A stretch of DNA of 64,000 nucleotides. It comes from Streptomyces venezuelae (lineage in GTDB: Bacteria; Actinomycetota; Actinomycetes; Streptomycetales; Streptomycetaceae). Both the position numbers and the translations under genes were made by a program. The stretch covers positions 124,001 to 188,000 of the forward strand of contig NZ_CP029191.1 in assembly GCF_008642335.1 (NCBI RefSeq), read 5' to 3'. The notes under the pieces were generated by a model. It saw only the letters and a program-made list of their open reading frames with translations, did no database searches and was not told the origin of the DNA. Shown piece by piece: positions 1 through 64,000 of the stretch; within the stretch, counting starts at the first letter, position 1, and each line of letters begins with the position of its first letter.

Positions 1-1728
1 GTCGAAGGGCCGGCCGGTGCGGGTGCGGATGCGGTGGGCGGTGCACTGGCCGGTGGCCAGCAGGTGGCGCAGCAGCCGGTCCCCGGTGCGGCGCAGCGTG
101 ATCGCGGGCAGCCGGGCCTCCACGACCGCGTCCACCTGCCGCGCCGAGCCGGGCACCAGCGGGGACAGGACCGTGCAGCGCCCGTCCTGCACCTCCACGC
201 GCAGGCCGGGACCGATCACCTCCAGCACCCCCGCCTCGATCAGCGCGGTCATCTCCTCCACCCGCCGCGCCGGCGGGCCGATGGACAGGTGCGCGTTGAG
301 CGGTGTGTACCAGCCGTCCAGGTCGGTGCGGTGGGAGTCGCCGTCCAGACCGCCGTGGTCGACGGCCAGGCGGATCTCGTTGCGCAGGTCCCGCAGCACG
401 TCCAGGGCCGCCTTCAGGGGCCCGTTGACGTTGCCGGCCCGCGCCTCGGCCACGTCCTGGCGCAGCTGGTCCAGGAGCCAGCCGGTGAAGTCTTCGGGGC
501 CGGTGAACTCCCGCCCGCGCCAGGGGCGGGCCAGCAGCTCCCAGTCCAGGCGGTCCTTCTCGCCGATGCCGTACTCCTCCAGCACCGCCCGCAGGTGCCC
601 CTCCCCCGCCGGCGCGGCCAGGCAGGCGGCCTCCAGCTGGCGGGCCGGCAGCGCCTCGCCGCGCGAGCGCAGCAGCGTGGCGTAGTAGACGGCCTCCGCC
701 TCGCGGGCGACCAGCGGCCACACATCGCGCCGGAAGTCCAGCCCGCTTACGGCGTGTTCGCGGCGCAGCGCGGCGATGTGCGCGGCGGTCAGCAGCCGCG
801 GCTCGTGCCGGCCGTGGGGGCCCTTCTGGTTCTCCCCGCGTGCCTGGTAGGGAATGCCGCGCCGCGATCCCGCGTACAGCCGCGGCTCCTGGCCCGAGGC
901 CCGGTAGGACAGCCGGCCGCCGCGGCGGGTGAAGGTGCCGCCGCGGCCGGCGGTGAGCCGGGCCAGGTAGTCGAAGAAGTTCAGGCCCAGGCCGCGCAGC
1001 AGCACCCGCATGCCCGGCGCCAGCGCCCGCAGGTCCACATCGGCCGGGTTGGCCGGCGCCAGGTGGTGCACCCCCGCGGCACGGGCGCGCCCGGCAAAGG
1101 CCCGCTCCGCCTCATCCGCGGCGGCCGGCAGGTGGCCCTGGCACAGGATGACGGCGTCCAGCCCGCCGAGCACCGTGCCGTCGGCCAGCCGCACCCGCTG
1201 ACGCACCCCGACCTGCGCTTCCGGGCCCGTTTGCGGGGCGGGCTCGTCGTCCAGGGCCACGGCCAGGGCGCGGTGGAAGGTGACGTGCACCCGGCCGGGC
1301 GCGCCGCGCACCACGCGCCGGCAGGCCCAGCGCAGGTAGTGGCCGTAAAAGGCGCGGGTGGGATAGGTGTCGGGGCCCAGCGCGCGGGCCTGGGCCAGTA
1401 CGTCGTGCGGATACGTGCCCTCGATCTCGCCCGCGGCCAGCGCGCGGGCCCACTCGTGCAGGCTGGGCCCCGGCTCCAGCGGGCCCGCCAGGTCGACGCT
1501 GGCGTCGGTGAACACCGAGATCTGTCCGGCCACGGTGTTCATGAGCAGGTGCGGGGACTGGTCGGTGCGCCATACCCGGCCGGCGCCGGGCGGGCAGGGG
1601 TCGATCACATGGATGTGGACGGGGCCGTCCTGCGGCCGCAGGCGGGCGTTGGCGCACAGGCGCTCGAGTACGGACAGGCCGCGGGGTCCGGCACCTACCA
1701 CGCACACCGTGCGAGGGCTCACTGTCAT
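1..1728 (-). CDS. FAD/NAD(P)-binding protein, 3' end cut by the window
   Basis: The gene starts at ATG 1728 and runs 576 codons without a stop, so its C-terminus lies off the left edge. The N-terminus has a dinucleotide-binding fold, VCVVGAGPRGLSVLERL (GxGxxG type), followed by a long mixed region with PHLLMNTVAGQISVFTD and a second motif LLRGLGLNFFDYLARL, as in the FAD-NAD(P)-binding (NAD_binding_9) family. Members are poorly characterised. A flavin oxidoreductase or monooxygenase-like role is a family-level guess. The nearest upstream minus-strand gene is the 56-codon ORF ending at 2074. The family assignment is fairly sure; the function is not known. Confidence 0.8.
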   Translation of the reverse strand, partial: MTVSPRTVCVVGAGPRGLSVLERLCANARLRPQDGPVHIHVIDPCPPGAGRVWRTDQSPHLLMNTVAGQISVFTDASVDLAGPLEPGPSLHEWARALAAGEIEGTYPHDVLAQARALGPDTYPTRAFYGHYLRWACRRVVRGAPGRVHVTFHRALAVALDDEPAPQTGPEAQVGVRQRVRLADGTVLGGLDAVILCQGHLPAAADEAERAFAGRARAAGVHHLAPANPADVDLRALAPGMRVLLRGLGLNFFDYLARLTAGRGGTFTRRGGRLSYRASGQEPRLYAGSRRGIPYQARGENQKGPHGRHEPRLLTAAHIAALRREHAVSGLDFRRDVWPLVAREAEAVYYATLLRSRGEALPARQLEAACLAAPAGEGHLRAVLEEYGIGEKDRLDWELLARPWRGREFTGPEDFTGWLLDQLRQDVAEARAGNVNGPLKAALDVLRDLRNEIRLAVDHGGLDGDSHRTDLDGWYTPLNAHLSIGPPARRVEEMTALIEAGVLEVIGPGLRVEVQDGRCTVLSPLVPGSARQVDAVVEARLPAITLRRTGDRLLRHLLATGQCTAHRIRTRTGRPFD

Positions 1729-2073
1729 GACTAACCGTTTCTGCTGGTCACGCAACGGGGCGAGGACCACGGCGCAGCGCGGGGGCCGCCCCTCCAACGG
1801 GGCGGTGGCGGGCCGGGTCCGGGCCTGTCGCCGGGCCGGGCCCGGTGGCAGGCGTGCGCACGCCCCGCCGCCGAGGGCAGACCTCACCCGGCGGCGGACC
1901 ACACCCGGGCGCGCCGGCTGGGCGGCGGGAGGGTGTGGGCATACGGCGGCACGTGCGGCAGGGGAAGACGGGTCGGCGGGGGCGGCGGCGGGCGGTGTGC
2001 CGCGCCGCGGGTGCTTCCCCCGCGTCCCTGCTGCGCCGCCGTCACCCGCTGTCGCGGGGCGGACGGTAGCCGT
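1729..2073. other. Gap without a gene
   Basis: Very GC-rich spacer between the FAD protein start and the 56-codon ORF. It is made of short CGGGC/GGCGG runs. I see no convincing coding frame, terminator or repeat array in it. Confidence 0.5.
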
Positions 2074-2244
2074 TCACCATGCGCGCCGGGTCGGCCCCGC
2101 GGCCGGACGGCCGCCTCCTACGCGCGTCGGCGGAAACAGAGTCGGGTCGCCCTCACCGGGCTGGTCGTGACGGGGCCGGACGAGCGGGCCGCCGGCCACG
2201 CCGAGGCCACAGCCGAGCCCGTACACGGTGCTGTTGGCATCCAT
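2074..2244 (-). CDS. Small protein of 56 residues, unknown function
   Basis: ATG at 2244 is preceded on the minus strand by GAGAGGAGCAGGCAC, an RBS close to the ideal with 7-8 nt spacing, which is the main reason to believe the gene. The protein starts MDANSTVYGLGCGLGVAGG, has one Cys, an acidic stretch DQPGEGDPTLFPP and a basic tail ending PTRRAW. There is no membrane segment or known domain. It sits between the mevalonate kinase and the FAD/NAD(P) protein in the same orientation, and its upstream side is a minisatellite. A reading frame stays open further upstream through the repeat, but that extension lacks a better start. It could be a peptide precursor or a spurious ORF. Confidence 0.45.
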   Translation of the reverse strand: MDANSTVYGLGCGLGVAGGPLVRPRHDQPGEGDPTLFPPTRVGGGRPAAGPTRRAW

Positions 2245-2269
2245 GTGCCTGCTCCTCTCGTCTGTCAGT

Positions 2270-3030
2270 GCGTCAGTGCGTGGGTAGGTAGGTGGGTGGG
2301 TGGTGCCCGGTGGCACGGGGTGGTGCCGGGGGTCGGGATGGTGCCAGGCCACGGGGTGGCGCCAGGGCACGGGATGGTGCCAGGGCACGGATGGTGCCGG
2401 GGCACGGGGTGGTGCCAGGTCACGGGGTGGTGCCGTGGTCCGAGGTGGTTCGGGTGGTGCGCAATGGTGCCGGGGCACGGGATGGTGCCGGGTAGTGCGG
2501 GATGGCGCCAGGGGTGCGGGGTGACCTCTTGGCACGGGACAGTGCCCGGGGGTACGGGGTGGCGCCGAGGCATTCCGCGGCGCGGGACGGCGTCGGGGCA
2601 CGGGCTGGTGCCCCGAGGCACCGGACGGTGCCGGGCGCGGGACAGTGCCGAGGTTCGGGACGGTGCCGCGGCGCAGGACGGCGTCAAGGCACAGGGTGAC
2701 GCCGGAGGCACCGGGCGGTGCCGGGGGCGGGACAGTGCCGAGGTTCGGGACGGTGCCGCGGCGCAGGACGGCGTCAAGGCACAGGGTGGCGCCGGAGGCA
2801 CCGGACGGTGCCGGGGGCGGGACAGTGCCGAGGTTCGGGACGGTGCCGCGGCGCAGGACGGCGTCAAGGCACAGGGTGACGCCGGAGGCACCGGACGGTG
2901 CCAGGTGCGGGACAGTGCCGAGGTTCGGGACGGTGCCGTGGCGCAGGACGGTGCCGCGGTGCAGGACGGCCTCGGGGTACGGGGGGGGCGCCGGCGGCAC
3001 CGGGCGGTGCCGGGTGCGGGAGGGTGGCGT
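2270..3030. repeat. Minisatellite: degenerate short repeat plus four 90-bp copies
   Basis: The whole 2.27-3.03 kb gap is built from variants of GTGCCGGGGCACGGGAT. The right half contains a precise 90-bp tandem repeat. The marker GCCGAGGTTCGGGACGGTG recurs at 2647, 2737, 2827 and 2917. Because 90 is a multiple of three, several frames stay open on both strands, but none has an RBS or a protein-like composition. It separates the mevalonate kinase from the next gene downstream. Confidence 0.9.
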
Positions 3031-3033
3031 AGG

Positions 3034-4074
3034 TCAGGTGCCGTCGTGGTGGCTGGGCGTGCGGGGGGTCAGGGGGAGGACCCAGGTCTGCTGGGCGCCG
3101 GCCGCGTGGAGGCGGCGGGTGACCGTGCCGGCCTGGTCGGAGGGGACCAGCGCGATCATGCAGCCGCCCAGCCCGCCTCCGGTGATCTTCGCGCCGAGGC
3201 TGCCCGCGGCCAGGGCTGCCTCGACCAGCGCGTCGATGCGCTCGGTGCTCAACCGGGCCTCGCGCAGCAGGTGGTGATAGGCGGTCAGGTAGGGGCCGAG
3301 TTCGTCGGGGGTGTCCTGGGCCAGGGCCTGGCGGGCCCGGTCGGTCAGCAGGGCGGCGCGGCGCAGGAAGTGGTGCCGGCTGCCGGGGTGGCGGGTGAAG
3401 CCGTCGCGCAGCCGGGTCACCGCGTCCTTGGTGCGGCCCACCTCGCCGCTGTCGGCGACGATGAACAGGCCTTCGCAGCCCACCTGCAGGTCCCTCGCGG
3501 TGCCCTGCTGGAACAGCACGGGGCCGGGTGCGCCCACGGCGGTGGCGTCGACGCCGCTGGCCCGGCCGTGGGCCACGTTCTCGGCGCTCTGCACCAGGTC
3601 GAAGACCGTCCGCGCGTCGACCTCGCGGCCGAAGAGGTCGGCCAGCGCCAGGACCACGGCGCGGGCGCAGGCGGCGCTGGAGCCGAGGCCGCGGCCGGGC
3701 GGGATCGCGCAGTCCAGGATCACTTCCAGGTGCACGTCCTGGGCCACGTCCACGGTGGCGCGGAACTCGGCGGCCAGCTGCCGCAGCCCGTCGGAGGCTT
3801 CGGTGGCCACCGGCCGGGACGGGGAGCCGGTCATCGTCAACGACACCCCGCCGGTGCGGCCGGGGCCGGGCGCGGACCAGCCGGCGCTGGCCGTGACCGC
3901 CAGCTGCGGCACCGGCAGCGCCAGGGCGGGCGCCCCGTAGACCACGGCGTGCTCGCCCAGCAGGATCGTCTTGGCGTGGGCGCGGCCGACCCCGACCGTG
4001 CGGGCCCGGCGGGCGGGGGCGGTGTCCGGGGCCGGTGGTGTCAACGCGCTCAGCTCCCCTGGTGTTTTCCGCAT
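3034..4074 (-). CDS. mvk: Mevalonate kinase
   Basis: Phosphorylates mevalonate to 5-phosphomevalonate, the first kinase of the mevalonate route to IPP/DMAPP. The 346-residue protein is a GHMP kinase: substrate motif GRAHAKTILLGEHAVVYGAP near the N-terminus, ATP motif PPGRGLGSSAACARAV, and C-terminal KITGGGLGGCMIAL. The ATG at 4074 gives MRKTPGELSALTPP, which resembles the N-terminus of the mevalonate kinase of Streptomyces sp. CL190 (recalled, not searched). In known actinobacterial clusters this is the first gene of a contiguous operon with mvaD and the other pathway genes. Here a minisatellite and unrelated genes follow. Its presence suggests isoprenoid precursor supply for a prenylated product. 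Confidence 0.93.
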   Translation of the reverse strand: MRKTPGELSALTPPAPDTAPARRARTVGVGRAHAKTILLGEHAVVYGAPALALPVPQLAVTASAGWSAPGPGRTGGVSLTMTGSPSRPVATEASDGLRQLAAEFRATVDVAQDVHLEVILDCAIPPGRGLGSSAACARAVVLALADLFGREVDARTVFDLVQSAENVAHGRASGVDATAVGAPGPVLFQQGTARDLQVGCEGLFIVADSGEVGRTKDAVTRLRDGFTRHPGSRHHFLRRAALLTDRARQALAQDTPDELGPYLTAYHHLLREARLSTERIDALVEAALAAGSLGAKITGGGLGGCMIALVPSDQAGTVTRRLHAAGAQQTWVLPLTPRTPSHHDGT

Positions 4075-4098
4075 GGAGATCGCATCGTCCAGACTTCT

Positions 4099-4166
4099 CG
4101 GAAGGAAGGAGGAAGGAGGAAGGAAGGCAGGAAGGCAGGAAGGCAGGAAGGAAGGAAGGAAGGGGT
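4099..4166. repeat. Simple repeat (GGAA/GGCA)n
   Basis: Purine-rich tetranucleotide tract of GGAA, GGAGGAA and GGCA units directly upstream of the mevalonate kinase start, where its promoter or leader would be expected. The minus-strand transcript would carry a polypyrimidine CCTT tract. Length variation here could affect expression, but that is inference. Confidence 0.85.
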
Positions 4167-4299
4167 GAGGAAACGGCAGGCGTACGAGGGGTACGTGAAG
4201 ACGTAAGCCGTAACGCCCGCGCCCGGCCCGGGGCGCCTTGCGCCTCACCGGATTTCCGCTACGGGGCGCCCGGCCCCAATTCCCGGCCCCGGTACGGCA

Positions 4300-4334
4300 T
4301 TTGGGCAGGGTGGACGCACTGGAATAGTGACACG
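4300..4334. promoter_or_regulatory. 35-bp motif shared with 25102-25136
   Basis: TTTGGGCAGGG, a 10-nt unlike spacer, then GGAATAGTGACACG. The same arrangement occurs at 25102-25136. Read on the plus strand, TTGGGC and TAGTGA are 18 bp apart in both copies, so it could be a promoter. As an operator it would lie about 226 bp upstream of the mevalonate kinase start. Which of the two it is cannot be decided from sequence. Confidence 0.45.
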
Positions 4335-4417
4335 CGCGATGAGGCCGCGACTAGAGCGCCTTGGGGTGGTGTGGGTCACGTACCGGGAAATGCGGGGGAA
4401 ATACGGGACGGGGAAAA

Positions 4418-4459
4418 GCCCGTACCGCCCCCGGGGCAGGACCCGGGGGCGGTACGGGC
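4418..4459 (-). terminator. Perfect 18-bp hairpin downstream of the MFS gene
   Basis: GCCCGTACCGCCCCCGGG, six-base loop GCAGGA, then the exact reverse complement. It lies 54 bp past the MFS stop on the minus strand. There is no clear U-tract, as is usual for actinobacterial terminators. It probably ends the long metK-to-MFS transcript before the mevalonate kinase. Confidence 0.8.
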
Positions 4460-4512
4460 AGAACGGGCCGTCAGTCGTGCGACGGCGTCACGGGGTCAGC
4501 GCGGCACGGCTG

Positions 4513-6039
4513 TCACGAGGAGACGCCGGTGGCGGCGGGCCGCTGGGCCGTCTCCGCGTCGGGCTCCCCCTCGGCCTCGGCGAGCACGTTGCGCGGGGTG
4601 GCGTCGACCTTCTGCATCAGGACGACGACGAGCACCGCGGCGACGGCCACCAGGATGGCGCCGACCTGGAAGGCCCGCGAGGCGCCGTCGGCCTGCGCGA
4701 CGGTGGGGATGACGCCGTCGCCGATGTGGTCGGTGGTGTAGCGGATGGCCAGCGGCACCAGGGTGGCCAGGCCGAGCGCGCCGCCGATCTGCTGCATGGC
4801 GGTCTGCACGCCGGAGGCCAGGCCGGAGTCCTTGCCGGTGACCTGGTAGAGCGCGCCGTTGACCAGGGCCGGGTAGCACATGGCGCTGAACAGGCCGAAC
4901 ACGATCATGCCGGGCAGGACGCCGCCGACGTAGGAGGAGTCGGCCTCCAGGGTGGAGGCGACGAGCAGGCCCGCGGCGGCGCCGCCGAAGCCGATGGCCA
5001 GGACCGCCTTGACGCCGATGCGGGGCATCAGCGCGGAGGCGGCGCCCATGCCGGCGCCCATCGCGAAGGCGAGTGGCACCACGGCCATGCCGGACTTGAT
5101 CGCGGAGTAGCCGAGGACCTTCTGCATGTAGAGGATGAGCAGGAAGGCGTAGCAGTGGAAGCTGGCCAGCAGCGCCAGGGTCACGACGTTGGAGGTGACG
5201 CGGGTGCGGTTGGTGAAGAAGCGGATGGGCACCATCGGGTCGGAGATCCGCGTCTCCCAGATGGCCGCCAGGAGCAGCACGCCGATGCCGCCGAGCAGCG
5301 GGAGCAGCACGGTGGAGGAGCCCCAGGAGTGGTCGGCGGCCTTGATCAGGCCGTAGACGACGGCGACGAGACCGCCGGTGATGGAGACCGCGCCGACGAC
5401 GTCGACGCTGCGGCCCTCGCGCTCCATGCGGCTCTCCGGCATGACCTTGGGCACCAGGATGAGCGCGGCGAGCGCGATGGGGATGTTGATGTAGAAGATC
5501 CAGCGCCAGTCGACGTACTCGGTCAGGGCGCCGGAGACGACCGATCCGATGACGCCGCCCAGGGCGGCGGTGCCGCCCCACACGCCGAGCGCCTTCATCC
5601 GCTCCTTGGCGTCGGGGAAGAGCACGGGGATCATGCCGAGTGCGGCCGGGCCGCACAGCGCCTCGCCCAGACCCTGCACGAAGCGGCTGGAGACCAGCAT
5701 GCCGGAGGACATCGCGGCGCCGCAGGTGGCCGAGGCGACACCGAAGCAGACCACACCGACCATGAAGATCTTGCGGCGGCCGTACATGTCGGCCAGCCGG
5801 CCGCCAAGGAGCAGGAATCCGCCGGCCGTCAGCACATAGCCGTTGATGACCCAGGCGAGGTCACCGGTCGGGTTGAAGGTCAGATCCTTGTCGATTTCGG
5901 GAAGCGCGACGAGCACAATCGTGACGTCCATGACGAGCATGAACTGAATGGCGGCCAAAATGGCCAGCGCTTTCCATCGCCGCGGGTCGGCAGCGGGGGC
6001 TTGCGCCCCGCCCGTGGACTCTTTGTCGAGAGTACTCAT
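4513..6039 (-). CDS. MFS drug exporter of the DHA2 (14-helix) type
   Basis: A 508-residue proton-driven transporter, probably exporting the cluster product. It has about 14 hydrophobic segments, the motif MDVTIVLVALPEIDKDL in helix 1, motif A-like GGRLADMYGRRKIFMVG after helix 2, and motif C-like GGVIGSVVSGALTEY in helix 5, all typical of the EmrB/QacA group. ATG 6039 gives MSTLDKESTGG with GGAGGAAG upstream. The frame is open much further upstream but loses protein character there. It is the last gene of the SAM-recycling unit and is followed by the hairpin at 4418-4459. Self-resistance or export is inferred from context. Confidence 0.9.
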   Translation of the reverse strand: MSTLDKESTGGAQAPAADPRRWKALAILAAIQFMLVMDVTIVLVALPEIDKDLTFNPTGDLAWVINGYVLTAGGFLLLGGRLADMYGRRKIFMVGVVCFGVASATCGAAMSSGMLVSSRFVQGLGEALCGPAALGMIPVLFPDAKERMKALGVWGGTAALGGVIGSVVSGALTEYVDWRWIFYINIPIALAALILVPKVMPESRMEREGRSVDVVGAVSITGGLVAVVYGLIKAADHSWGSSTVLLPLLGGIGVLLLAAIWETRISDPMVPIRFFTNRTRVTSNVVTLALLASFHCYAFLLILYMQKVLGYSAIKSGMAVVPLAFAMGAGMGAASALMPRIGVKAVLAIGFGGAAAGLLVASTLEADSSYVGGVLPGMIVFGLFSAMCYPALVNGALYQVTGKDSGLASGVQTAMQQIGGALGLATLVPLAIRYTTDHIGDGVIPTVAQADGASRAFQVGAILVAVAAVLVVVLMQKVDATPRNVLAEAEGEPDAETAQRPAATGVSS

Positions 6040-6230
6040 GGCCTGATTACTTCCTCCGAATGATGTGCGACCAAGAAGGCCACCCGCGCGGACATTCCGG
6101 CCGGCGCCGGTGAGGGGCCCGCGCCCGCTGTGCGCGGGGTGGCGCCGTCTCCACCGGTACGACGACGCAGCCCTGCGGAATGTGAGGGGGGGTTCGCGCT
6201 TCCGGGCCGCCGGGGGGGGTGCGGGCGGGC

Positions 6231-6692
6231 TCAGCCGACCAGGTAGCGCTGGATGGTGGGCGAGACCAGGGCGACGACCTCGTCGACCGAGGCGGAGGCG
6301 ATCGGCTCCAGTTTGACGACGTAGCGCAGCACGGCCACGCCCCATACCTGGGCCTGGGCGGCGTTGATGTTCATCGGCGGCACGCCGAGCGCCTCGGCGA
6401 CCTCGTCGAAGTCCTTGGGGGGTTCCTCCAGGGAGGCGGCCAGCTGCTGGAAGATCTGGCGGGACATGAAGTCGCGCATCTGGGCGGCGCCCTGGCCGTC
6501 GGCGAACACGGCGCCGAAGGCGGCCAGGAGCTGCGGCCGGGCCTGGGGGTCCTCCCACTTGGACAGGGCGGCCCGCAGCAGGCCCTCGGCCAGCTGGGCG
6601 CGTTCGCCGGTGAGCGAGGCCGCTCCGGCCTCGGCGAGGGCGTCCCCGATGTCGCTCAGGGCGTTGGGGCCTTCGGCGGCGGCTGTGGACAT
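6231..6692 (-). CDS. Stand-alone TetR-type ligand domain without an HTH
   Basis: A 153-residue protein starting at ATG 6692 behind an ideal AGGAGGAGCG RBS. The whole length resembles the C-terminal ligand/dimerisation domain of TetR regulators (TetR_C_16-like): an early all-helical part with SKWEDPQARPQLLAAFGAV, then FMSRQIFQQLAASL and the ending VLRYVVKLEPIASAS...ISPTIQRYLVG-like tail. The N-terminal 50-60 residues with the DNA-binding helices are missing, and the upstream DNA does not encode them in any frame I could see. It may bind a small molecule or heterodimerise with a full regulator. Family assignment moderate, role unknown. Confidence 0.7.
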   Translation of the reverse strand: MSTAAAEGPNALSDIGDALAEAGAASLTGERAQLAEGLLRAALSKWEDPQARPQLLAAFGAVFADGQGAAQMRDFMSRQIFQQLAASLEEPPKDFDEVAEALGVPPMNINAAQAQVWGVAVLRYVVKLEPIASASVDEVVALVSPTIQRYLVG

Positions 6693-6951
6693 CGCTCCTC
6701 CTAGGAACAGGGGCCCGCGCTCTGGAGGTCGGGCCCCGGTCGGACGTATGGCGCACCGGCTCCCCCGGACAGGGCGGGGGGTGGTGCGGCGGTGCGGGGC
6801 GGTGCCGGTCAGGGGCGGCAGCGGTGGCAAGGATCGTGCGTGGGGGGGGCAGGGCGCCATCGTCGCTCCTGGCCGCTCCGGATCCGCTCGATGTCCGCTC
6901 GAACCGGCGCCGGGGCCGGGCCGGTCGGGGCCCGGCCCCGGCGGGTGGGGG

Positions 6952-7134
6952 TCAGTCGATGCCGCGCACGAGGTGGCTCTCGAACGTGTCGTCCTCGTCG
7001 ATGCCGGCGAGCCGGAGCGGCGGGGTGCCGTACGGGGCCGGGGGCCGGGCCACAGCCATGGCTGCCGCCGTGGCCGGTCCGGGTGGCCCGGGTGGCCGGG
7101 GTGGTCCGGGGTCCTCCTGTGCGGTGTCGTGCAC
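6952..7134 (-). CDS. Small protein of 60 residues, unknown function
   Basis: GTG at 7134 has AGGAGAAGCCG directly upstream and lies 46 bp after the ahcY stop, in the same orientation. The N-terminal half is Pro/Ala-rich and low in information. The C-terminal part, LRLAGIDEDDTFESHLVRGI, is acidic, balanced and protein-like, which sets it apart from the repeat-derived frames nearby. It has no signal peptide or membrane helix. Its place inside the SAM-recycling operon, followed by the TetR ligand domain, hints at a pathway role. No family recognised. Confidence 0.55.
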   Translation of the reverse strand: MHDTAQEDPGPPRPPGPPGPATAAAMAVARPPAPYGTPPLRLAGIDEDDTFESHLVRGID

Positions 7135-7180
7135 CGGCTTCTCCTGTTCCGACCGCCCCGCGCGGGGCGTTCCGTCCGTG

Positions 7181-8621
<1,441 letters not shown>

Positions 8622-8644
<23 letters not shown>

Positions 8645-9527
8645 GCGGGGTGCTCCTTGCGTCGGTGACGTTGCGGTGGATCTCGAGCGTGGCGGTCGAG
8701 CGGTTGAGGGTGATGTAGTGCAGGCCGGGGGCGCCTTCGGCGAGCAGGCGCCGGGCCATGGCGGTGGCGTGGTCGACGCCGATGCGGTGGCCTTCGGCGG
8801 GGTGGTGGCGGGCGGCGTCCAGGCGGTGGGCCAGGTGTTCGGGGAAGGCGGCGCCGCTGAGCTGGGCGAAGCGGCTGATCTGGCGCACGTCGGTGGCCGG
8901 CATGATCTCGGGGATGATCGGGGTGGTGCAGCCGGCGGCGGTGACCTTGTCGCGCAGGCGCAGGTAGTCCTCGACGTGGAAGAACATCTGGGTGATGGCG
9001 TAGTCGGCGCCGGCCCGGCATTTGGCGACGAAGTGGCGGATGTCGCTGTCCCAGTCGGTGGAGCGGGGGTGGCGTTCGGGGAAGGCGGCCACGCCGACGC
9101 TGAAGTCTCCCGACTCCTTGACCAGGCGCACCAGTTCGTGGGCGTGGGTGAAGCCGTCGGGGTGGGCGATCCAGGGGGCGCCGGGGTCGCCGGGCGGGTC
9201 GCCGCGCACGGCCAGGACGTCGCGGACCCCGGCGTCGGCGTACTGGCCGATGATGTGGCGCAGTTCGGCCACCGAGTGGCCCACCGCGGTCAGGTGGGCG
9301 ACGGGGCGCAGGGTCGTCTCGGCGGCGATGCGTTTGGTGACCTCCACGGTGCGGTCGCGGGAGGAGCCGCCGGCGCCGTAGGTGACCGAGACGAAGGTGG
9401 GGGCGAGGGTTTCGATGCGGCGGATGGCCTTCCACAGGGTGCGGGCGGCCGCGTCGCTCTTGGGCGGGAAGAACTCGAAGGAGAAGCTGGGGGTGTCCTG
9501 GTCGATGAGGGCGCGCAGGGCGGTCAT
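8622..9527 (-). CDS. metF: 5,10-methylenetetrahydrofolate reductase
   Basis: Reduces methylene-THF to methyl-THF, the methyl donor for MetH. The 301-residue TIM-barrel protein has [18 protein letters not shown] at the N-terminus, [23 protein letters not shown] and the FAD-site region [22 protein letters not shown] 9527 shares an ATGA with the metH stop, and its 3' end overlaps ahcY. Length and motifs match bacterial MetF. This is probably a cluster-borne extra copy supporting heavy SAM use; a housekeeping copy would be expected elsewhere in the genome. Confidence 0.95.
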
Positions 9528-12500
9528 GGGCGGCCTCCGGCGTTGAAGTAGCTGGCCTGGGGGTGGTGCAGGACGAGCGCGTCGGTGGACTGTTCGGGGT
9601 GCAGCTGGAATTCCTCGGAGAGGTGGACGCCGATGCGTTCGGGCCGCAGCAGGGCGGCGATCTTGGCGCGGTCGGCCAGGTCGGGGCAGGCGGGGTAGCC
9701 CAGCGAGTAGCGGCAGCCCTGGTACTGGGTGCGGAACATGCCCGCGATGTCGTCCGGGTCCCCGGCGTTGATGCCGAGTTCGGCGCGTACCCGGGCGTGC
9801 CAGTACTCCGCGAGGGCCTCGGCGAGCTGGACGGACAGGCCGTGCAGTTCGAGGTAGTCGCGGTAGGAGTCGGCGGCGAACAGTTCGGCGGTGGCCTCGC
9901 CGATCTTCGAGCCGACGGTGACCACCTGCAGCCCCACCACGTCGATCTCGCCGGACTCCTCGGGGCGGAAGAAGTCGGCCAGGCACAGCCGGCGCCCGCG
10001 CGGCTGGCGGGGGAAGGTGAAGCGGGTGTGTTCGGCGCCGGCCTCGTCCAGCAGGATCAGGTCCTCGCCCTTGGACACGCAGCGGAAGTAGCCGTGCACG
10101 ACGGCGGCTTCGAGCAGGTTGTCGGTCTGCAGCTTCTCCAGGAGCCCGCGCAGGCGGGGCCGCCCCTCGCTCTCCACCAGTTCCTCGTAGGTGGGTCCGT
10201 GGCCGGTGCGGTTCTGCTTGAGGCCCCACTGGCCCTTGAACAGGGCGTCCTCGTCCAGCCAGGAGGCGTACTCCTTGAGGGGGATGCCCTTGATGACGCG
10301 GGTGCCCCAGAACGGCGGCGTGGGCAGCGGGTTGTCGACGGCGACGTCGGAGCGGGAGGGGCCCTCGGGCTCCTCGACGGCCACGGGGGCATCGCGCTTG
10401 GGCACCCGGCGCTGCTTGAGCTCGGGCAGGCTCGCGCCGGGCACGCCGCGCTTGACCGCGATGAGGGCGTCCATCAGGCGCAGCCCTTCGAACGCGTCGC
10501 GGGCGTAGCGCACTTCGCCCTCGTAGATCTCGTGCAGGTCCTGCTCGACGTAGGCGCGGGTGAGGGCGGCGCCGCCCAGGATGACGGGGTAGTCGGCGGC
10601 CATCTGGCGCTGGTTGAGCTCCTCCAGGTTCTCCTTCATGATCACCGTGGACTTGACCAGCAGCCCGGACATGCCGATCACATCGGCCTTGTGCTCGGCG
10701 GCGGCGTCCAGGATCGCGGCGACCGGCTGCTTGATGCCGAGGTTGACGACGTTGTAGCCGTTGTTGGACAAGATGATGTCGACGAGGTTCTTGCCGATGT
10801 CGTGCACGTCGCCGCGGACGGTGGCCAGCACGATGGTGCCCTTGCCCTCCGCGTCCGACTTCTCCATGTGCGGCTCCAGGTGCGCCACCGCCGTCTTCAT
10901 CACCTCGGCGGACTGCAGCACGAAGGGCAGCTGCATCTGCCCGGAGCCGAACAGCTCACCGACGACCTTCATGCCCTCCAGCAGGGTGTTGTTGACGATG
11001 TCCAGCGCGGGGGTGTCCTGCAGGGCTTCGTCGAGGTCGGCCTCCAGGCCGTTCTTCTCGCCGTCGATGATGCGCCGCTGCAACCGCTCGTCCAATGGCA
11101 GGGCGAGGAGTTCCTCGGCCTTGCCCGCCTTCATCGACTTCGTCGAGACGCCCTCGAAGAGCTCCATCAGCTTTTGCAGCGGGTCATAACCCTCGGCGCG
11201 CCGGTCGTAGATCAGGTCGAGGGCGACCTTGACCTGCTCCTCCTCCAGCCGCGCGATCGGCAGGATCTTCGAGGCGTGCACGATCGCCGAATCCAGACCC
11301 GCCTTCACACACTCGTCCAGGAAGACGGAGTTGAGGACCACGCGCGCGGCCGGGTTGAGGCCGAAGGAGATGTTGGACAGGCCCAGCGTGGTCTGCACGT
11401 CCGGGTGACGCTTCTTCAGCTCACGGATCGCCTCGATGGTGGCGATACCGTCCTTGCGGGACTCCTCCTGACCCGTGCAGATCGTAAAGGTCAGGGTGTC
11501 GATGAGGAGGTCCGACTCCTGAATGCCCCAGTTCGTCGTCAAGTCCTCGATCAGGCGCTCGGCGATGGCGACCTTGTGCTCGGGGGTGCGGGCCTGGCCC
11601 TCCTCGTCGATGGTCAGCGCGATCAGCGCCGCGCCGTGCTCCCTGGCCAGCGCGGTGACCTTCGCGAAGCGGGATTCGGGGCCGTCGCCGTCCTCGTAGT
11701 TGACGGAGTTGATGACCGCGCGGCCGCCCAGCTTCTCCAGGCCGGCCTGGATGACGGGGACCTCGGTGGAGTCCAGGACGATGGGCAGCGTGGAGGCGGT
11801 GGCGAAGCGCCCGGCCAGCTCCTCCATGTCGGCCACGCCGTCGCGGCCCACGTAGTCCACGCACAGGTCCAGCATGTGCGCGCCCTCACGGATCTGATCG
11901 CGCGCCATCTCCACACAGTCGTCCCAGCGCCCCTCCAGCATCGCCTCGCGGAACTTCTTGGAGCCGTTGGCGTTGGTGCGCTCCCCGATCGCCAGGTAGG
12001 CGGTGTCCTGGCGGAAGGGGACGGTCTGGTAGAGGGAGGCGGCGCCGGGTTCGGGGTGCGGGGTGCGGGCGGGCGGGGTCAGGCCGCGGACGCGTTCGAC
12101 GACCTGGCGCAGGTGTTCTGGGGTGGTGCCGCAGCAGCCGCCGACCAGGGAGAGGCCGTAGTCGCGGACGAAGGTCTCCTGGGCGTCGGCCAGTCCGTCG
12201 GGGTCCAGCGGGAAGTGCGCGCCGTTCTTGGTCAGGACGGGCAGGCCGGCGTTGGGCATGCACAGCAGCGGGATGCGGGCGTGGCGGGCCAGGTGGCGCA
12301 GGTGCTCGGTCATCTCGGCGGGGCCGGTGGAGCAGTTCAGGCCGATCATGTCGATGCCCAGGGGTTCGAGCACGGTCAGCGCGGCGCCGATCTCTGAGCC
12401 CAGGAGCATGGTGCCGGTGGTCTCGAAGGCCAGGGAGCACACCAGGGGCAGGTCCAGGCCGGCCTGGGTCAGGGCGCGGCGGGCGCCCAGGACGGCGGCC

Positions 12501-13051
12501 TTGGTCTGCAGCAGGTCCTGGGTGGTCTCCACGATGAGCAGGTCGGCGCCGCCGGCGATGAGGCCTTCGGCGTTGGCCTGGAAGCCGTCGCGCAGGGTGG
12601 TGAAGTCGGTGTGGCCCAGGGTGGGGAGTTTGGTGCCGGGGCCCATCGAGCCGAGCACGAAGCGCTGGCGGCCGTCGCCGGCGTCGCATTCGTCGGCGAC
12701 CTGGCGGGCGATGTGGGCGCCGGCCCGGGAGAGTTCGAAGATGCGGTCGGCGATGTCGTACTCGTTCAGTGCGGCGTGGTTGGCGCCGAAGGTGTTGGTC
12801 TCCACGCAGTCCACGCCGGCCGCGAAGTAGGCCTGGTGCACCGAGCGCACGATGTCGGGGCGGGTGACGTTGAGGATCTCGTTGCAGCCCTCGAGCTGTT
12901 GGAAGTCGCCCAGGGTGGGGTCCTGGGCCTGGAGCATGGTGCCCATCGCGCCGTCGGCGACCACCACGCGGGTGGCGAGGGCCTCGCGGAGGGCGGCGGC
13001 GCGGGCGCGCGGCGTGCGGCCGGGCGTGCTGGGTGTGCTGGGTGTGCTCAT
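9524..13051 (-). CDS. metH: Cobalamin-dependent methionine synthase
   Basis: Transfers the methyl of methyl-THF to homocysteine through cobalamin. The 1175 residues hold all four modules: homocysteine domain with zinc ligands in [10 protein letters not shown] and [13 protein letters not shown]; pterin domain beginning around [20 protein letters not shown]12 cap and B12 domain with the cobalt-ligand motif [15 protein letters not shown]; and a C-terminal AdoMet reactivation domain with VVHGYFRC and [13 protein letters not shown] 13051 overlaps the adenosine kinase stop as ATGA and its own stop overlaps metF in the same way. No B12 riboswitch was recognised inside the operon. Confidence 0.97.
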
Positions 13052-14031
13052 GCGGTCCCCTCGAGCCGCGCCTCCAGGGCGCGGGCGGCGCCGGCTCCGT
13101 AGGTCTGGTCGATGCGGGCGCTCAGGTCGGCGGGGATGAGTTTGTACTCCTGGGTGCCGACCGATTCCAGGACGGTGGTGGCCAGGGCGCAGCCGAGCTG
13201 GGCGGCGCGTTCGTGGGGCAGTTCCCAGGCGGTGCCGGCCAGGAATCCGGCGCGGAAGGCGTCGCCGGCGCCGGTGGGGTCGGCGATCTTGTCGGTGGGG
13301 ACGGCGGGCACGGGCAGCCGGGGGCAGCCGGCGCGGGCCAGGGAGACGCCGCCGGCGCCCAGGGTGGTGATCCAGGTGCCGACGCGGTCCAGGAGCTGCT
13401 GTTCGCTCCAGCCGGTGCGCTCCAGCAGCAGGGCGGCCTCGTATTCGTTGGTGAACAGCCAGCGGGCGCCGTCCACCAGGCGGCGGGCCTGCTCGCCGTC
13501 CAGGCGGGCCAGTTGCTGGGAGGGGTCGGCGGCCACCGGGATGTTCAGGCGGTGGGCGGCGGCGGTGTGGCGCAGCATGGCCTGGGGGTCGTCGGCGCCG
13601 ATCAGGACGAGGCCGGGCGGGCCGGTGCGGGCGGTGACCTCGGCCAGGTCGATGTGGGAGGCCTCGGCCATGGCGCCGGCGTAGAAGGTGGCGATCTGGT
13701 TCTGGTCCTGGTCGGTGGTGCACACGAAGCGGGCGGTGTGCAGGGTGTCGCTGACCTGGACGGCGCCGGTGTCCACGCCGTGGTCGCGCAGCCAGTGGCC
13801 GTAGTCGGTGAAGTCCAGGCCGGCGGCGCCGATCAGGATCGGGTCCAGGCCGAGCAGGCCCAGGCCGAAGGCGATGTTGGCGCCGACGCCGCCGCGGCGC
13901 ACCTCCAGGCGGTCGGCGAGGAAGGACAAGGAGACCCGCTCCAGCTGTTCTTTGAGCAGCTGTTCGGCGAAGCGTCCGGGAAAGACCATCAGGTGGTCGG
14001 TGGCGATCGATCCGGTCACGGCGATACGCAC
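13048..14031 (-). CDS. PfkB-family adenosine kinase
   Basis: Phosphorylates adenosine released by AhcY to AMP, pulling the SAM cycle forward. The 327-residue protein has the PfkB signatures: RGGVGANIAFGLGLLGLDP near residue 45 and the ATP/anion-hole motif DPTGAGDAFRAGFLAG with its catalytic Asp near the C-terminus. GTG 14031 has AAGGAG nine bases upstream. Its stop overlaps the metH start. The family also covers ribokinases and fructokinases; adenosine is inferred from the metK/metH/ahcY company and from similarity to actinobacterial adenosine kinases. Confidence 0.88.
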   Translation of the reverse strand: MRIAVTGSIATDHLMVFPGRFAEQLLKEQLERVSLSFLADRLEVRRGGVGANIAFGLGLLGLDPILIGAAGLDFTDYGHWLRDHGVDTGAVQVSDTLHTARFVCTTDQDQNQIATFYAGAMAEASHIDLAEVTARTGPPGLVLIGADDPQAMLRHTAAAHRLNIPVAADPSQQLARLDGEQARRLVDGARWLFTNEYEAALLLERTGWSEQQLLDRVGTWITTLGAGGVSLARAGCPRLPVPAVPTDKIADPTGAGDAFRAGFLAGTAWELPHERAAQLGCALATTVLESVGTQEYKLIPADLSARIDQTYGAGAARALEARLEGTA

Positions 14032-14247
14032 GGCAAGGCACTCCTTGAAGCTGGGTGGGTCGGCGGTGTGGGGCCGGCCGCCCCCGCCCCCGCTTGGTTG
14101 CGGGCGCCGGGCGGGCGCGCCCGGGGGGGGCGGCCGGTGGCCGCGCCCGGGGGGGCGGCCGGTGGCCGAAGAGCGGCACGGGGGCCAGGGCCGGGGGCGG
14201 GGGCGGGCCGGGCCGAGGGAGGGGCCGCAGTTCGGGAGGGCGGCGGG
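14032..14247. repeat. Spacer with a duplicated GC block
   Basis: Short gap between metK and the adenosine kinase. It holds GGCGGCCGGTGGCCG twice with long C/G runs around it. The two genes are probably still co-transcribed. Confidence 0.5.
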
Positions 14248-15462
<1,215 letters not shown>

Positions 15463-15545
15463 GGCTCTCCTGGCGGGAGGGGGTGGGTGTGGGTGGTGGT
15501 GGCTGGGAAGGGGGCGGTGGCCGGGGGCGGGCAGCCCTGGGGGCG

Positions 15546-15840
15546 GTGCAACTCCAGTGACGGGCCCGCGGGGTTGCATCCACACGCCGCGCGCGGATCC
15601 CGGGGGGCCCTCCGGGGGTGCAACTCCCCTGGCGGCGCGCAGGACTTGCGTACCCACGCCGCGCGTGGCGCCGTGGGCGCGCGCCCTGCGGGGGCGCACC
15701 TCCCGTGGCGGTGCGCAGGGTTACGTACGCACGTCGCGTGCGGGCCCGGGGGCGGCCGCCGGGCGCGGGAGGCCCCCGGGGGGCGCGACCCCCGCGCGGT
15801 GGTACGCGGAGTTGCGTACGCACGCCGCGCCGGCCGGGGG
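15546..15840. repeat. Four degenerate direct repeats upstream of metK, each with a TGCGTACGCA-like core
   Basis: Repeat units begin near 15546, 15619, 15694 and 15783 with GTGCAACTCC or GCGCGACCCC, and each continues into a core near TTGCGTACGCACGCCGCG. The cores are TGCATCCACA 15575, TGCGTACCCA 15647, TACGTACGCA 15722 and the perfect palindrome TGCGTACGCA 15813. The array occupies the only space available for the metK operon promoter (gap 15463-15982). It could be repeated operator sites or a minisatellite. Confidence 0.75.
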
Positions 15841-15982
15841 CGGCCGGGGGCGTCGGGGAAACCGCCCCGCTCCCCTCCCCCGCTCCCGGGCCGGGGGCAC
15901 CGACTCCGGTGGCGGTCTGGGGGGGGTGGCGCCCCGCCGGTCCCCCGGCCGCCGGGCCCCGGGGGGGGCCGGGCCGGGCGGG

Positions 15983-17572
15983 TCAGGCGGGGTCGGGCAG
16001 GTGGTGGCGGAGCTGCTGGGTCAGGGCGATGCGCTGGACCTTGAGGGTGGCGGTGCGCGGCAGGTCGGCCTGCGGGAGCTGGACGGGGTCGGCGAGCTGG
16101 GGGAAGTCGGTGACCGCGGCGCGCCAGCGGGCGCGGTCCAGGGGGGCGTCGTCGGTGGTGCAGACGACGGGGACGGGCCGGTCGTCGGGGCCGGTGACCA
16201 CGACCAGTTCGCTCAGTTCCGCCAGCCGTCCCAGGACGACGTCCTCGATCTCGAGGGAGCTGCGCACGCCGTCGATCATGTCGACTTCGCGGTCGAGCAT
16301 GTGCAGGCAGCCCAGTTTGGTGCGGTAGCCGACGTCGCCGGTGCGCCACCAGGCGCCGTTGCGGTTGGTGTCGTAGCGGTCCTGTTCGGCGTGGTAGGTC
16401 TTGGCCAGGCCGGGCCAGGCGACCTCGATGAAGCCGGGGTTGGTGGGCGAGGGGGTCTTGCCGTTGCGGCTGACGACGCGGACCCTGGCGGCGCCGGCGG
16501 GCATGGCCCAGCCCACGCAGCGGCCGTTGGCCTTGTGGGCGGAGTTGCGGAAGTAGGCGCGGCCGACGGCGGGGCCGACCTCGCTCTGTCCGTAGATCTG
16601 GAAGAACAGGGCGCCGGGGCGGTCGGAGGCGTTGAGCAGCCGGCCCATGGTGCGCGGGTGGATGGCGTCGAAGGTGCTGCTGAAGACCTTCACCGAGGCG
16701 AAGGGGCGGCGCGGGTCGCCGGCCAGGTCTTCCCAGTCCATCAGGGAGTTGGGCAGGGCCTCGACGAAGCCGGGGCGGTGGGCCAGGAACTGCTCGGCGA
16801 CGCTGTCGGGGTCGGATTCGTTCATGAGGAGGATCGGGAGCTGTTTGAGCAGGGCCAGGGACATCGCCGCGACCATCCGGGAGTGCACGAAGGGGATGTG
16901 GATGGCGACGGTGTCCTTGCGGCGCAGCAGGGTGAGCAGGCGCCACTGCGGGACCAGGCGGATGCCCTGGGTGCGGGGGGTGTGCACGACGAGTTTGGGC
17001 AGGCCGGTGGTGCCGGAGGTGTGGGTGATGACGGCGGCCTCGTCGATGGGGCGCACGACCGGGGCGACGCGGGGGGCGTGGGCGAGGCGGGCCAGGGACT
17101 GGGTGCCCTCGCGTTCACCGGCGGTGATCAGGACGTGCCGGGTGAGGTCGGCCAGGGCTTCCTTGGCCAGGCCCGCGTCGAGTTTGGGCAGGTCGGTCAG
17201 GAGGCTGGGGCGTTCCAGGCGCTGCATGAGGGCGGCGACGGTGGGGGCGTCCAGGGCGGGCGAGAGCATCACCGGGACGGCGCCGATGCGGGAGGCGGCG
17301 GCGCCCAGCATCCAGATGTCGGCGTTGGCGCTCTTGTGGATGACCAGGTGTTCGTCGGGGCGGATGCCGGCCGCCCACAGGCGGGCGGCCAGGTCGTCGA
17401 TGGCCTCGGCGAACTCGGCCAGGGTCAGGCGCCGGCCGGCCTGGGGCAGGACGTGCAGGTCGTGGTCGAGGGTGATGGGGATGGAGCCGTTGACGGCGGC
17501 GGCCATCTCCGGCAGGAGACCGAGGTGCAGACCGCGCTTTTGGATCGATGCGTAGACCGTGGAGCCCTTCAT
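15983..17572 (-). CDS. ANL-superfamily AMP-forming ligase, possible diazotase
   Basis: A 529-residue adenylating enzyme. Core motifs are complete: THTSGTTGLPKLVVHT (A3), FFQIYGQSEVGPAVG (A5), WWRTGDVGYRTKLGCLHMLD (A7), REVDMIDGVRSSLEIEDVV (A8) and the A10 lysine in ATLKVQRIAL. ATG 17572 has AAGGAGACAGCCCCG upstream. There is no carrier domain and none in the window, so it acts on a free substrate. The family makes acyl-CoAs or acyl-adenylates, but close members in cremeomycin and avenalumic acid pathways diazotise aromatic amines with nitrite. With an aminotransferase alongside, removal of the amino group is an attractive inference. No CreD/CreE-type nitrite genes are visible. Confidence 0.8.
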   Translation of the reverse strand: MKGSTVYASIQKRGLHLGLLPEMAAAVNGSIPITLDHDLHVLPQAGRRLTLAEFAEAIDDLAARLWAAGIRPDEHLVIHKSANADIWMLGAAASRIGAVPVMLSPALDAPTVAALMQRLERPSLLTDLPKLDAGLAKEALADLTRHVLITAGEREGTQSLARLAHAPRVAPVVRPIDEAAVITHTSGTTGLPKLVVHTPRTQGIRLVPQWRLLTLLRRKDTVAIHIPFVHSRMVAAMSLALLKQLPILLMNESDPDSVAEQFLAHRPGFVEALPNSLMDWEDLAGDPRRPFASVKVFSSTFDAIHPRTMGRLLNASDRPGALFFQIYGQSEVGPAVGRAYFRNSAHKANGRCVGWAMPAGAARVRVVSRNGKTPSPTNPGFIEVAWPGLAKTYHAEQDRYDTNRNGAWWRTGDVGYRTKLGCLHMLDREVDMIDGVRSSLEIEDVVLGRLAELSELVVVTGPDDRPVPVVCTTDDAPLDRARWRAAVTDFPQLADPVQLPQADLPRTATLKVQRIALTQQLRHHLPDPA

Positions 17573-18000
17573 CGGGGCTGTCTCCTTAGGTGAGGTGGCC
17601 GGACGGCGACGGGATGGGGGCCCCGGGGCGGGGCCGGGCCTTATCGGGCGGGGTGGGGCGGGTCGGGGCGGTGAGGGGGGCGGGCCCGGTGGTGGGCCGG
17701 GGTGCTGCGGCCGGGATGCTGCGGGGTGGGCCGGCCGCGGCGGAGCGGGCCCGGCCGCCCCCCGGGGGAGGGGAGGCCGGGCCTGCTCCGGCGGCGCGAC
17801 CGAGGGCGTGGCTGGTGCGACCGAGGGCTCCCGGCGGTGCGGCGGACCGGCCCCAGTGGCAAGGCCGACGCGCCCCGGCGGCGCAGCGGGCCCGCAGCAA
17901 CGACTCCGGCGCCCTGGCCCGTTGGACGCCCGGTCGAGCGGTGAGGCAGGCCGGCCGCAACGGTCAGGCGGGCAGGCCCGGCGGTGGGCCGCGCCGGCCA
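17573..18000. other. GC-rich gap upstream of the ANL gene
   Basis: About 430 bp with no supported gene. It probably includes the promoter of the ANL gene. The sequence grades into the 88-bp repeat array to its right. Confidence 0.5.
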
Positions 18001-18600
18001 CGGCGATGTGGGCGGCGGCCACCGCGACAGTGCAGCGGGGCCACCACGGCGGTGCGACCGCCCCCAACGGCGGGGCAGCCCCCACGGCGCGGCCGACAGC
18101 CACCACGACAGCGCAGCAGGGCCGCCACGAACAGCGCGACCGACACACCCCAACAGCGGGGCAGCCCGGCCCCACCGCGCGGCCGACGGCCACTGCGACG
18201 GCGCAGCGGAGCCGCCACGGCGATGCGACCGCCCCCCAACGGCGGGGCAACCCGCCCCCACGGCGCGGCCGACAGCCACCGCGACAGTGCAGCGGAGCCG
18301 CCACGGCGATGCGACCGCCCCCCAACAGCGGAGCAGCCCACCCCCACGGCGGTGTGGCCGACGGCCACCACGACAGTGCAGCGGGGCCGCCACGATGGCG
18401 CGACCGCCCCCAACGGCGGGGCAGCCCACCCCCACGGCGGCGCGGCCGACGGCCACCACGACAGTGCAACGGGGCCGCCACGGCGATGCGACCGACACAC
18501 CCCAACAGCAGGGCAGCCCGCCACGGCGGCGCGGCCGACACCCACCGCGACAGTGCAGCGGCCGCCACGGCGGTGCGACCGACACTCCCCCCAGCACGCG
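18001..18600. repeat. Seven-copy minisatellite with a unit of about 88 bp
   Basis: The marker GGCCGACRGCCACCRCGACA recurs at 18091, 18181, 18267, 18356, 18444 and 18533, with one more diverged copy before 18091. Spacings are 90, 86, 89, 88 and 89 bp. Each copy also contains GCAGCGGRGCCGCCACGGCG and CCCCAACGGCGGGGCAGCCC. There are no unique spacers, so it is not a CRISPR. Indels between copies break any common frame, so it is not a repeat protein. Confidence 0.9.
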
Positions 18601-18958
18601 GTGGCGCGGGCCCGCCGCAACCGCGAAGTTGCTGCCCCCCGCCGTGCAGCGGGCCGGGCCGGATGTTGGGCCCCCCGGGGTGCGCCGCCGGTGTGGTCGG
18701 CCGAGGTGTGGAGCGGGCCGGGGTGCCGGGTCCCTGGGCCGGACGGGCTGGGTGGCGGGGAGGAAAATTTTTGGGGGGCGGGCTCACATTGTGCGGGGCT
18801 GTGTCGTCGGAGGGGTGAGGCGGACGAGGCGGACGCCGCCGGGCCGTATCGCGGGCCCGGGGGTCGCTGCCCCGGACCGCACCGGGGCGCCGGGGGCGCC
18901 CCCTCGGGCCGGGTCTGCCGACCGGCCGCGCCCCCGGCTCCGCCCACCGGCCACCGGC

Positions 18959-18996
18959 CGGGCCCGCACGGTTCTGACCGAAGCCGCGCGGGCCCG
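18959..18996 (-). terminator. Hairpin downstream of the quinone reductase
   Basis: CGGGCCCGCACGGTTC pairs with GAAGCCGCGCGGGCCCG, with one bulge and one mismatch, around a five-base loop. It follows the stronger hairpin at 19006-19040, so the transcript may end at either. Confidence 0.5.
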
Positions 18997-19005
18997 GCCG
19001 GGTTC

Positions 19006-19040
19006 ACCCACCCCCGCCCCCGGGCGGGGCGGGGGCGGGT
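19006..19040 (-). terminator. 15-bp hairpin abutting the quinone reductase stop
   Basis: ACCCACCCCCGCCCC and GGGGCGGGGGCGGGT pair with one mismatch around CGGGC. The stem touches the stop codon at 19040-19042. It is likely the end of the 23760-19040 polyketide unit. Confidence 0.65.
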
Positions 19041-19651
19041 CAGGCGGCGGCGCGGCCGGCCTTGAGCGCGGCGGTGGTGTCCACCACGCGGCGGGCCTGG
19101 TGGCGGGCGGCCTGCAGCGCGACCTCGCCGGGCGCGCCCTCGCCGGCGACGTGCGAGGTGCCGTACGGGTTGCCGGACTGGAACTGGATGGGGTCGGTGT
19201 AGCCGGGCGGCACGATGATGCCGCCCCAGTGGTAGAAGGTGTTCGACAGCGCCAGGATCGTCGACTCCTGCCCGCCGTGCGCGGTGTTGCTCGCGGTGAA
19301 CGCGGAGAACACCTTGCCCGCGATCTTGCCCGCGAACCACAGCGGGCCGGTGGTGTCGATGAACGCGCGCAGCTGGCTGGCCGGGTTGCCGAACCGGCTG
19401 GGGGTGCCGAACAGGACCGCATCCGCCCAGGCGAGGTCGTCGTGGGTGGCCTCGGCGATGTCGGTGGTGGCCGCCCGGTGCTCCACCCAGGCGGGGTTGG
19501 CGTTGACGGCGGCCTCGGGGGCGGTCTCGGCGACCTTGCGCAGCCGCACGGTGGCGCCGGCTTTCTCCGCGCCTTCGGCCACGGCCTGGGCCAGGGCGTG
19601 CACGGTGCCGGTCGCGCTGTAGTAGATGACGGACACGTTCACAGGGTCCAC
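19040..19651 (-). CDS. wrbA: WrbA-type NAD(P)H:quinone oxidoreductase
   Basis: A 203-residue flavodoxin-like FMN enzyme that reduces quinones to hydroquinones by two electrons. It has the phosphate-binding loop YYSATGTVHALAQAVAEGAE at the N-terminus, GTPSRFGNPASQLRAFIDTT in the middle and TASNTAHGGQESTILALSNT, all WrbA signatures. GTG 19651 follows GAGGAAACAGCT. It is the last gene of the type III PKS unit. A naphthohydroquinone would be the nucleophile needed for methylation or prenylation, so flaviolin-type quinone reduction is a reasonable inferred role. The gap before it holds a 14-bp repeat. Confidence 0.88.
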   Translation of the reverse strand: MDPVNVSVIYYSATGTVHALAQAVAEGAEKAGATVRLRKVAETAPEAAVNANPAWVEHRAATTDIAEATHDDLAWADAVLFGTPSRFGNPASQLRAFIDTTGPLWFAGKIAGKVFSAFTASNTAHGGQESTILALSNTFYHWGGIIVPPGYTDPIQFQSGNPYGTSHVAGEGAPGEVALQAARHQARRVVDTTAALKAGRAAA

Positions 19652-19670
19652 AGCTGTTTCCTCGTGTTCT

Positions 19671-19725
19671 GGGTGCTGAGTACTGGGTGCTGAGTACTGG
19701 GTGCTGAGTGCTCGGTGCCGGGTGC
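19671..19725. repeat. 14-bp tandem repeat GGGTGCTGAGTACT
   Basis: Units begin at 19671, 19685 and 19699, followed by a decayed copy. It lies between the methyltransferase stop and the quinone reductase start within what is probably one transcript. Confidence 0.85.
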
Positions 19726-19750
19726 CGGGTGGGCGTCGTACGCGGCGCGG

Positions 19751-20818
19751 CTAGCGGGCGATGACCAGCGTGGCGGGCGGGGCGGAGTGGAAGGTGATGT
19801 CGCTGAAGCCGGCCTTGGTGAGCCAGGCGTGGTAGTCGGCGCGCCGCCAGGTGCCGCCCTGCTGGGACTTCAGGAGCATCTCGGAGGCGAACAGCAGCGG
19901 GAAGGCGGGTCCGGTGCGGTCGTCGTCGACGACGTAGTCGCACACCACCAGGGCGCCGCCGGGCTTGAGGGCGTCCTTGAGGCGGGTGAAGACCTCGATG
20001 TTGTCCTCGGGGCCTTCCTGGTGGGCGATGTGCGAGTACAGCGCCACGTCGTAGGCGCCGGTGCCGAAGTCGGTGGTGTGGAAGTCGCCGTCGATGCAGG
20101 TGAAGCGGTCGGCGACGCCGCGTTCGGCGAGCAGCTCGCGGGCGATGGCGTTGATGGGTTCCCAGTCCAGCTGGGTGGCGCGGGCGGCGGGGTTGGCCTC
20201 GAGCCAGGTGGCGGAGTAGATGCCCGAGCCGCCGCCGACGTCCAGGATGGACAGCGGGCCGGCCTCGGACAGGCGCAGCACGTCGGCGGCGACGGCGGCG
20301 GCGGGCACCGACTGGGCGGCGATGGCCGGCACGACCTGGCCCCAGTGGGGGTTGTCGGCGACTTCGGTGGTGGGGTCGCTGACCGGGCCGCCGGCGCGTA
20401 CCACCTCGGGCAGGGCGGCCAGTTTGCCCATGTGGGTGAGCTTGAGGCGGGCCATCGCGGACAGGTCGGCGGGCCGGCCGGCGACCAGGTAGGCGGAGGC
20501 GGCCGGGGTGTTGCGGTAGCGGCCCCGCTCGAGGGTGACCAGGCCGATGCTGACCAGGCCGTCCAGCAAAGTCTGGGCGCCGCGTTCGGAGATCTGGGCG
20601 CGGGCGGCCAGCTGGGCGGCGTCGTGGGCGCCGTCCTCGAGGTGGGTGAACAGGCGGTGTTCGGCGGCGGCGCCCAGGATGCCGGTGGACCAGTAGCCGT
20701 TGATGAGCCGCAGGATGGTGTCCGGCCCCCAGTCCGGAGCGGAATCCGGCCCGGCATGCCCCGCGGTGTCCGGCCCGGTGTGGGGCGTGGTGGTCGTGGT
20801 GGGCTGGTGCTCGCTCAT
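19751..20818 (-). CDS. SAM-dependent methyltransferase, candidate flaviolin-type methyltransferase
   Basis: A 355-residue class I methyltransferase of the plant-O-methyltransferase-like dimeric type: an N-terminal winged-helix dimerisation region (LFTHLEDGAHDAAQLAARA...TLLDGLVSIGLV), SAM motif I in SILDVGGGSGIYSATW, then CIDGDFHTTDFGTGAYDVAL and CDYVVDDDRTGPAFPLL. ATG 20818 overlaps the aminotransferase stop as ATGA and has GGGGAGGAACCGC before it. In naphterpin- and furaquinocin-type pathways a comparable enzyme methylates a carbon of the aminated flaviolin ring. That role is inferred here; O-methylation cannot be excluded. Confidence 0.85.
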   Translation of the reverse strand: MSEHQPTTTTTPHTGPDTAGHAGPDSAPDWGPDTILRLINGYWSTGILGAAAEHRLFTHLEDGAHDAAQLAARAQISERGAQTLLDGLVSIGLVTLERGRYRNTPAASAYLVAGRPADLSAMARLKLTHMGKLAALPEVVRAGGPVSDPTTEVADNPHWGQVVPAIAAQSVPAAAVAADVLRLSEAGPLSILDVGGGSGIYSATWLEANPAARATQLDWEPINAIARELLAERGVADRFTCIDGDFHTTDFGTGAYDVALYSHIAHQEGPEDNIEVFTRLKDALKPGGALVVCDYVVDDDRTGPAFPLLFASEMLLKSQQGGTWRRADYHAWLTKAGFSDITFHSAPPATLVIAR

Positions 20819-22023
20819 GCGGTTCCTCCCCGGCCCGCGGGGGCCGCGTGGGTGCGAAGGGCGGTGCGCAGCACCGTCACGACGCGTTCGATCTGGTCGG
20901 CGGTGAGTTCGGCGTGCATGGGGATGGCCAGGTGGCGGGCGAACAGGTCGGCCGAGACGGGGCAGGCCTGCCGGGCGGCGAAGACGGGCTGCAGGTGGCT
21001 GGCCCAGGTGCCGTGGCCGCAGCCGATGCCCTGGCCGCGCAGGTCGGCGGCGAGGGCGGCCCGGTCCACCCGCGCGTCCAGCGCGATGAGGTAGGACTGC
21101 CAGGCGTGCGTGCGGTCGGCGGGCACCTGGGGCAGCGTCACCAGTTCCTCGTCGGCCAGGAGTTCGCCGTAGGCGGCGGCGACCTGGGTGCGGCGGGCCA
21201 GGAGTTCGTCGATCCGGCCGAGCTGGACCTGCAGGATGGCGGCGGCGATGTCGGAGAGCTTGAAGTTGTAGCCGATCTCGGTGAACTCCGGGATGGGCAG
21301 GCCGACGATCTTCGACTGGTCGAAGATGCTGCCGATGCCGAAGGAGGAGCGCAGCCGGGCGTCGGCGGCGATGGCCGGGTCGGCGGCCAGCAGGGCGCCG
21401 CCCTCGCCGCTGGTGGCGCCCTTGCGGCCGTGGAAGGACAGGCAGGAGACGGGGGCCAGGGCGCCGGCCTGGCGGCCCTGGTAGGTGGCGCCGACCGCGC
21501 AGGCGGCGTCCTCGATGAGGAACAGGCCGTGCCGGTCGGCCAGGGCCTGCAGTTCGCGGTAGTCGGCGGGCAGGCCGACGGTGTCCACCGCGATGATGCC
21601 GGTGGTGCGCTCGGTGATCAGGTCGGCGACGGCCTGGACGTCCACGGTGTGGGTGTCGGGGCGTACGTCGGCGAAGACGGGCACCGCGTCCAGGTAGCGC
21701 ACCGCGTGGGCGGGGGCGGGGAAGGTGTAGTCGGCGACGATGACTTCGTCGCCGCGCTGCACGCCCAGCGCCAGCAGCGCCACGTGCAGGGCGGCGCCGC
21801 AGTTGCTCAGGGCGACCGCGTCCATGGCGTAGCGCTGGGCGAGCTGGGCCTCCAGGGCCTTGCCGCGCGGGCCCTGGCCGGCCGGCCAGCCGGAGGCGAA
21901 CACCTCGGCGACGGCGGCCAGTTCCTGCTCGCCCAGGCTGGCGTGCACCAGCGGAACGGCGGCACCGGACCCGGCGGCGGGGGCGGACGTGGCGGCGGAG
22001 GCGGCGGGTGTGGTGGTGGTCAT
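20815..22023 (-). CDS. DegT/DnrJ/EryC1-type PLP aminotransferase, Fur3-like by context
   Basis: A 402-residue fold-type I aminotransferase. The PLP lysine is Lys201 in SFHGRKGATSGEGGA, and DYTFPAPAHAVRYLDAVPVF and EDAACAVGATYQGR are typical of the family. Family members usually aminate keto-sugars, but there are no sugar genes here. It sits five bases after the cupin and overlaps the methyltransferase by ATGA. In furaquinocin biosynthesis an aminotransferase of this family converts flaviolin (or its precursor) to 8-amino-flaviolin, and the same reaction is inferred. The N-terminal 20 residues are a low-complexity Thr/Ala tail. Confidence 0.87.
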   Translation of the reverse strand: MTTTTPAASAATSAPAAGSGAAVPLVHASLGEQELAAVAEVFASGWPAGQGPRGKALEAQLAQRYAMDAVALSNCGAALHVALLALGVQRGDEVIVADYTFPAPAHAVRYLDAVPVFADVRPDTHTVDVQAVADLITERTTGIIAVDTVGLPADYRELQALADRHGLFLIEDAACAVGATYQGRQAGALAPVSCLSFHGRKGATSGEGGALLAADPAIAADARLRSSFGIGSIFDQSKIVGLPIPEFTEIGYNFKLSDIAAAILQVQLGRIDELLARRTQVAAAYGELLADEELVTLPQVPADRTHAWQSYLIALDARVDRAALAADLRGQGIGCGHGTWASHLQPVFAARQACPVSADLFARHLAIPMHAELTADQIERVVTVLRTALRTHAAPAGRGGTA

Positions 22024-22028
22024 GGCGG

Positions 22029-22598
22029 TCACGTCCCCTGCGGCTTGGGCGACTGCTGCGGCTGCGGCTGCGGTGTGGTGGGCGGCTGGTAGCGCAAGGG
22101 GGTGAGTTCCTCGACGTCGTAGCGCTTGCGCATCTCCTCCACGGCCGCCGGGTCGACGGTGGTGCCGCGCGCCCAGATCTCCGCGATCTCCTCGAAGTAC
22201 TGCTCGTGGTCGGGCGAGGGGAAGCTCTGGAAGAGCATCTTGACCGGCTTGTCGGTGGCGTTGCGGAAGGCGTGCGGGGTGCCGGTCGGCACGAACATGC
22301 AGCCGCCCTCGGCGGCGCGGATGACGCGCTCGCCGCTGGCGGAGCGCCAGTGGTGCCAGGTGTCGCGGGTGCGTTCGGTGGGCTCGAAGCACATCAGGTC
22401 CAGCTCGCCCTCGAGGACGTAGAAGAACTCCTGGGACTCGTGGTGGACGTGGGCGCCGACGTCGAAGCCGGGCGGCACGATCACCTCGAAGATGGAGACG
22501 GCGGAGCCCTGCGCCTGGGTGGCCTTGAAGGTCACCTCCTGCGCCGGGGTCTTCAGCGTGCGTCCCCCACCGGGCGGGACGATCAGGCTGGAAGTCAT
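22029..22598 (-). CDS. Cupin protein, candidate MomA-type flaviolin-forming monooxygenase
   Basis: A 189-residue single-domain cupin with metal-site motif 1 in DVGAHVHHESQEFFYVLEGEL and motif 2 in GCMFVPTGTPHAFRNAT, followed by a helical extension and a Pro/Gln-rich tail. A small cupin called MomA next to rppA in Streptomyces antibioticus oxidises tetrahydroxynaphthalene to flaviolin (known for that family). The position directly after a type III PKS supports the same activity here. ATG 22598 has AAGGAAAACC upstream and lies 94 bp after the PKS stop. Confidence 0.82.
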   Translation of the reverse strand: MTSSLIVPPGGGRTLKTPAQEVTFKATQAQGSAVSIFEVIVPPGFDVGAHVHHESQEFFYVLEGELDLMCFEPTERTRDTWHHWRSASGERVIRAAEGGCMFVPTGTPHAFRNATDKPVKMLFQSFPSPDHEQYFEEIAEIWARGTTVDPAAVEEMRKRYDVEELTPLRYQPPTTPQPQPQQSPKPQGT

Positions 22599-22692
22599 GT
22601 GATGGTTTTCCTTCGGTTGTCGCGGACATCTCGCACGGCGCGCGGCCCGCACCTGCCCCTGTATGGGGGGGGCGGGCGGCCGGGGCGGCGGG

Positions 22693-23760
22693 TCAGCCGG
22701 CGGCGGGCGGGGTGTCGCTGTTCCAGCGGCCCAGGGCCATCTCGGCGGTGATGCCGGGGCCGAATCCGGCGATCAGCCCGGTGGCGTCGGGCATCGGGGT
22801 GTCCTCTTCGAACAGGCGCAGGGCGGCGTCCAGGACGACCGCGCTGGCGATGTTGCCGTACTCGGTCAGCGTGGACCAGCTGTGGCGGAACACCTTGCGG
22901 TCCACGTCCAGGAACTTGGCCAGGTCGTTGAGGATCCGCGGGCCGCCGGCGTGCACGATGTAGAAGTCGAGGTTGGAGGCGTCCCACTGGTGGCCGGCGG
23001 CGAAGTCGCGCAGCACCGGGGCGAGGGGTTCCATCGTGCCGGGCACCCGGCGGTCCAGCTGGAAGTGGAAGCCGGTGTCGCGCACCGAGTAGGAGATCCA
23101 GTCCTCGGTGTCGGGGATGAGGTAGGAGGAGTTGCGCTCCAGCTCGATGCCGGTGCCGCCGGTGCCGCGCACCACGGCGGCGGCGACCGCGTCGCCGAAC
23201 AGGCCGTCGGAGAGCAGGGAGCCGATGTCGTCCATGTCGGGCTGGTAGCACAGCGAGCACAGCTCGCAGGAGACGATCAGGACGTTGCTGCCGGGGTGGG
23301 CCACGCAGAAGTCGTGGGCCCGGTTGATGGCGGCGCCGCCGGCCGCGCAGCCCAGCTGGGCGATGGGGATCTGGCGGGTGTCGGAGCGAAAGCCCATCTT
23401 GTTGATGAGCCAGGCGGTCAGCGAGGGCATGAGGAAGCCGGTGCACGACACGTAGATGATGGCGTCGATGTCGCGGGCGTTGACCTCGGCGTTGGCCAGG
23501 GCCTCCTCGACGACCTCGGGGGTGCGTTTTTTGGACTCCGCCTCGTAGATGCGGTTGCGCTCGGTCAGGCCGGGGTGGGCCAGGGTCTGCTCGATGGGCT
23601 GCACGATATGCCGCTTCAGCACCCCCGTGTTGCGGATCAGCCGCAGCGCCAGGGGCAGTTGCGGCTTTCCGGCGTGGACGCTCTCGGCGAATTGAAGCGT
23701 CTCTTCCGCTGTGATGACGTATTCCGGCACACGCACTGACGGCTTGCATAGCCTAGGCAT
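22693..23760 (-). CDS. rppA: Type III polyketide synthase, 1,3,6,8-tetrahydroxynaphthalene synthase
   Basis: Condenses five malonyl-CoA to 1,3,6,8-tetrahydroxynaphthalene without an ACP. The 355-residue protein has the catalytic triad at the positions known for RppA: Cys138 in AQLGCAAGGAAI, His270 in FYIVHAGGPRI and Asn303 in YGNIASAV. The C-terminal GFGPGITAEMALGRW is the family signature. It heads the unit PKS - cupin - aminotransferase - methyltransferase - quinone reductase. The ATG at 23760 lacks a strong RBS. A different starter or chain length cannot be excluded, but the gene company argues for tetrahydroxynaphthalene. Confidence 0.93.
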   Translation of the reverse strand: MPRLCKPSVRVPEYVITAEETLQFAESVHAGKPQLPLALRLIRNTGVLKRHIVQPIEQTLAHPGLTERNRIYEAESKKRTPEVVEEALANAEVNARDIDAIIYVSCTGFLMPSLTAWLINKMGFRSDTRQIPIAQLGCAAGGAAINRAHDFCVAHPGSNVLIVSCELCSLCYQPDMDDIGSLLSDGLFGDAVAAAVVRGTGGTGIELERNSSYLIPDTEDWISYSVRDTGFHFQLDRRVPGTMEPLAPVLRDFAAGHQWDASNLDFYIVHAGGPRILNDLAKFLDVDRKVFRHSWSTLTEYGNIASAVVLDAALRLFEEDTPMPDATGLIAGFGPGITAEMALGRWNSDTPPAAG

Positions 23761-23802
23761 ATCGGGAATCCACTTTCTCTAGAGTCTGCCTTCTGCACGT
23801 GA

Positions 23803-23816
23803 GGAAGCTGCTTAGC
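23803..23816. promoter_or_regulatory. Inverted repeat AAGCT-N4-AGCTT upstream of the PKS
   Basis: Short palindrome about 45 bp upstream of the PKS start, in an AT-richer patch (23760-23825) expected to hold the promoter. It is a weak candidate operator. Confidence 0.3.
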
Positions 23817-24224
23817 TTTCGCGCACTCCCGGTGCCGCCCGGCGGGCGGCGGCGAGGGCAGCTGCTGTGACGGCGTCTGCCGCGCCGCCTTCGCCGGCCC
23901 CGGACCAGCACCACATCCCGCGCCCTCTTCTGCGCGGGCCCTGTCGAACCTGCACGGCCCGGTGGAGCCCTGGGGGCGGGGCCCGTGGGGGCAAAGCCCC
24001 GGGGTAGCTCCCCGGGGCAGGTCCCCGGGGCAGGTCCCCGGGGGTGCCGGGGGCCCGTGGGGCGGGCCCGCTGGGCAGGGCCCGTGGGGGCGGGGCCTGC
24101 CCGTGGGGGCGGGCCGGCCCGTTGGGGCGGGGCCCGTTGGGGGCAGGGGTGGTGGTCCGGGCGCCGGGGAAGGCGGCGCGGATGATGCATCGGGTGGGGC
24201 AGGCCGGCTCGAGGGCCGGGTGAG

Positions 24225-24299
24225 GCGGAGTGCGGTGGGGCGGAGTGCGGTGGAGCGGAGTGCGGTGGGGCGGAGTGCGGTGGGGCGGAGTGCGGGGCC
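24225..24299. repeat. 15-bp tandem repeat GCGGAGTGCGGTGGG, five copies
   Basis: Copies start at 24225, 24240, 24255, 24270 and 24285 and are nearly identical (GGGG or GGAG junctions). Confidence 0.9.
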
Positions 24300-25101
24300 G
24301 GGGTTCCCGGGAGGGTGTGGCCGAGGCCGGAGGCCCTGGCGGGGAGGTGCGCGGGCGCGGTGCCGCGGGAGGGTGTGGCCGGGGGGCGGGGTGGTGCGGG
24401 TGCGCGGTGCCGCGGTCTTGCCCTGGCGGGCGGGGTACGGGCGCGGGTCCGGGGCGGTGGGGCGTGCCGTGGGGTGCGGGCCGGGGGGTGGCGCCGGGCG
24501 GGCGTTGCGGGGCCCGTGGGGGTACGGGGGCGCCCCGGCGGTACGGGAGAGGCGCCCTCGCCCTGGGCCCGGGGGGGGGCGGCTCGTCGTCCGCCGTTCA
24601 CCGCCGGCTGCTGGCTGTCGGCTGCTGGCCTCTCGCGGTGCTGGCGCGTTGTCGAAGGGCGGTCGCGTACCGGGCCGGGCGCGGCGGGGCATGGCGGGGC
24701 AGGGGCAGCGGGCAGGGGCAGCGGTCCGGTGCGCGCCGGCTGTTCTCCTGCCGGTGCGCCCTTTCTGGGTCCGCCGCCGACCGGCCCCCGCAGGGGGGTT
24801 GACCGGGCCGGGCCGGATCGGGCGGGGCCGCGGCACGGCTGCGCCCACGCGGGATGGGCTCACTGCCGGTGTCTGCCGGTGCGGGTGCTGGCGCGGCTTT
24901 TTCCGGTACGGATTTCGTCACGGCCGAGGAGCCGAAATCAAGGAGGGAAAATCCCTGCCGGGCCCGCGTGCGTCGACGCCGGGCGTCAGGGCGTACGGGC
25001 AAATAAATGCGGTGGGGGGAAGCGATGCCGCCGGGTCGTGAACTCGGCAGGGCCGTTAGGGGCGGCGGTTACGACGCTCAACCCACCGCCTCAGAACCGG
25101 C

Positions 25102-25136
25102 TTTGGGCAGGGAAGTCGTGCGGAAATAGTGACACG
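25102..25136. promoter_or_regulatory. 35-bp motif shared with 4300-4334
   Basis: TTTGGGCAGGG then GGAAATAGTGACACG, matching the copy upstream of the mevalonate kinase with the same 18-bp distance between TTGGGC and TAGTGA. It lies in the only AT-richer part of this gap, about 1.34 kb upstream of the PKS start. Confidence 0.45.
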
Positions 25137-25166
25137 GATGCCGTCCCGGCACCAAGGGACTCCGAA

Positions 25167-25182
25167 AGTGACGTAGGTCACT
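25167..25182. promoter_or_regulatory. Palindrome AGTGAC-GTAG-GTCACT
   Basis: Perfect six-base arms around GTAG, 30 bp to the right of the shared 35-bp motif, which itself ends in AGTGAC. Three AGTGAC half-sites in about 55 bp suggest an operator. Confidence 0.4.
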
Positions 25183-25789
25183 GCGCCGGGGTGTTGTGCG
25201 CTCCGTATCTCCGGACGGCTGTCCGCCTTCGCGCGGAGTGAGGGCGTCCGCATCTCCCGCTGGACGGGGGCGAGTTGGCTGCCGCGGTGCCGGGGCGGGG
25301 ACGGGAGCGTGCGGAGGGCGCCCGCCGCGCTCCGGCGGGTCGGGCCCGGCACTCCCCCACCACCGCGGCCGCGGTGCACGGCCGCCCCGCCTGCGCCCCG
25401 GGGCGGCGCCCCTACCTCCCTCCCCGTAACGGATGCCATCTCAACGACCGTGCCAGGGCACCCGGTTGGGCCCGGGTTGCGGCAGGACCGGACAGGCCTG
25501 GGGCTGCGGCAGGCCCGGTTGGGCCTGGGGTTGCGGCAGGCCCGGTCGGGTCGGATGCCGCGGGGGCGGGCGTCCGGGGCGGCCGGACGGCGCACGCCCG
25601 GGGGGGGCCGGGCCGGGCACAACGCCTTGGGGGGGCGTATGCAGCGGTGCGTGCCGCCCCTCCCCCGCCGGCCGGCCGGGCGGGCGGGCGGCCAGGCGGG
25701 CGGGTGGGGTGCGGGTCCGGGGGACGCTCCGGGCTCCGGCCGTCCCGGGGGGGGCGCCGCGTGTGGAGGCGGCGCCACCGCGTGCGGGG

Positions 25790-25865
25790 GCGGCGTCCGT
25801 GTGCGGGGGCGGCGTCCGTGTGCGGGGGCGGCGTCCGTGTGCGGGGGCGGCGTCCGTGTGCGGGC
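25790..25865. repeat. 19-bp tandem repeat GGCGTCCGTGTGCGGGGGC, four copies
   Basis: Copies start at 25792, 25811, 25830 and 25849, ending just before the aromatase stop. Confidence 0.9.
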
Positions 25866-25896
25866 CGGGGCGGGGGCGGTGTTGGCCGGGGCGGGG

Positions 25897-26856
25897 TCAG
25901 AGGACGCGGATGGCGGATTCGGCGTGGTGGCGGGCCAGTTGCAGGGTCTGGCGGCTGTCGCGGGCGAGGTCGGCGCGGATGCGGCGGCGGGCCTCGGCCA
26001 GGGTGGTGCCGGCGCCCAGGACCTGTTCGATGTGGTCCTCGCGCAGCAGGGCGTGGTGCTGGGCGACGACGGTGACGCCGCGTTCGTCGGGCAGGACGGA
26101 CCATTCGCCGCAGTGCGCGGCCAGCAGCGGGCGGGGCACGGTGGCCTTGTGCACGATGCGGCCGGCGTGCGGGAAGCAGATGCGGATGCCGGCCACGTTG
26201 CGGGCGGGTCCGCCGTCGTCGGCGGCAAGTTCCAGGGCGACTTTCTGGATGCCCAGGTGGGGTTCTTCCAGGGCGGCGCGGCGCACGTGCGGGAGCTGGC
26301 CGGGCCAGTCGGCGACGTCGTAGAGGAAGCCGTAGACCAGTTCGGCGGGCCCGTGGACGCGGATCGACTCGGCGAAGGAGAGGGCCAGCTGGTCCAGGCG
26401 GGTCCAGCGTTCGGCCAGGAACTGCAGGCTGCGCAGGGTGGAGCGGGTGTTGTCGGTGGTGACCTGGGCGAGCCAGATGGCGTCCTGGGGCCGGTCGGGG
26501 GCGGCGGTGAACTCGTGTTCCAGGGTCACCCGGCAGCGGCCGGGATCCAGCGGCTGCACGCTCCAGCGGCCGGCCATGGAGGTGGCGGGTTCCATGAGCA
26601 GGTCCTGGCGGAAGGCGATCTGGCGGCGTACGGGGTCCTGGGTGCGGTGGGCGGTCCAGGAGACGATCTGGCCCTCGGCCAGGGCCCAGACCCGCACGCG
26701 TTCGTGGACGCCGTCGAAGTCCAGGCGCTGGGCGTAGATGTTGCGCGGCAGGTAGAGCGGCCAGCGCTCGGGGTCTGCGATCAGCGCGTAGAGGGTGGCG
26801 GCGGGTGCGGCCACCTCCCGCGTGTGCGACAGCCGGTGGATGCGCTCGCCGGGCAC
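25897..26856 (-). CDS. Didomain aromatase/cyclase (SRPBCC fold)
   Basis: A 319-residue protein made of two START/Bet v1-like domains, about residues 5-150 (REVAAPAATLYALIADPERWP...) and 155-300 (ESIRVHGPAELVYGFLYDVA...). This layout is typical of didomain aromatase/cyclases that fold reduced poly-beta-keto chains on type II PKS carrier proteins. GTG 26856 follows AAAGGGGGGCCCG. No ketosynthase, chain-length factor or ACP is in the window, so its substrate here is unclear. It could act with enzymes beyond the left edge, steer a spontaneous aldol step of the naphthalene pathway, or be a leftover. Confidence 0.88.
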   Translation of the reverse strand: MPGERIHRLSHTREVAAPAATLYALIADPERWPLYLPRNIYAQRLDFDGVHERVRVWALAEGQIVSWTAHRTQDPVRRQIAFRQDLLMEPATSMAGRWSVQPLDPGRCRVTLEHEFTAAPDRPQDAIWLAQVTTDNTRSTLRSLQFLAERWTRLDQLALSFAESIRVHGPAELVYGFLYDVADWPGQLPHVRRAALEEPHLGIQKVALELAADDGGPARNVAGIRICFPHAGRIVHKATVPRPLLAAHCGEWSVLPDERGVTVVAQHHALLREDHIEQVLGAGTTLAEARRRIRADLARDSRQTLQLARHHAESAIRVL

Positions 26857-28978
26857 CGGGCCCCCCTTTCTGTTGTGTTGTGCGCGCGTTGGTCGGGGCA
26901 GGTCGGACCGGGCCGGGCCGGGTGGTGCAACGCGGTGGGGCGGGGCGGGTGCCCGGTGGCGGGCGGGCGGGTCCGGGGTGGAGCGCGTCCGGAGTGGGGC
27001 CGGTGGTCTGTGCAGTGTGCCCCATCCGGCTCGACGCGCACCCGGAGACGGCTCGAGTCCGCCTCGTCCCGTGCCGGGTGTGCGATGGGAGGGGGCGGGA
27101 GGGGGGTGGGGGTTGCTGCCCGGCTCTCGGCCGCCTGAGGCTGCGGCCTGGCTGCGGCCTGGTGTCCCGCCTGGCCTGCGGCCCGGACTCCCGGCCTGGT
27201 GCGCTGCCTGGCCTGCGGCCCGGACTCCCGGCCTGGTGCGCTGCCTGGCGTGCGGCCTGGTGTCCAGCCCGGTCTCCGCGTCCGGTCCGGTCTACGGTCC
27301 GCCGTCCGGTCCGGTCTTCGGCTCGGCGTCCGGGCCGGCGTCCGGCCGCTCGGCCGGGGCGCCGCGCGCGGGGAGCGGGTGCGGCGCGGGCAGCCCGGGT
27401 GGTCCACGGGGGCTGGGCGACCGGGTGGTTGCAGGGGGCTGGGCGACCGGGTGGTTGCAGGGGGCTGGGCGACCGGGGGCTGGGCCGCCGGAGCCCGGAG
27501 GCGGGGGCCAGATGGCGGGAGGGGGCTGGGGGCGCGGTGGCCGCACCGCCGGGCGGCTGGTAACCGGGCGGTCGGTGACCAGGTCGTCCGACCGCCGGGT
27601 GGCTGAGGCCCGGACCGCCGGTGAGCAGGTGTCCCGGCCGCCGGTGAGCAGGTGTCCCGGCCGTCGGAAGGCTGGCGCCGGACCGCCGGTGGCCAAGTGG
27701 CCTGCCATCGGAAGGCCAGGACCGGACGGCCGGTGAGCAGGTGGCCCGGCCTATCGGAAGGCCGACGCCCGGACCGCCGATGGCCAAGTGACCCTAGCCT
27801 GGCCGTCTTGCCAGTGATCAGGCGCCATGGGCCCGGCGGCGGCAGCCAGTGGCGGACGGCCGGTGATTGGGCAGCCATGGCGCCACGACCGGTAGCCCAA
27901 CGGCCAGTGGCCGCAGGGCCGGTGGCCGGGCAGCCATGGGACCGACGGCGGAAGCCCAACAGCCAGCGGGCCAAGGGCCGGTCGCCGGACAGCCATGACC
28001 GACGGCGGAAGCCCAACAGCCAGCGAGCCAAGGGCCGGTCGCCGGACAGCCATGACCGACGGCGGAAGCCCAACAGCCAGCGGGCCAAGGGCCGGTCGCC
28101 GGACAGCCATGACCGACGGCTGGCCGCCGACGGCTGGCCGCTGACGGTCAGTGGCCGAAAGGCCGGTGACCAAGCGGCCCCGCCCGAGGACCGGCAGCCG
28201 GACGATCCGGCTGCCGGATGTCCACGGCCGGACACCCGGTAGCCGACAGCCGGCGGCTGTGGCCCGGGGGGACACCGAGCGGCCGTGGCCGGGCGACCGG
28301 CGTCCGGCGTCCGGACGGCCAGTCCCCAAGGGGCAGCCGGCCAAGCGGCCGGGAGCCAGGCATCCGGCGTCCGGACGGCCACCGACCGCACGGCCGGGCC
28401 CCAAACGCCCCTGGCCGTACGGCCGATACGGGAACGGCCGGGGCCGGACGGCCGAACACCTGCTGGCCCTGGCCCACCGTCCGGAAGTCGGTCATCCGGC
28501 GAACCGGAAGCCGGACAGCCGGACAGCCGGAGCCGAACGATCGCCTCCCGGACAGCCAGAAGCCAACGGCCGGAAAGCCAGGCAGCCGGACCACTGGAGC
28601 CGAACGGTCGGACGCCAACGTGCCCCGGCCAAACGGCCGTCAGCCGGATATCCGACGACCAGGCAGCCCGGCCCGAAGGGCCCGTCAGGACCTGGCCCTG
28701 GCCAACCGGCCGGTAACCGCACGATCAACGACCGGTCAGCCACCGACCGCACGGCCGGCGGCCGGGCAGCCGGCGAGCGGAAAGCCGTGCCGGGCGGCCG
28801 GGCGCCGGCTGGCCCGGCGAGCGGGACCGGCGGCCGCACGGGCCGGGGCCCACAGGCCGGCTGTCGGCGGGCCGGTGGCCGGGTATGCGGGCCGTCGGCC
28901 GGCCAGAGCCAGGTGTTGCGGGCCGTCGGCCGGCCGGGGCCAGGTGTTGCGGGCACCGGCCGGCCGGTGCCGGGTGGT
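26857..28978. repeat. 2.1-kb repeat-filled gap between the aromatase and the first SARP
   Basis: No supported gene in 2.1 kb. It consists of successive families: GGCCTGCGGCCCGGACTCCC-like units near 27170-27260; GGTTGCAGGGGGCTGGGCGA copies near 27420-27480; GTGAGCAGGTGTCCCGGCCG pairs near 27620-27660; a 57-bp array at 27944-28120; and CCGGCAGCCGGAC-type motifs to 28970. Long frames exist on both strands but are Arg/Pro/Ser-rich and lack RBSs. Confidence 0.75.
27944..28120. repeat. 57-bp tandem repeat, about three copies
   Basis: GACGGCGGAAGCCCAACAGC recurs at 27944, 28001 and 28058, with a partial copy at 28115. The copies differ by only one or two bases, so the expansion looks recent. Confidence 0.92.
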
Positions 28979-29800
28979 TCAGGCCGCGTAGAGGTCGAAC
29001 GTGGAGGTGCGCCGCGGCCCGGCCGTGACGTCCAGCTGGGGATCGACGGCCAGCATCGCCTGGTGCAGCCGCTGCACCTGCGGGGAGGGCTCCACCCCCA
29101 GTCCTTCGATCATGCGGATGCGCAGCTTGCGGTAGATCTCCAGGGCCGAGGCCTGCCGTCCCGAGCGGTAGAGCGCCACCATGGCCTGCGAGTGCAGCCC
29201 CTCATGCTGGGGGTAGCGCGCGGTCAGCTCGGTGAGCTCGGCGATGAGCTCGGAGTGCCGGCCCAGGCGCAGGTCGGCGTCGATGCGCCGCTCCACGGTG
29301 CCCAGGCGGGACTCCTCCAGCCGCATGACCTCGATCTCCAGGATGGGGCCCACCCGCACGTCCACCAGCGCGGGCCCGCGCCACAGCGCCAGGGCCCGGC
29401 GGAAGCGGTCGGCGGCGGTGGCGTCGTCCCCGTTCTCGAAGGCGGTACGGCCCTCGGTGGCCAGCCGGTCGTACTCGTGCACGTCCACGCCCTCGGCCGG
29501 TATCTGCATCAGATAGCCGCCGTGCCGGGTGGCCAGGACCTCCTTGGCGGTGCCGGGGGTGCCGGGCCCCAGCGCGGTGCCCAGGTGCCGGCGCAGCTGG
29601 AGGATGTAGGTCTGCAGGGTGGTCAGCGCGCTCTGGGGCGGTTCGGTGCCCCAGAGTTCCTCCATGAGCGTGGGGACGGGCATGACCTGTCCGGGATAGA
29701 GGGCAAAGAGGGACAAGATCTGCCGCGGCTTGCGTGCCGTCGGAACAATCGATCCCCCGTTGACCTCGGCGCTCAACGGACCCAGAACCTGAATCTTCAT
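28979..29800 (-). CDS. SARP-family pathway activator
   Basis: A 273-residue Streptomyces antibiotic regulatory protein: N-terminal OmpR-like winged helix (residues about 1-95, MKIQVLGPLSAEVNG...PRQILSLFALYPG...TLQTYILQLRRHL) followed by a bacterial transcriptional activator domain (about 100-250, GVDVHEYDRLATEGR to MIEGLGVEPSPQVQRL). Such proteins bind heptameric direct repeats near -35 boxes and activate cluster genes. ATG 29800 has GGAGAACACCC upstream. It lies in series with a second SARP at 30421. Whether the two act in a cascade cannot be told from sequence. Confidence 0.93.
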   Translation of the reverse strand: MKIQVLGPLSAEVNGGSIVPTARKPRQILSLFALYPGQVMPVPTLMEELWGTEPPQSALTTLQTYILQLRRHLGTALGPGTPGTAKEVLATRHGGYLMQIPAEGVDVHEYDRLATEGRTAFENGDDATAADRFRRALALWRGPALVDVRVGPILEIEVMRLEESRLGTVERRIDADLRLGRHSELIAELTELTARYPQHEGLHSQAMVALYRSGRQASALEIYRKLRIRMIEGLGVEPSPQVQRLHQAMLAVDPQLDVTAGPRRTSTFDLYAA

Positions 29801-29929
29801 GGGTGTTCTCCGTACTTCGTCGAGTGTGTGTCTTGACTGCATTCCGTCGCCGCGGGCGCTCTTGGGTCGGGTGCGGGGCGTCCTCCTTTCGCCGTACGGG
29901 CCACGGGGCCCCGGTCGTGGAACAGGAAC

Positions 29930-29957
29930 AGGAACAGGAACAGGTGCCGGAAGGGGA
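29930..29957. repeat. Six-base repeat (GGAACA)n
   Basis: Four to five GGAACA copies in the leader or promoter region of the first SARP gene. Confidence 0.8.
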
Positions 29958-30038
29958 ACCGGGACGGGGACGGGAAGGGGCAGGGGTGAGGCGGCGTCAG
30001 GCGCCGTACACGCCTTGCGGGTTGCACGCTAGGCGGCG

Positions 30039-30060
30039 CGGGCCAGGTGCGCCTGGCCCG
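30039..30060 (-). terminator. 9-bp perfect hairpin downstream of the second SARP
   Basis: CGGGCCAGG-TGCG-CCTGGCCCG, 360 bp past the second SARP stop and 240 bp before the first SARP start. It may end the upstream transcript, or it may belong to the first SARP's leader. Confidence 0.45.
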
Positions 30061-30420
30061 GGGTGAAGCCGGTGCGACGGGCAAGGAAACGTTGTCGCGC
30101 ACCGCCCCTCCCCCCCTTTGCTCCGTCAAGTCCTCACGTCCGTGAACGGTTCCAACTGCGGTGCACCGGTGCGCGGGGGCACCGGTGCGCGGCGGTACGG
30201 GCCCGCTGCCGCGGTGGGGCGCGGCAGCCGGCGGTGGTACGCGGGTGGTGCACGGCGTGGCCGGTGGGGGCGGCGCACGCGCTCTCCACGCGGCTCGCCC
30301 GCCGCAGATCTCGCGGCGGGCGAGTGCGTGGGGAGGGGAAGGGCAGACACAGGGGGCGGCGGGGGGCCGGGTGGCCCTGGCCGCCCGCGGCCGGCGGGGC
30401 CGCCGGCCCGGGGGGGCGGG

Positions 30421-31413
30421 TCAGCCGGTGGGCACCAGCCGCACCCGGGCCGCGGGAGGCGCGGCCCCCGGCACGGCCCCGGCCCCGGCGGGGGCCGGGG
30501 CCGGAGCGGCGGCCGGGACAACAGGGGCGGCAGGGGCGGCGGGGGTGGGGGCGGCGAGGTCGTGGCCGGCGGTCAGGATGGAGCGCTGCAGGCGCCGCAG
30601 CCGGGCCGAGGGCTCCAGGCCCAGTTCCTGCACCAGGGTGGTGCGCAGCCGCTGGTAGGCGTCCAGGGCCTCGCCGCGCCGCCCGGAGCGGTGCAGGGCG
30701 AGCATGTACTGGGCGTGCAGGCTCTCGTGGGTGCGGTAGCCGTTGACCAGGACGGTCAGTTCGGCCAGCAGCTCGCGGTGGCGGCCCAGGCGCAGGTCGG
30801 CCTCGATGCGCCGGTCCAGCGCGCACAGCCGGCTCTCGTCCAGGCGCTTGATCTCCATCTGCAGCTGCGGGCCGGCCTGGACGTCGGCGAAGGCGGTGCC
30901 CGACCACAGGGCCAGCGCCTCGCGCAGCTGGCGGGCCGCGCCGGCGCAGTCCCCGGCGTCCATGGCCCGGTAGCCGGCGCCCGCCAGCCGCTCGAAGGTC
31001 CGCACGTCGCTGGCCCCGCCGCCGCTGCACAGCAGATACCCGCCGGGCATCGTCACCAGCACGTCCTTGGCGCTGCGCACCGGCCCCGCACCGGCGCCCG
31101 TCCCGCCCGGCGCGGACCCGGCGCCGGTGGCCGCGGTGCCGGTGGCCGCGGTGCCGGTGGCGTCCGGGAGGGTGTCGCGCTCCAGCGCGGCGGCGATCAG
31201 CTCGCGCAGCTGCAGGACGTAGGTCTGCAAGGTGGTGCGGGCGCTGCGCGGCGGGGCCGCGCCCCACAGCTCCTCGGTCAGGGCGGACACCGGCACCATC
31301 CGGTCGGCGTGCAGCGCCAGCAGCGCGAGCACCTGGCGGGGCTTGGGGGCGGTGGGCGTGATGGACCGACCGTTTTCCCGCACCCCCAGTGCGCCGAGTA
31401 CCTCGATGTCCAC
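30421..31413 (-). CDS. SARP-family pathway activator with Ala/Pro-rich tail
   Basis: A 330-residue SARP: winged-helix domain at about 1-90 (VLGALGVRENGRSITPTAPK, ARTTLQTYVLQLRELI), an inserted Thr/Gly/Ala-rich loop at about 80-112 (ATGTAATGTAATGAG), the BTAD at about 125-285, and a Pro/Ala-rich C-terminal tail of about 40 residues absent from its neighbour at 28979. The start is GTG 31413. About 108-121 bp upstream is an AAACC-N8-GGTTT palindrome (31521-31538), so it is probably the direct target of a gamma-butyrolactone-receptor-like repressor. Confidence 0.92.
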   Translation of the reverse strand: MDIEVLGALGVRENGRSITPTAPKPRQVLALLALHADRMVPVSALTEELWGAAPPRSARTTLQTYVLQLRELIAAALERDTLPDATGTAATGTAATGAGSAPGGTGAGAGPVRSAKDVLVTMPGGYLLCSGGGASDVRTFERLAGAGYRAMDAGDCAGAARQLREALALWSGTAFADVQAGPQLQMEIKRLDESRLCALDRRIEADLRLGRHRELLAELTVLVNGYRTHESLHAQYMLALHRSGRRGEALDAYQRLRTTLVQELGLEPSARLRRLQRSILTAGHDLAAPTPAAPAAPVVPAAAPAPAPAGAGAVPGAAPPAARVRLVPTG

Positions 31414-31520
31414 AGCGTCCCCCTGAAGGTGGTTGTTGCCGCTCGCGCCGTAGCCGCTCGCGGAGCCGATCCCCTTACCGCACCCAGATTCAAATAGATT
31501 CGGGGACCGCTGTCAATACA

Positions 31521-31538
31521 AAACCGCGTAGCTGGTTT
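31521..31538. promoter_or_regulatory. Candidate receptor operator AAACC-N8-GGTTT (site 1)
   Basis: AAACCGCGTAGCTGGTTT, within an AT-richer promoter-like stretch upstream of the second SARP. The layout matches autoregulatory elements bound by gamma-butyrolactone receptors and the two sites near 37.8 and 38.0 kb. Confidence 0.6.
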
Positions 31539-32094
31539 CTAGCTGCGCTGGAGTCGACTTCAGGCGATCTACCTGCCATTTCTTGAGTGGATCTTGAGGA
31601 AGGGGCAGGTCACGCGGGTGCGGACGGGCGGGTTTTGGCCGCGGGTGGCCGGTCCGGCACGGGTGAGGGCGGACCGGGGCGGGCCGGGACGGGCCACCGG
31701 CCCGTCCGGGCGCCTGAAACAGCGGGTGTCCGCTGTTTTACTTTGGGTCTAACAGGGGCTGAAGTGCCGGGTATTTGCGGGGACTTGGCGGCGGGGCGGT
31801 GCCCGGAAGGGCGCGGGCGGTGCCCCGCGGGGGCGGGGGCGGGGTACGGAAGGGCCGGCCTGGGGCCGGAAGGGGCCGGGCCGGGGTCCGCAACGGCGGG
31901 TGGCGGGAGCCGCAAGGGGCGGGTTCCGGGCTCGGGAGGGGCGGGGTCCGGGCTCGGGAGGGGCGGGGTCCGGGCTCGGGAGGGGCGGGTTTTGGGCTCG
32001 GGAGGGGCGGGTTTTGGGCTCGGGTGGGGCGGCGGGGGCCCGCCGAGGGCGCCGGGGCCGCGCCGGGGGTGTTCCAGCCGCCCAAACGCAGGCG
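31539..32094. other. Gap between the second SARP and the first TetR regulator
   Basis: Its left end carries the SARP promoter and its right half the 22-bp repeat array. No supported gene. The two stretches TAACAGGGGCTGAAGTGCCG (near 31749) and TCAGGCGATCTACCTGCCAT (near 31559) are AT-richer but show no frame. Confidence 0.5.
31928..32037. repeat. 22-bp tandem repeat, five copies
   Basis: GGGCTCGGGAGGGGCGGG plus TTCC/TTTT variants, starting at 31928, 31950, 31972, 31994 and 32016, just downstream of the TetR gene stop. Confidence 0.9.
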
Positions 32095-32784
32095 CTACGT
32101 GGTGCTCCGGCCGCCGGGGTGGCTGCGGTCCTGCGGGGCGTCCGGGACGGCGGGGTGGGCGGGACCGGCGGGGTGGGAGGTGGTGGCGGCCTGGGCGGTG
32201 GCGGGGTGGGGGGTCAGGCGGGGCAGCAGGAGGTCCCAGTACTGGGCCAGGGTGCGCGGGGCGAGCCAGCGGGGGTCGGTGCGGCCCAGCGCGGCGAAGC
32301 CGACGGTGGCCGCGACGACGGCGGCCGCGGCGCCGGCCGGGCTGATGCCGCCGGCCAGGGCGCCCTGGCGGCGGGCGGTGTGCAGCAGCGTCTCGACCCA
32401 GCGCTGCCAGGCGCCGCGCAGGTCCAGCGGGTCGGTGCGCCAGGGGGCGGGGCCCACCAGCTGGAACCCGGCGCGCACCACGATGTCCTGTTCCAGGGCG
32501 CGCAGCAGGGCGTTCCCGGCTGCGGCCAGGCGCTGCAGCGGGCCGCTGTGGTCTTCCTCGGCCTGGCGGGTGATGCGGTGCAAGGTGGCCAGCGAGGCCG
32601 CCTCCACGGCGCGGGCCAGGGCGTGTTTGTTCGCGAAGTGGAAGTGCAGGGCGCCGGTGCTGACCCCGGCCCGCCGGCTGATGGTGCCCAGCGTGGCCGG
32701 TACGAAGCCCTCCTCGGCGAACACCTCGGCGGCCGCCCGCATCAGTGACTCCCGTGTGCGCGCGGCACGTTCCTGCTGCACCAT
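32095..32784 (-). CDS. TetR regulator, gamma-butyrolactone-receptor-like
   Basis: A 229-residue repressor-type protein. The N-terminal HTH runs MVQQERAARTRESLMRAAAEVFAEEGF...RAGVSTGALHFHFANKHALA, a close match to ArpA/ScbR-type receptors and pseudoreceptors. The ligand domain keeps a Trp in LDLRGAWQRWVETLL, the region that contacts butyrolactones in this family. The C-terminus ends in a low-complexity Pro/Ala/His tail. ATG 32784 lies between the SARP pair and the carboxylase gene. It may sense a butyrolactone or a pathway product. It resembles the regulator at 38068 (ALHFHF) more than the one at 41461. Confidence 0.88.
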   Translation of the reverse strand: MVQQERAARTRESLMRAAAEVFAEEGFVPATLGTISRRAGVSTGALHFHFANKHALARAVEAASLATLHRITRQAEEDHSGPLQRLAAAGNALLRALEQDIVVRAGFQLVGPAPWRTDPLDLRGAWQRWVETLLHTARRQGALAGGISPAGAAAAVVAATVGFAALGRTDPRWLAPRTLAQYWDLLLPRLTPHPATAQAATTSHPAGPAHPAVPDAPQDRSHPGGRSTT

Positions 32785-33849
32785 CGTGGCTCTCCTGGAC
32801 TGGACACGGCCCCCGGGACCCGCACCGCCGGCCGGCCGCGGGCCCGTACCCGGCGCGGGACGGCCCGCCGCCGGCTCCGGCCGCCGGAGGCCGGCTCCCG
32901 GCGCCATTGTGCCGGTCGGGGCCGGCAGCGGCCCGCTGCCGCCCGGCGGTTGCCGGTCGGCGCGGCGAGTGCCGGCTGGCGGCTGGCGGCTGGCGGCTGG
33001 CGGCTGTTACCTGCCGGCGGTCGCTGATGGGCGGCTGCCGGCCGAGGGCGGACGGGCGGACAGGTGGCGGGTGGTGGGTGGTGGGTAGTGGGTGGCGGCT
33101 GTTACCTGCCGGCGGTCACTGATGGGCGGCTGCCCGCCGAGGGCGGACGGGCGGACAGGTGGCGGGTGGTGGGTGGTGGGTGCCGGTTGGCGGACAGCAG
33201 TTGCCGGCGGTCGCTGGCTGACGGTTGACGTTGCGGCTGGAAGCCGACCCGGGGGGCTGGTGGGTGAGTGGCGGTCTCCGGTTGCGTGGCCGGCGGTTGG
33301 CGTTGCGGCGGCCGGCTATCCGCTGCCGGCGAGCGGTTGCGGCCGCTGGCGGGCGACGGACGGTCCCCGGTTGCCGGCCGGTGACCGGCGGCCACCGGCT
33401 GCCGGCCGCCGGCTGCTGGCTGCTGGCTGCTGGCTGCTGGCCGGCATGGTGACGGCCGGGCGGCCCCGCGGCTCCGCCCCCCGGCCCTCGGGTCGCGGCC
33501 CTCGGGTCGCGGCCCTCGGCCCCGGCTCCCGCGGCGGGGCCGGGAGACCCGCAGCCCCGGAGGGCGCAGGCCCAGGGGCCCGGGCGCGGAGCGGTGGCCC
33601 GCCGGCCCTTGCGAACGCGCCGCCGGGACACGGGACTTCACTCCCCCAGACCCCAGGCCCCGGGAACCGGGCCCCGGTTCCCGGTTCCCGGGCCGGGGGG
33701 CTTGGGCGGCCCGGGGCCGGCCGGGGCGGTGTGCGCGGCTGCGGGTGCCGGGGGGGCGGCGCTCTGTCCCGCGTACTCCCGCAAGGGCCGGACAGGGACG
33801 GTGCCGGGCCGGGCGGACGTGGGCGGACGGGCCGGTGGGCCGGGGGCGG
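32785..33849. repeat. Repeat-rich gap with a 95-bp duplication
   Basis: CGGCTGTTACCTGCCGGCGG begins at 33001 and again at 33096. The 95-bp unit (to about 33190) is nearly identical in both copies and ends in GGTGGCGGGTGGTGGGTGGT. Further left and right are GGCTGGCGGCTGGCGGCTGG (32960-33005) and GGCTGCTGGCTGCTGGC (33410-33445) runs. No supported gene. Confidence 0.85.
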
Positions 33850-35490
33850 TTACTGCGGGGGGTTGCCGTGTTTGCGGGAGGGCAGGTCGGCGTGTTTGGT
33901 GCGCAGCATGGCCAGCGCGCGGATGAGGACTTCGCGGGTGGCGGCGGGGTCGATGACGTCGTCGACCAGGCCGCGTTCGGCGGCGTAGTAGGGGTGCATC
34001 AGCTCGGCCCTGTACTCCTTGGCCAGGCGGGCGCGCATCGCCCCGGGGTCCTGGGCGGCGGCGATCTGCTTGCGGAAGATGACGTTGGCGGCGCCCTCGG
34101 CGCCCATCACCGCGATCTCGTTGGTGGGCCAGGCGTAGGTGAGGTCGGCGCCGATGGACTGGCTGTCCATGACGATGTAGGCGCCGCCGTACGCCTTGCG
34201 CAGCACCAGGGAGATCCGCGGGACGGTGGCGTTGCAGTACGCGTAGAGGAGCTTGGCGCCGTGGCGGATGATGCCGCCGTGCTCCTGGTCGACGCCGGGC
34301 AGGAAGCCGGGCACGTCCAGCAGGGTGAGGATCGGGATGTTGAAGGCGTCGCACATCTGGACGAAGCGGGCGGCCTTCTCCGAGGCCTCGATGTCGAGGA
34401 CACCGGCCAGCGCCTGGGGCTGGTTGGCGACGACGGCGACGACCTGGCCGTCCAGGCGGGCCAGGGCGCAGATGATGTTGCGGGCCCAGCGCTCGTGGAC
34501 CTCCAGGTACTCGCCGTCGTCCAGGAGTTCGGCCAGCACCTGGTGCATGTCGTAGGGGCGGCTGCCGTCGGCGGGCACCACCTCCAGCAGGCGGGGGGTG
34601 GGCCGGGCGGCGGGGTCGGTGCAGGCCGCGGCCGGCGGGGCCTGGCGGTTGTTCGAGGGCAGCAGGGACAGCAGGTAGCGGACCTCGGCCAGGCAGGTCT
34701 CCTCGTCGTCGTAGGCGAAGTGGCACACCCCGGAGGTCTCGGCGTGCACGTCCGCGCCGCCCAGCCCGTTTTGGGTGACGTCCTCGCCGGTGACGGCCTT
34801 GATGACGTCGGGGCCGGTGATGAACATCTGCGAGGTGTCGCGGACCATGAACACGAAGTCGGTCAGCGCCGGGCTGTAGGCGGCGCCGCCCGCGCACGGG
34901 CCCAGCATCACCGAGATCTGCGGGATGACGCCGGAGGCCTTGGTGTTGCGCTGGAAGATGCCGCCGTAGCCGGCCAGCGCCGCCACGCCCTCCTGGATCC
35001 GGGCGCCGGCCCCGTCGTTGAGGGAGACCAGCGGCGCGCCGGCCGCGATGGCCATGTCCATGATCTTGTGGATCTTGGTGGCGTGCGCCTCGCCGAGCGC
35101 GCCGCCGAAGATGCGGAAGTCGTGGGCGTAGACGAAGACGGTGCGGCCCTCCACCGTGCCCCAGCCGGTGACGACCCCGTCCGTGTACGGCTTCTTGGCC
35201 TCCAGGCCGAACCCGGTGGCCCGGTGCCGGCGCAGCTGCTCCACCTCCTGGAAGGAATCCTCGTCCAGGAGCAGGGCGATGCGCTCGCGGGCGGTCAGCT
35301 TGCCCCGGGCGTGCTGGGCCGCGGTGGCCTGCTCGCCCGGCCCGGCCAGCGCCTGCGCGCGGATCGCGGCCAGCTCGGCCGCCTTGCCGCGCGCCCCGGC
35401 CCCGGCTGCGGCTGCAGCCTCGGCTGCGGCTGCGGCTGCGGCCTGGGCTGCGGCCGTGTCCGGTGTGGAGGGCTCCGTCACCGTCGCCAC
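33850..35490 (-). CDS. accB: Acyl-CoA carboxylase beta subunit (carboxyltransferase)
   Basis: Transfers CO2 from carboxybiotin to an acyl-CoA, here probably acetyl-CoA to malonyl-CoA for the PKS. The 546 residues begin with an Ala-rich extension, then the crotonase-like halves with the oxyanion regions GAGARIQEGVAALAGYGGIF and QEHGGIIRHGAKLL. At the substrate-determining position (Asp422 in S. coelicolor PccB, propionyl-specific) this protein has Ile439 in KAYGGAYIVMDSQ, the residue type of acetyl-CoA-accepting AccB. GTG 35490 follows AAAGGGGAACCGTC. The epsilon subunit lies 1 kb upstream; the biotinylated alpha subunit must come from elsewhere. Confidence 0.93.
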   Translation of the reverse strand: MATVTEPSTPDTAAAQAAAAAAAEAAAAAGAGARGKAAELAAIRAQALAGPGEQATAAQHARGKLTARERIALLLDEDSFQEVEQLRRHRATGFGLEAKKPYTDGVVTGWGTVEGRTVFVYAHDFRIFGGALGEAHATKIHKIMDMAIAAGAPLVSLNDGAGARIQEGVAALAGYGGIFQRNTKASGVIPQISVMLGPCAGGAAYSPALTDFVFMVRDTSQMFITGPDVIKAVTGEDVTQNGLGGADVHAETSGVCHFAYDDEETCLAEVRYLLSLLPSNNRQAPPAAACTDPAARPTPRLLEVVPADGSRPYDMHQVLAELLDDGEYLEVHERWARNIICALARLDGQVVAVVANQPQALAGVLDIEASEKAARFVQMCDAFNIPILTLLDVPGFLPGVDQEHGGIIRHGAKLLYAYCNATVPRISLVLRKAYGGAYIVMDSQSIGADLTYAWPTNEIAVMGAEGAANVIFRKQIAAAQDPGAMRARLAKEYRAELMHPYYAAERGLVDDVIDPAATREVLIRALAMLRTKHADLPSRKHGNPPQ

Positions 35491-36524
35491 GACGGTTCCC
35501 CTTTCTCCTCGGTCGGCCCGGCCGGACCGCGGCGGGCCCCGGTAGCGGACCGCAGCGCGCCACGGACCGGACCGCTGCAGCGGATCTCATGTCCGGGAAA
35601 TTTCCCGTTACCCAACACCCCCGGGACCCCCAGGGCTCCCAGGACCCCCGGGGCCCCCAGGACCTCCAGGGTCCCCGGGACCTCCCTGGGCCCGGGGACC
35701 CTGGGGTCCCGCGCCCCGGGCATCCGGGACCTGGCCTGGGGCCGTTCCGGGCCCCGGGCCGGGTGGTGGTCCGGGCCGGGTGGTGGTCCGGACCGGGTGG
35801 TGGTCCGGACCGGGTGGTGGTCCGGACCGGGTGGTGGTCCGGACCGGGTGGTGGTCCGGACCGGGTGGTGGTCCGGACCGGGTGGTGGTCCGGACCGGGG
35901 GCCGGTTTCCCGGCCCCCGGGCCCGGCACCGTTCCCGGGCCCCGGGCTGCCCGGCCCCGAAGCCGGGTTCCGGCTGCGGATCCAGCACCGTCCCCGGTCC
36001 CCGGTGGCCGGTTTCCGGGTACGGCATCGCTTCCAGGCCCCGGGTGCCCGGCGCCGGGCTCGCGTCCCGGCCCGGGCACGACTGCGTTCCCAGGCCGTCC
36101 CGGCCCCGGCCCAGCACCGTGTTCCCGGTCCTGACTGCCGTTCCCGGCCCCGGGCCCAGCACCGTTCCCGGTTCTGACTGCCATTCCCGGTCCCGTTCCA
36201 GGTCCGTTCCCGGGTCCAGTTCACGTTCCCGGTTCCTGTTCCCGGGGCCAGTTCTCGTCCCCGGATCCGGCTCCGTTCCCGGCCCCAGTTCCCGTTCTGG
36301 GCCCTGGTGTCCCGTTCCCGGTACGGCTCCGTTCCTTGTCCCGGCCCCGGCCCCATCCCGGCCCCGGGGCCGGGATTTCAGTTCCGGAGGGGGCGAGTCG
36401 GTCCCGGCCCGGTCCCGTTGCCGGTCCCGGGTCGGTTCCGGTTCCGGTACGCGTCCCGGTTCGGGTGCCCCCTTCCGGGAGGGGCGGGCCGGCCGGCGCC
36501 CGGGGCCGGGGCGGTGCGTGTGTG
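35491..36524. repeat. 1-kb repeat-filled gap between the carboxylase genes
   Basis: Contains CCCAGGACCCCCGGGG-type units (35630-35700), the 18-bp array at 35760-35903 and a long stretch of CCGTTCCCGG/CCCGGTTCCGG variants (35930-36470). No supported gene; the open frames follow the repeats. Confidence 0.8.
35760..35903. repeat. 18-bp tandem repeat GGTGGTGGTCCGGACCGG, eight copies
   Basis: Near-identical copies from 35761 onwards every 18 bp. Each contains the palindrome CCGGACCGG-like core GGTCCGGACC. As 18 is divisible by three, all frames stay open. It looks recently expanded. Confidence 0.95.
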
Positions 36525-36737
36525 TCAGCGCCAGCTGTGCGGTGCCCGGTAGGCCCGGGCGGCCTCCGGCGGGCGCCAGGCCTCGCTCCGGCGCGGCGCG
36601 TGCGGCCGGTCCTCCCCGCCCGGCGGCCGGCCGGCGGCCAGCGAGAGCAGTGTCACGGCAACAGCGGCGAGCTCTTCGTCGCTGGCCTGCCCGCGCTCGA
36701 TCCTGAGCAGGGCGGTCCTACGTTCGGCAGCGTCCAT
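36525..36737 (-). CDS. accE: Acyl-CoA carboxylase epsilon subunit
   Basis: A 70-residue protein that activates and holds together the alpha-beta carboxylase complex in actinomycetes. Typical traits are the N-terminal helix LLRIERGQASDEELAAVAVT, a charged middle and the hallmark ending YRAPHSWR. ATG 36737 has a near-perfect GGGAGGTGGGGTC upstream. In most actinomycetes epsilon and beta genes are adjacent; here they are separated by the 1-kb repeat gap but keep the same direction. Confidence 0.9.
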   Translation of the reverse strand: MDAAERRTALLRIERGQASDEELAAVAVTLLSLAAGRPPGGEDRPHAPRRSEAWRPPEAARAYRAPHSWR

Positions 36738-37759
36738 GACCCCACCTCCCCTTTAAGCGCCAACGGTCGACCGCCGGGCTCAAAACAGGCTCGGGTCTGC
36801 CTGGAGCTGCCCGCACACCAGCCCGCACCGACCACCCGCCCCAGGACCGCACACCCACCCCAACACCCCTCCTGCCGCAAGACGGCCCCGGGCCCGGCCA
36901 CCCGGGGGGCACCCGCAAGACGGCGGACCCGCACGCGCGGATGGGCCCCACACCGCGACCGACGGCCCCGCACGGCGACGGCCCCACACGAACAACGGCC
37001 ATGCGCCCGGCACACGCCACCGAACCAGCCCACCCCGCACACCACCCCCGCCCCCAGCACCAGCACCAGCACCCACGAACAGCCCGGGTCCCGGCCGTAC
37101 GCGGACGCCCCCCGCCCAGTGCGACACCACGTCAGCCACCCGGCGGCAGAGGGCTCCTGAACAGCACAACCGGCACCGCCCGGCCACAGACCCTATGCCC
37201 GGCACCGGCGCGCACCGCGACGGCGCCCCCCCTTGCGGCCGCTCCCCCACGGCCAGCGCCCCCAGACCTCCTGCACCGCCCGCAGCCCGATCCGCTGCCG
37301 CCCCTCCAGACCGTCCGCGGGCAGCCAGCCGGCCTCAGCGCTCCCCCTGCAGCCCAGCCGCCGCGCACGGCTGCCACGGCACCGCACCCCCGGCGCCCAC
37401 GACCCGACCCCCGCAGCCGCACTCAGGCCCCGGCACGCCAGACCCGCACACCCCGGCCCACGCCCCCCGCCGCGGCCTCCCCGCCTCACCCCCAGCCCCG
37501 CCCCACCCCGGAACAACATCCCCCGACTCCGCCCCCCGGGCCCCTCCCACCCAGCCGACGCACCGACCAGGCCGCACCCTCCGCACCGACCGGACCGCAC
37601 CATCCGGGCCGGACCGTCCGGGCCGGGCCGTCCGGGCCGGGCCGCTGGGGCCGGGCCGTCCGGGCCGGGCCGCTGGGGCCGGGCCGTTGGGGCGGCGGCA
37701 GGGCCGCCCAGGCCCGCGGCGGGGACAGCCTGAAGGGGCAGAGGTGACACACGGTTTCA
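36738..37759. repeat. 1-kb C/A-rich gap with CCGTCCGGGCCGGG repeats
   Basis: The plus strand changes here from G-rich to C/A-rich. No supported gene. The right end (37600-37700) is a run of CCGTCCGGGCCGGG and CCGCTGGGGCCGGG units of about 14 bp. The accE promoter is presumably close to 36740. Confidence 0.7.
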
Positions 37760-37785
37760 TTAAAAACCGCTTGTACGGTTTTTAA
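37760..37785. promoter_or_regulatory. Perfect 26-bp palindrome, receptor operator (site 2)
   Basis: TTAAAAACCG, six-base centre CTTGTA, then CGGTTTTTAA. It contains AAACC-N8-GGTTT, like sites 1 and 3. Very AT-rich for this DNA, 280 bp upstream of the TetR gene at 38068. It is the best candidate autoregulatory element in the window. Confidence 0.7.
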
Positions 37786-38010
37786 CGGGGCTAATGTCAC
37801 GGGCATGTTCCCCGCCCCCGCCCTCCCGCCCGGCCCGCCCCAGGGCCGGAACGGAACCCCCGGCTTCCGGCCAAAGCAGCCCCCGCCGCCCCGGGCCCGC
37901 CCCACGGACACCTGCCGAGGTGGCCACCGCGCGGGGACCGGCGGACAGGCAAGCGGAATGCGTCACGCCGCACCGTTCCCGCAGCGGGGTTCGGCCCGCC
38001 TCTGGAGATC

Positions 38011-38028
38011 AAACCGGCAAGTTGGTTT
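38011..38028. promoter_or_regulatory. Candidate receptor operator AAACC-N8-GGTTT (site 3)
   Basis: AAACCGGCAAGTTGGTTT ending 40 bp before the GTG of the TetR gene at 38068, where it would overlap the promoter. Autoregulation is likely. Confidence 0.6.
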
Positions 38029-38067
38029 TATACGCGGTCTGGACACGATTCGTGACGGGAGTCACCA

Positions 38068-38688
38068 GTGAGCAAGCAGGAACGGGCCACCCGTACCCGC
38101 AACGCCCTCATCCTCTCGGCCGCCGAGCTGTTCGAGCGGTACGGCTACGTACGGGCCAGCCTGGACGAGATCAGCTCCGGCGCCCGCGTCAGCCGCGGCG
38201 CGCTGCACTTCCACTTCGAGAACAAGGCGGCGGTGGCCGACGCCGTGGAACAGGCCGCCGCCCGCACCCTGCGCGCGACCGCCCAGGCCATCCCGCTGGG
38301 CCAGAGCAGCGCCATCCAGAGCCTGATGGACCTCTCCCACCGCATGGTCCACCTCCTGCACCACGACGTGGTCGTCCGCGCCGGCTTCCGCCTCAACTGC
38401 GACACGGGCCCGCGCACCCCCCTGGACCTGCGCCAGGAATGGCAGGCCTGCGTCCGCCGGCTGGTCACCCGCGCCGCCGACGAACGCGCCCTGGCCGCCG
38501 GCGTCTGCCCCGACGGCCTGGTCGCCACCGTGGTGGCCACCACCGTGGGCCTGGAAGTCCTCAGCCGCGCCAACCGCGGCTGGCTCTCCACCTCCTCCCT
38601 CACCACCTTCTGGCAACTCCTGCTCCCCTCCGTAGCCAGCCCACCCACCCTGCCCACCCTCCAACCCGGCGGCACCCCCACCCCCTGA
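38068..38688 (+). CDS. TetR regulator, gamma-butyrolactone-receptor-like
   Basis: A 206-residue protein with the family HTH: MSKQERATRTRNALILSAAE...SGARVSRGALHFHFENKAAVA. The ligand domain has the conserved Trp in LDLRQEWQACVRRLV. GTG 38068 gives the typical SKQERATRT start. It is one of only three plus-strand or outlying regulators at the right end of the cluster, with two AAACC-N8-GGTTT palindromes upstream, so it probably represses itself and perhaps the SARP at 30421 through site 1. It may be a true butyrolactone receptor or a pseudoreceptor for a pathway intermediate. Confidence 0.9.
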   Translation: MSKQERATRTRNALILSAAELFERYGYVRASLDEISSGARVSRGALHFHFENKAAVADAVEQAAARTLRATAQAIPLGQSSAIQSLMDLSHRMVHLLHHDVVVRAGFRLNCDTGPRTPLDLRQEWQACVRRLVTRAADERALAAGVCPDGLVATVVATTVGLEVLSRANRGWLSTSSLTTFWQLLLPSVASPPTLPTLQPGGTPTP

Positions 38689-39276
38689 CCCACCCCCCAC
38701 CACCCCACGCCCTGCCACCCGGCCTAGCCCAACGAACCCACAACAGACCAGAACCCAAAACCCGACCACGCCACGGACACGACAGGAAGAAACGAGACGA
38801 GACAGGACGGGGCGGGACGGGAAGGGGCGGGACGGGAAGGGAAGGGGCGGGACAGGGCGGGACGGGACAGGGCGGGGCGGGGCGGGACAGGGGGGACGGG
38901 GCGGGGCGGGGACGACTGGGCCGGGCAGGCCGGGCCGCCCCGGGGCCTCCCCGAGGCGCCCGGCCCTCCCCTCTCCCCCTCCCGGATAAGGCGCCCGCGC
39001 GGAACCAGGCCCCGAAGACACATCCGCCCCCCGGCAGCCGCGGGGCGGGCCAACACCGGGCAGAAGCAGGGGACAACGCCCCGGCCCGCCGGCAACACCC
39101 GGCAGGCCCGGGCACGTCGGCAGACGGCCCCGCAGGGCAGGGGTCAAGAGGCAGGAAGCCAGGGCCCGTTATCGAACGTGCACGCTAGGCTGCCGGCAGA
39201 TCATCCCGCCCCCCCCCGGGCGGGAAACAGGCACCCCGGCGGCACACCCCGCCCCAGCCAAGGAGACACCCGGCCC
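38689..39276. other. Gap with a GGGAC-rich simple repeat and a possible promoter
   Basis: Between the TetR and SDR genes. It carries GGGACGGG/GGGGCGGGAC runs at about 38790-38925 and, further right, a candidate -10 TAGGCT at 39186-39191 within GTGCACGCTAGGCT, 85 bp before the SDR start. A similar TTGCACGCTAGGC occurs at about 30022. No supported gene. Confidence 0.45.
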
Positions 39277-40047
39277 ATGACCCCGCCCCTAAAGAACCTC
39301 GCCGGCAAGGTCGCCCTGATCACCGGAGCCAGCAGCGGCATCGGCGCCGCCGCCGCCCGCGTCTTCACCCGCGAAGGCGCCCGCGTGGTCCTGGTCGCCC
39401 GCCGCGAGGACCGCCTGCAGACCCTGGTCAAAGAACTCCGCACGGCCGGCGCCGACGCCTCCTACTGCACCGCCGACGTGCAAAGCGCCCCCGACATGCA
39501 ACGCGCCGTCGCCCACACCCTCAACACCCACGGCCGCCTGGACGCCGCCTTCAACAACGCCGGCGCCGCAGCCGCCAAAACCCCCCTGCACCTCATGGAC
39601 GACGCCACCTACGACCTCATCATGGACACCAACGTCCGCGGCGTCTGGAACTGCCTGCGCCCCCAGATCAGCGCCATGCTCACCACCGGCGGCGGCGCCA
39701 TCGTCAACACCAGCAGCGTCGCCGGCCTGGTCGCCACCTCCGTCGCCGCCCCCTACATCGCCGCCAAACACGCCGTCATCGGCCTCACCAAAGTCGCCGC
39801 CGTCGAATACGCCCCCCACCACATCCGCGTCAACGCCATCGCCCCCGGCCTGACCCGCTCCGAAATGGTCCAGGACTGGTTCACCCGCCACCCCGCCCAA
39901 GAAGCCAAAAGCAAAGCCTCCTCCCCCCAAAACCGCATGGCCGAACCCGAAGAAATCGCCGAAGCCGCCGCCTGGCTCTGCACCGACCACGCCTCCTTCA
40001 TCACCGGCACCACCCTGACCATCGACGGCGGCGCCACCACCTGGTAA
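39277..40047 (+). CDS. Short-chain dehydrogenase/reductase
   Basis: A 256-residue classical SDR: cofactor motif ALITGASSGIGAAAARVF, NNAGAAAA, catalytic Ser in NTSSVAG and YxxxK in YIAAKHAVIGLTK, and the C-terminal FITGTTLTIDGGA. An Arg-rich segment (VLVARREDR) after beta-2 suggests NADP(H). ATG 39277 has AAGGAGACACCC upstream. Codons end almost always in C, as in the rest of this C-rich zone. It could reduce a pathway ketone, or act in butyrolactone synthesis as SDRs near receptor genes sometimes do. Context does not decide. Confidence 0.9.
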   Translation: MTPPLKNLAGKVALITGASSGIGAAAARVFTREGARVVLVARREDRLQTLVKELRTAGADASYCTADVQSAPDMQRAVAHTLNTHGRLDAAFNNAGAAAAKTPLHLMDDATYDLIMDTNVRGVWNCLRPQISAMLTTGGGAIVNTSSVAGLVATSVAAPYIAAKHAVIGLTKVAAVEYAPHHIRVNAIAPGLTRSEMVQDWFTRHPAQEAKSKASSPQNRMAEPEEIAEAAAWLCTDHASFITGTTLTIDGGATTW

Positions 40048-41460
40048 CCCCCACCCACCACCCCACACACGACCCCACACCAACCGGTACAGCTCTCACC
40101 CCGCAGTGCCCGCACACGCCAAGCCGGACAGGCGACCGGAAACTCCCAAGTCACCGCCCTGCCGACACTCCAGGCGGCCCAACCCGCCACACGCGTCCAG
40201 CCTCGGAAGGGCCCCGCACAGCCACTCCACACCCGGCTACGACGGAAACCCCCGCAGGCCCGCGCACCCCAAGCACACCGCAGCCCCCGCACCCAAAACA
40301 CACCGCAAGCGCGCGCACCCCGCAAGCGCGCGCACTCAAAGCGACCCGCGGGCTCAGGCACCCAAAGCGACCTGCAAACTCGCGTACCCCAAGCGCCCCG
40401 CAGGCTTACGCACCCACGGCAGGAACCGGACCCAAGAGGATGCGCCTGGACCACCACAACCCAGGCTTGGCTGATGGCCTGTTGGTCGGGCCCTGGTGTT
40501 CGGCGTTCCGGTGGTGGGGTGCCTGCGGGGGTATGGCGGGGCGGTTGGGGTCTGTTGCGGGGAAGGCGTGCCCGCTGCCGTTGTAGTGCTGCGTGTTCAA
40601 GTGGCCTTGATGGGGAAGTCGCGGCTGCCGGAGGTAAGCCGCAGGTGCTGTCGCTCCGGCCGGTGTGAGGGCGGGGATGTTCTCCGTCCGGTGGGTGCTG
40701 GACGGCCGGCGAAAGGCACCCAAAACCCGGAACCCGGAAAAATCAACCGCAAAAATCCAAGACCACCAGGCGGCCGAGAAAACCCGGCACCCAGACCACC
40801 AACCCCGCCCAAACCCAGCACACAGAAAAGCAGCCCGCGGAAACCAACATCCCAACAACGCCGACCGGCACACAAAAACCACAACCAAACCCAGCAGACA
40901 GAAAGACACCCGCCAGCCCGAAAACACAGCCGCCCCCGCAAAAAAACCTGGCAGCCCAACACCCCTATCCGGCGTCGAGGACCCGGCCCAAAACCAGGAC
41001 TATCAGCCGGCACGAAGCACCCGGAACCACAACCCAGGCGACCGCCAGAAACAAAAACCAGGGCAAAGCCGACCGGCACGAAGAACCCCGGAACCCAGAC
41101 CGCCCACCGCACCGAAGAAAACAAACACAGAATCACCGGTCAGGCGCGAACACCCAGCACCCAGACCCCCGACCCGGCCCAAAACACCCAAAAACCCTAA
41201 AAGCCAGCCACCCAAAACCAGAAACTAAAAAGCGCCCGGCCAACCGGCACGAAGAACCCGACCACTCAGACCGCCCACCGCCCGCCGCCCGCCGCCCGCC
41301 GTCCGCCGCCCGGCACAGCAAACCCCCCGCCCAGCACCTCAACCAGCCACGCACCCCCAGCACCGGACCCCCCACGCCCACCGCCGGCAAAACCCCATCC
41401 CCGGACACCCCGACACCCCCCACACAACACCCGCGCACCACACCCCGGAACCCGCCACCC
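40048..41460. repeat. 1.4-kb non-coding zone with strand-composition flips and an A-rich repeat
   Basis: No supported gene. The plus strand is C/A-rich at 40050-40460, abruptly G/T-rich at about 40465-40670, then strongly A/C-rich to 41460. The last part contains diverged copies of CCGGCACGAAGAACCCGGAA near 40999, 41071 and 41240, and AACCCGG/AAACCCAGCA motifs. Near 40280-40400 GCGCGCACCC/CGCAAGC units recur. The region is the AT-richest long stretch of the cluster. Confidence 0.65.
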
Positions 41461-42126
41461 TCACCCCGCCGACGTCGGCACCAGCGACGGCTGCGCAACC
41501 GACACCGCCTCCGCATACAACCGCGCCCCCCGATCCGGCGCCAAATCCAACCGCGCCAACACCGCCGGCACCGTAATCGCCGGAATCACATGATCATACA
41601 AAACCGAAATCCGCCGCTCCACATCCGCCAGACCACACTCCAACTGCGAAAACAACTGCACCCCATGAAACGCCGACACAATCAACTCCGCCGTCTGCCG
41701 CGGCACCACATGCGACAACACCTCCCCCCGCTCCTTCGCCTCCGCCAACGTCTGCGCCGACAACTCAATCCACGCCGGCCACGCACTCCCATAATGCTCA
41801 CGACCCTGCGGATCCGACGACAACACCGCCCCCGCCCTCACCACCGGATCCCGCGGCAACCGATGCGCCAACAACAACCCCGCATCCACCCACTCCTGCA
41901 CCTTCAACTCCTGCACAGGACCCGCAAACGCCACCTGCGCCTGCAACACCCCCCGCGCCAACGCCTCCTTCGAATCAAAATGAAAATACAAAGCCCCCTT
42001 CGTCACCCCCGCCACCTGCAAAATATCCGACACCGTCGCCGCCGAATACCCACACTCCGCAAACACCACCGCAGCAGCCTCCAACACCGCCCGCCGCGTC
42101 CGAACAGCACGCTCCTGCCGCGCCAC
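41461..42126 (-). CDS. TetR regulator, ScbR-like gamma-butyrolactone receptor homologue
   Basis: A 221-residue protein closest to ScbR/FarA-type receptors: ARQERAVRTRRAVLEAAAVV, then VSDILQVAGVTKGALYFHF-D-SKEALA, and a ligand domain with Trp in GSAWPAWIELSAQTLAEAK. GTG 42126 is chosen because it places VARQERAVRTR at the start like its relatives; the frame stays open to 42222. Codon use is odd: many codons end in G or T (TTG, GTT), while other cluster genes end in C, matching the C/A-rich plus strand around it. It marks the right end of the cluster; no afsA neighbour. Confidence 0.9.
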   Translation of the reverse strand: MARQERAVRTRRAVLEAAAVVFAECGYSAATVSDILQVAGVTKGALYFHFDSKEALARGVLQAQVAFAGPVQELKVQEWVDAGLLLAHRLPRDPVVRAGAVLSSDPQGREHYGSAWPAWIELSAQTLAEAKERGEVLSHVVPRQTAELIVSAFHGVQLFSQLECGLADVERRISVLYDHVIPAITVPAVLARLDLAPDRGARLYAEAVSVAQPSLVPTSAG

Positions 42127-42241
42127 CCCACACACCACCCCTCCACACACCCACACCAACCAAACCCAACACCAACAACACCAAACCCAACACCCACCCA
42201 AGCAGCCAAGCCGGGTCGCCAATATAACGTCTTGCGCGGCC

Positions 42242-42257
42242 AGAATGTGTACATTCT
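42242..42257. promoter_or_regulatory. Palindrome AGAATGT-GT-ACATTCT
   Basis: Seven-base perfect arms, six bases before the ATG of the HIT-like gene and 115 bp upstream of the divergent receptor gene. It includes TACATT, a possible -10 whose start point would fall at the ATG, so the HIT-like mRNA could be leaderless. Confidence 0.45.
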
Positions 42258-42263
42258 CATCGC

Positions 42264-42755
42264 ATGAGCTCAGGAATAGGCGCCAGCTGGAAGCGCGATC
42301 GGATCGGGAGCGCCCTTAAAGGGGAGAATCCCACCGTACTGCGGAAGATGACCGCGGGGTTCGCTGTGATCGGAGACGTGCAGTTTCTGCCGGGGTACTC
42401 CGTACTTCTCGTCGACGAACCCGGAGTGCAGCGGCTGTCGGACCTGCCCAAGAAGCGGCGGTTGCAGTTTCTGTCCGATATGGACCAGCTGGGGGAAGCG
42501 GTCGAGAGAGTCTGTCGACGGATGGATCCCGCCTTCCGGCGCGTGAATCTGGAGATCCTCGGTAATAGGGATCCCTTTCTGCAAGCCCACGTATGGCCGC
42601 GCTACGAGTGGGAACCCGCGGACCTTGTCGGCGTACCGGTCTGGCTCTATCCGCGTGCACGGTGGAGTGACGAGCGGTTCGCGCTCGGACCGCGGCACGA
42701 TGCGCTGCGGGTGAGCATCGGTGCCGAGCTCGACGGGCTTGCCGCAGGCGACTGA
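42264..42755 (+). CDS. HIT-like (histidine-triad-related) family protein
   Basis: A 163-residue protein resembling actinobacterial HIT-family Ap4A-hydrolase-like proteins: FAVIGDVQFLPGYSVLLVDE, then a coiled segment, and the core ILGNRDPFLQAHVWPRYEWE, which lies where the HxHxH triad is normally found. Only the single His of LQAHVWPR remains, so the catalytic triad is degenerate and activity is doubtful. ATG 42264 lies just after a palindrome and a possible -10, and there is no RBS, which fits a leaderless mRNA. First gene of the ordinary chromosome to the right of the cluster. Confidence 0.7.
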   Translation: MSSGIGASWKRDRIGSALKGENPTVLRKMTAGFAVIGDVQFLPGYSVLLVDEPGVQRLSDLPKKRRLQFLSDMDQLGEAVERVCRRMDPAFRRVNLEILGNRDPFLQAHVWPRYEWEPADLVGVPVWLYPRARWSDERFALGPRHDALRVSIGAELDGLAAGD

Positions 42756-43082
42756 CCTCCGCACCGGACTCGCACCCCTGCACCGGATCTGCACCGGACC
42801 GGCATCAGACCTCGTTGGACCTGCATCGGACCTGCGGACCGGGCAGTTCCCGGTGCGGTGATCGTGGTGCGTCGCGCTGATCAGGACCCTGACCTGACCT
42901 GACCTGACCTGCGGCTACGTCAGCGCGCCTCGTAGAATCCCGGATGAGTACGCGGATATCCCGACCCGGACCGCCGCCGGTGCCCACGTCCCTGCCGACC
43001 GCGAGGGAAGACGGGCCGACTCCTGCCCTTCTGCCATCGCCGTCCGGGTTTCCCGTCGGCCCTGCCCCGGAATCGCACTGTC
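42756..43082. other. Gap with a short CTGAC repeat
   Basis: Between the HIT-like and HPP genes. CTGAC is repeated four to five times at about 42889-42912. I see no gene in it. Confidence 0.5.
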
Positions 43083-43709
43083 TTGAGCACCGACGAAATA
43101 GTCGACACACAGCCTGCTGTCCCCGCAGCCGCAAGTGCAGGCACAACCGCAACCCACACAGCGACTCCGTCCGCCGTAGCCGTTGCGCCTCGCACCCGCC
43201 CTCGTACCCGCTTCTCCGCCCGGCTCGCCGGTCGTGCGCCCGCTCCGCCCTCGCCCGGTGCCGCCTTGCACAACATCAGCGCCGCGACCGCCGTGCTGCT
43301 CGTTCTGGTGGCGATAGGGTCCGTCATCCACGAGCCCGTGCTCATACCCCCACTGGCCGCGTCCGCGGCGATCATTCATTGCGCGCCCGGATTGCCCCTC
43401 GCTCAGCCTCGCAGTGTGATCGCCGGGCATCTGCTGTGCGCCGCCGTCGGCTACGCGGTCCTCGCCGCGGCGGGGAGTTCCCCGTGGGCGGCAGCCCTCG
43501 CCGCCGGGATCGGTCTCGCCGTGATGACCGTGGCCCGTACCCAGCACTCCCCCGCGTGCGCGACCGCCGTCGTCATCGTCCTGAACACGCCGCGCCCTGC
43601 CACCTTCGTACCCCTGCTCGTGGGGTCCGCGGGGCTGCTCGTCCTCGCCGGCTGGGCCGCCTCGTACGCCCGTCCCCGTACACCGCGCTACCCCGCCTAC
43701 TGGTGGTGA
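43083..43709 (+). CDS. HPP-family membrane protein
   Basis: A 208-residue integral membrane protein. After a cytoplasmic N-terminal part rich in Ala, Thr and Arg come about four hydrophobic segments, beginning ATAVLLVLVAIGSVIHEPVL. The pattern ASAAIIHCAPGLPLAQPRSVIAGHLLCAA corresponds to the HPP region ending in PRxxIxGH, a family associated with nitrite transport in some organisms. The start is a TTG at 43083 with no strong RBS and is uncertain. Transport role is a family-level inference. Confidence 0.7.
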   Translation: MSTDEIVDTQPAVPAAASAGTTATHTATPSAVAVAPRTRPRTRFSARLAGRAPAPPSPGAALHNISAATAVLLVLVAIGSVIHEPVLIPPLAASAAIIHCAPGLPLAQPRSVIAGHLLCAAVGYAVLAAAGSSPWAAALAAGIGLAVMTVARTQHSPACATAVVIVLNTPRPATFVPLLVGSAGLLVLAGWAASYARPRTPRYPAYWW

Positions 43710-43797
43710 GCCCTGCGGGCGGGCTGTAGGGAGCCCAGCGGATAGGGGAGCGGGAGCTCGGTAGGCAGTAGAGGGACGGGTCCGGCGATAATCGCGT

Positions 43798-43824
43798 GAC
43801 CTCGTCTGCCGGGCTCGTTATCCT
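43798..43824 (+). promoter_or_regulatory. Candidate promoter for a leaderless transcript
   Basis: TGACCT near 43798 and TATCCT at 43819-43824, about 16 bp apart. The expected start point, 7-8 bases on, coincides with the ATG of a 22-codon ORF. Confidence 0.4.
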
Positions 43825-43831
43825 CGGCCAC

Positions 43832-43900
43832 ATGAACGTCACAGGCCCACGCACCAACGCGACCGCGCGAGCGACCAGCTCGCCGGTTGCCGCCGCCTGA
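43832..43900 (+). CDS. Possible Ala-rich leader peptide (22 codons)
   Basis: MNVTGPRTNATARATSSP followed by VAAA and a stop. Six of 22 codons are Ala and the last three are consecutive GCC codons before TGA. There is no RBS, but a good -10 at leaderless distance. Downstream are repeated TGACGTC elements (43899-43925) that can pair in alternative ways. It lies 224 bp before a gene for an alanyl-tRNA-synthetase-like protein, so attenuation by charged tRNA-Ala supply is conceivable. Short ORFs arise easily by chance, hence low confidence. Confidence 0.3.
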   Translation: MNVTGPRTNATARATSSPVAAA

Positions 43901-44124
43901 CGTCTGACGTCGACATCTGACGTCCTTCCCTCTCCATCGGCGACCGGAAACGGCCCGCCGATGGCGACTCGTGGCTCGTATCCGAACCACCGATGACCGT
44001 CGATCGATCCACCCACCGGTCCATCGATCGATCAACTCGTCGAATCGTCGACCCACCGTCGTGCGGACCGTTGTCCGGTGCCTCCCCGCTGAACAGCTAA
44101 ATCAGCTAAGGAGCCACCTACCCC
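43901..44124. other. Leader region with TGACGTC and CGATCGATC repeats
   Basis: TGACGTC occurs three times in 27 bp (43899-43925), and CGATCGATC twice around 43998-44035. The region could form competing stem-loops in the 5' part of the transcript for the AlaRS-like gene. Confidence 0.4.
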
Positions 44125-45339
44125 ATGAACACCGATCACGTCGTTCGCACCTTCGTCGACTACTTCCGTGAGCGCGGACACCGTCGTATCACCGGGTCGA
44201 CCCTGCTGCCGCCGCCCGGCGACCCCGTACTGTTCACCACCTCCGGCATGCACCCCCTCACCCCGTATCTGGAGGGCCGCCCGCACCCTCTCGGCAACCG
44301 GCTCGTCAACGTGCAGCGCTGTCTGCGCACCACCGACCTCGAAGAAGTCGGCGACCCCACACATCTCACCGTCTTCCAGATGCTCGGCACGTGGTCGCTC
44401 GGCGACTACGAAGGGCCGCAGAGTCTGCGGTGGGGGTACGAGCTCCTGACCGAGGGGTTCGGTGTCGATCCGGGCATGATGTACGCCACCGTCTTCGGCG
44501 GTGACGACCGTACCGACCCCGACACCGCTTCCCTTGAGATGTGGGAGGAGCTCGGGGTTCCGGTGGAATTCACCGTGGACGACAACTGGTGGTCCAACGG
44601 GCCCACCGGGCCGTGCGGTCCCGATTCAGAGATCTTCCTCTGGACCGGCGGGCGGAGCAATGACGCCCCGATCCACTCCACCCACACCCACCCCCACTCC
44701 ACCCACCCCACCCCTTCCCAGGACAACCGTTGGGTCGAGATGTGGAATCACGTCACCATGCGCTACCGCCGGCTCGACGACGGCTCCCTCGTCCCACTCC
44801 CCCAGCGCAACGTCGACACCGGACTCGGTCTGGAACGGCTCGTCGCCACCCTGCAGGGCAAGTCGTCGGTGTTCGAGAGCGACATCTTCGAGCCCTGGCG
44901 CCGGCTCGTGCCGGGGCTGTGGCCGCTGGACGAGACGTCGCTGCGGCTCGTCTGCGACCATCTGCGTTCCGCCGTCGTGGTCATCGGCGACGGGGTGCGG
45001 CCGACCAATACCGGTCGCGGGTACGTGTTGCGTCGGCTGGTGCGGCGTCTGCTGACCGTCCTCTGGCGTGAGGAGGGCGGGTCGCGCAGTCTCGGGGATC
45101 TGCCGGACGAGCTGGTGCGGCACACTCTGGATCACTTTCGTCAGGGCATGGACCCCGTCGACGTACGCGTGATCCTGCTCGACGAGGAGCAGCGGTTCCG
45201 TCGGCTTCTGGAGCGAGGGCGACGCATTCTGGCCCAGCCGCGGTTCCGCGGACCGTTGGACGAGGAGCGCCTGCGCTATCTCCACGACACGCACGGTCTG
45301 CCGCGCGATCTCGTGCTCAGCCTGCGGTCGCGCGAGTGA
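44125..45339 (+). CDS. Alanyl-tRNA synthetase-like protein without editing domain
   Basis: 404 residues matching the catalytic and tRNA-binding part of class II AlaRS: TFVDYFRERGHRRITGSTLL, LFTTSGMHPLTPYLEG, VFQMLGTWSLGDY, GPTGPCGPDSEIF and motif 3 in RNVDTGLGLERLVATL. The protein stops after the helical region (HDTHGLPRDLVLSL), so the editing domain and C-Ala domain (together about 450 residues in AlaRS) are absent. A His/Thr/Pro-rich insertion (IHSTHTHPHSTHPTP) follows the second catalytic motif. Housekeeping alaS is expected elsewhere. It may activate an amino acid for a purpose other than translation. ATG 44125 follows AAGGAGCCACCTACCCC. Confidence 0.88.
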   Translation: MNTDHVVRTFVDYFRERGHRRITGSTLLPPPGDPVLFTTSGMHPLTPYLEGRPHPLGNRLVNVQRCLRTTDLEEVGDPTHLTVFQMLGTWSLGDYEGPQSLRWGYELLTEGFGVDPGMMYATVFGGDDRTDPDTASLEMWEELGVPVEFTVDDNWWSNGPTGPCGPDSEIFLWTGGRSNDAPIHSTHTHPHSTHPTPSQDNRWVEMWNHVTMRYRRLDDGSLVPLPQRNVDTGLGLERLVATLQGKSSVFESDIFEPWRRLVPGLWPLDETSLRLVCDHLRSAVVVIGDGVRPTNTGRGYVLRRLVRRLLTVLWREEGGSRSLGDLPDELVRHTLDHFRQGMDPVDVRVILLDEEQRFRRLLERGRRILAQPRFRGPLDEERLRYLHDTHGLPRDLVLSLRSRE

Positions 45340-45350
45340 TCGGGCCGCGA

Positions 45351-45392
45351 TTGTGCTTGCGGTCGCTGCCGTGATCGCGACCGTAAGCACAA
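45351..45392 (+). terminator. 16-bp hairpin after the AlaRS-like gene
   Basis: TTGTGCTTGCGGTCGC and GCGACCGTAAGCACAA pair with one G-T mismatch around a ten-base loop, 12 bp past the stop. A run of CAACCGCCACCG repeats follows (45390-45430). Confidence 0.75.
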
Positions 45393-45488
45393 CCGCAACC
45401 GCCACCGCCACCGCCACCGCAATCGCAATCGCCCGAGTACTGACCTGCACGGGTGCACAGGGCGGGCCGGGGAGCCTGCGGCCCGCTC

Positions 45489-46325
45489 TCAGACCGCCGC
45501 GTCCGCGATCAGCTTGAGGGCGAGCGCCTCCGTTTCGGCGTCCGCCTTCTCCGGGCTGCCGGTGTCGTACGGCGGGTCCGGGTCGTACTCGACCGCCAGT
45601 TGCATCGCCTCCGCCACCTCGGTGCCCGAGAGGCGGGCGGCGAGGTGCAGGCCCATGTCGATACCCGCGGAGACGCCCGCTGCCGTGATGATCTTCCCCG
45701 CCTCGACGAAGCGTCCGGGCTTGTACGTCGCGCCGACCTTCTCCAGGTACGGTCGCGCCGCCCAGTACGTCGTCGCGGGAAGGCCGCGGAGCAGGCCCGC
45801 CGCCCCCAGGATCAGTGAGCCCGTGCACACGGACGTCGTCCAGACCGACCGGCGATGGACGCGGCGGATCCACTCGTGGACCGTCGCGTCGCCCAGCATC
45901 GCCGTCACTCCTCGATCCCCTCCTCCGGGGACCAGCAGGACATCGGCACGGTGTACGTCCCGCATCGCGCGGTCCGCCACCAGGCTCAGCTCCCCCGTGT
46001 CCGTACGGACCGGGCCCGCCTCGCGGGCGACCGTCGTCACCCGCAGGCCCGGGACGCGGCAGAGCACCTCGTACGGACCCACCGCGTCCAGCGCCGTGAA
46101 GCCGTCGTAGAGCAGCACGGCGGCCTCCAACCGGGCTTTCCCGGACGCCGCCCGCGCCGGTCCCGCGCCCACTCCGACCGCTGCCGCGGCTCCAACGGCT
46201 CCAACGGCTCCAACCGCTCCCGCGACCGCCGCCCCCGACACCGCGCCCTTCAGCACCCCGCGCCGACTCGGCCGCACCCGCCGATCACCGGCCCCGGTCG
46301 CTCCGCCATCCCTGTGCACATTCAC
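45489..46325 (-). CDS. DJ-1/PfpI-family protein with Tat-type signal
   Basis: A glutamine-amidotransferase-like fold of the DJ-1/PfpI group. The nucleophile elbow is Cys in VWTTSVCTGSLILGAAGLL, with LLVPGGGDRGV before it and KIITAAGVSAGIDMGLHLAA after it, as in isonitrile-hydratase/AraC-N-terminal-like members. The N-terminus has a twin-arginine motif PSRRGVLKGAVSG and a GAVGAVGAVG hydrophobic stretch encoded by a short repeat, ending in ARAAS, so export by Tat is likely. GTG 46325 is chosen, with GAGG nine bases upstream; the frame also allows a TTG one codon earlier. Substrate unknown. Confidence 0.85.
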   Translation of the reverse strand: MNVHRDGGATGAGDRRVRPSRRGVLKGAVSGAAVAGAVGAVGAVGAAAAVGVGAGPARAASGKARLEAAVLLYDGFTALDAVGPYEVLCRVPGLRVTTVAREAGPVRTDTGELSLVADRAMRDVHRADVLLVPGGGDRGVTAMLGDATVHEWIRRVHRRSVWTTSVCTGSLILGAAGLLRGLPATTYWAARPYLEKVGATYKPGRFVEAGKIITAAGVSAGIDMGLHLAARLSGTEVAEAMQLAVEYDPDPPYDTGSPEKADAETEALALKLIADAAV

Positions 46326-46469
46326 CAATACCCGCCTCTACTAGGGGAGTTGACGCACCTTCCACCCGAGTAGTCGTACTTCGTCGGTCCCTAGTTCCGC
46401 AGTTCCGCCCGTCCTTACCTTTCGGGTAATCGACGGAGTGATCCCCCTCGGCGAGAGTTGGCTCATCGC

Positions 46470-46530
46470 ACCACACGCCACACGCCACACGCCACACGCC
46501 ACACGTCACACGTCACGCGACACACAACAC
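46470..46530. repeat. CACACGC-type simple repeat
   Basis: CACACGCCACACGCCACACG and variants, in the leader of the alpha/beta hydrolase gene at 46563. Confidence 0.8.
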
Positions 46531-46562
46531 ACCACCGGCACCGCAGCGAAAGGACCCACCCC

Positions 46563-47384
46563 ATGCCGAACTTCGAAGGCTGCGACGGGACGCGTCTCTT
46601 CTGCACCGACTGGGGGCAGGGCAAGCCCGTCGTCTTCGTGGCCGGGGCCTGGCTGGCCAGCAGCTCGTGGGAGTTCCAGATGCTGCCGCTGGCCGGGCGC
46701 GGTCTGCGCTGCGTCGCCTACGACCGGCGGGGGCACGGTCGCTCCGACTGGGTCGGTCACGGCTTCGACTACGACACCCTCGCCGACGACCTCGCCGCCC
46801 TGCTCGACCACCTGGACCTCCGAGAGGTGACGCTGGTCGCCCACTCGATGGGTGGCGGGGAGGTGATCCGGTACCTCTCCCGGCACGGGTACGACCGGGT
46901 GAGCCGGGTCGCGCTGATCGGGACCACCGCGCCGTTCCCGCTCGCCGCGCCGGACAATCCCGAGGGCGTGCCGCGGGAGATATTCGATGCCATGACGGCC
47001 GAGCGGACCAAGGACCGGCCGCGCTGGATGGCGCAGAACTCGCAGGCGTTCTTCGCGACGCACCTGGGCAACAGTGTCTCCACCGAGCTGATGGACTGGA
47101 TGATCCGGCAGTGCCTCGACTGCTCGGCGATCGCCGCCGTCGAAGCGGTGAAGACCGCGTTCCGCACCGACCTCCGCGCCGAGGCCGCCGCGATCGAGGT
47201 GCCGGCCCTCATCCTGCACGGCGACGCCGACGCCTCCGCTCCCGTCGCCCTCTGTGGTCGGCGGCTGGCCAAGACGGTGCCGGACAACATCTATAAGGAG
47301 TACTCCCTGGCCGGGCACGGTATCTGCGTCACCCACGCCGAGGCCGTCAACCGGGACCTGCTCGACTTCATCGGCGCCGCCTAG
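46563..47384 (+). CDS. Alpha/beta hydrolase (non-haem haloperoxidase-like)
   Basis: A 273-residue hydrolase with the nucleophile elbow AHSMGGGEVIRYL (Ser), oxyanion region VFVAGAWLASSSWEFQM, CVAYDRRGHGRSDW, acid region LILHGDADASAPV and the catalytic His in LAGHGICVTHAEAVN. This set matches the perhydrolase/haloperoxidase branch of alpha/beta hydrolases, whose natural role is usually ester or lactone hydrolysis. ATG 46563 has AAAGGA upstream; the frame extends further but only through the CACACGC repeat. 37 bp before the YrdC-type gene and probably co-transcribed with it. Confidence 0.88.
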   Translation: MPNFEGCDGTRLFCTDWGQGKPVVFVAGAWLASSSWEFQMLPLAGRGLRCVAYDRRGHGRSDWVGHGFDYDTLADDLAALLDHLDLREVTLVAHSMGGGEVIRYLSRHGYDRVSRVALIGTTAPFPLAAPDNPEGVPREIFDAMTAERTKDRPRWMAQNSQAFFATHLGNSVSTELMDWMIRQCLDCSAIAAVEAVKTAFRTDLRAEAAAIEVPALILHGDADASAPVALCGRRLAKTVPDNIYKEYSLAGHGICVTHAEAVNRDLLDFIGAA

Positions 47385-47421
47385 CCCCGGCGCGCACATC
47401 TGTGTCACTTAGACTCGAACA

Positions 47422-48042
47422 ATGGCCAAGTACTTCGACGTGCACCCCGACAACCCCCAGCGCCGCAGCATCAGCAGCGTCGTCGACGGGATCCGCTCCG
47501 GCGCGCTCGTCGCGTATCCGACGGATTCCTGTTACGCGCTGGGGTGTCAGCTCGGCAGCCGTGACGGCATGGACCGCATCCGGTCGATCCGTCGGCTCGA
47601 CGACCGGCATCACTTCACGCTGATGTGCGAGAGCTTCGCGCAACTGGGGCAGTTCGTTCATCTCGACAACGACGTGTTCCGTGCCATCAAGGCCGCGACG
47701 CCCGGCAGTTATACGTTCATCCTGCCCGCCACCAAAGAGGTGCCCCGGCAGATGATGCACCCGAAGAAGAAGACGGTCGGCGTGCGCATCCCCGATCACA
47801 CGGTCACCCAGGCCCTCCTCGCCGAGCTCGGCGAGCCGCTGCTGTCCAGCACGCTGCTCCTGCCCGACCAAAAGGAGCCGCTGACCCAGGGCTGGGACAT
47901 CAAGGAGCGCCTCGACCACGTCGTGGACTCGGTCATCGACTCGGGCGACTGCGGTACCGTCCCGACCACCGTCATCGACTTCTCCGACGGCGAGGCGGAG
48001 ATCGTGCGGCGGGGAGCCGGCGACACCTCCCGGTTCGAGTAG
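47422..48042 (+). CDS. YrdC/YciO/Sua5-family protein
   Basis: A 206-residue protein with the YrdC fold: LVAYPTDSCYALGCQLGSRD, RSIRRLDDRHHFTLMCESF, FILPATKEVPRQMMHPKKK, VGVRIPDHTVTQALL and CGTVPTTVIDFSDG. The family binds dsRNA and ATP; the essential member makes threonylcarbamoyl-AMP for tRNA t6A37. The length and the K-R motifs fit the YciO branch more than Sua5, so a role distinct from essential t6A synthesis is possible. ATG 47422. Confidence 0.87.
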   Translation: MAKYFDVHPDNPQRRSISSVVDGIRSGALVAYPTDSCYALGCQLGSRDGMDRIRSIRRLDDRHHFTLMCESFAQLGQFVHLDNDVFRAIKAATPGSYTFILPATKEVPRQMMHPKKKTVGVRIPDHTVTQALLAELGEPLLSSTLLLPDQKEPLTQGWDIKERLDHVVDSVIDSGDCGTVPTTVIDFSDGEAEIVRRGAGDTSRFE

Positions 48043-48102
48043 CCCCGCCGGCTCCGACAGCCCCGCCGGCTCCGACAGCCCCGACCGGAGGAGGTGCTGT
48101 GC

Positions 48103-51100
48103 TCAGTCCACCGGCGTGCAGCAGCCGTCCCTCCGCATCAGGTGGCCGACCTTCAGCCAGTACGCCTCCCCCTCCCTCGGCCGTCGCTGTCGCTGTCGCC
48201 GTCGCCGCTCGAACGCGGCGGTCAGGTCCGCGGTCCGGTGGAGCGTTCCGCCACGGAGTACCGACACCGTCCGCACCATCGCGTCGAAGTCCGTGAACGG
48301 GTCGCCGTCCACCATGGTCAGGTCGGCGACCTTGCCCGCTTCGACCGTGCCGAGGTGCCGGTCGAGGCCGAACACCTGGGCCGGCCGTACGGTGGCGGTG
48401 CGCAGCGCCTGCGCCGGGGTCAGGCCGCCCAGGTGGAGGGCGCGCAGGCCCAGGTGGAGGGCGAGGCCCACCGGGACGATGGGCTGGTCCGTGCCGAGGG
48501 CCACCTGGCCTCCCACCGACAGGATGCGGCGGTAGATGTCGGTTTCGCGACGGAGTGTCGCCAGTTGGGCGTCCGTCGGTGGTACTGCTGCCCCCGCCTT
48601 CACGGCAGCCGCGTCCCACGGTGGCATCACCGCGGTGACACGCGGGTCGTCCGCGAGTGCCGGGTCCGCGCCGAGCAGGGGCGCCGAGGTGAACGGTGTG
48701 GCGATGAGGGAGAACGCCGCGCCCCGCGCGCTGTAGATCTCGACGACGTCGTCCCACGCGCGGCCGGTGGCCGTGATGGCGTGCCCGAACTCCGCGCGCT
48801 GCGTGGCCTGCAGATGGGTCGTCAGGTCCTGGCCGAGCTGGATGCCGGGTGAGAGGAGGTGGCCGCCCGTGCGTACTCCCAGCTTCTCGTGCGCGAAGCG
48901 CGCCGCCTCCTCCATCACCCATCCGGGCGCCCGCACATAGGTCTTGACGAAGTCCCAGTCGAGCGCCGCCCCGCGTCGCAGCGAGCGTTTCAGTGCCGCC
49001 CTGCTCCGGTGGGCTCGGCCCATGCTGTACGCGACGCGGGCACCGTCCAGCAGTTCGCCGGTCGTGAGCAGGCGGGGGCCCGCCAGCTCTCCCGCGTACA
49101 CCGCCTCGCGAATGCGGGCCTGTTCGTAGGCGAAGCCGCCCAGTGAGACCGCCGTGGTGATGCCGTACGTCAGCTGGCCCGCTGTCTGACGCCCGCCGTA
49201 GGTCGTCTGCCAGGGGTGCGTGTGGGTGTCCCACAGGCCGGGGACGACGGTGTGGTGCGAGGCGTCGACGCGGCGGTCCGCGGGGCGGGCGGGGCCTGCG
49301 GGGCGGTGGGGGCGTACGGAGGTGATGCGGCCGGCGCGGACCACGATGTCGACGTCGTCCCGCACCTCGTCCCCGGTGCCGTCCCACAGCCGTCCCGCGT
49401 GGACGACGACGTCCGCGGGCGTGGGCCTGCGCTGGTCCAGCGGCACCCGGATGGTGCGTGGACGCTCCCCGCCGGCACCGACGCCGACTCCGGATCCGGC
49501 TCCGACTCCGGCTCCCACTCCGACGAGGCGAAGTCGCCCGTTCGACAGGTAGAGGAGCGACTTCGAGTCGCCCGCCCATGACGGGTGGTCGGCCGATTCG
49601 TCGGAGAGCACCCGCAGTGCGCCGCGCGGCGTCCCGTCGGGACGCACGGGCAGCAGGCACAGCGCCGATTCGACGATCACTGCGAGCCAGCGGCCGTCCG
49701 GCGACCAGACCGGTCCCGAGTCGTAGCGGTCGGAGAGCGAGGCGTGCGGGGCCACGGCATGCAGGCGGTCCGCTCCGGTGCTCGCGTCGACGACGCGGAT
49801 CAGGTTGTAGCCCTCGCGGAAGCGGTTGTTGATGCGGTTCCGGTCGCAGAGTGCGATGTGACGGCCGTCGGGCGACCAGCTGGGGCGGCCCGGGAGGCCT
49901 CCTCCGCCGAGGGGCGTGACCAGCGCGCGTTCGGTGCCGGACGCGAGGTCGCGTACGACGAGGCGGCCGGTCATGTCGAGGCAGGCGAGCCGTTCGCCGT
50001 CGGGCGAGAGGGCGGGGTGGGTCCGGCCGCCGGTCGCCAGTGCGGTCTCGGTGCCGGTGGCGAGGTCGTGGCGGTACACGCCGAGCAGTCCGTCGCGGTC
50101 GTCGGCGTAGATCAGGGACTTGCCGTCCCGTGTCCAGGTCGGGGCGAGCAGGTAGCCGGTGGCCGAGGCGCGGTGCAGCCGCCGGGGTGGCTTGCCGCCC
50201 GACGCCGCCGCCACCCAGAGGGAGTTGAGCGCGGCGAAGGCGATCCGGCGGCCGTCCGGCGAGAGGGCGGGCAGGTGGATGCCGCGCGTGGGGCGTGCCC
50301 GCCCCAGGCCCAGGTCGTACTCCTTGACCCGGTAGCGGGGGCGTTGCACTGGCAGGGTGGCGTCGAAGGGGATCACTTCCGGGTCACGGGCGTGCGGACG
50401 ACGCCGGTCGGGATCCTCCGGCCCGCCCCCGACGTCAGCACGTACACGACCCTCCGGCCCGCCCCCGCCGTCGGGACGTACGAGCGTGAAGCGGCCGTCC
50501 AGTGTGAGCAGCAGCCTGCCGTCCTCCGTCCAGCGCGGCGGCACGGGAGCCAGGTCGCCGTCGAGCGCGACAGGCCTGCCGTCGACGACCAGCGTGCAGG
50601 ACGCGTCGGGCGCGGCCGTGGTCCGCAGGTGGGCGAGGCGTTCTCCGTCGGGGGCGAGGGCGGGCGTCATGACCTGCGCCTTCGCGGTCTCGGTGTGGGT
50701 GACGGCGACGGGGCCCGCGCCGTCCGCGGGGACGGACGCGATGGTGCGGGCCTCCAGCGTGCTGCCCGTCTGCGTCGCGACCGGTCTGCCGCGGACGAAG
50801 AGGAGTCGTCCGCCGTCCGGTGACCACGTGGGGTCGAAGTCCTCCCACGGTCCTTCCTGCAGCGGGCCGTCCTGGCCGGGGCGGCCGGTCACGCGGACGA
50901 TGTCGCCGCTCGCGAGGTCCAGGACGTGGATGCGGTACGAGCCGCCGCGCACCGGATCGCCGCCCCGCTCCGACGCGAAGGCGATCCGCGTACCGTCGGG
51001 CGACCAGGCGGGGCCCCGGTCGTCCCAGGGCCCCTCCGTGCGCTGTCGCAGCCCCGTTCCGTCGGGGCGCATCGTCCAGATGTGGAAGCCGCCGTCCTGG

Positions 51101-51429
51101 TACGCGCAGAACGCGACCGACGTGCCGTCCGGCGCGTACACGGGCCGGTTCGGTTCGAGTCCGGCCGGTGTCAGCGGCACCGCCTCACCGCCGGTGCGGG
51201 GCAGGGACCACAGGGTGGCCTGCGCCTCGACGATCAGGCGGTCGGCGCCCGGTGCGAGCGTCGCCGCGCCGTTCGTCACGCGCGTGAACGAGAGGGGCAC
51301 CGTGGTGCGCGGGCGGGCCGGCGCCGGGGTCGCGGTGCCGAGGGCGGCGACGGCCCCGGACGCGCCCGCGGCGACGAAGAGTTGACGTCGGGACAGAGGC
51401 AACACGGTGTTGTGCCGGTCACAGTCCAT
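48103..51429 (-). CDS. Secreted beta-propeller amidohydrolase
   Basis: A 1108-residue two-part enzyme. A twin-arginine signal (SRRQLFVAAGASGAVAALG) is followed by a long TolB/WD40-like propeller with many PD40 units (for example PAWSPDGTRIAFASERGG, PSWSPDGRHIALCDRNR), then an amidohydrolase domain from about residue 720: VVPGLWDTHTHPWQTTYGG carries the first metal HxH, GGHLLSPGIQLGQD and EFGHAITATGRAWDD further His residues, and VALGTDQPIVPVGLALHL the catalytic Asp. Such proteins are prolidase- or imidazolonepropionase-like hydrolases of unknown substrate. ATG 51429 is chosen for the Tat signal; the frame opens 24 codons earlier. Confidence 0.88.
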   Translation of the reverse strand: MDCDRHNTVLPLSRRQLFVAAGASGAVAALGTATPAPARPRTTVPLSFTRVTNGAATLAPGADRLIVEAQATLWSLPRTGGEAVPLTPAGLEPNRPVYAPDGTSVAFCAYQDGGFHIWTMRPDGTGLRQRTEGPWDDRGPAWSPDGTRIAFASERGGDPVRGGSYRIHVLDLASGDIVRVTGRPGQDGPLQEGPWEDFDPTWSPDGGRLLFVRGRPVATQTGSTLEARTIASVPADGAGPVAVTHTETAKAQVMTPALAPDGERLAHLRTTAAPDASCTLVVDGRPVALDGDLAPVPPRWTEDGRLLLTLDGRFTLVRPDGGGGPEGRVRADVGGGPEDPDRRRPHARDPEVIPFDATLPVQRPRYRVKEYDLGLGRARPTRGIHLPALSPDGRRIAFAALNSLWVAAASGGKPPRRLHRASATGYLLAPTWTRDGKSLIYADDRDGLLGVYRHDLATGTETALATGGRTHPALSPDGERLACLDMTGRLVVRDLASGTERALVTPLGGGGLPGRPSWSPDGRHIALCDRNRINNRFREGYNLIRVVDASTGADRLHAVAPHASLSDRYDSGPVWSPDGRWLAVIVESALCLLPVRPDGTPRGALRVLSDESADHPSWAGDSKSLLYLSNGRLRLVGVGAGVGAGSGVGVGAGGERPRTIRVPLDQRRPTPADVVVHAGRLWDGTGDEVRDDVDIVVRAGRITSVRPHRPAGPARPADRRVDASHHTVVPGLWDTHTHPWQTTYGGRQTAGQLTYGITTAVSLGGFAYEQARIREAVYAGELAGPRLLTTGELLDGARVAYSMGRAHRSRAALKRSLRRGAALDWDFVKTYVRAPGWVMEEAARFAHEKLGVRTGGHLLSPGIQLGQDLTTHLQATQRAEFGHAITATGRAWDDVVEIYSARGAAFSLIATPFTSAPLLGADPALADDPRVTAVMPPWDAAAVKAGAAVPPTDAQLATLRRETDIYRRILSVGGQVALGTDQPIVPVGLALHLGLRALHLGGLTPAQALRTATVRPAQVFGLDRHLGTVEAGKVADLTMVDGDPFTDFDAMVRTVSVLRGGTLHRTADLTAAFERRRRQRQRRPREGEAYWLKVGHLMRRDGCCTPVD

Positions 51430-51513
51430 GACACAGAACACTCGCCCATCGGCACCGCCGGAGACAACACCCATCGACGCCAACACGCCGATGTCCCGCA
51501 TCTCGTCACTGTC

Positions 51514-53304
51514 CTACGTGGGGAACTCGCCGAGCCAGTCGCGCTTGAGGAGGTGCTTCGGCAGGTACGGCGACGTGTCGTCGACGGGGAAGTCCGAGTC
51601 GTACGCCAGGCATGCCAGCGCGAGCGGGCCGAGGGCGATGCGGTTGTACAGCGCGGTGGTTCCGGCGTCCGGCCTGTCGCTCCAGTACCTCTCGTGGTGC
51701 GCGAGCGCTTCGGCGAGCGTCGTGGTGAAGGCGTCGCGGTCGCCTGCGATCAGGCGGTGCATGAGGGCGGCCGGCTGGTAGTCGATGAGGTTGAGGAAGT
51801 CACCGGGAGTGCGGGTCGCGACGTCGGGGTGGGAGGTCTCCATCGTGGCGATGAGGTGCTGGACGACGTCGTCCATGGGCTGCCTGAGCCAGAACGCCCG
51901 GAGTGTCTGGATCCAGTGGAAGACGTATTCGTCCGCGAAGGCGGCCCGGCGCAGGTCGTCCAGCGGCACGTTGCAGAGCAGCGTCAGGCGGTCCCGTTCC
52001 CTGCAGACGGCGGCGAGGTAGAAGGCGTCGAGCCAGGCGCGGGCGTCCGCGCCCGGTACGGGTCCGGTGGCGGGCAGGCGCAGGGTGCGGTCGGCGATGC
52101 GGCATTCGACCGTGCCCTCGGTGGCGACGGTCGTGCGGAACAGTGCCGAGCCGGTCTGCATCGCCCACACCCACGCCTCCCAGGTCTCCAGGCGCCCGCC
52201 GTCGGGGTCCGCGGCGAAGCGGACGTCGCTCAGGCGCTTCGTCGCGGCGAAGGTGTGGGCGACGCCCGCCTCGCTCTGCGCGAGCCTGACGATGCCCGCG
52301 GCCGCGGCGGCGGGGTCGAGGTCGGCGGCGTCGGCCTCGGCGCCGACCGGCTCGCCGGAGGGAACCGCGGCCGCGACGGCCTGCGGCTCCGCGGGGGCTG
52401 GCGCGCTCTGCGCGTGCAGCTTCTTCATCAGCTCCATCAGCTCGGGCGGCGGCACCACGGAGAAGGAGCGGGTCTCGTGGTCGATGGCGGTGAGCGAGGT
52501 CAGCTGCCCCTCGTGCCACCAGTACAGCCGCGGCGAGAGTGCGCCGGGACCGTCCTCGTAGGCGCCGAGCGCGTACGCGCCCAGGTCGTTGACCGCGTCG
52601 ACCACCGTGCCGTCCTCGATGGGGTGGAACGCCAGCAGGTTGCGGCTGGGCAGGACGACGAGCGCGCCCGCCTCCGGCAGGTCCTTGCCGGTGGTGGCGC
52701 GGGCCAGTTCGGGGAGTACGAGGGCTTTGCTGGCCACGAAGTGGGAGTCGCCGTACACGGTCCACAGCCGCGCGCCCTGCGGCCCTGTCGCCTCGTCGTG
52801 CTCGACGAGTTCGCGGATCAGGTTGTTGCGGGCGGCCACCCAGAGCTGATCCGGTCCGACGCTCGCCACGTCGTGGTCGGTGAGAATGCGCACGGAGGTG
52901 GGCGTGTCGAGGGCGAGCGCAAGGAGCAGGCCTTCGGCGACCGGGCGCGTGTAGCGGAAGCTGTTCGCCATTTCGCCGGGGAAGGCGTCGTCGGGCAGGA
53001 GCCGCAGGACGGTTCCTTCGAGCAGTTCCCGCGCGCTCTCCCCGCCCCGCGATCCGTTCTCCAGCGTCGTGAAGTGCTGCTCGACCAGCCGGGGCCAGTG
53101 CTCCTCCGCGGCGGCGCGGCACTGGTGCGCCAGGTTCGGGAGGGGGCTGCGGCGTCCGTCGCCCCACAGCACGGCATCGCCCTCGATCCGCGGGCGTATC
53201 CCGTGGCGGGTGAGGAGGTGATCGGCTGTCAGGCTCCGCAGGCGTTCGGCCTGCGGGAAGGTCAGCATCGGCAGGTGGGGATCTGGTGCGTGGTGTTCGT
53301 TCAC
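51514..53304 (-). CDS. Two-domain protein ending in an immunity-49 domain
   Basis: 596 residues. The C-terminal half, from about residue 330 (TFAATKRLSDVRFAADPDGG, WVWAMQTGSALFRTTVATEG, YVFHWIQTLRAFWLRQPMD, AEALAHHERYWSDRP) to SPYLPKHLLKRDWLGEFPT, matches the Imm49 family, immunity proteins of polymorphic toxin systems. The N-terminal half (LTFPQAERLRSLTADHLLTR, LWTVYGDSHFVASKALVLPE, LVVLPSRNLLAFHPIED) resembles YtpQ/DUF1444-like proteins. An Ala/Pro/Glu linker (about 295-325) joins them. No toxin gene is next to it; the neighbours are an amidohydrolase and an alpha/beta hydrolase. GTG 53304 is the start. Confidence 0.8.
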   Translation of the reverse strand: MNEHHAPDPHLPMLTFPQAERLRSLTADHLLTRHGIRPRIEGDAVLWGDGRRSPLPNLAHQCRAAAEEHWPRLVEQHFTTLENGSRGGESARELLEGTVLRLLPDDAFPGEMANSFRYTRPVAEGLLLALALDTPTSVRILTDHDVASVGPDQLWVAARNNLIRELVEHDEATGPQGARLWTVYGDSHFVASKALVLPELARATTGKDLPEAGALVVLPSRNLLAFHPIEDGTVVDAVNDLGAYALGAYEDGPGALSPRLYWWHEGQLTSLTAIDHETRSFSVVPPPELMELMKKLHAQSAPAPAEPQAVAAAVPSGEPVGAEADAADLDPAAAAAGIVRLAQSEAGVAHTFAATKRLSDVRFAADPDGGRLETWEAWVWAMQTGSALFRTTVATEGTVECRIADRTLRLPATGPVPGADARAWLDAFYLAAVCRERDRLTLLCNVPLDDLRRAAFADEYVFHWIQTLRAFWLRQPMDDVVQHLIATMETSHPDVATRTPGDFLNLIDYQPAALMHRLIAGDRDAFTTTLAEALAHHERYWSDRPDAGTTALYNRIALGPLALACLAYDSDFPVDDTSPYLPKHLLKRDWLGEFPT

Positions 53305-53493
53305 CCGGTGACTCTACGAAGAAGGCGCGGGGCGGATGTACGACGGGTGGGTCCGGCGCGTGACAAAGGGGGGTGGGGAGGTGACGTACACCCTGGAGCT
53401 GATGTCTCCCGTGTGTGTACCCCCAGGGTCTGGTGGTGTGCGGTACCAGAGACGGACGTGGCGTCAACTGCTCGCGCACTAGCGTCCTTTGGC

Positions 53494-54708
53494 ATGACAG
53501 CATCACGGAGCACCGCGCGCAGACGCGCTCTTGCCACCGCCCTCGCCCTCTCTCTGGCCGTCCCTCTCGCGGGCGGCGCGACCGCCTTCGCCGCAGCGGG
53601 GGACGGCTCCTCCGCTCGGACCTCGGCGAGTGCCGCCCCGGCGGACACCAAGTCGACGGCGTCACTCCGGCTTCCGCGCCCCACCGGCCCGTACGCGGTC
53701 GGCCGCGACACCCTGCACCTCGTCGACAAGAGCCGCCCCGACCCGTGGGTGCCGTCGGCGGGCGCCCGCGAGTTGATGGCGTCCGTGTACTACCCCGGGC
53801 GGCACGGGGGCGGGCGCCCCACCGCCTATACGTCGGAGGAGGAGGCGCGGCTCCTGCTGGAGTGGTGGAAGAAGGAGGACCTGCTCTCCCCCGCCGCGTA
53901 CGCCGGCACCCGCACCTACGCCCGCACCGGGGTGCGTCCCGCGCCGGGGCGGTTCCCGTTGATCGTGCTCTCCCCGGGGTTCACCGCCCCGCGCTCCACG
54001 CTGACGCATCTCGCCGAGGACCTGGCGAGCCGGGGCTTCGTCGTGGCCACCGTCGACCACGCCTACGAGTCCCTCGGCACGGCGTTCCCGGGCGGGCGCA
54101 TCCTGACCTGCCAGGCCTGCGGGCCCTTCGACGAGCCGGGCGGCGGCGAGCTCGCCTCGAAGGGGCGGGCCAAGGACATCTCGTACGTCATCGACCGGCT
54201 GACCGGTGGCAAGAACGCCTGGCGGCACGCCCGCATGATCGACGAGAAGCGGATCGGTGCGGGCGGGCACTCCATCGGCGGGTCCGGGACGCTCGCCGCC
54301 ATGACCGGGGACCGCCGCGTGCGGGCCGGCATGAACATGGACGGCCACTTCCACACCCGCCCCACCGGCCTCGGCGGCCGTCCGTTCCTGATGCTCGGCG
54401 CCGAGACCATCCACACGCCGGGCGTGGAGGACGGCAAGAACTGGGACGAGACCTGGGAGGGGATGGACGGCTGGAAGCGGTGGCTCACCGTCAAGGGCTC
54501 GGGGCACTTCACGTTCACCGACATCCCCGTCCTCGCCGCGCAGGCGGGCGCGGACGATCCCGAGGTGCCGCTGTCCGGTGAGCGCTCCGAACAGATCACC
54601 CGGGCCTACATCGGCGCGTTCTACGAGCAGCACCTGCGGGGCGTCCCGCAGCCGCTGCTCGACGGGCCGACGCCGGGCAATCCCGAGGTGACCTTCCAGC
54701 GGCGCTGA
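53494..54708 (+). CDS. Secreted alpha/beta hydrolase, PAF-acetylhydrolase-like
   Basis: A 404-residue exported hydrolase. The signal peptide ALATALALSLAVPLAGGATA leads into a Ser/Thr-rich segment, then SVYYPGRHG and the core PLIVLSPGFTAPRSTLTHL, DLASRGFVVATVDHAYESLG, elbow GAGGHSIGGSGTLAAMTG and His in LTVKGSGHFTFTDIP. These traits match platelet-activating-factor acetylhydrolase/plasma-type lipases of Streptomyces. ATG 53494 lies in a divergent promoter region shared with the Imm49 fusion. A Cys pair in LTCQACGPF may form a disulfide. Confidence 0.88.
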   Translation: MTASRSTARRRALATALALSLAVPLAGGATAFAAAGDGSSARTSASAAPADTKSTASLRLPRPTGPYAVGRDTLHLVDKSRPDPWVPSAGARELMASVYYPGRHGGGRPTAYTSEEEARLLLEWWKKEDLLSPAAYAGTRTYARTGVRPAPGRFPLIVLSPGFTAPRSTLTHLAEDLASRGFVVATVDHAYESLGTAFPGGRILTCQACGPFDEPGGGELASKGRAKDISYVIDRLTGGKNAWRHARMIDEKRIGAGGHSIGGSGTLAAMTGDRRVRAGMNMDGHFHTRPTGLGGRPFLMLGAETIHTPGVEDGKNWDETWEGMDGWKRWLTVKGSGHFTFTDIPVLAAQAGADDPEVPLSGERSEQITRAYIGAFYEQHLRGVPQPLLDGPTPGNPEVTFQRR

Positions 54709-54754
54709 CCGGCCGCCGGGCGCCAGGATCGGCGCCACGGATAGCATGTAACAC

Positions 54755-55186
54755 ATGAACGAGATTTATGACCCTTACGAGCTGCGTGCGGAAGTGCCGT
54801 CCGTCAAGACCTTCCGCCGCCTGCGCACCGACGCCGGCCTCTCCGACAGGGCTCCCGAAGCCGTCGCGCTCGCCCTGCCGAACACCTGGCACGGCGTGGT
54901 CCTCCACCACGAGGGCGAGCCGATCGGCATGGGCCGGATCATCGGCGACGGCGGCACGGCGTTCCAGCTCGTCGACATCTGCGTACACCCCGACCACCAG
55001 GGGCGGGGCCTCGGCAGGCGCATCATGGCCGCGCTCACCGAGGAGCTGGAGCGGCGCGCTCCCGCGACCGCGTACGTCTCGTTGATCGCGGACGGTCCGG
55101 CACGCTTCCTCTACGAGAAGTTCGGCTTCGCCGACACCGCGACGCATGACTCGATCGGCATGTACCGGTCGATGCCCGCGCGCTGA
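54755..55186 (+). CDS. GNAT-family N-acetyltransferase
   Basis: 143 residues with the acetyl-CoA-binding motif A in LVDICVHPDHQGRGLGRRIM, the preceding beta strand in GEPIGMGRIIGDGGTAF and the C-terminal FLYEKFGFADT. The substrate cannot be told. ATG 54755 is 46 bp after the hydrolase and probably on the same transcript. Confidence 0.9.
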   Translation: MNEIYDPYELRAEVPSVKTFRRLRTDAGLSDRAPEAVALALPNTWHGVVLHHEGEPIGMGRIIGDGGTAFQLVDICVHPDHQGRGLGRRIMAALTEELERRAPATAYVSLIADGPARFLYEKFGFADTATHDSIGMYRSMPAR

Positions 55187-55263
55187 CGCGGGGAGGCCGG
55201 TCCGCACCAACTCCTTGACGGGGCCCAGGAGTCTGCCTTAAATCAAGTACTGAACGAAGTGCG

Positions 55264-55284
55264 CGCGACGCATCGTGCGTCGCG
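55264..55284. promoter_or_regulatory. Hairpin CGCGACGCA-TCG-TGCGTCGCG upstream of the GH16 gene
   Basis: Nine-base perfect arms, ending 24 bp before the ATG at 55309 and 78 bp after the GNAT stop. It could be the GNAT terminator or an operator or leader hairpin of the glucanase. Confidence 0.5.
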
Positions 55285-55308
55285 TTCACTTCTCGACGTT
55301 CCATTGTC

Positions 55309-56250
55309 ATGCGCATGCCCCCCACGCGAAGCGATGTGATGACCGTGCCCACCTCCCCCGCGTCCACCTCCCTCAGTCGCCGCACCAAACTCGGCGCGCT
55401 CGCCCTCGTCTGCGGCGTCGCGAGCCTCGGCGTGCTGCCCACCGCCTCGGCGGAGAACGCGCCCCCGGCCCGCTCCGCCGCCGCGCCGACAGCGTCCACC
55501 TTCACCGACGATTTCAACGGCCCGGCGGGAGCCGCCGTCGACGGCGGCAAGTGGCAGATCGAGACCGGCGACAACGTCAACAACCACGAGCGGCAGTACT
55601 ACACGTCGGGCAACAAGAACGCGGCCCTCGACGGCCAGGGCAACCTGGTCATCACCGCCCGCAAGGAGAACCCCGGCAACTACCAGTGCTGGTACGGCCG
55701 TTGTGAGTACACCTCCGCCCGGCTCAACACGTCCGGCAAGTTCACGAGCACGTACGGGCACGTCGAGGCGCGGATGAAGGTGCCGCGCGGCCAGGGCATG
55801 TGGCCCGCGTTCTGGATGCTCGGCGCCGACATCGGCAGCGTGGGCTGGCCGAACAGCGGCGAGATCGACGTGATGGAGAACGTCGGCTTCGAGCCGTCCA
55901 CCGTGCACGGCACACTGCACGGACCCGGCTACTCGGGGTCGGGCGGGATCGGCGCGGGGTACACGCTGCCCGGCGGCGAGGCCTTCGCGGACAAGTTCCA
56001 CACGTTCGCGGTGGACTGGTCGCCGAACAAGGTCACCTGGTCCGTGGACGGCCGCGTCTACCAGACCCGCACCCCGGCCGACCTCAACGGCAAGAGGTGG
56101 GTCTTCGACAAGCCCTTCTTCCTCATCCTGAACCTCGCGGTCGGCGGGTACTGGCCCGGCGATCCCGACGGCAGCACGACCTTCCCGAAGCAGCTGATCG
56201 TCGACTACGTCCGCGTGACCGGCGGAAACGTGGCTCCGACCGGCAGCTGA
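55309..56250 (+). CDS. Secreted glycoside hydrolase family 16 (beta-1,3-glucanase type)
   Basis: A 313-residue secreted enzyme that cleaves laminarin-type beta-glucans. Signal peptide LGALALVCGVASLGVLPTASA, then one GH16 jelly-roll domain with the retaining catalytic motif GEIDVMENVG (two Glu around the Asp), GQGMWPAFWML before it and LILNLAVGGYWPG near the end, closing with QLIVDYVRV. No carbohydrate-binding module follows. ATG 55309 or 55339 (MTVPTSPAS) are both possible; the later one gives a more usual signal length. Confidence 0.92.
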   Translation: MRMPPTRSDVMTVPTSPASTSLSRRTKLGALALVCGVASLGVLPTASAENAPPARSAAAPTASTFTDDFNGPAGAAVDGGKWQIETGDNVNNHERQYYTSGNKNAALDGQGNLVITARKENPGNYQCWYGRCEYTSARLNTSGKFTSTYGHVEARMKVPRGQGMWPAFWMLGADIGSVGWPNSGEIDVMENVGFEPSTVHGTLHGPGYSGSGGIGAGYTLPGGEAFADKFHTFAVDWSPNKVTWSVDGRVYQTRTPADLNGKRWVFDKPFFLILNLAVGGYWPGDPDGSTTFPKQLIVDYVRVTGGNVAPTGS

Positions 56251-56593
56251 GGCCCCGTCGCGGGCGCCCCTCCGAGCGGCGGTACCGGCCACCCGGAAAA
56301 CCGGTGACCCAGGCCACTCGGAGGGCTCCGCGGCTGTGAAGCCCCTCATAGGGGCCACGTCACATGCTAAGGACGGTAGTAGCCGCTCCGAGGCGTGAGC
56401 CCGGCCCTGGGCTCCGCGAGGCGCGGTCTCCACCAGGGCTTCTTCGTATCGCGGTAGTACGTCACATCATTGCGCCCGACCCCGGGCGCCGCTAACCCTG
56501 GCTGAGTCTTCGGGACGCCCGGGACCGCACAGCGGGCACAGTCACCCGCTCGGTCCGGCGCCCCTCTCGTCCCCACCCAGGAGTTGCACCCGC
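56251..56593. other. Gap between the glucanase and the transglycosylase
   Basis: Contains a large imperfect hairpin (CCCTCCGAG at 56268 with CTCGGAGGG at 56317, and inner ACCGG/CCGGT), probably the glucanase terminator, and then a long presumed leader of the transglycosylase. I looked for the c-di-AMP (ydaO) riboswitch common before such genes and did not recognise its conserved GGGGAAC-type core. Confidence 0.5.
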
Positions 56594-57082
56594 ATGTCCC
56601 TGACGCGCACCGCTCGCACCCGCAAGTTCTCCGTCGCCGGTATCGCCACCGCGGGAGCGGCCGCCGCCGCCCTGACCCTCGTCCCCTCCCCCGCCCACGC
56701 CGCGGAGCCCGCGAAGGCCCCCGCCGCCGCGCCGCACGCCGCCGCGGGCGACAAGAAGTACCCCGAGAACCTCGACGGCTGGATCCGCGAGTCCCTCGAC
56801 ATCATGAAGTCCAAGGGCATCCCCGGCTCCTACGAGGGCCTGCACCGCAACATCATGCGTGAGTCCTCCGGCAACCCGAACGCGCAGAACGGCTGGGACG
56901 TGAACGCCCAGAACGGCACGCCGTCCAAGGGCCTCCTTCAGGTCATCCAGCCGACCTTCGAGGCGTACCACGTCGACGGAACCCCCCATAACCTGACCGA
57001 CCCGGTCGCCAACATCACCGCGGCCGCCAACTACGCCGCCGACAAGTACGGCTCCATCGACAACGTCGACTCCGCGTACTGA
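56594..57082 (+). CDS. Secreted lytic transglycosylase (SLT domain)
   Basis: A 162-residue exported cell-wall enzyme. Signal peptide AGIATAGAAAAALTLVPSPAHA, then a small goose-type lysozyme-like SLT domain: NIMRESSGNPNAQNGWDVNA with the catalytic Glu in RESSG, GTPSKGLLQVIQPTFEAYHV and ITAAANYAADKYGSIDNV. This matches the short Streptomyces transglycosylases found with resuscitation-type proteins. ATG 56594 has AGGAGTTGCACCCGC upstream. Cleaves peptidoglycan glycan strands during growth or spore germination (family knowledge). Confidence 0.92.
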   Translation: MSLTRTARTRKFSVAGIATAGAAAAALTLVPSPAHAAEPAKAPAAAPHAAAGDKKYPENLDGWIRESLDIMKSKGIPGSYEGLHRNIMRESSGNPNAQNGWDVNAQNGTPSKGLLQVIQPTFEAYHVDGTPHNLTDPVANITAAANYAADKYGSIDNVDSAY

Positions 57083-57135
57083 GTCCAGGGACCACCGAGT
57101 TTCCCGGACACCTGATTCGCGAGGAGAGGCAGCGC

Positions 57136-58269
57136 ATGCCGCACGAGAGCCAGAACGAGCACCCGGCACACCCGGCGGACGGCCCCTCGGTGCCCGCCTA
57201 CGGGCCCGCCCGGGTCCGAGGCTCGCGGCGCAAGCCCCGTAAGAAGGCCCTGCGGTACGTCGCGTGGGGCGCCCTGGGCCTGGTGCTCGCCGGTGGCGGA
57301 GGCGTCGCCTACGCCTGGCAGCACCTCGACGGCAACATCCAGGGCACGGACGTCGACGCGGCTCTCGGCCACGACAGGCCGGCGGAGCAGCGCGACGGAT
57401 CGATGAACATCCTCCTGCTCGGCTCCGACTCACGGGCAGGGACCCACGGCAAGTACGGCACCGGTGTGCAGGGGGCCCGCGCCGACACGGCGATGGTCCT
57501 GCACGTCGACAAGACCCACCAGAAGGCATCGGTCGTCAGCATCCCGCGCGACACGATGGTCGAGCGGCCGCAGTGCGCGACGTCCCACGGCGCCGCCGCG
57601 GGCGCCCAGCAGGCCATGTTCAACTCGTCGTACCAGGTGGGAGGGCCCGCCTGCACCGTGAAGACGGTCGAGCAGATGTCGGGCCTGCGCATGGACCACT
57701 ACCTCGAAGTCGACTTCAAGGGGTTCCAGAAGCTCATCGACGAGCTCGGCGGTGTGGACATCACCACCCACAAGGCCATCAAGGACCCCAACAGCGGCCT
57801 CTCGCTGACCGCGGGCAAGCACACGCTGCAGGGCGAGGACGCCCTGGCGCTGGTCCGCACCCGGCACGGTGTGGGTGACGGCAGCGACCTGGGCCGCATC
57901 CAGCTCCAGCAGGCCTTCATCAAGGCCCTGATCCACCGCGCCGACACCGTCGACCCGCTCAGCAGCCCCGCCAAGTCCTACGGTCTCGCGGACACCGCGA
58001 CCAAGACGGTCAGCGCCGACTCCGACCTCGCGTCGGCCGACAAGCTGCTCGGCCTGGCCAAGGAGCTGAAGGGCATCAGCCCCGACGACACCGACATGGT
58101 GACGATGCCGGTCACCTACGACGCACAGGACGCGGGCCGGGTCCTGCCGCTCGACAAGGCGTCGCACCGGGTCTGGAACGCGCTGCGCCACGACAAGCCC
58201 ATACCGAAGTCCGCGACCGAACAGTCGGTGGGCGACAGGACGGACTCGCCGGTCTCGGCGGGTTCCTGA
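57136..58269 (+). CDS. [11 protein letters not shown] family cell-wall ligase
   Basis: A 377-residue membrane protein that attaches teichoic-acid-like or other glycopolymers to peptidoglycan. A basic cytoplasmic N-terminus (RVRGSRRKPRKKALRY) precedes one membrane helix (VAWGALGLVLAGGGGVAYAW). The LCP domain follows: MNILLLGSDSRAG, GARADTAMVLHVDKTH, VVSIPRDTMVE (Arg contacting the pyrophosphate) and LVRTRHGVGDGSDLGRIQLQ. ATG 57136 has GAGGAGAGGCAGCGC upstream. It lies 53 bp after the transglycosylase and 134 bp before the sigma/CAP gene, forming a cell-envelope group. Confidence 0.94.
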   Translation: MPHESQNEHPAHPADGPSVPAYGPARVRGSRRKPRKKALRYVAWGALGLVLAGGGGVAYAWQHLDGNIQGTDVDAALGHDRPAEQRDGSMNILLLGSDSRAGTHGKYGTGVQGARADTAMVLHVDKTHQKASVVSIPRDTMVERPQCATSHGAAAGAQQAMFNSSYQVGGPACTVKTVEQMSGLRMDHYLEVDFKGFQKLIDELGGVDITTHKAIKDPNSGLSLTAGKHTLQGEDALALVRTRHGVGDGSDLGRIQLQQAFIKALIHRADTVDPLSSPAKSYGLADTATKTVSADSDLASADKLLGLAKELKGISPDDTDMVTMPVTYDAQDAGRVLPLDKASHRVWNALRHDKPIPKSATEQSVGDRTDSPVSAGS

Positions 58270-58403
58270 ACCTCGGACAACCTCGGACCGGATACGACGG
58301 AATCCGTGCACATCCTGTGCGCGTTTTCTGTTATCCAGGCGTTCGCAGGGCGTCTCCCCTGTGTCGGAGGAGACAGGCCCCCCACAAAGAGAGTGGACAC
58401 AGC

Positions 58404-59996
58404 GTGAGCAGCGAACGCCACAGCGCGATGATCAGGGCAGCGCAGGACGGGAACCAGCAGGCGCAGGACGCGCTGGTGGCGGAGTACCTGCCGCTGGTCT
58501 ACAACATCGTCGGACGGGCCCTGAACGGCCATGCGGACGTGGACGACGTGGTGCAGGAGACCATGCTGCGCGTCCTCGGCGGCCTGGACGGCCTGCGCGA
58601 CCCCGCGACCTTCCGCAGCTGGCTGGTCGCCATCACCATGAACCAGATACGCGGGCACTGGCGCGAGCGCGCCTCGGGCGCGATACCCGCCGGCAGCGGT
58701 CTCGCCGACGCGTACGACGTGGTGGACCCGGGCGCGGACTTCGTCGACCTGACCATCACGCGGCTCGGGCTCTCGGGACAGCGCAAGGAGACCGCCGAGG
58801 CGACGCGCTGGCTGGACGAGGACGACCGGGCGCTGCTTTCGCTGTGGTGGCTGGAGTCCGCGGGCGAGCTCACGCGGGCCGAGGTCGCCGAGGTGCTGGA
58901 GCTGTCGCCGCAGCACGCGGCGGTACGGGTGCAGCGCATGAAGGCCCAGCTGGAGACGGCACGTGTGGTCGTACGCGCACTGTCGGCCCACCCTCCGTGC
59001 GGGGGGCTCCAGCAGATGATCGCCGGCTGGGACGGTGTGCCGTCGGCCCTGTGGCGCAAGCGGCTGGCCCGCCATGCCCGCGGCTGCGCGGCCTGCGAGG
59101 GCCACTGGTCGAACCTGGTGCCCGCCGAGGGGCTCCTGGTGGGTCTGGGGCTCGTGCCGGTGGGCTCCGCGCTCGCCGGTCCTGTCGTGCCGCCCGATCT
59201 CGTCGAGGTCGGCTCGGCGTCCGCCGCCCACGGCGACGGTTCGTCCGCTCCCGTCTCCGCCCGGGCGCAGGCCCGCCGTGATCGCGCCAGACGCCGGCGT
59301 CGTACGACAGGAGTGGCCGCCGCGGTCGTGGCGCTCGGCATCGGAGGCGCCGCGGTGCACCTCCTCACGAGCCCGGACGCGGACGAGAGCGCGCCGTCCA
59401 CCGCCGCCGCATCCGCCTCGCCCGCCACCCCGTCCGCGTCGAAGAGCGCCTCGCCCTCCGCCTCCCCCAAGCGCTCCGCGTCCCCCAGCGCCAAGCCGAA
59501 GCCGAGCAGGGCGAAGAAGAAGGCGACGCCCTCGCCGACCCGCACCCCGGCCAAGCCAAAGCCGAAGCCCAAGCCCGAGGCGCCCGCTCCGAAGCCCGCG
59601 CCGCAGCAGCCGAGCGGCACGGCCGAGCAGGTCGTCGCCCTGGTGAACGCCGAGCGCGCGAAGGCGGGCTGCGGTCCCGTCAGCTCCAACGGCAAGCTCG
59701 CCACGGCGGCCGCCAAGCACTCCGCCGACATGGCGGCCCGCGACTACTTCGACCACACGAGCCCCGACGGCACGGACCCCGGCGACCGCATCACCGCGGC
59801 CGGCTACCGCTGGAGCACGTACGGCGAGAACATCGCCCGCGGCCAGCAGAGCCCCGCCGCGGTCATGGACTCCTGGATGAAGAGCCCCGGTCACAAGGCG
59901 AACATCCTCAACTGCGACTTCAAGGAGCTGGGCGTGGGCATCCACAACGGCTCCGGCGGCCCCTGGTGGACGCAGGCCTTCGGCACGGCGCTCTGA
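58404..59996 (+). CDS. ECF-type sigma factor fused to a membrane helix and an extracellular CAP domain
   Basis: A 530-residue fusion. Residues about 1-195 are an ECF sigma factor: region 2 (LVAEYLPLVYNIVGRALNGH, DVDDVVQETMLRVLGGLDGL) and region 4 (LTRAEVAEVLELSPQHAAVR). Then comes a zinc-type anti-sigma-like segment with RHARGCAACEGHW (HxxxCxxC, about 224-236), a membrane helix (TTGVAAAVVALGIGGAAVHL, about 300-320) after RRRRR, a Lys/Pro/Ser-rich wall-spanning linker and a CAP/SCP domain (about 408-530, VVALVNAERAKAGCG, YFDHTSPDGTDP, GENIARGQQSPAAVM, SPGHKANILNCDFKELGVG). GTG 58404 is the start. It may transmit a wall signal to transcription in one chain. Confidence 0.9.
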   Translation: MSSERHSAMIRAAQDGNQQAQDALVAEYLPLVYNIVGRALNGHADVDDVVQETMLRVLGGLDGLRDPATFRSWLVAITMNQIRGHWRERASGAIPAGSGLADAYDVVDPGADFVDLTITRLGLSGQRKETAEATRWLDEDDRALLSLWWLESAGELTRAEVAEVLELSPQHAAVRVQRMKAQLETARVVVRALSAHPPCGGLQQMIAGWDGVPSALWRKRLARHARGCAACEGHWSNLVPAEGLLVGLGLVPVGSALAGPVVPPDLVEVGSASAAHGDGSSAPVSARAQARRDRARRRRRTTGVAAAVVALGIGGAAVHLLTSPDADESAPSTAAASASPATPSASKSASPSASPKRSASPSAKPKPSRAKKKATPSPTRTPAKPKPKPKPEAPAPKPAPQQPSGTAEQVVALVNAERAKAGCGPVSSNGKLATAAAKHSADMAARDYFDHTSPDGTDPGDRITAAGYRWSTYGENIARGQQSPAAVMDSWMKSPGHKANILNCDFKELGVGIHNGSGGPWWTQAFGTAL

Positions 59997-60170
59997 CCGC
60001 CGGGGGAAGCCGCTCGGCGGCACGGCACCGGTGATTTCGCCGATGTCTGTACACGGTCATCGGCGCCACGGTGGGGACCGCCAACGAAACGGCGGTCCCC
60101 ATCAGGGCACGCACGCTCCTCTCCGCGCATGCCACGCCCCGGGTCCCGCCACGACCGAGAGGACCCCTTC

Positions 60171-61067
60171 GTGCAGCTGCACGTCTTCTCCCGCCCCGTG
60201 GTGCGGGCCTGCCTCGCCGCGCTGGTCGCCACCGCGGGACTCCTCGGCCCCGGCCTCGCGCCGGGGGCCCAAGCCGCCGCGGACAACCCGTACGAGCGCG
60301 GCCCCGACCCGACCGTCGCCAGCATCGAGGCGCCGCGCGGCTCCTACGCCGTCTCGCAGACCACCGTCTCCTCGCTCGGGGTGTCCGGGTTCGGCGGCGG
60401 CACCGTCTACTACCCGACATCGACCGCCGACGGCACGTTCGGCGCGGTGGTCATCTCGCCGGGCTTCACCGCCTACCAGTCGAGCATCGCGTGGCTCGGG
60501 CCGCGGCTCGCCTCGCAGGGCTTCGTCGTCTTCACCATCGACACCCTCACCACCCTCGACCAGCCCGCCAGCCGGGGGCGCCAACTCCTCGCCGCGCTGG
60601 ACTACTTGACAAAGTCGAGCTCGGTGCGCGGCCGGGTCGACGCGTCCCGGCTCGGCGTGATGGGCCACTCGATGGGCGGCGGCGGCACGCTGGAGGCGGC
60701 CAAGAGCCGTACGTCGCTCAAGGCGGCGATCCCGCTGACCGGCTGGAACCTCGACACGACCTGGCCGGAGCTGCGGACACCGACGCTGGTGGTGGGCGCG
60801 GACGGTGACACGGTGGCGCCGGTCTCCAGTCACTCCGAGCCGTTCTACGAGTCGCTGCCCGGCTCCCTGGACAAGGCGTACCTGGAGCTCAACAACGCGA
60901 CTCACTTCACGCCGAACACGTCCGACACGACGATCGCGAAGTACAGCATTTCCTGGCTGAAGCGATTCATCGACAGCGACACCCGTTACGAGCAGTTCCT
61001 CTGTCCGCTGCCGAGGCCGAGCCTCACGATCGAGGAGTACCGCGGCAACTGCCCGCACACCTCCTGA
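60171..61067 (+). CDS. Secreted polyester/PET-hydrolase-like cutinase
   Basis: A secreted serine hydrolase, 298 residues from GTG 60171, chosen because GAGAGG lies 8 nt upstream and a signal peptide starts there ([20 protein letters not shown]). The mature part begins [20 protein letters not shown] and closely follows Thermobifida-type cutinases: [28 protein letters not shown], elbow [15 protein letters not shown], acid [11 protein letters not shown], His in [10 protein letters not shown] and [20 protein letters not shown] with a C-terminal Cys pair. The aromatic Trp in GWNLDTTW lies in the substrate groove. Esterase on cutin-like polyesters; activity on synthetic polyester is plausible, not shown. 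Confidence 0.92.
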
Positions 61068-61223
61068 CGCTCCTCCCCACGGGTGTCACGACGGCCGTCG
61101 TCCGGTGCCGGGCGGCGGTCGTCCTGTGCCCGTGCACACCCGCGCGCAGACGCCTTTGGTGGCGCGCCCAGAGGTGTGGACGTGAGGCTTCCGGGCCGAG
61201 TTACGCGACAGTAACGTGCGGGC

Positions 61224-63998
61224 GTGACCCTTCAGACCCCACCCGAACTGTTCGGCCGCCGTGCGGAGATCGCCGCCGTGGAGTCCCTGGTGGGGCGCGT
61301 ACGGGCCGGTCACGGCGGTGTGCTCGTGCTGACGGCACAGCCCGGTCTGGGGCGTACCGCGCTGGTGGAGTACGCGCGGGGGATCTGCGGCCCGGTCCCG
61401 GCGGTGCGGGCGGCCGTGCCGAGCCGGTTCGCGTACGAGGGCGGTGGGCCGCGGCTCGTCTGTGTCGACGACGTGCACCGTTGGGACCACGCGACCCGGG
61501 CCGCGCTCGCCGCGGACCTCCGACGAGCGCCCGCCTCGACCCCCATGGCCGTCCTGCTCACCTACACGGAACACCGCATCGGCGCGGGCGAGTTCGCGGG
61601 ACATACGACGCTGCGGCTGGGGCCGCTCGACGACGGCGCGGCGGCCTCGCTCCTCGACCGGCTCACCCTGGGCGCCGCCGACCCGGTCGTCGGCGCCTGG
61701 CTGGTCCGCGAGGCCACGGGGAACCCCCGCCTGCTCACCGCGCTCGTCGCGGCCCTCACCCCCGGCCAGCTGACCGGCCGCTCCCCGCTGCCCGACCCCC
61801 TGCCCGGCGGCGAGGACCTCCTCGCCGATCACGCACTCCGCGTCGACGACCTGCCCGGCCCCGCACGCGCGCTGCTGCTCCTCGCCGCGGCGGCCGGGGA
61901 GCACGAGCCCGACGGTGCGGGGGCGGACCTCGCGCTGGTCCTGCGCGCGGGCGGCGACCCGGCCGGGCTCGCACCCGCCGAAGCGGCCGGGGTCGTCGTA
62001 GCGGCGGGCGGACGGCTGCGCTTCACGCACCCGCTGCTGCGCCGGGCGGTGCTCCGGCGTGTCGCGCCCGACCGCCGCGGAGCCGCCCACCTCCGCCTCG
62101 CCCACGCCTGCCGCGACCGCCTCCCCCGCCTGATCCAGCTCGCCTGCGCGGCGGACGACCACGACGCACGGCTCGCCGCGTCCCTCGCCGCCGCGGCGGC
62201 CGCACACCGCCCTCACGCCGAGCGTTCCGCCGCCCTGGCCCGCGCCGCGGCCCTCACGGCCGCCCCCGAGACGCGGACCGACCGGCTCGCCGACGCGGCG
62301 GAAGCGGCGCGCCTCGCCGGGGATCCCGTACGGGCCCGTGCGCTGCTGTCACGGGCCGGCACCGTCCCCGCACACGGTGGCGTCCACCGGGTACGCGGCC
62401 TGCTCGCCCTCGCGGACGGCCCGGCCGACGACGCCAGGGAGTCCTTGCTCACCGCGGCGGCACTGCTCCCGCCCGCACGGGCCCGCCGCGCACTCATCGG
62501 CGCGGCGGAGGCCGCATGGTCGATGGGCGACGCGGCCGCCTACCGGGACGCGCTGACGCGCTTGCCGCCATGCGACGACGACCCACTGCTGGAGGCATAC
62601 CGGACCGGAATGTGCGCGGTCCTTGCAGGCCACACCACGGAGGGCCACGCGTCACTGCGCCGCTGCTTGGCCGGTCTGCGCGGGGCGGGACTGGCGGAAA
62701 GGGCCGGTGAGGCGGCGGGGCAGGGGGAAGAGGCTGATGGGGTGCGGGCCGATGCGTTGCATGCCGAGGAGGACGGCCTCTGCGGGGCCGGCCAGACCGG
62801 GGAAGCCGACGTGGCAGGCGTGCTCGGCGGGCCGCTGCACGCCAGGGCGACCGGCTTCGACGCGGCCCGCCAGGCCGGGGAGGCCGGCGGGGCGGGTGGG
62901 TTCATGCGGGCTGGGGCCGCTGCTCTTGTGGTGGGTGAGGTTGAGGTTGCCTGTGAGGCCGGGGCTCGGGCGCTCGCGGCCGTCCGCGCCTACGGACCCG
63001 AGGTCCTGTTGCCGCGCGCCCTGGAACACCTGGCGTACGGAGAGCTGCGTGCGGGACGCCACACCAGCGCCCGCGCGCACGCTCTCGAAGGGCTCCGGGC
63101 GGCGCATCGGATCGGGCAGACCAACGTCGCCGTGTCGCTGCACGCCGTCCTCGCGCTCGCCGCGTCCGTGGAAGGGGACGCCGACGCCTGCGCCGCGCAC
63201 GCGGCGGCCGCCGCGGCAGGTGCCGGGCCGCACGGACTGGCGCAGGCCGCCACCCTCGCCGTCTGGGCCGTGGCCCGTACCGAACTCGCCACGGGACGTC
63301 CCGCCGACGCGGCGGCGCGGCTCGCCCCGCTGGTCGCTCCCGGGCCGCGGCGCGGTCACTTCGCCGTGCGCTTGCTGGCCGTGCCCTGCTTCGTGGAGGC
63401 GGCCGTGCAGGTCGGGCGCGTGGCGGAGGCGCGGCGCGCCACCGCGGAGTTCACCCGCTGGGCCGGAGCGACCGCCGACGGGCTCGCGTCGGCCCAGCTC
63501 GCGCGCTGCCGTGCCCTGTTGGCACCGCCGGTGAAGGCAGCCGCGGCCTTTGCGAGCGCGGTCGCCCACCACGACCGCCTGCCGGGCGAGTTCGAGCGCG
63601 GCCGTACGCAACTCCTGTACGGACAGTGGCTGCGGCGCCGTCGCCGTACCCGCGAGGCGCGCGGGCCGTTGCGGGACGCGCTGGTCTCCTTCGAGCGGTG
63701 CGGGGCACGGGCCTGGGCGGACCGCAGCCGTGCCGAACTGCGTGCGGCGGGCGAGGCGGTCGGCGGGGAGCGGAGCCCCGGGCCCCTGTCGGCGCTGACC
63801 CCGCAGCAGCAGCGCATCGCCCGGCACGTCGCGGAGGGTGCCACCAACCGGGAGGTCGCGGTGCGCCTCTCGGTGAGCCACCGCACCGTCGACCATCACC
63901 TGCGGAACGTGTTCGCGGCGCTCGGCGTACGGTCCCGCGTCGAGCTGTCGCGGCTGCTCGCCGGGGAGGGCGGAACCGGCGTCGTCACCGTCGGATGA
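61224..63998 (+). CDS. LuxR-type LAL regulator
   Basis: A 924-residue large ATP-binding regulator of the LuxR family. The N-terminal ATPase part has VLTAQPGLGRTALVEYARG, where the Walker A Lys is replaced by Arg (GLGRTA), and Walker B RLVCVDDVHRWDHATRAAL. A long helical (TPR-like) region follows, with a Gly/Ala-rich insertion of about 70 residues around 490-570. The C-terminal LuxR HTH is LTPQQQRIARHVAEGATNRE...VSHRTVDHHLRNVFAALGVR. GTG 61224; the stop is two bases before the window end. Ligand and targets unknown. Confidence 0.92.
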   Translation: MTLQTPPELFGRRAEIAAVESLVGRVRAGHGGVLVLTAQPGLGRTALVEYARGICGPVPAVRAAVPSRFAYEGGGPRLVCVDDVHRWDHATRAALAADLRRAPASTPMAVLLTYTEHRIGAGEFAGHTTLRLGPLDDGAAASLLDRLTLGAADPVVGAWLVREATGNPRLLTALVAALTPGQLTGRSPLPDPLPGGEDLLADHALRVDDLPGPARALLLLAAAAGEHEPDGAGADLALVLRAGGDPAGLAPAEAAGVVVAAGGRLRFTHPLLRRAVLRRVAPDRRGAAHLRLAHACRDRLPRLIQLACAADDHDARLAASLAAAAAAHRPHAERSAALARAAALTAAPETRTDRLADAAEAARLAGDPVRARALLSRAGTVPAHGGVHRVRGLLALADGPADDARESLLTAAALLPPARARRALIGAAEAAWSMGDAAAYRDALTRLPPCDDDPLLEAYRTGMCAVLAGHTTEGHASLRRCLAGLRGAGLAERAGEAAGQGEEADGVRADALHAEEDGLCGAGQTGEADVAGVLGGPLHARATGFDAARQAGEAGGAGGFMRAGAAALVVGEVEVACEAGARALAAVRAYGPEVLLPRALEHLAYGELRAGRHTSARAHALEGLRAAHRIGQTNVAVSLHAVLALAASVEGDADACAAHAAAAAAGAGPHGLAQAATLAVWAVARTELATGRPADAAARLAPLVAPGPRRGHFAVRLLAVPCFVEAAVQVGRVAEARRATAEFTRWAGATADGLASAQLARCRALLAPPVKAAAAFASAVAHHDRLPGEFERGRTQLLYGQWLRRRRRTREARGPLRDALVSFERCGARAWADRSRAELRAAGEAVGGERSPGPLSALTPQQQRIARHVAEGATNREVAVRLSVSHRTVDHHLRNVFAALGVRSRVELSRLLAGEGGTGVVTVG

Positions 63999-64000
63999 GG

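What the first reader, a model, noticed from the sequence alone, without database searches (positions are those of the whole stretch)
15983..23760. A flaviolin-type meroterpenoid gene set: RppA-like PKS, cupin, aminotransferase, methyltransferase, quinone reductase and an ANL enzyme
The PKS has C138, H270 and N303 exactly as in RppA, and the following genes match steps known from naphterpin/furaquinocin-type pathways: cupin oxidation to flaviolin, transamination, C-methylation and quinone reduction. Together with the mevalonate kinase and SAM-cycle genes this points to a prenylated naphthoquinone. The extra aromatase, SARP pair and receptor trio are not standard for those pathways, so the product may be new.
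Basis: partly seen in the sequence, partly recalled or inferred. Interest (0 to 1): 0.7.

Follow-up and report, generated by a model that had tools for sequence, protein, structure and literature searches.

The report
Prenylated naphthoquinone cluster with diazotase
This is the core of a Streptomyces gene cluster for furaquinocin-type prenylated naphthoquinones, much like clusters already published; it also carries genes that look set to put nitrogen on the molecule and turn it into a short-lived diazo group.

Summary
In detail: six minus-strand genes at window 23760-15983 encode a tetrahydroxynaphthalene (THN) synthase, cupin, DegT aminotransferase, SAM methyltransferase, WrbA-type quinone reductase and ANL enzyme. 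They are one half of a larger cluster. The other half lies left of the window in the same genome: two ABBA prenyltransferases, a polyprenyl synthase, a Fur6 orthologue (C-methyltransferase) and phenazine genes. At the window's left edge sits a CreE/CreD-type nitrous-acid pair. Of 27 genes tabulated for the published furaquinocin K/L cluster of Streptomyces sp. Je 1-369, 21 have a counterpart of the same kind in the same order; that cluster lies in the chromosome's terminal inverted repeat, and so does at least part of this one. Changes: the window methyltransferase is Fur4/MfqH-like (probably O-methylation) and the ANL enzyme is most likely the 8-aminoflaviolin diazotase. The Je 1-369 paper reports no N-N bond genes in its cluster; the genes at the same places here match exactly such enzymes, which offers an explanation for the acetylhydrazone of furaquinocin L. 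New member of a known kind; low to moderate interest.

The parts
22693..23760 (-). RppA/THN-type III polyketide synthase (start 23730 or 23760)
   Evidence: 1u0m, 2.1e-160; C106, C138, H270, N303
22029..22598 (-). Cupin (Fur2/NapB2-like), proposed THN oxidation to mompain
   Evidence: PF07883; next to AT in relatives
20815..22032 (-). DegT aminotransferase (Fur3/NapB3-like), proposed to make 8-aminoflaviolin
   Evidence: PF01041, 8.5e-94; 24 of 29 relatives at 73-81% identity
19751..20818 (-). SAM methyltransferase, Fur4/MfqH-like by inference; probable O-methyltransferase
   Evidence: 22.6% to the Fur6 orthologue; distribution
19040..19651 (-). WrbA-type NAD(P)H:quinone oxidoreductase; 95% identical second copy at G000:C1:102157-102759
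   Evidence: (NF002999 174.4 bits over cut-off 141; TIGR01755)
15983..17572 (-). ANL enzyme (Fur5/NapB4-like), proposed ATP-dependent 8-aminoflaviolin diazotase
   Evidence: PF00501; AvaA6 diazotase model second best, far under cut-off; P-loop, A5 Glu331, A10 Lys511 in 120 of the 120 listed relatives
1..1701 (-). CreE-type L-aspartate N-hydroxylase (nitrosuccinate synthase); runs off the window (G000:C1:123761-125701)
   Evidence: 8cp2, 1.1e-192; on 8CP2
3034..4044 (-). Mevalonate kinase
   Evidence: TIGR00549 232.4 bits, cut-off 163
4513..6039 (-). MFS transporter
6231..6692 (-). TetR_C_16 regulator-like protein
7181..8644 (-). Adenosylhomocysteinase (SAM recycling)
8622..9527 (-). Methylenetetrahydrofolate reductase (SAM recycling)
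9524..13051 (-). B12-dependent methionine synthase (SAM recycling)
13048..14031 (-). PfkB kinase, probable adenosine kinase (SAM recycling)
   Evidence: PF00294; the substrate is inferred from context
14248..15462 (-). S-adenosylmethionine synthetase
17998..18581 (.). Tandem repeat (86/177-bp units) in the gene-free gap between ANL and quinone reductase
25897..26856 (-). Two-domain polyketide cyclase/aromatase-like protein; role unknown
   Evidence: matches in L027 and G243 only, of 31 relative stretches
28979..29683 (-). SARP regulator
   Evidence: PF03704
30421..31413 (-). SARP regulator
20435..42199 (.). Part of the left terminal inverted repeat that is also assembled at the right chromosome end; inner boundary at 42199

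Best explanation
The six genes are the core of a furaquinocin/furanonaphthoquinone-type meroterpenoid cluster that runs from about G000:C1:102 kb to 148 kb, probably all inside the terminal inverted repeat. Proposed route: the type III PKS makes THN; the cupin oxidises it to mompain; the aminotransferase gives 8-aminoflaviolin; the CreE/CreD pair makes nitrous acid from aspartate; the ANL enzyme, using ATP, turns the amine into a diazo group; the diazo group is replaced by hydrogen to give 1,2,4,5,7-pentahydroxynaphthalene; the Fur6 orthologue adds the C-methyl, the window methyltransferase an O-methyl, and one ABBA prenyltransferase a prenyl chain from the polyprenyl synthase. SAM-cycle genes supply methyl groups. 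Shown here: gene identities, order, neighbours, conserved catalytic residues. Inferred from published work on fur/nap/mfq: the order of chemical steps, the diazotase role, and which methyltransferase acts where. Not resolved: which enzyme, if any, removes N2, and the exact final product.
For: THN synthase residues and 1u0m match. Fur6 orthologue. Two PF11468 prenyltransferases and a polyprenyl synthase. CreD-type lyase: 5xny 2.5e-146 and the nitrosuccinate lyase model at 641.4 bits, just under its cut-off of 650. CreE-type hydroxylase: 8cp2 1.1e-192, a solved aspartate N-hydroxylase. ANL motifs invariant in the 120 relatives listed of 1507. The Fur3-type AT (73% or more) is in 24 of the 29 relatives that rank highest for ANL and in 0 of 20 genomes without an ANL match (best there 40%). 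In 12 of those 24 a CreE homologue lies within 25 kb of the AT on the same contig, within 150 bases in five; CreD sits next to CreE in 13 of 13 fetched relative stretches that hold CreE. Genome-wide, CreE at 50% identity or more: 21 of 24 against 9 of 20 (Fisher p = 0.0037). Gene order agrees with Je 1-369 Table 3 for 21 of 27 rows. HMG-CoA reductase exists elsewhere in the genome.
Against: In 12 of the 24 relatives with the AT no CreE lies within 25 kb, and three (G050, G156, G271) have none at 50% identity; G050 is only 82% complete. CreE is also common in control genomes (9 of 20), so presence alone is weak. The Fisher test ignores relatedness. Five of the 29 relatives (G023, G219, G257, G259, G289) have an ANL match of 57-63% but no such AT, so ANL enzymes of this group also serve other pathways. 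The ANL protein scores 96.9 bits on the AvaA6 diazotase model, far under its cut-off of 975; no CreM sequence was compared. The 120 relatives behind the motif count are all at least 74% identical, so invariance there is weak evidence, and the motifs fit any active ANL enzyme. The quinone reductase has no fur counterpart in the Je 1-369 table. The key paper on reductive deamination in furaquinocin (Noguchi 2025) is not held.
Confidence: 0.85

Rival explanations
1. The ANL enzyme is an acyl-CoA or acyl-AMP ligase that activates a carboxylic acid for a side branch, and the pathway runs through flaviolin without a diazo step.
For: Pfam and nearly all NCBIfam models shown are acyl-CoA ligases or other acid-activating enzymes; the Je 1-369 table calls its counterpart an acyl-CoA ligase; half of the relatives with the AT have no CreE within 25 kb.
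Against: The published scheme has no step that needs an activated acid; the AvaA6 diazotase model is the second-best NCBIfam match; CreE/CreD lie in the same cluster here; published work states that the diazo-forming enzyme's gene is conserved in furaquinocin, naphterpin, furanonaphthoquinone and napyradiomycin clusters.
Confidence: 0.07
2. The nitrogen is not cryptic: the cluster's true end product keeps an N-N bond, as in furaquinocin L (acetylhydrazone), and the nitrous-acid genes serve that product.
For: The Je 1-369 strain, whose cluster has the same gene order, makes furaquinocin L with an acetylhydrazone; this genome's left arm holds a second CreE/CreD pair at 14461-18455 beside a SARP gene and an O-methyltransferase.
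Against: The same core genes occur in G344, taken for the marfuraquinocin producer S. niveus; marfuraquinocin E has no nitrogen. No acetyltransferase or hydrazine-forming gene was identified, though none was searched for.
Confidence: 0.1
3. The cluster is a partly dead duplicate: the right-arm copy is truncated and frameshifted, so only one arm works.
For: The right copy stops inside the methyltransferase gene at the contig end and carries 12 single-base indels.
Against: The 12 differences are all single-base indels in runs of G or C (some only two long), with no substitution in 21.8 kb, and 8 of 12 lie in the last 2.3 kb of the contig: the pattern of assembly error at a collapsed repeat. The Je 1-369 paper places its cluster in 160,307-bp TIRs.
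Confidence: 0.07

Closest known systems
Furaquinocin K/L cluster of Streptomyces sp. Je 1-369 (PMC9686526; passages, with Table 3 rows)
   Same: 21 of 27 tabulated genes have a counterpart of the same kind in the same order here, including the SAM-cycle block, the mevalonate kinase, the cytochrome b gene and the prenyltransferase-methyltransferase end; reported as lying in the TIRs.
   Different: Orf6, 13, 17, 21 and 24 have no clear counterpart among my gene calls and Orf20 only a weak one. The table pairs Orf27 with fur21 (61%), while the gene at that place here is a Fur6 orthologue. Protein sequences of Je 1-369 were not compared. The paper reports no N-N genes in its cluster; here the equivalent genes match CreE/CreD and a diazotase-type ANL.
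Furanonaphthoquinone/endophenazine cluster (fnq) of S. cinnamonensis DSM 1042 (paper not read; known here through PMC9686526 and PMC12814520)
   Same: First known hybrid of meroterpenoid and phenaziterpene genes; the Je 1-369 paper says its SAM-recycling arrangement is identical in fnq.
mfq (marfuraquinocin) cluster of Streptomyces sp. S4.7 / S. niveus SCSIO 3406 (PMC12814520, part 1 of 7 and passages)
   Same: Type III PKS, cupin, AT, Fur4-type methyltransferase, quinone reductase, ANL, SARP and phenazine genes in one 40-kb stretch of G344, whose contig length equals that given for S. niveus.
   Different: No Fur6-type methyltransferase and no CreE/CreD match in that stretch at my thresholds; its CreE match lies 3.3 Mb away.
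Furaquinocin A cluster (fur) of Streptomyces sp. KO-3988 and napyradiomycin clusters (PMC12670698, parts 1-2 of 4 and passages)
   Same: THN synthase, cupin, AT, diazo-forming enzyme, C-methyltransferase; the Fur6 structure 8har is a close match.
   Different: Napyradiomycin routes include halogenation; no haloperoxidase appeared among the genes family-tested here. HMG-CoA reductase is not in the cluster here.

Membership tests
THN-derived meroterpenoid cluster (furaquinocin/furanonaphthoquinone type) | RppA-type THN synthase with Cys-His-Asn triad | tested here: met
THN-derived meroterpenoid cluster (furaquinocin/furanonaphthoquinone type) | Cupin and DegT aminotransferase next to the PKS | tested here: met
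THN-derived meroterpenoid cluster (furaquinocin/furanonaphthoquinone type) | ABBA aromatic prenyltransferase in the cluster | tested here: met
   two PF11468 proteins
THN-derived meroterpenoid cluster (furaquinocin/furanonaphthoquinone type) | Fur6-type C-methyltransferase | tested here: met
   8har, 642 bits over full length
THN-derived meroterpenoid cluster (furaquinocin/furanonaphthoquinone type) | Product is a prenylated naphthoquinone | not testable with these tools
   needs LC-MS
ATP-dependent arylamine diazotase (CreM/AvaA6/NapB4 type) | ANL fold with P-loop, A5 glutamate and A10 lysine | tested here: met
   motif names recalled; not specific to diazotases
ATP-dependent arylamine diazotase (CreM/AvaA6/NapB4 type) | Score over a curated diazotase model | tested here: not met
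   AvaA6 model 96.9 bits, cut-off 975; so it is not an AvaA6 equivalog. No model named for Fur5/NapB4/CreM was among the best 25 of 77 shown.
ATP-dependent arylamine diazotase (CreM/AvaA6/NapB4 type) | Diazotisation activity | not testable with these tools
   -
Aspartate-nitrosuccinate (ANS) pathway | CreE-type L-aspartate N-hydroxylase | tested here: met
   (8cp2, residues 1-630)
Aspartate-nitrosuccinate (ANS) pathway | CreD-type nitrosuccinate lyase | tested here: met
   (5xny); NF052556 at 641.4 bits, just under its cut-off of 650; SSAM loop present
Phenazine operon | phzA/B, C, D, E, G | tested here: met
   phzF was not among the genes family-tested and was not searched for

The most novel reading that the evidence does not exclude
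The cluster's diazo chemistry is not merely cryptic: with two CreE/CreD pairs in one chromosome arm, part of the 8-diazo intermediate is diverted to N-N-bonded naphthoquinones (furaquinocin L-like hydrazones), so one set of genes makes both nitrogen-free and N-N products depending on nitrous acid supply.
Probability: 0.12. Interest if true: 0.5.

Novelty: new member of a known kind. Interest (0 to 1): 0.22.

Why it matters
It settles an annotation that would otherwise read as an orphan PKS with a stray acyl-CoA ligase. It also points to a likely genetic source of the N-N bond in furaquinocin L: the paper on that compound found no N-N genes in its cluster, while the same-order genes here match a nitrous-acid pair and a diazotase-type enzyme. 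In the listings (2 papers; 25 of 301 shown) I saw no title or abstract start that makes this link; the papers listed were not all opened, and most subscription papers, including the key one, are not held.

Tried and rejected
Asking whether CreD co-occurs genome-wide failed twice on the machine; CreD was then looked for only in stretches fetched around the PKS, AT, ANL or CreE genes. Of the 24 relatives with the AT, G050 and G152 were not fetched; for G184 and G047 only a stretch around the AT was. NCBIfam gave no model for the aromatase-like gene or for the CreE-type protein. Considered and rejected: that the right-arm differences are real divergence (only indels); that the window methyltransferase is the Fur6-type C-methyltransferase. 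Considered and left open: whether the aromatase-like gene and the receptors mean a different product; they are rare or absent in the relative stretches.
Full report
WHAT IS THERE. The window is bases 124001-188000 of an 8,048,154-bp single-contig genome. On the minus strand between 23760 and 15983 lie six genes: a type III PKS, a cupin, a DegT aminotransferase, a SAM methyltransferase, a WrbA-type quinone reductase and an ANL enzyme (Pfam, NCBIfam). C106, C138, H270 and N303 of the PKS are in place, and 1u0m is its best solved relative, 2.1e-160. Beyond ANL follow MetK, a PfkB kinase, MetH, MetF, AhcY, a TetR_C_16 protein, an MFS transporter and mevalonate kinase. Between ANL and quinone reductase is a gene-free stretch with an 86/177-bp tandem repeat. 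Gene calls are from my own codon-usage script, not from an annotation.

THE REST OF THE CLUSTER IS LEFT OF THE WINDOW. Genes called in the left 124 kb include, going left: a CreE-type FAD enzyme that straddles the window edge (123761-125701; 8cp2, 1.1e-192; 8CP2 is an aspartate N-hydroxylase), a CreD-type lyase (121612-123156; 5xny, 2.5e-146; nitrosuccinate lyase model 641.4 bits against a cut-off of 650), a polyprenyl synthase, an FAD-binding protein, a cytochrome b, an ABBA prenyltransferase, a methyltransferase, a second ABBA prenyltransferase, and phzB, C, D, E, G, B. The methyltransferase between the prenyltransferases is the Fur6 orthologue (8har, 642 bits over the full length). HMG-CoA reductase lies at 6.73 Mb, so that step of the mevalonate pathway is encoded away from the cluster; the Je 1-369 paper reports five of six mevalonate genes outside its cluster.

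HOW IT MOST LIKELY WORKS. [quoted passage not shown] PMC12814520 (part 1 of 7 and passages) names 8-diazoflaviolin as an unstable intermediate, citing a recent study, and reports MfqH as needed for O-methylation and MfqW as the meroterpenoid prenyltransferase. The review PMC11705231 (passages) gives NapB4 as a CreM homologue at 43%. Our tests fit: the ANL protein keeps the P-loop, A5 glutamate (331) and A10 lysine (511) in the 120 listed of 1507 relatives, all at least 74% identical; the AvaA6 diazotase model is its second-best NCBIfam match, though far under the cut-off. Fur5 as the name of the fur counterpart comes from the Je 1-369 table. The enzyme that removes N2 is unknown here; in avenalumate and coumarate clusters it is AvaA7/CmaA7 with NADPH (passages of PMC10777205), and I did not search for a relative.

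CO-OCCURRENCE TEST. An ANL search of 392 genus members, this genome included, gave matches in 139 at E <= 1e-40. I then examined 50 genomes: this one, the 29 others that rank highest for ANL, and the first 20 listed without an ANL match. The Fur3-type aminotransferase occurs at 73-81% identity in 24 of the 29 and at no more than 40% in the 20 controls. The other five (G023, G219, G257, G259, G289) have ANL matches of 57-63% without it, so this ANL group is wider than THN clusters. Of the 24, 12 have a CreE homologue within 25 kb on the same contig, in five within 150 bases of the aminotransferase. At genome level 21 of 24 have CreE at 50% or more, against 9 of 20 controls (Fisher p = 0.0037, counts entered by hand, not corrected for relatedness). 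Against the reading: G050 (82% complete), G156 and G271 have none at that level, and in nine further genomes CreE is farther away or on another contig. In 13 of 13 fetched relative stretches with CreE, CreD lies next to it.

WHICH METHYLTRANSFERASE DOES WHAT. The window methyltransferase and the Fur6 orthologue are 22.6% identical over 243 aa. In the fetched stretches the former is missing and the latter present in G087, G068 and G141, and the reverse holds in G344. G344's contig has 7,990,492 bases, the length given for S. niveus SCSIO 3406, the marfuraquinocin producer (abstract); that they are the same is inferred from this. Marfuraquinocin E is C26H34O5 with a sesquiterpene on a methoxylated polyketide backbone, which leaves no carbon for a C-methyl (my arithmetic). 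So the window gene is most likely the O-methyltransferase.

COMPARISON WITH JE 1-369. PMC9686526 was seen as passages including Table 3. Of its 27 rows, 21 have a counterpart of the same kind in the same order here; Orf20 has a weak one (HTH_17, 24 bits against a cut-off of 27); Orf6, 13, 17, 21 and 24 have none that I could call. The table pairs Orf27 with fur21 at 61%, while our gene at that place is closest to Fur6; I cannot say which holds for Je 1-369. The paper reports TIRs of 160,307 bp that hold the cluster, and says that no genes similar to N-N bond genes were found in it. Its Orf7, Orf18 and Orf19 stand where our diazotase-type ANL, CreE and CreD stand. This is an inference from order and labels, not from its sequences. 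It would explain the acetylhydrazone of furaquinocin L.

CHROMOSOME END. Left 144435-166199 repeats in inverted orientation at the right contig end with 12 single-base indels and no substitution over 21.8 kb. The right contig end stops inside the repeat, so the repeat is probably about 166 kb long and the cluster is probably present twice. That is inferred. One relative, G068, also carries ANL, aminotransferase, cupin and CreE near both chromosome ends.

VERDICT. The cluster is a new member of a known kind, closely matching a published one in gene order.

Noticed in passing
G000:C1:14461-18455 (L009), left of the window: A second CreE/CreD-type pair (58.8% identical to the cluster's CreE; 61% to its CreD over 242 aa) beside an O-methyltransferase and a SARP gene 72% identical to the window SARP at 28979-29683; a separate nitrous-acid locus in the same chromosome arm.
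   Followed up: partly
window 19040-19651 and G000:C1:102157-102759: Two quinone reductase genes, 95% identical in protein, form a 660-bp inverted repeat (93.6%) about 40 kb apart, flanking the block from the phenazine genes to the ANL gene; recombination between them could invert that block.
   Followed up: partly
window 20435-42199 and right chromosome end: The assembled chromosome appears truncated at the right: the contig ends inside the terminal inverted repeat, with 12 single-base indels and no substitutions against the left arm.
   Followed up: yes
G000:C1:112408-114135 (L014): An extra cytochrome b gene in the cluster, matched also in stretches of G087, G068, G021, G267, G243 and G217's contig L029; it may be a resistant copy of the product's target, by analogy only.
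   Followed up: no
window 25897-26856; L027:1728-2678; G243 (L078): A two-domain aromatase-like gene upstream of the PKS has a match of 41-44% in two of 31 relative stretches, each near a THN synthase-like gene, although a type III PKS is not known to me to need a separate cyclase.
   Followed up: partly
L058, L059, L062: ANL relatives at 57-58% identity sit beside a PhzE-like gene in three genomes, hinting at use of this ANL group on phenazine-pathway or aminobenzoate substrates.
   Followed up: no
G000:C1:38-48 kb (L010-L011): Genes that look like a type II PKS cluster (two ketosynthase-like genes, acyl carrier, aromatase, several FAD hydroxylases) lie in the same left arm, judged from the starts of the called proteins only.
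   Followed up: no
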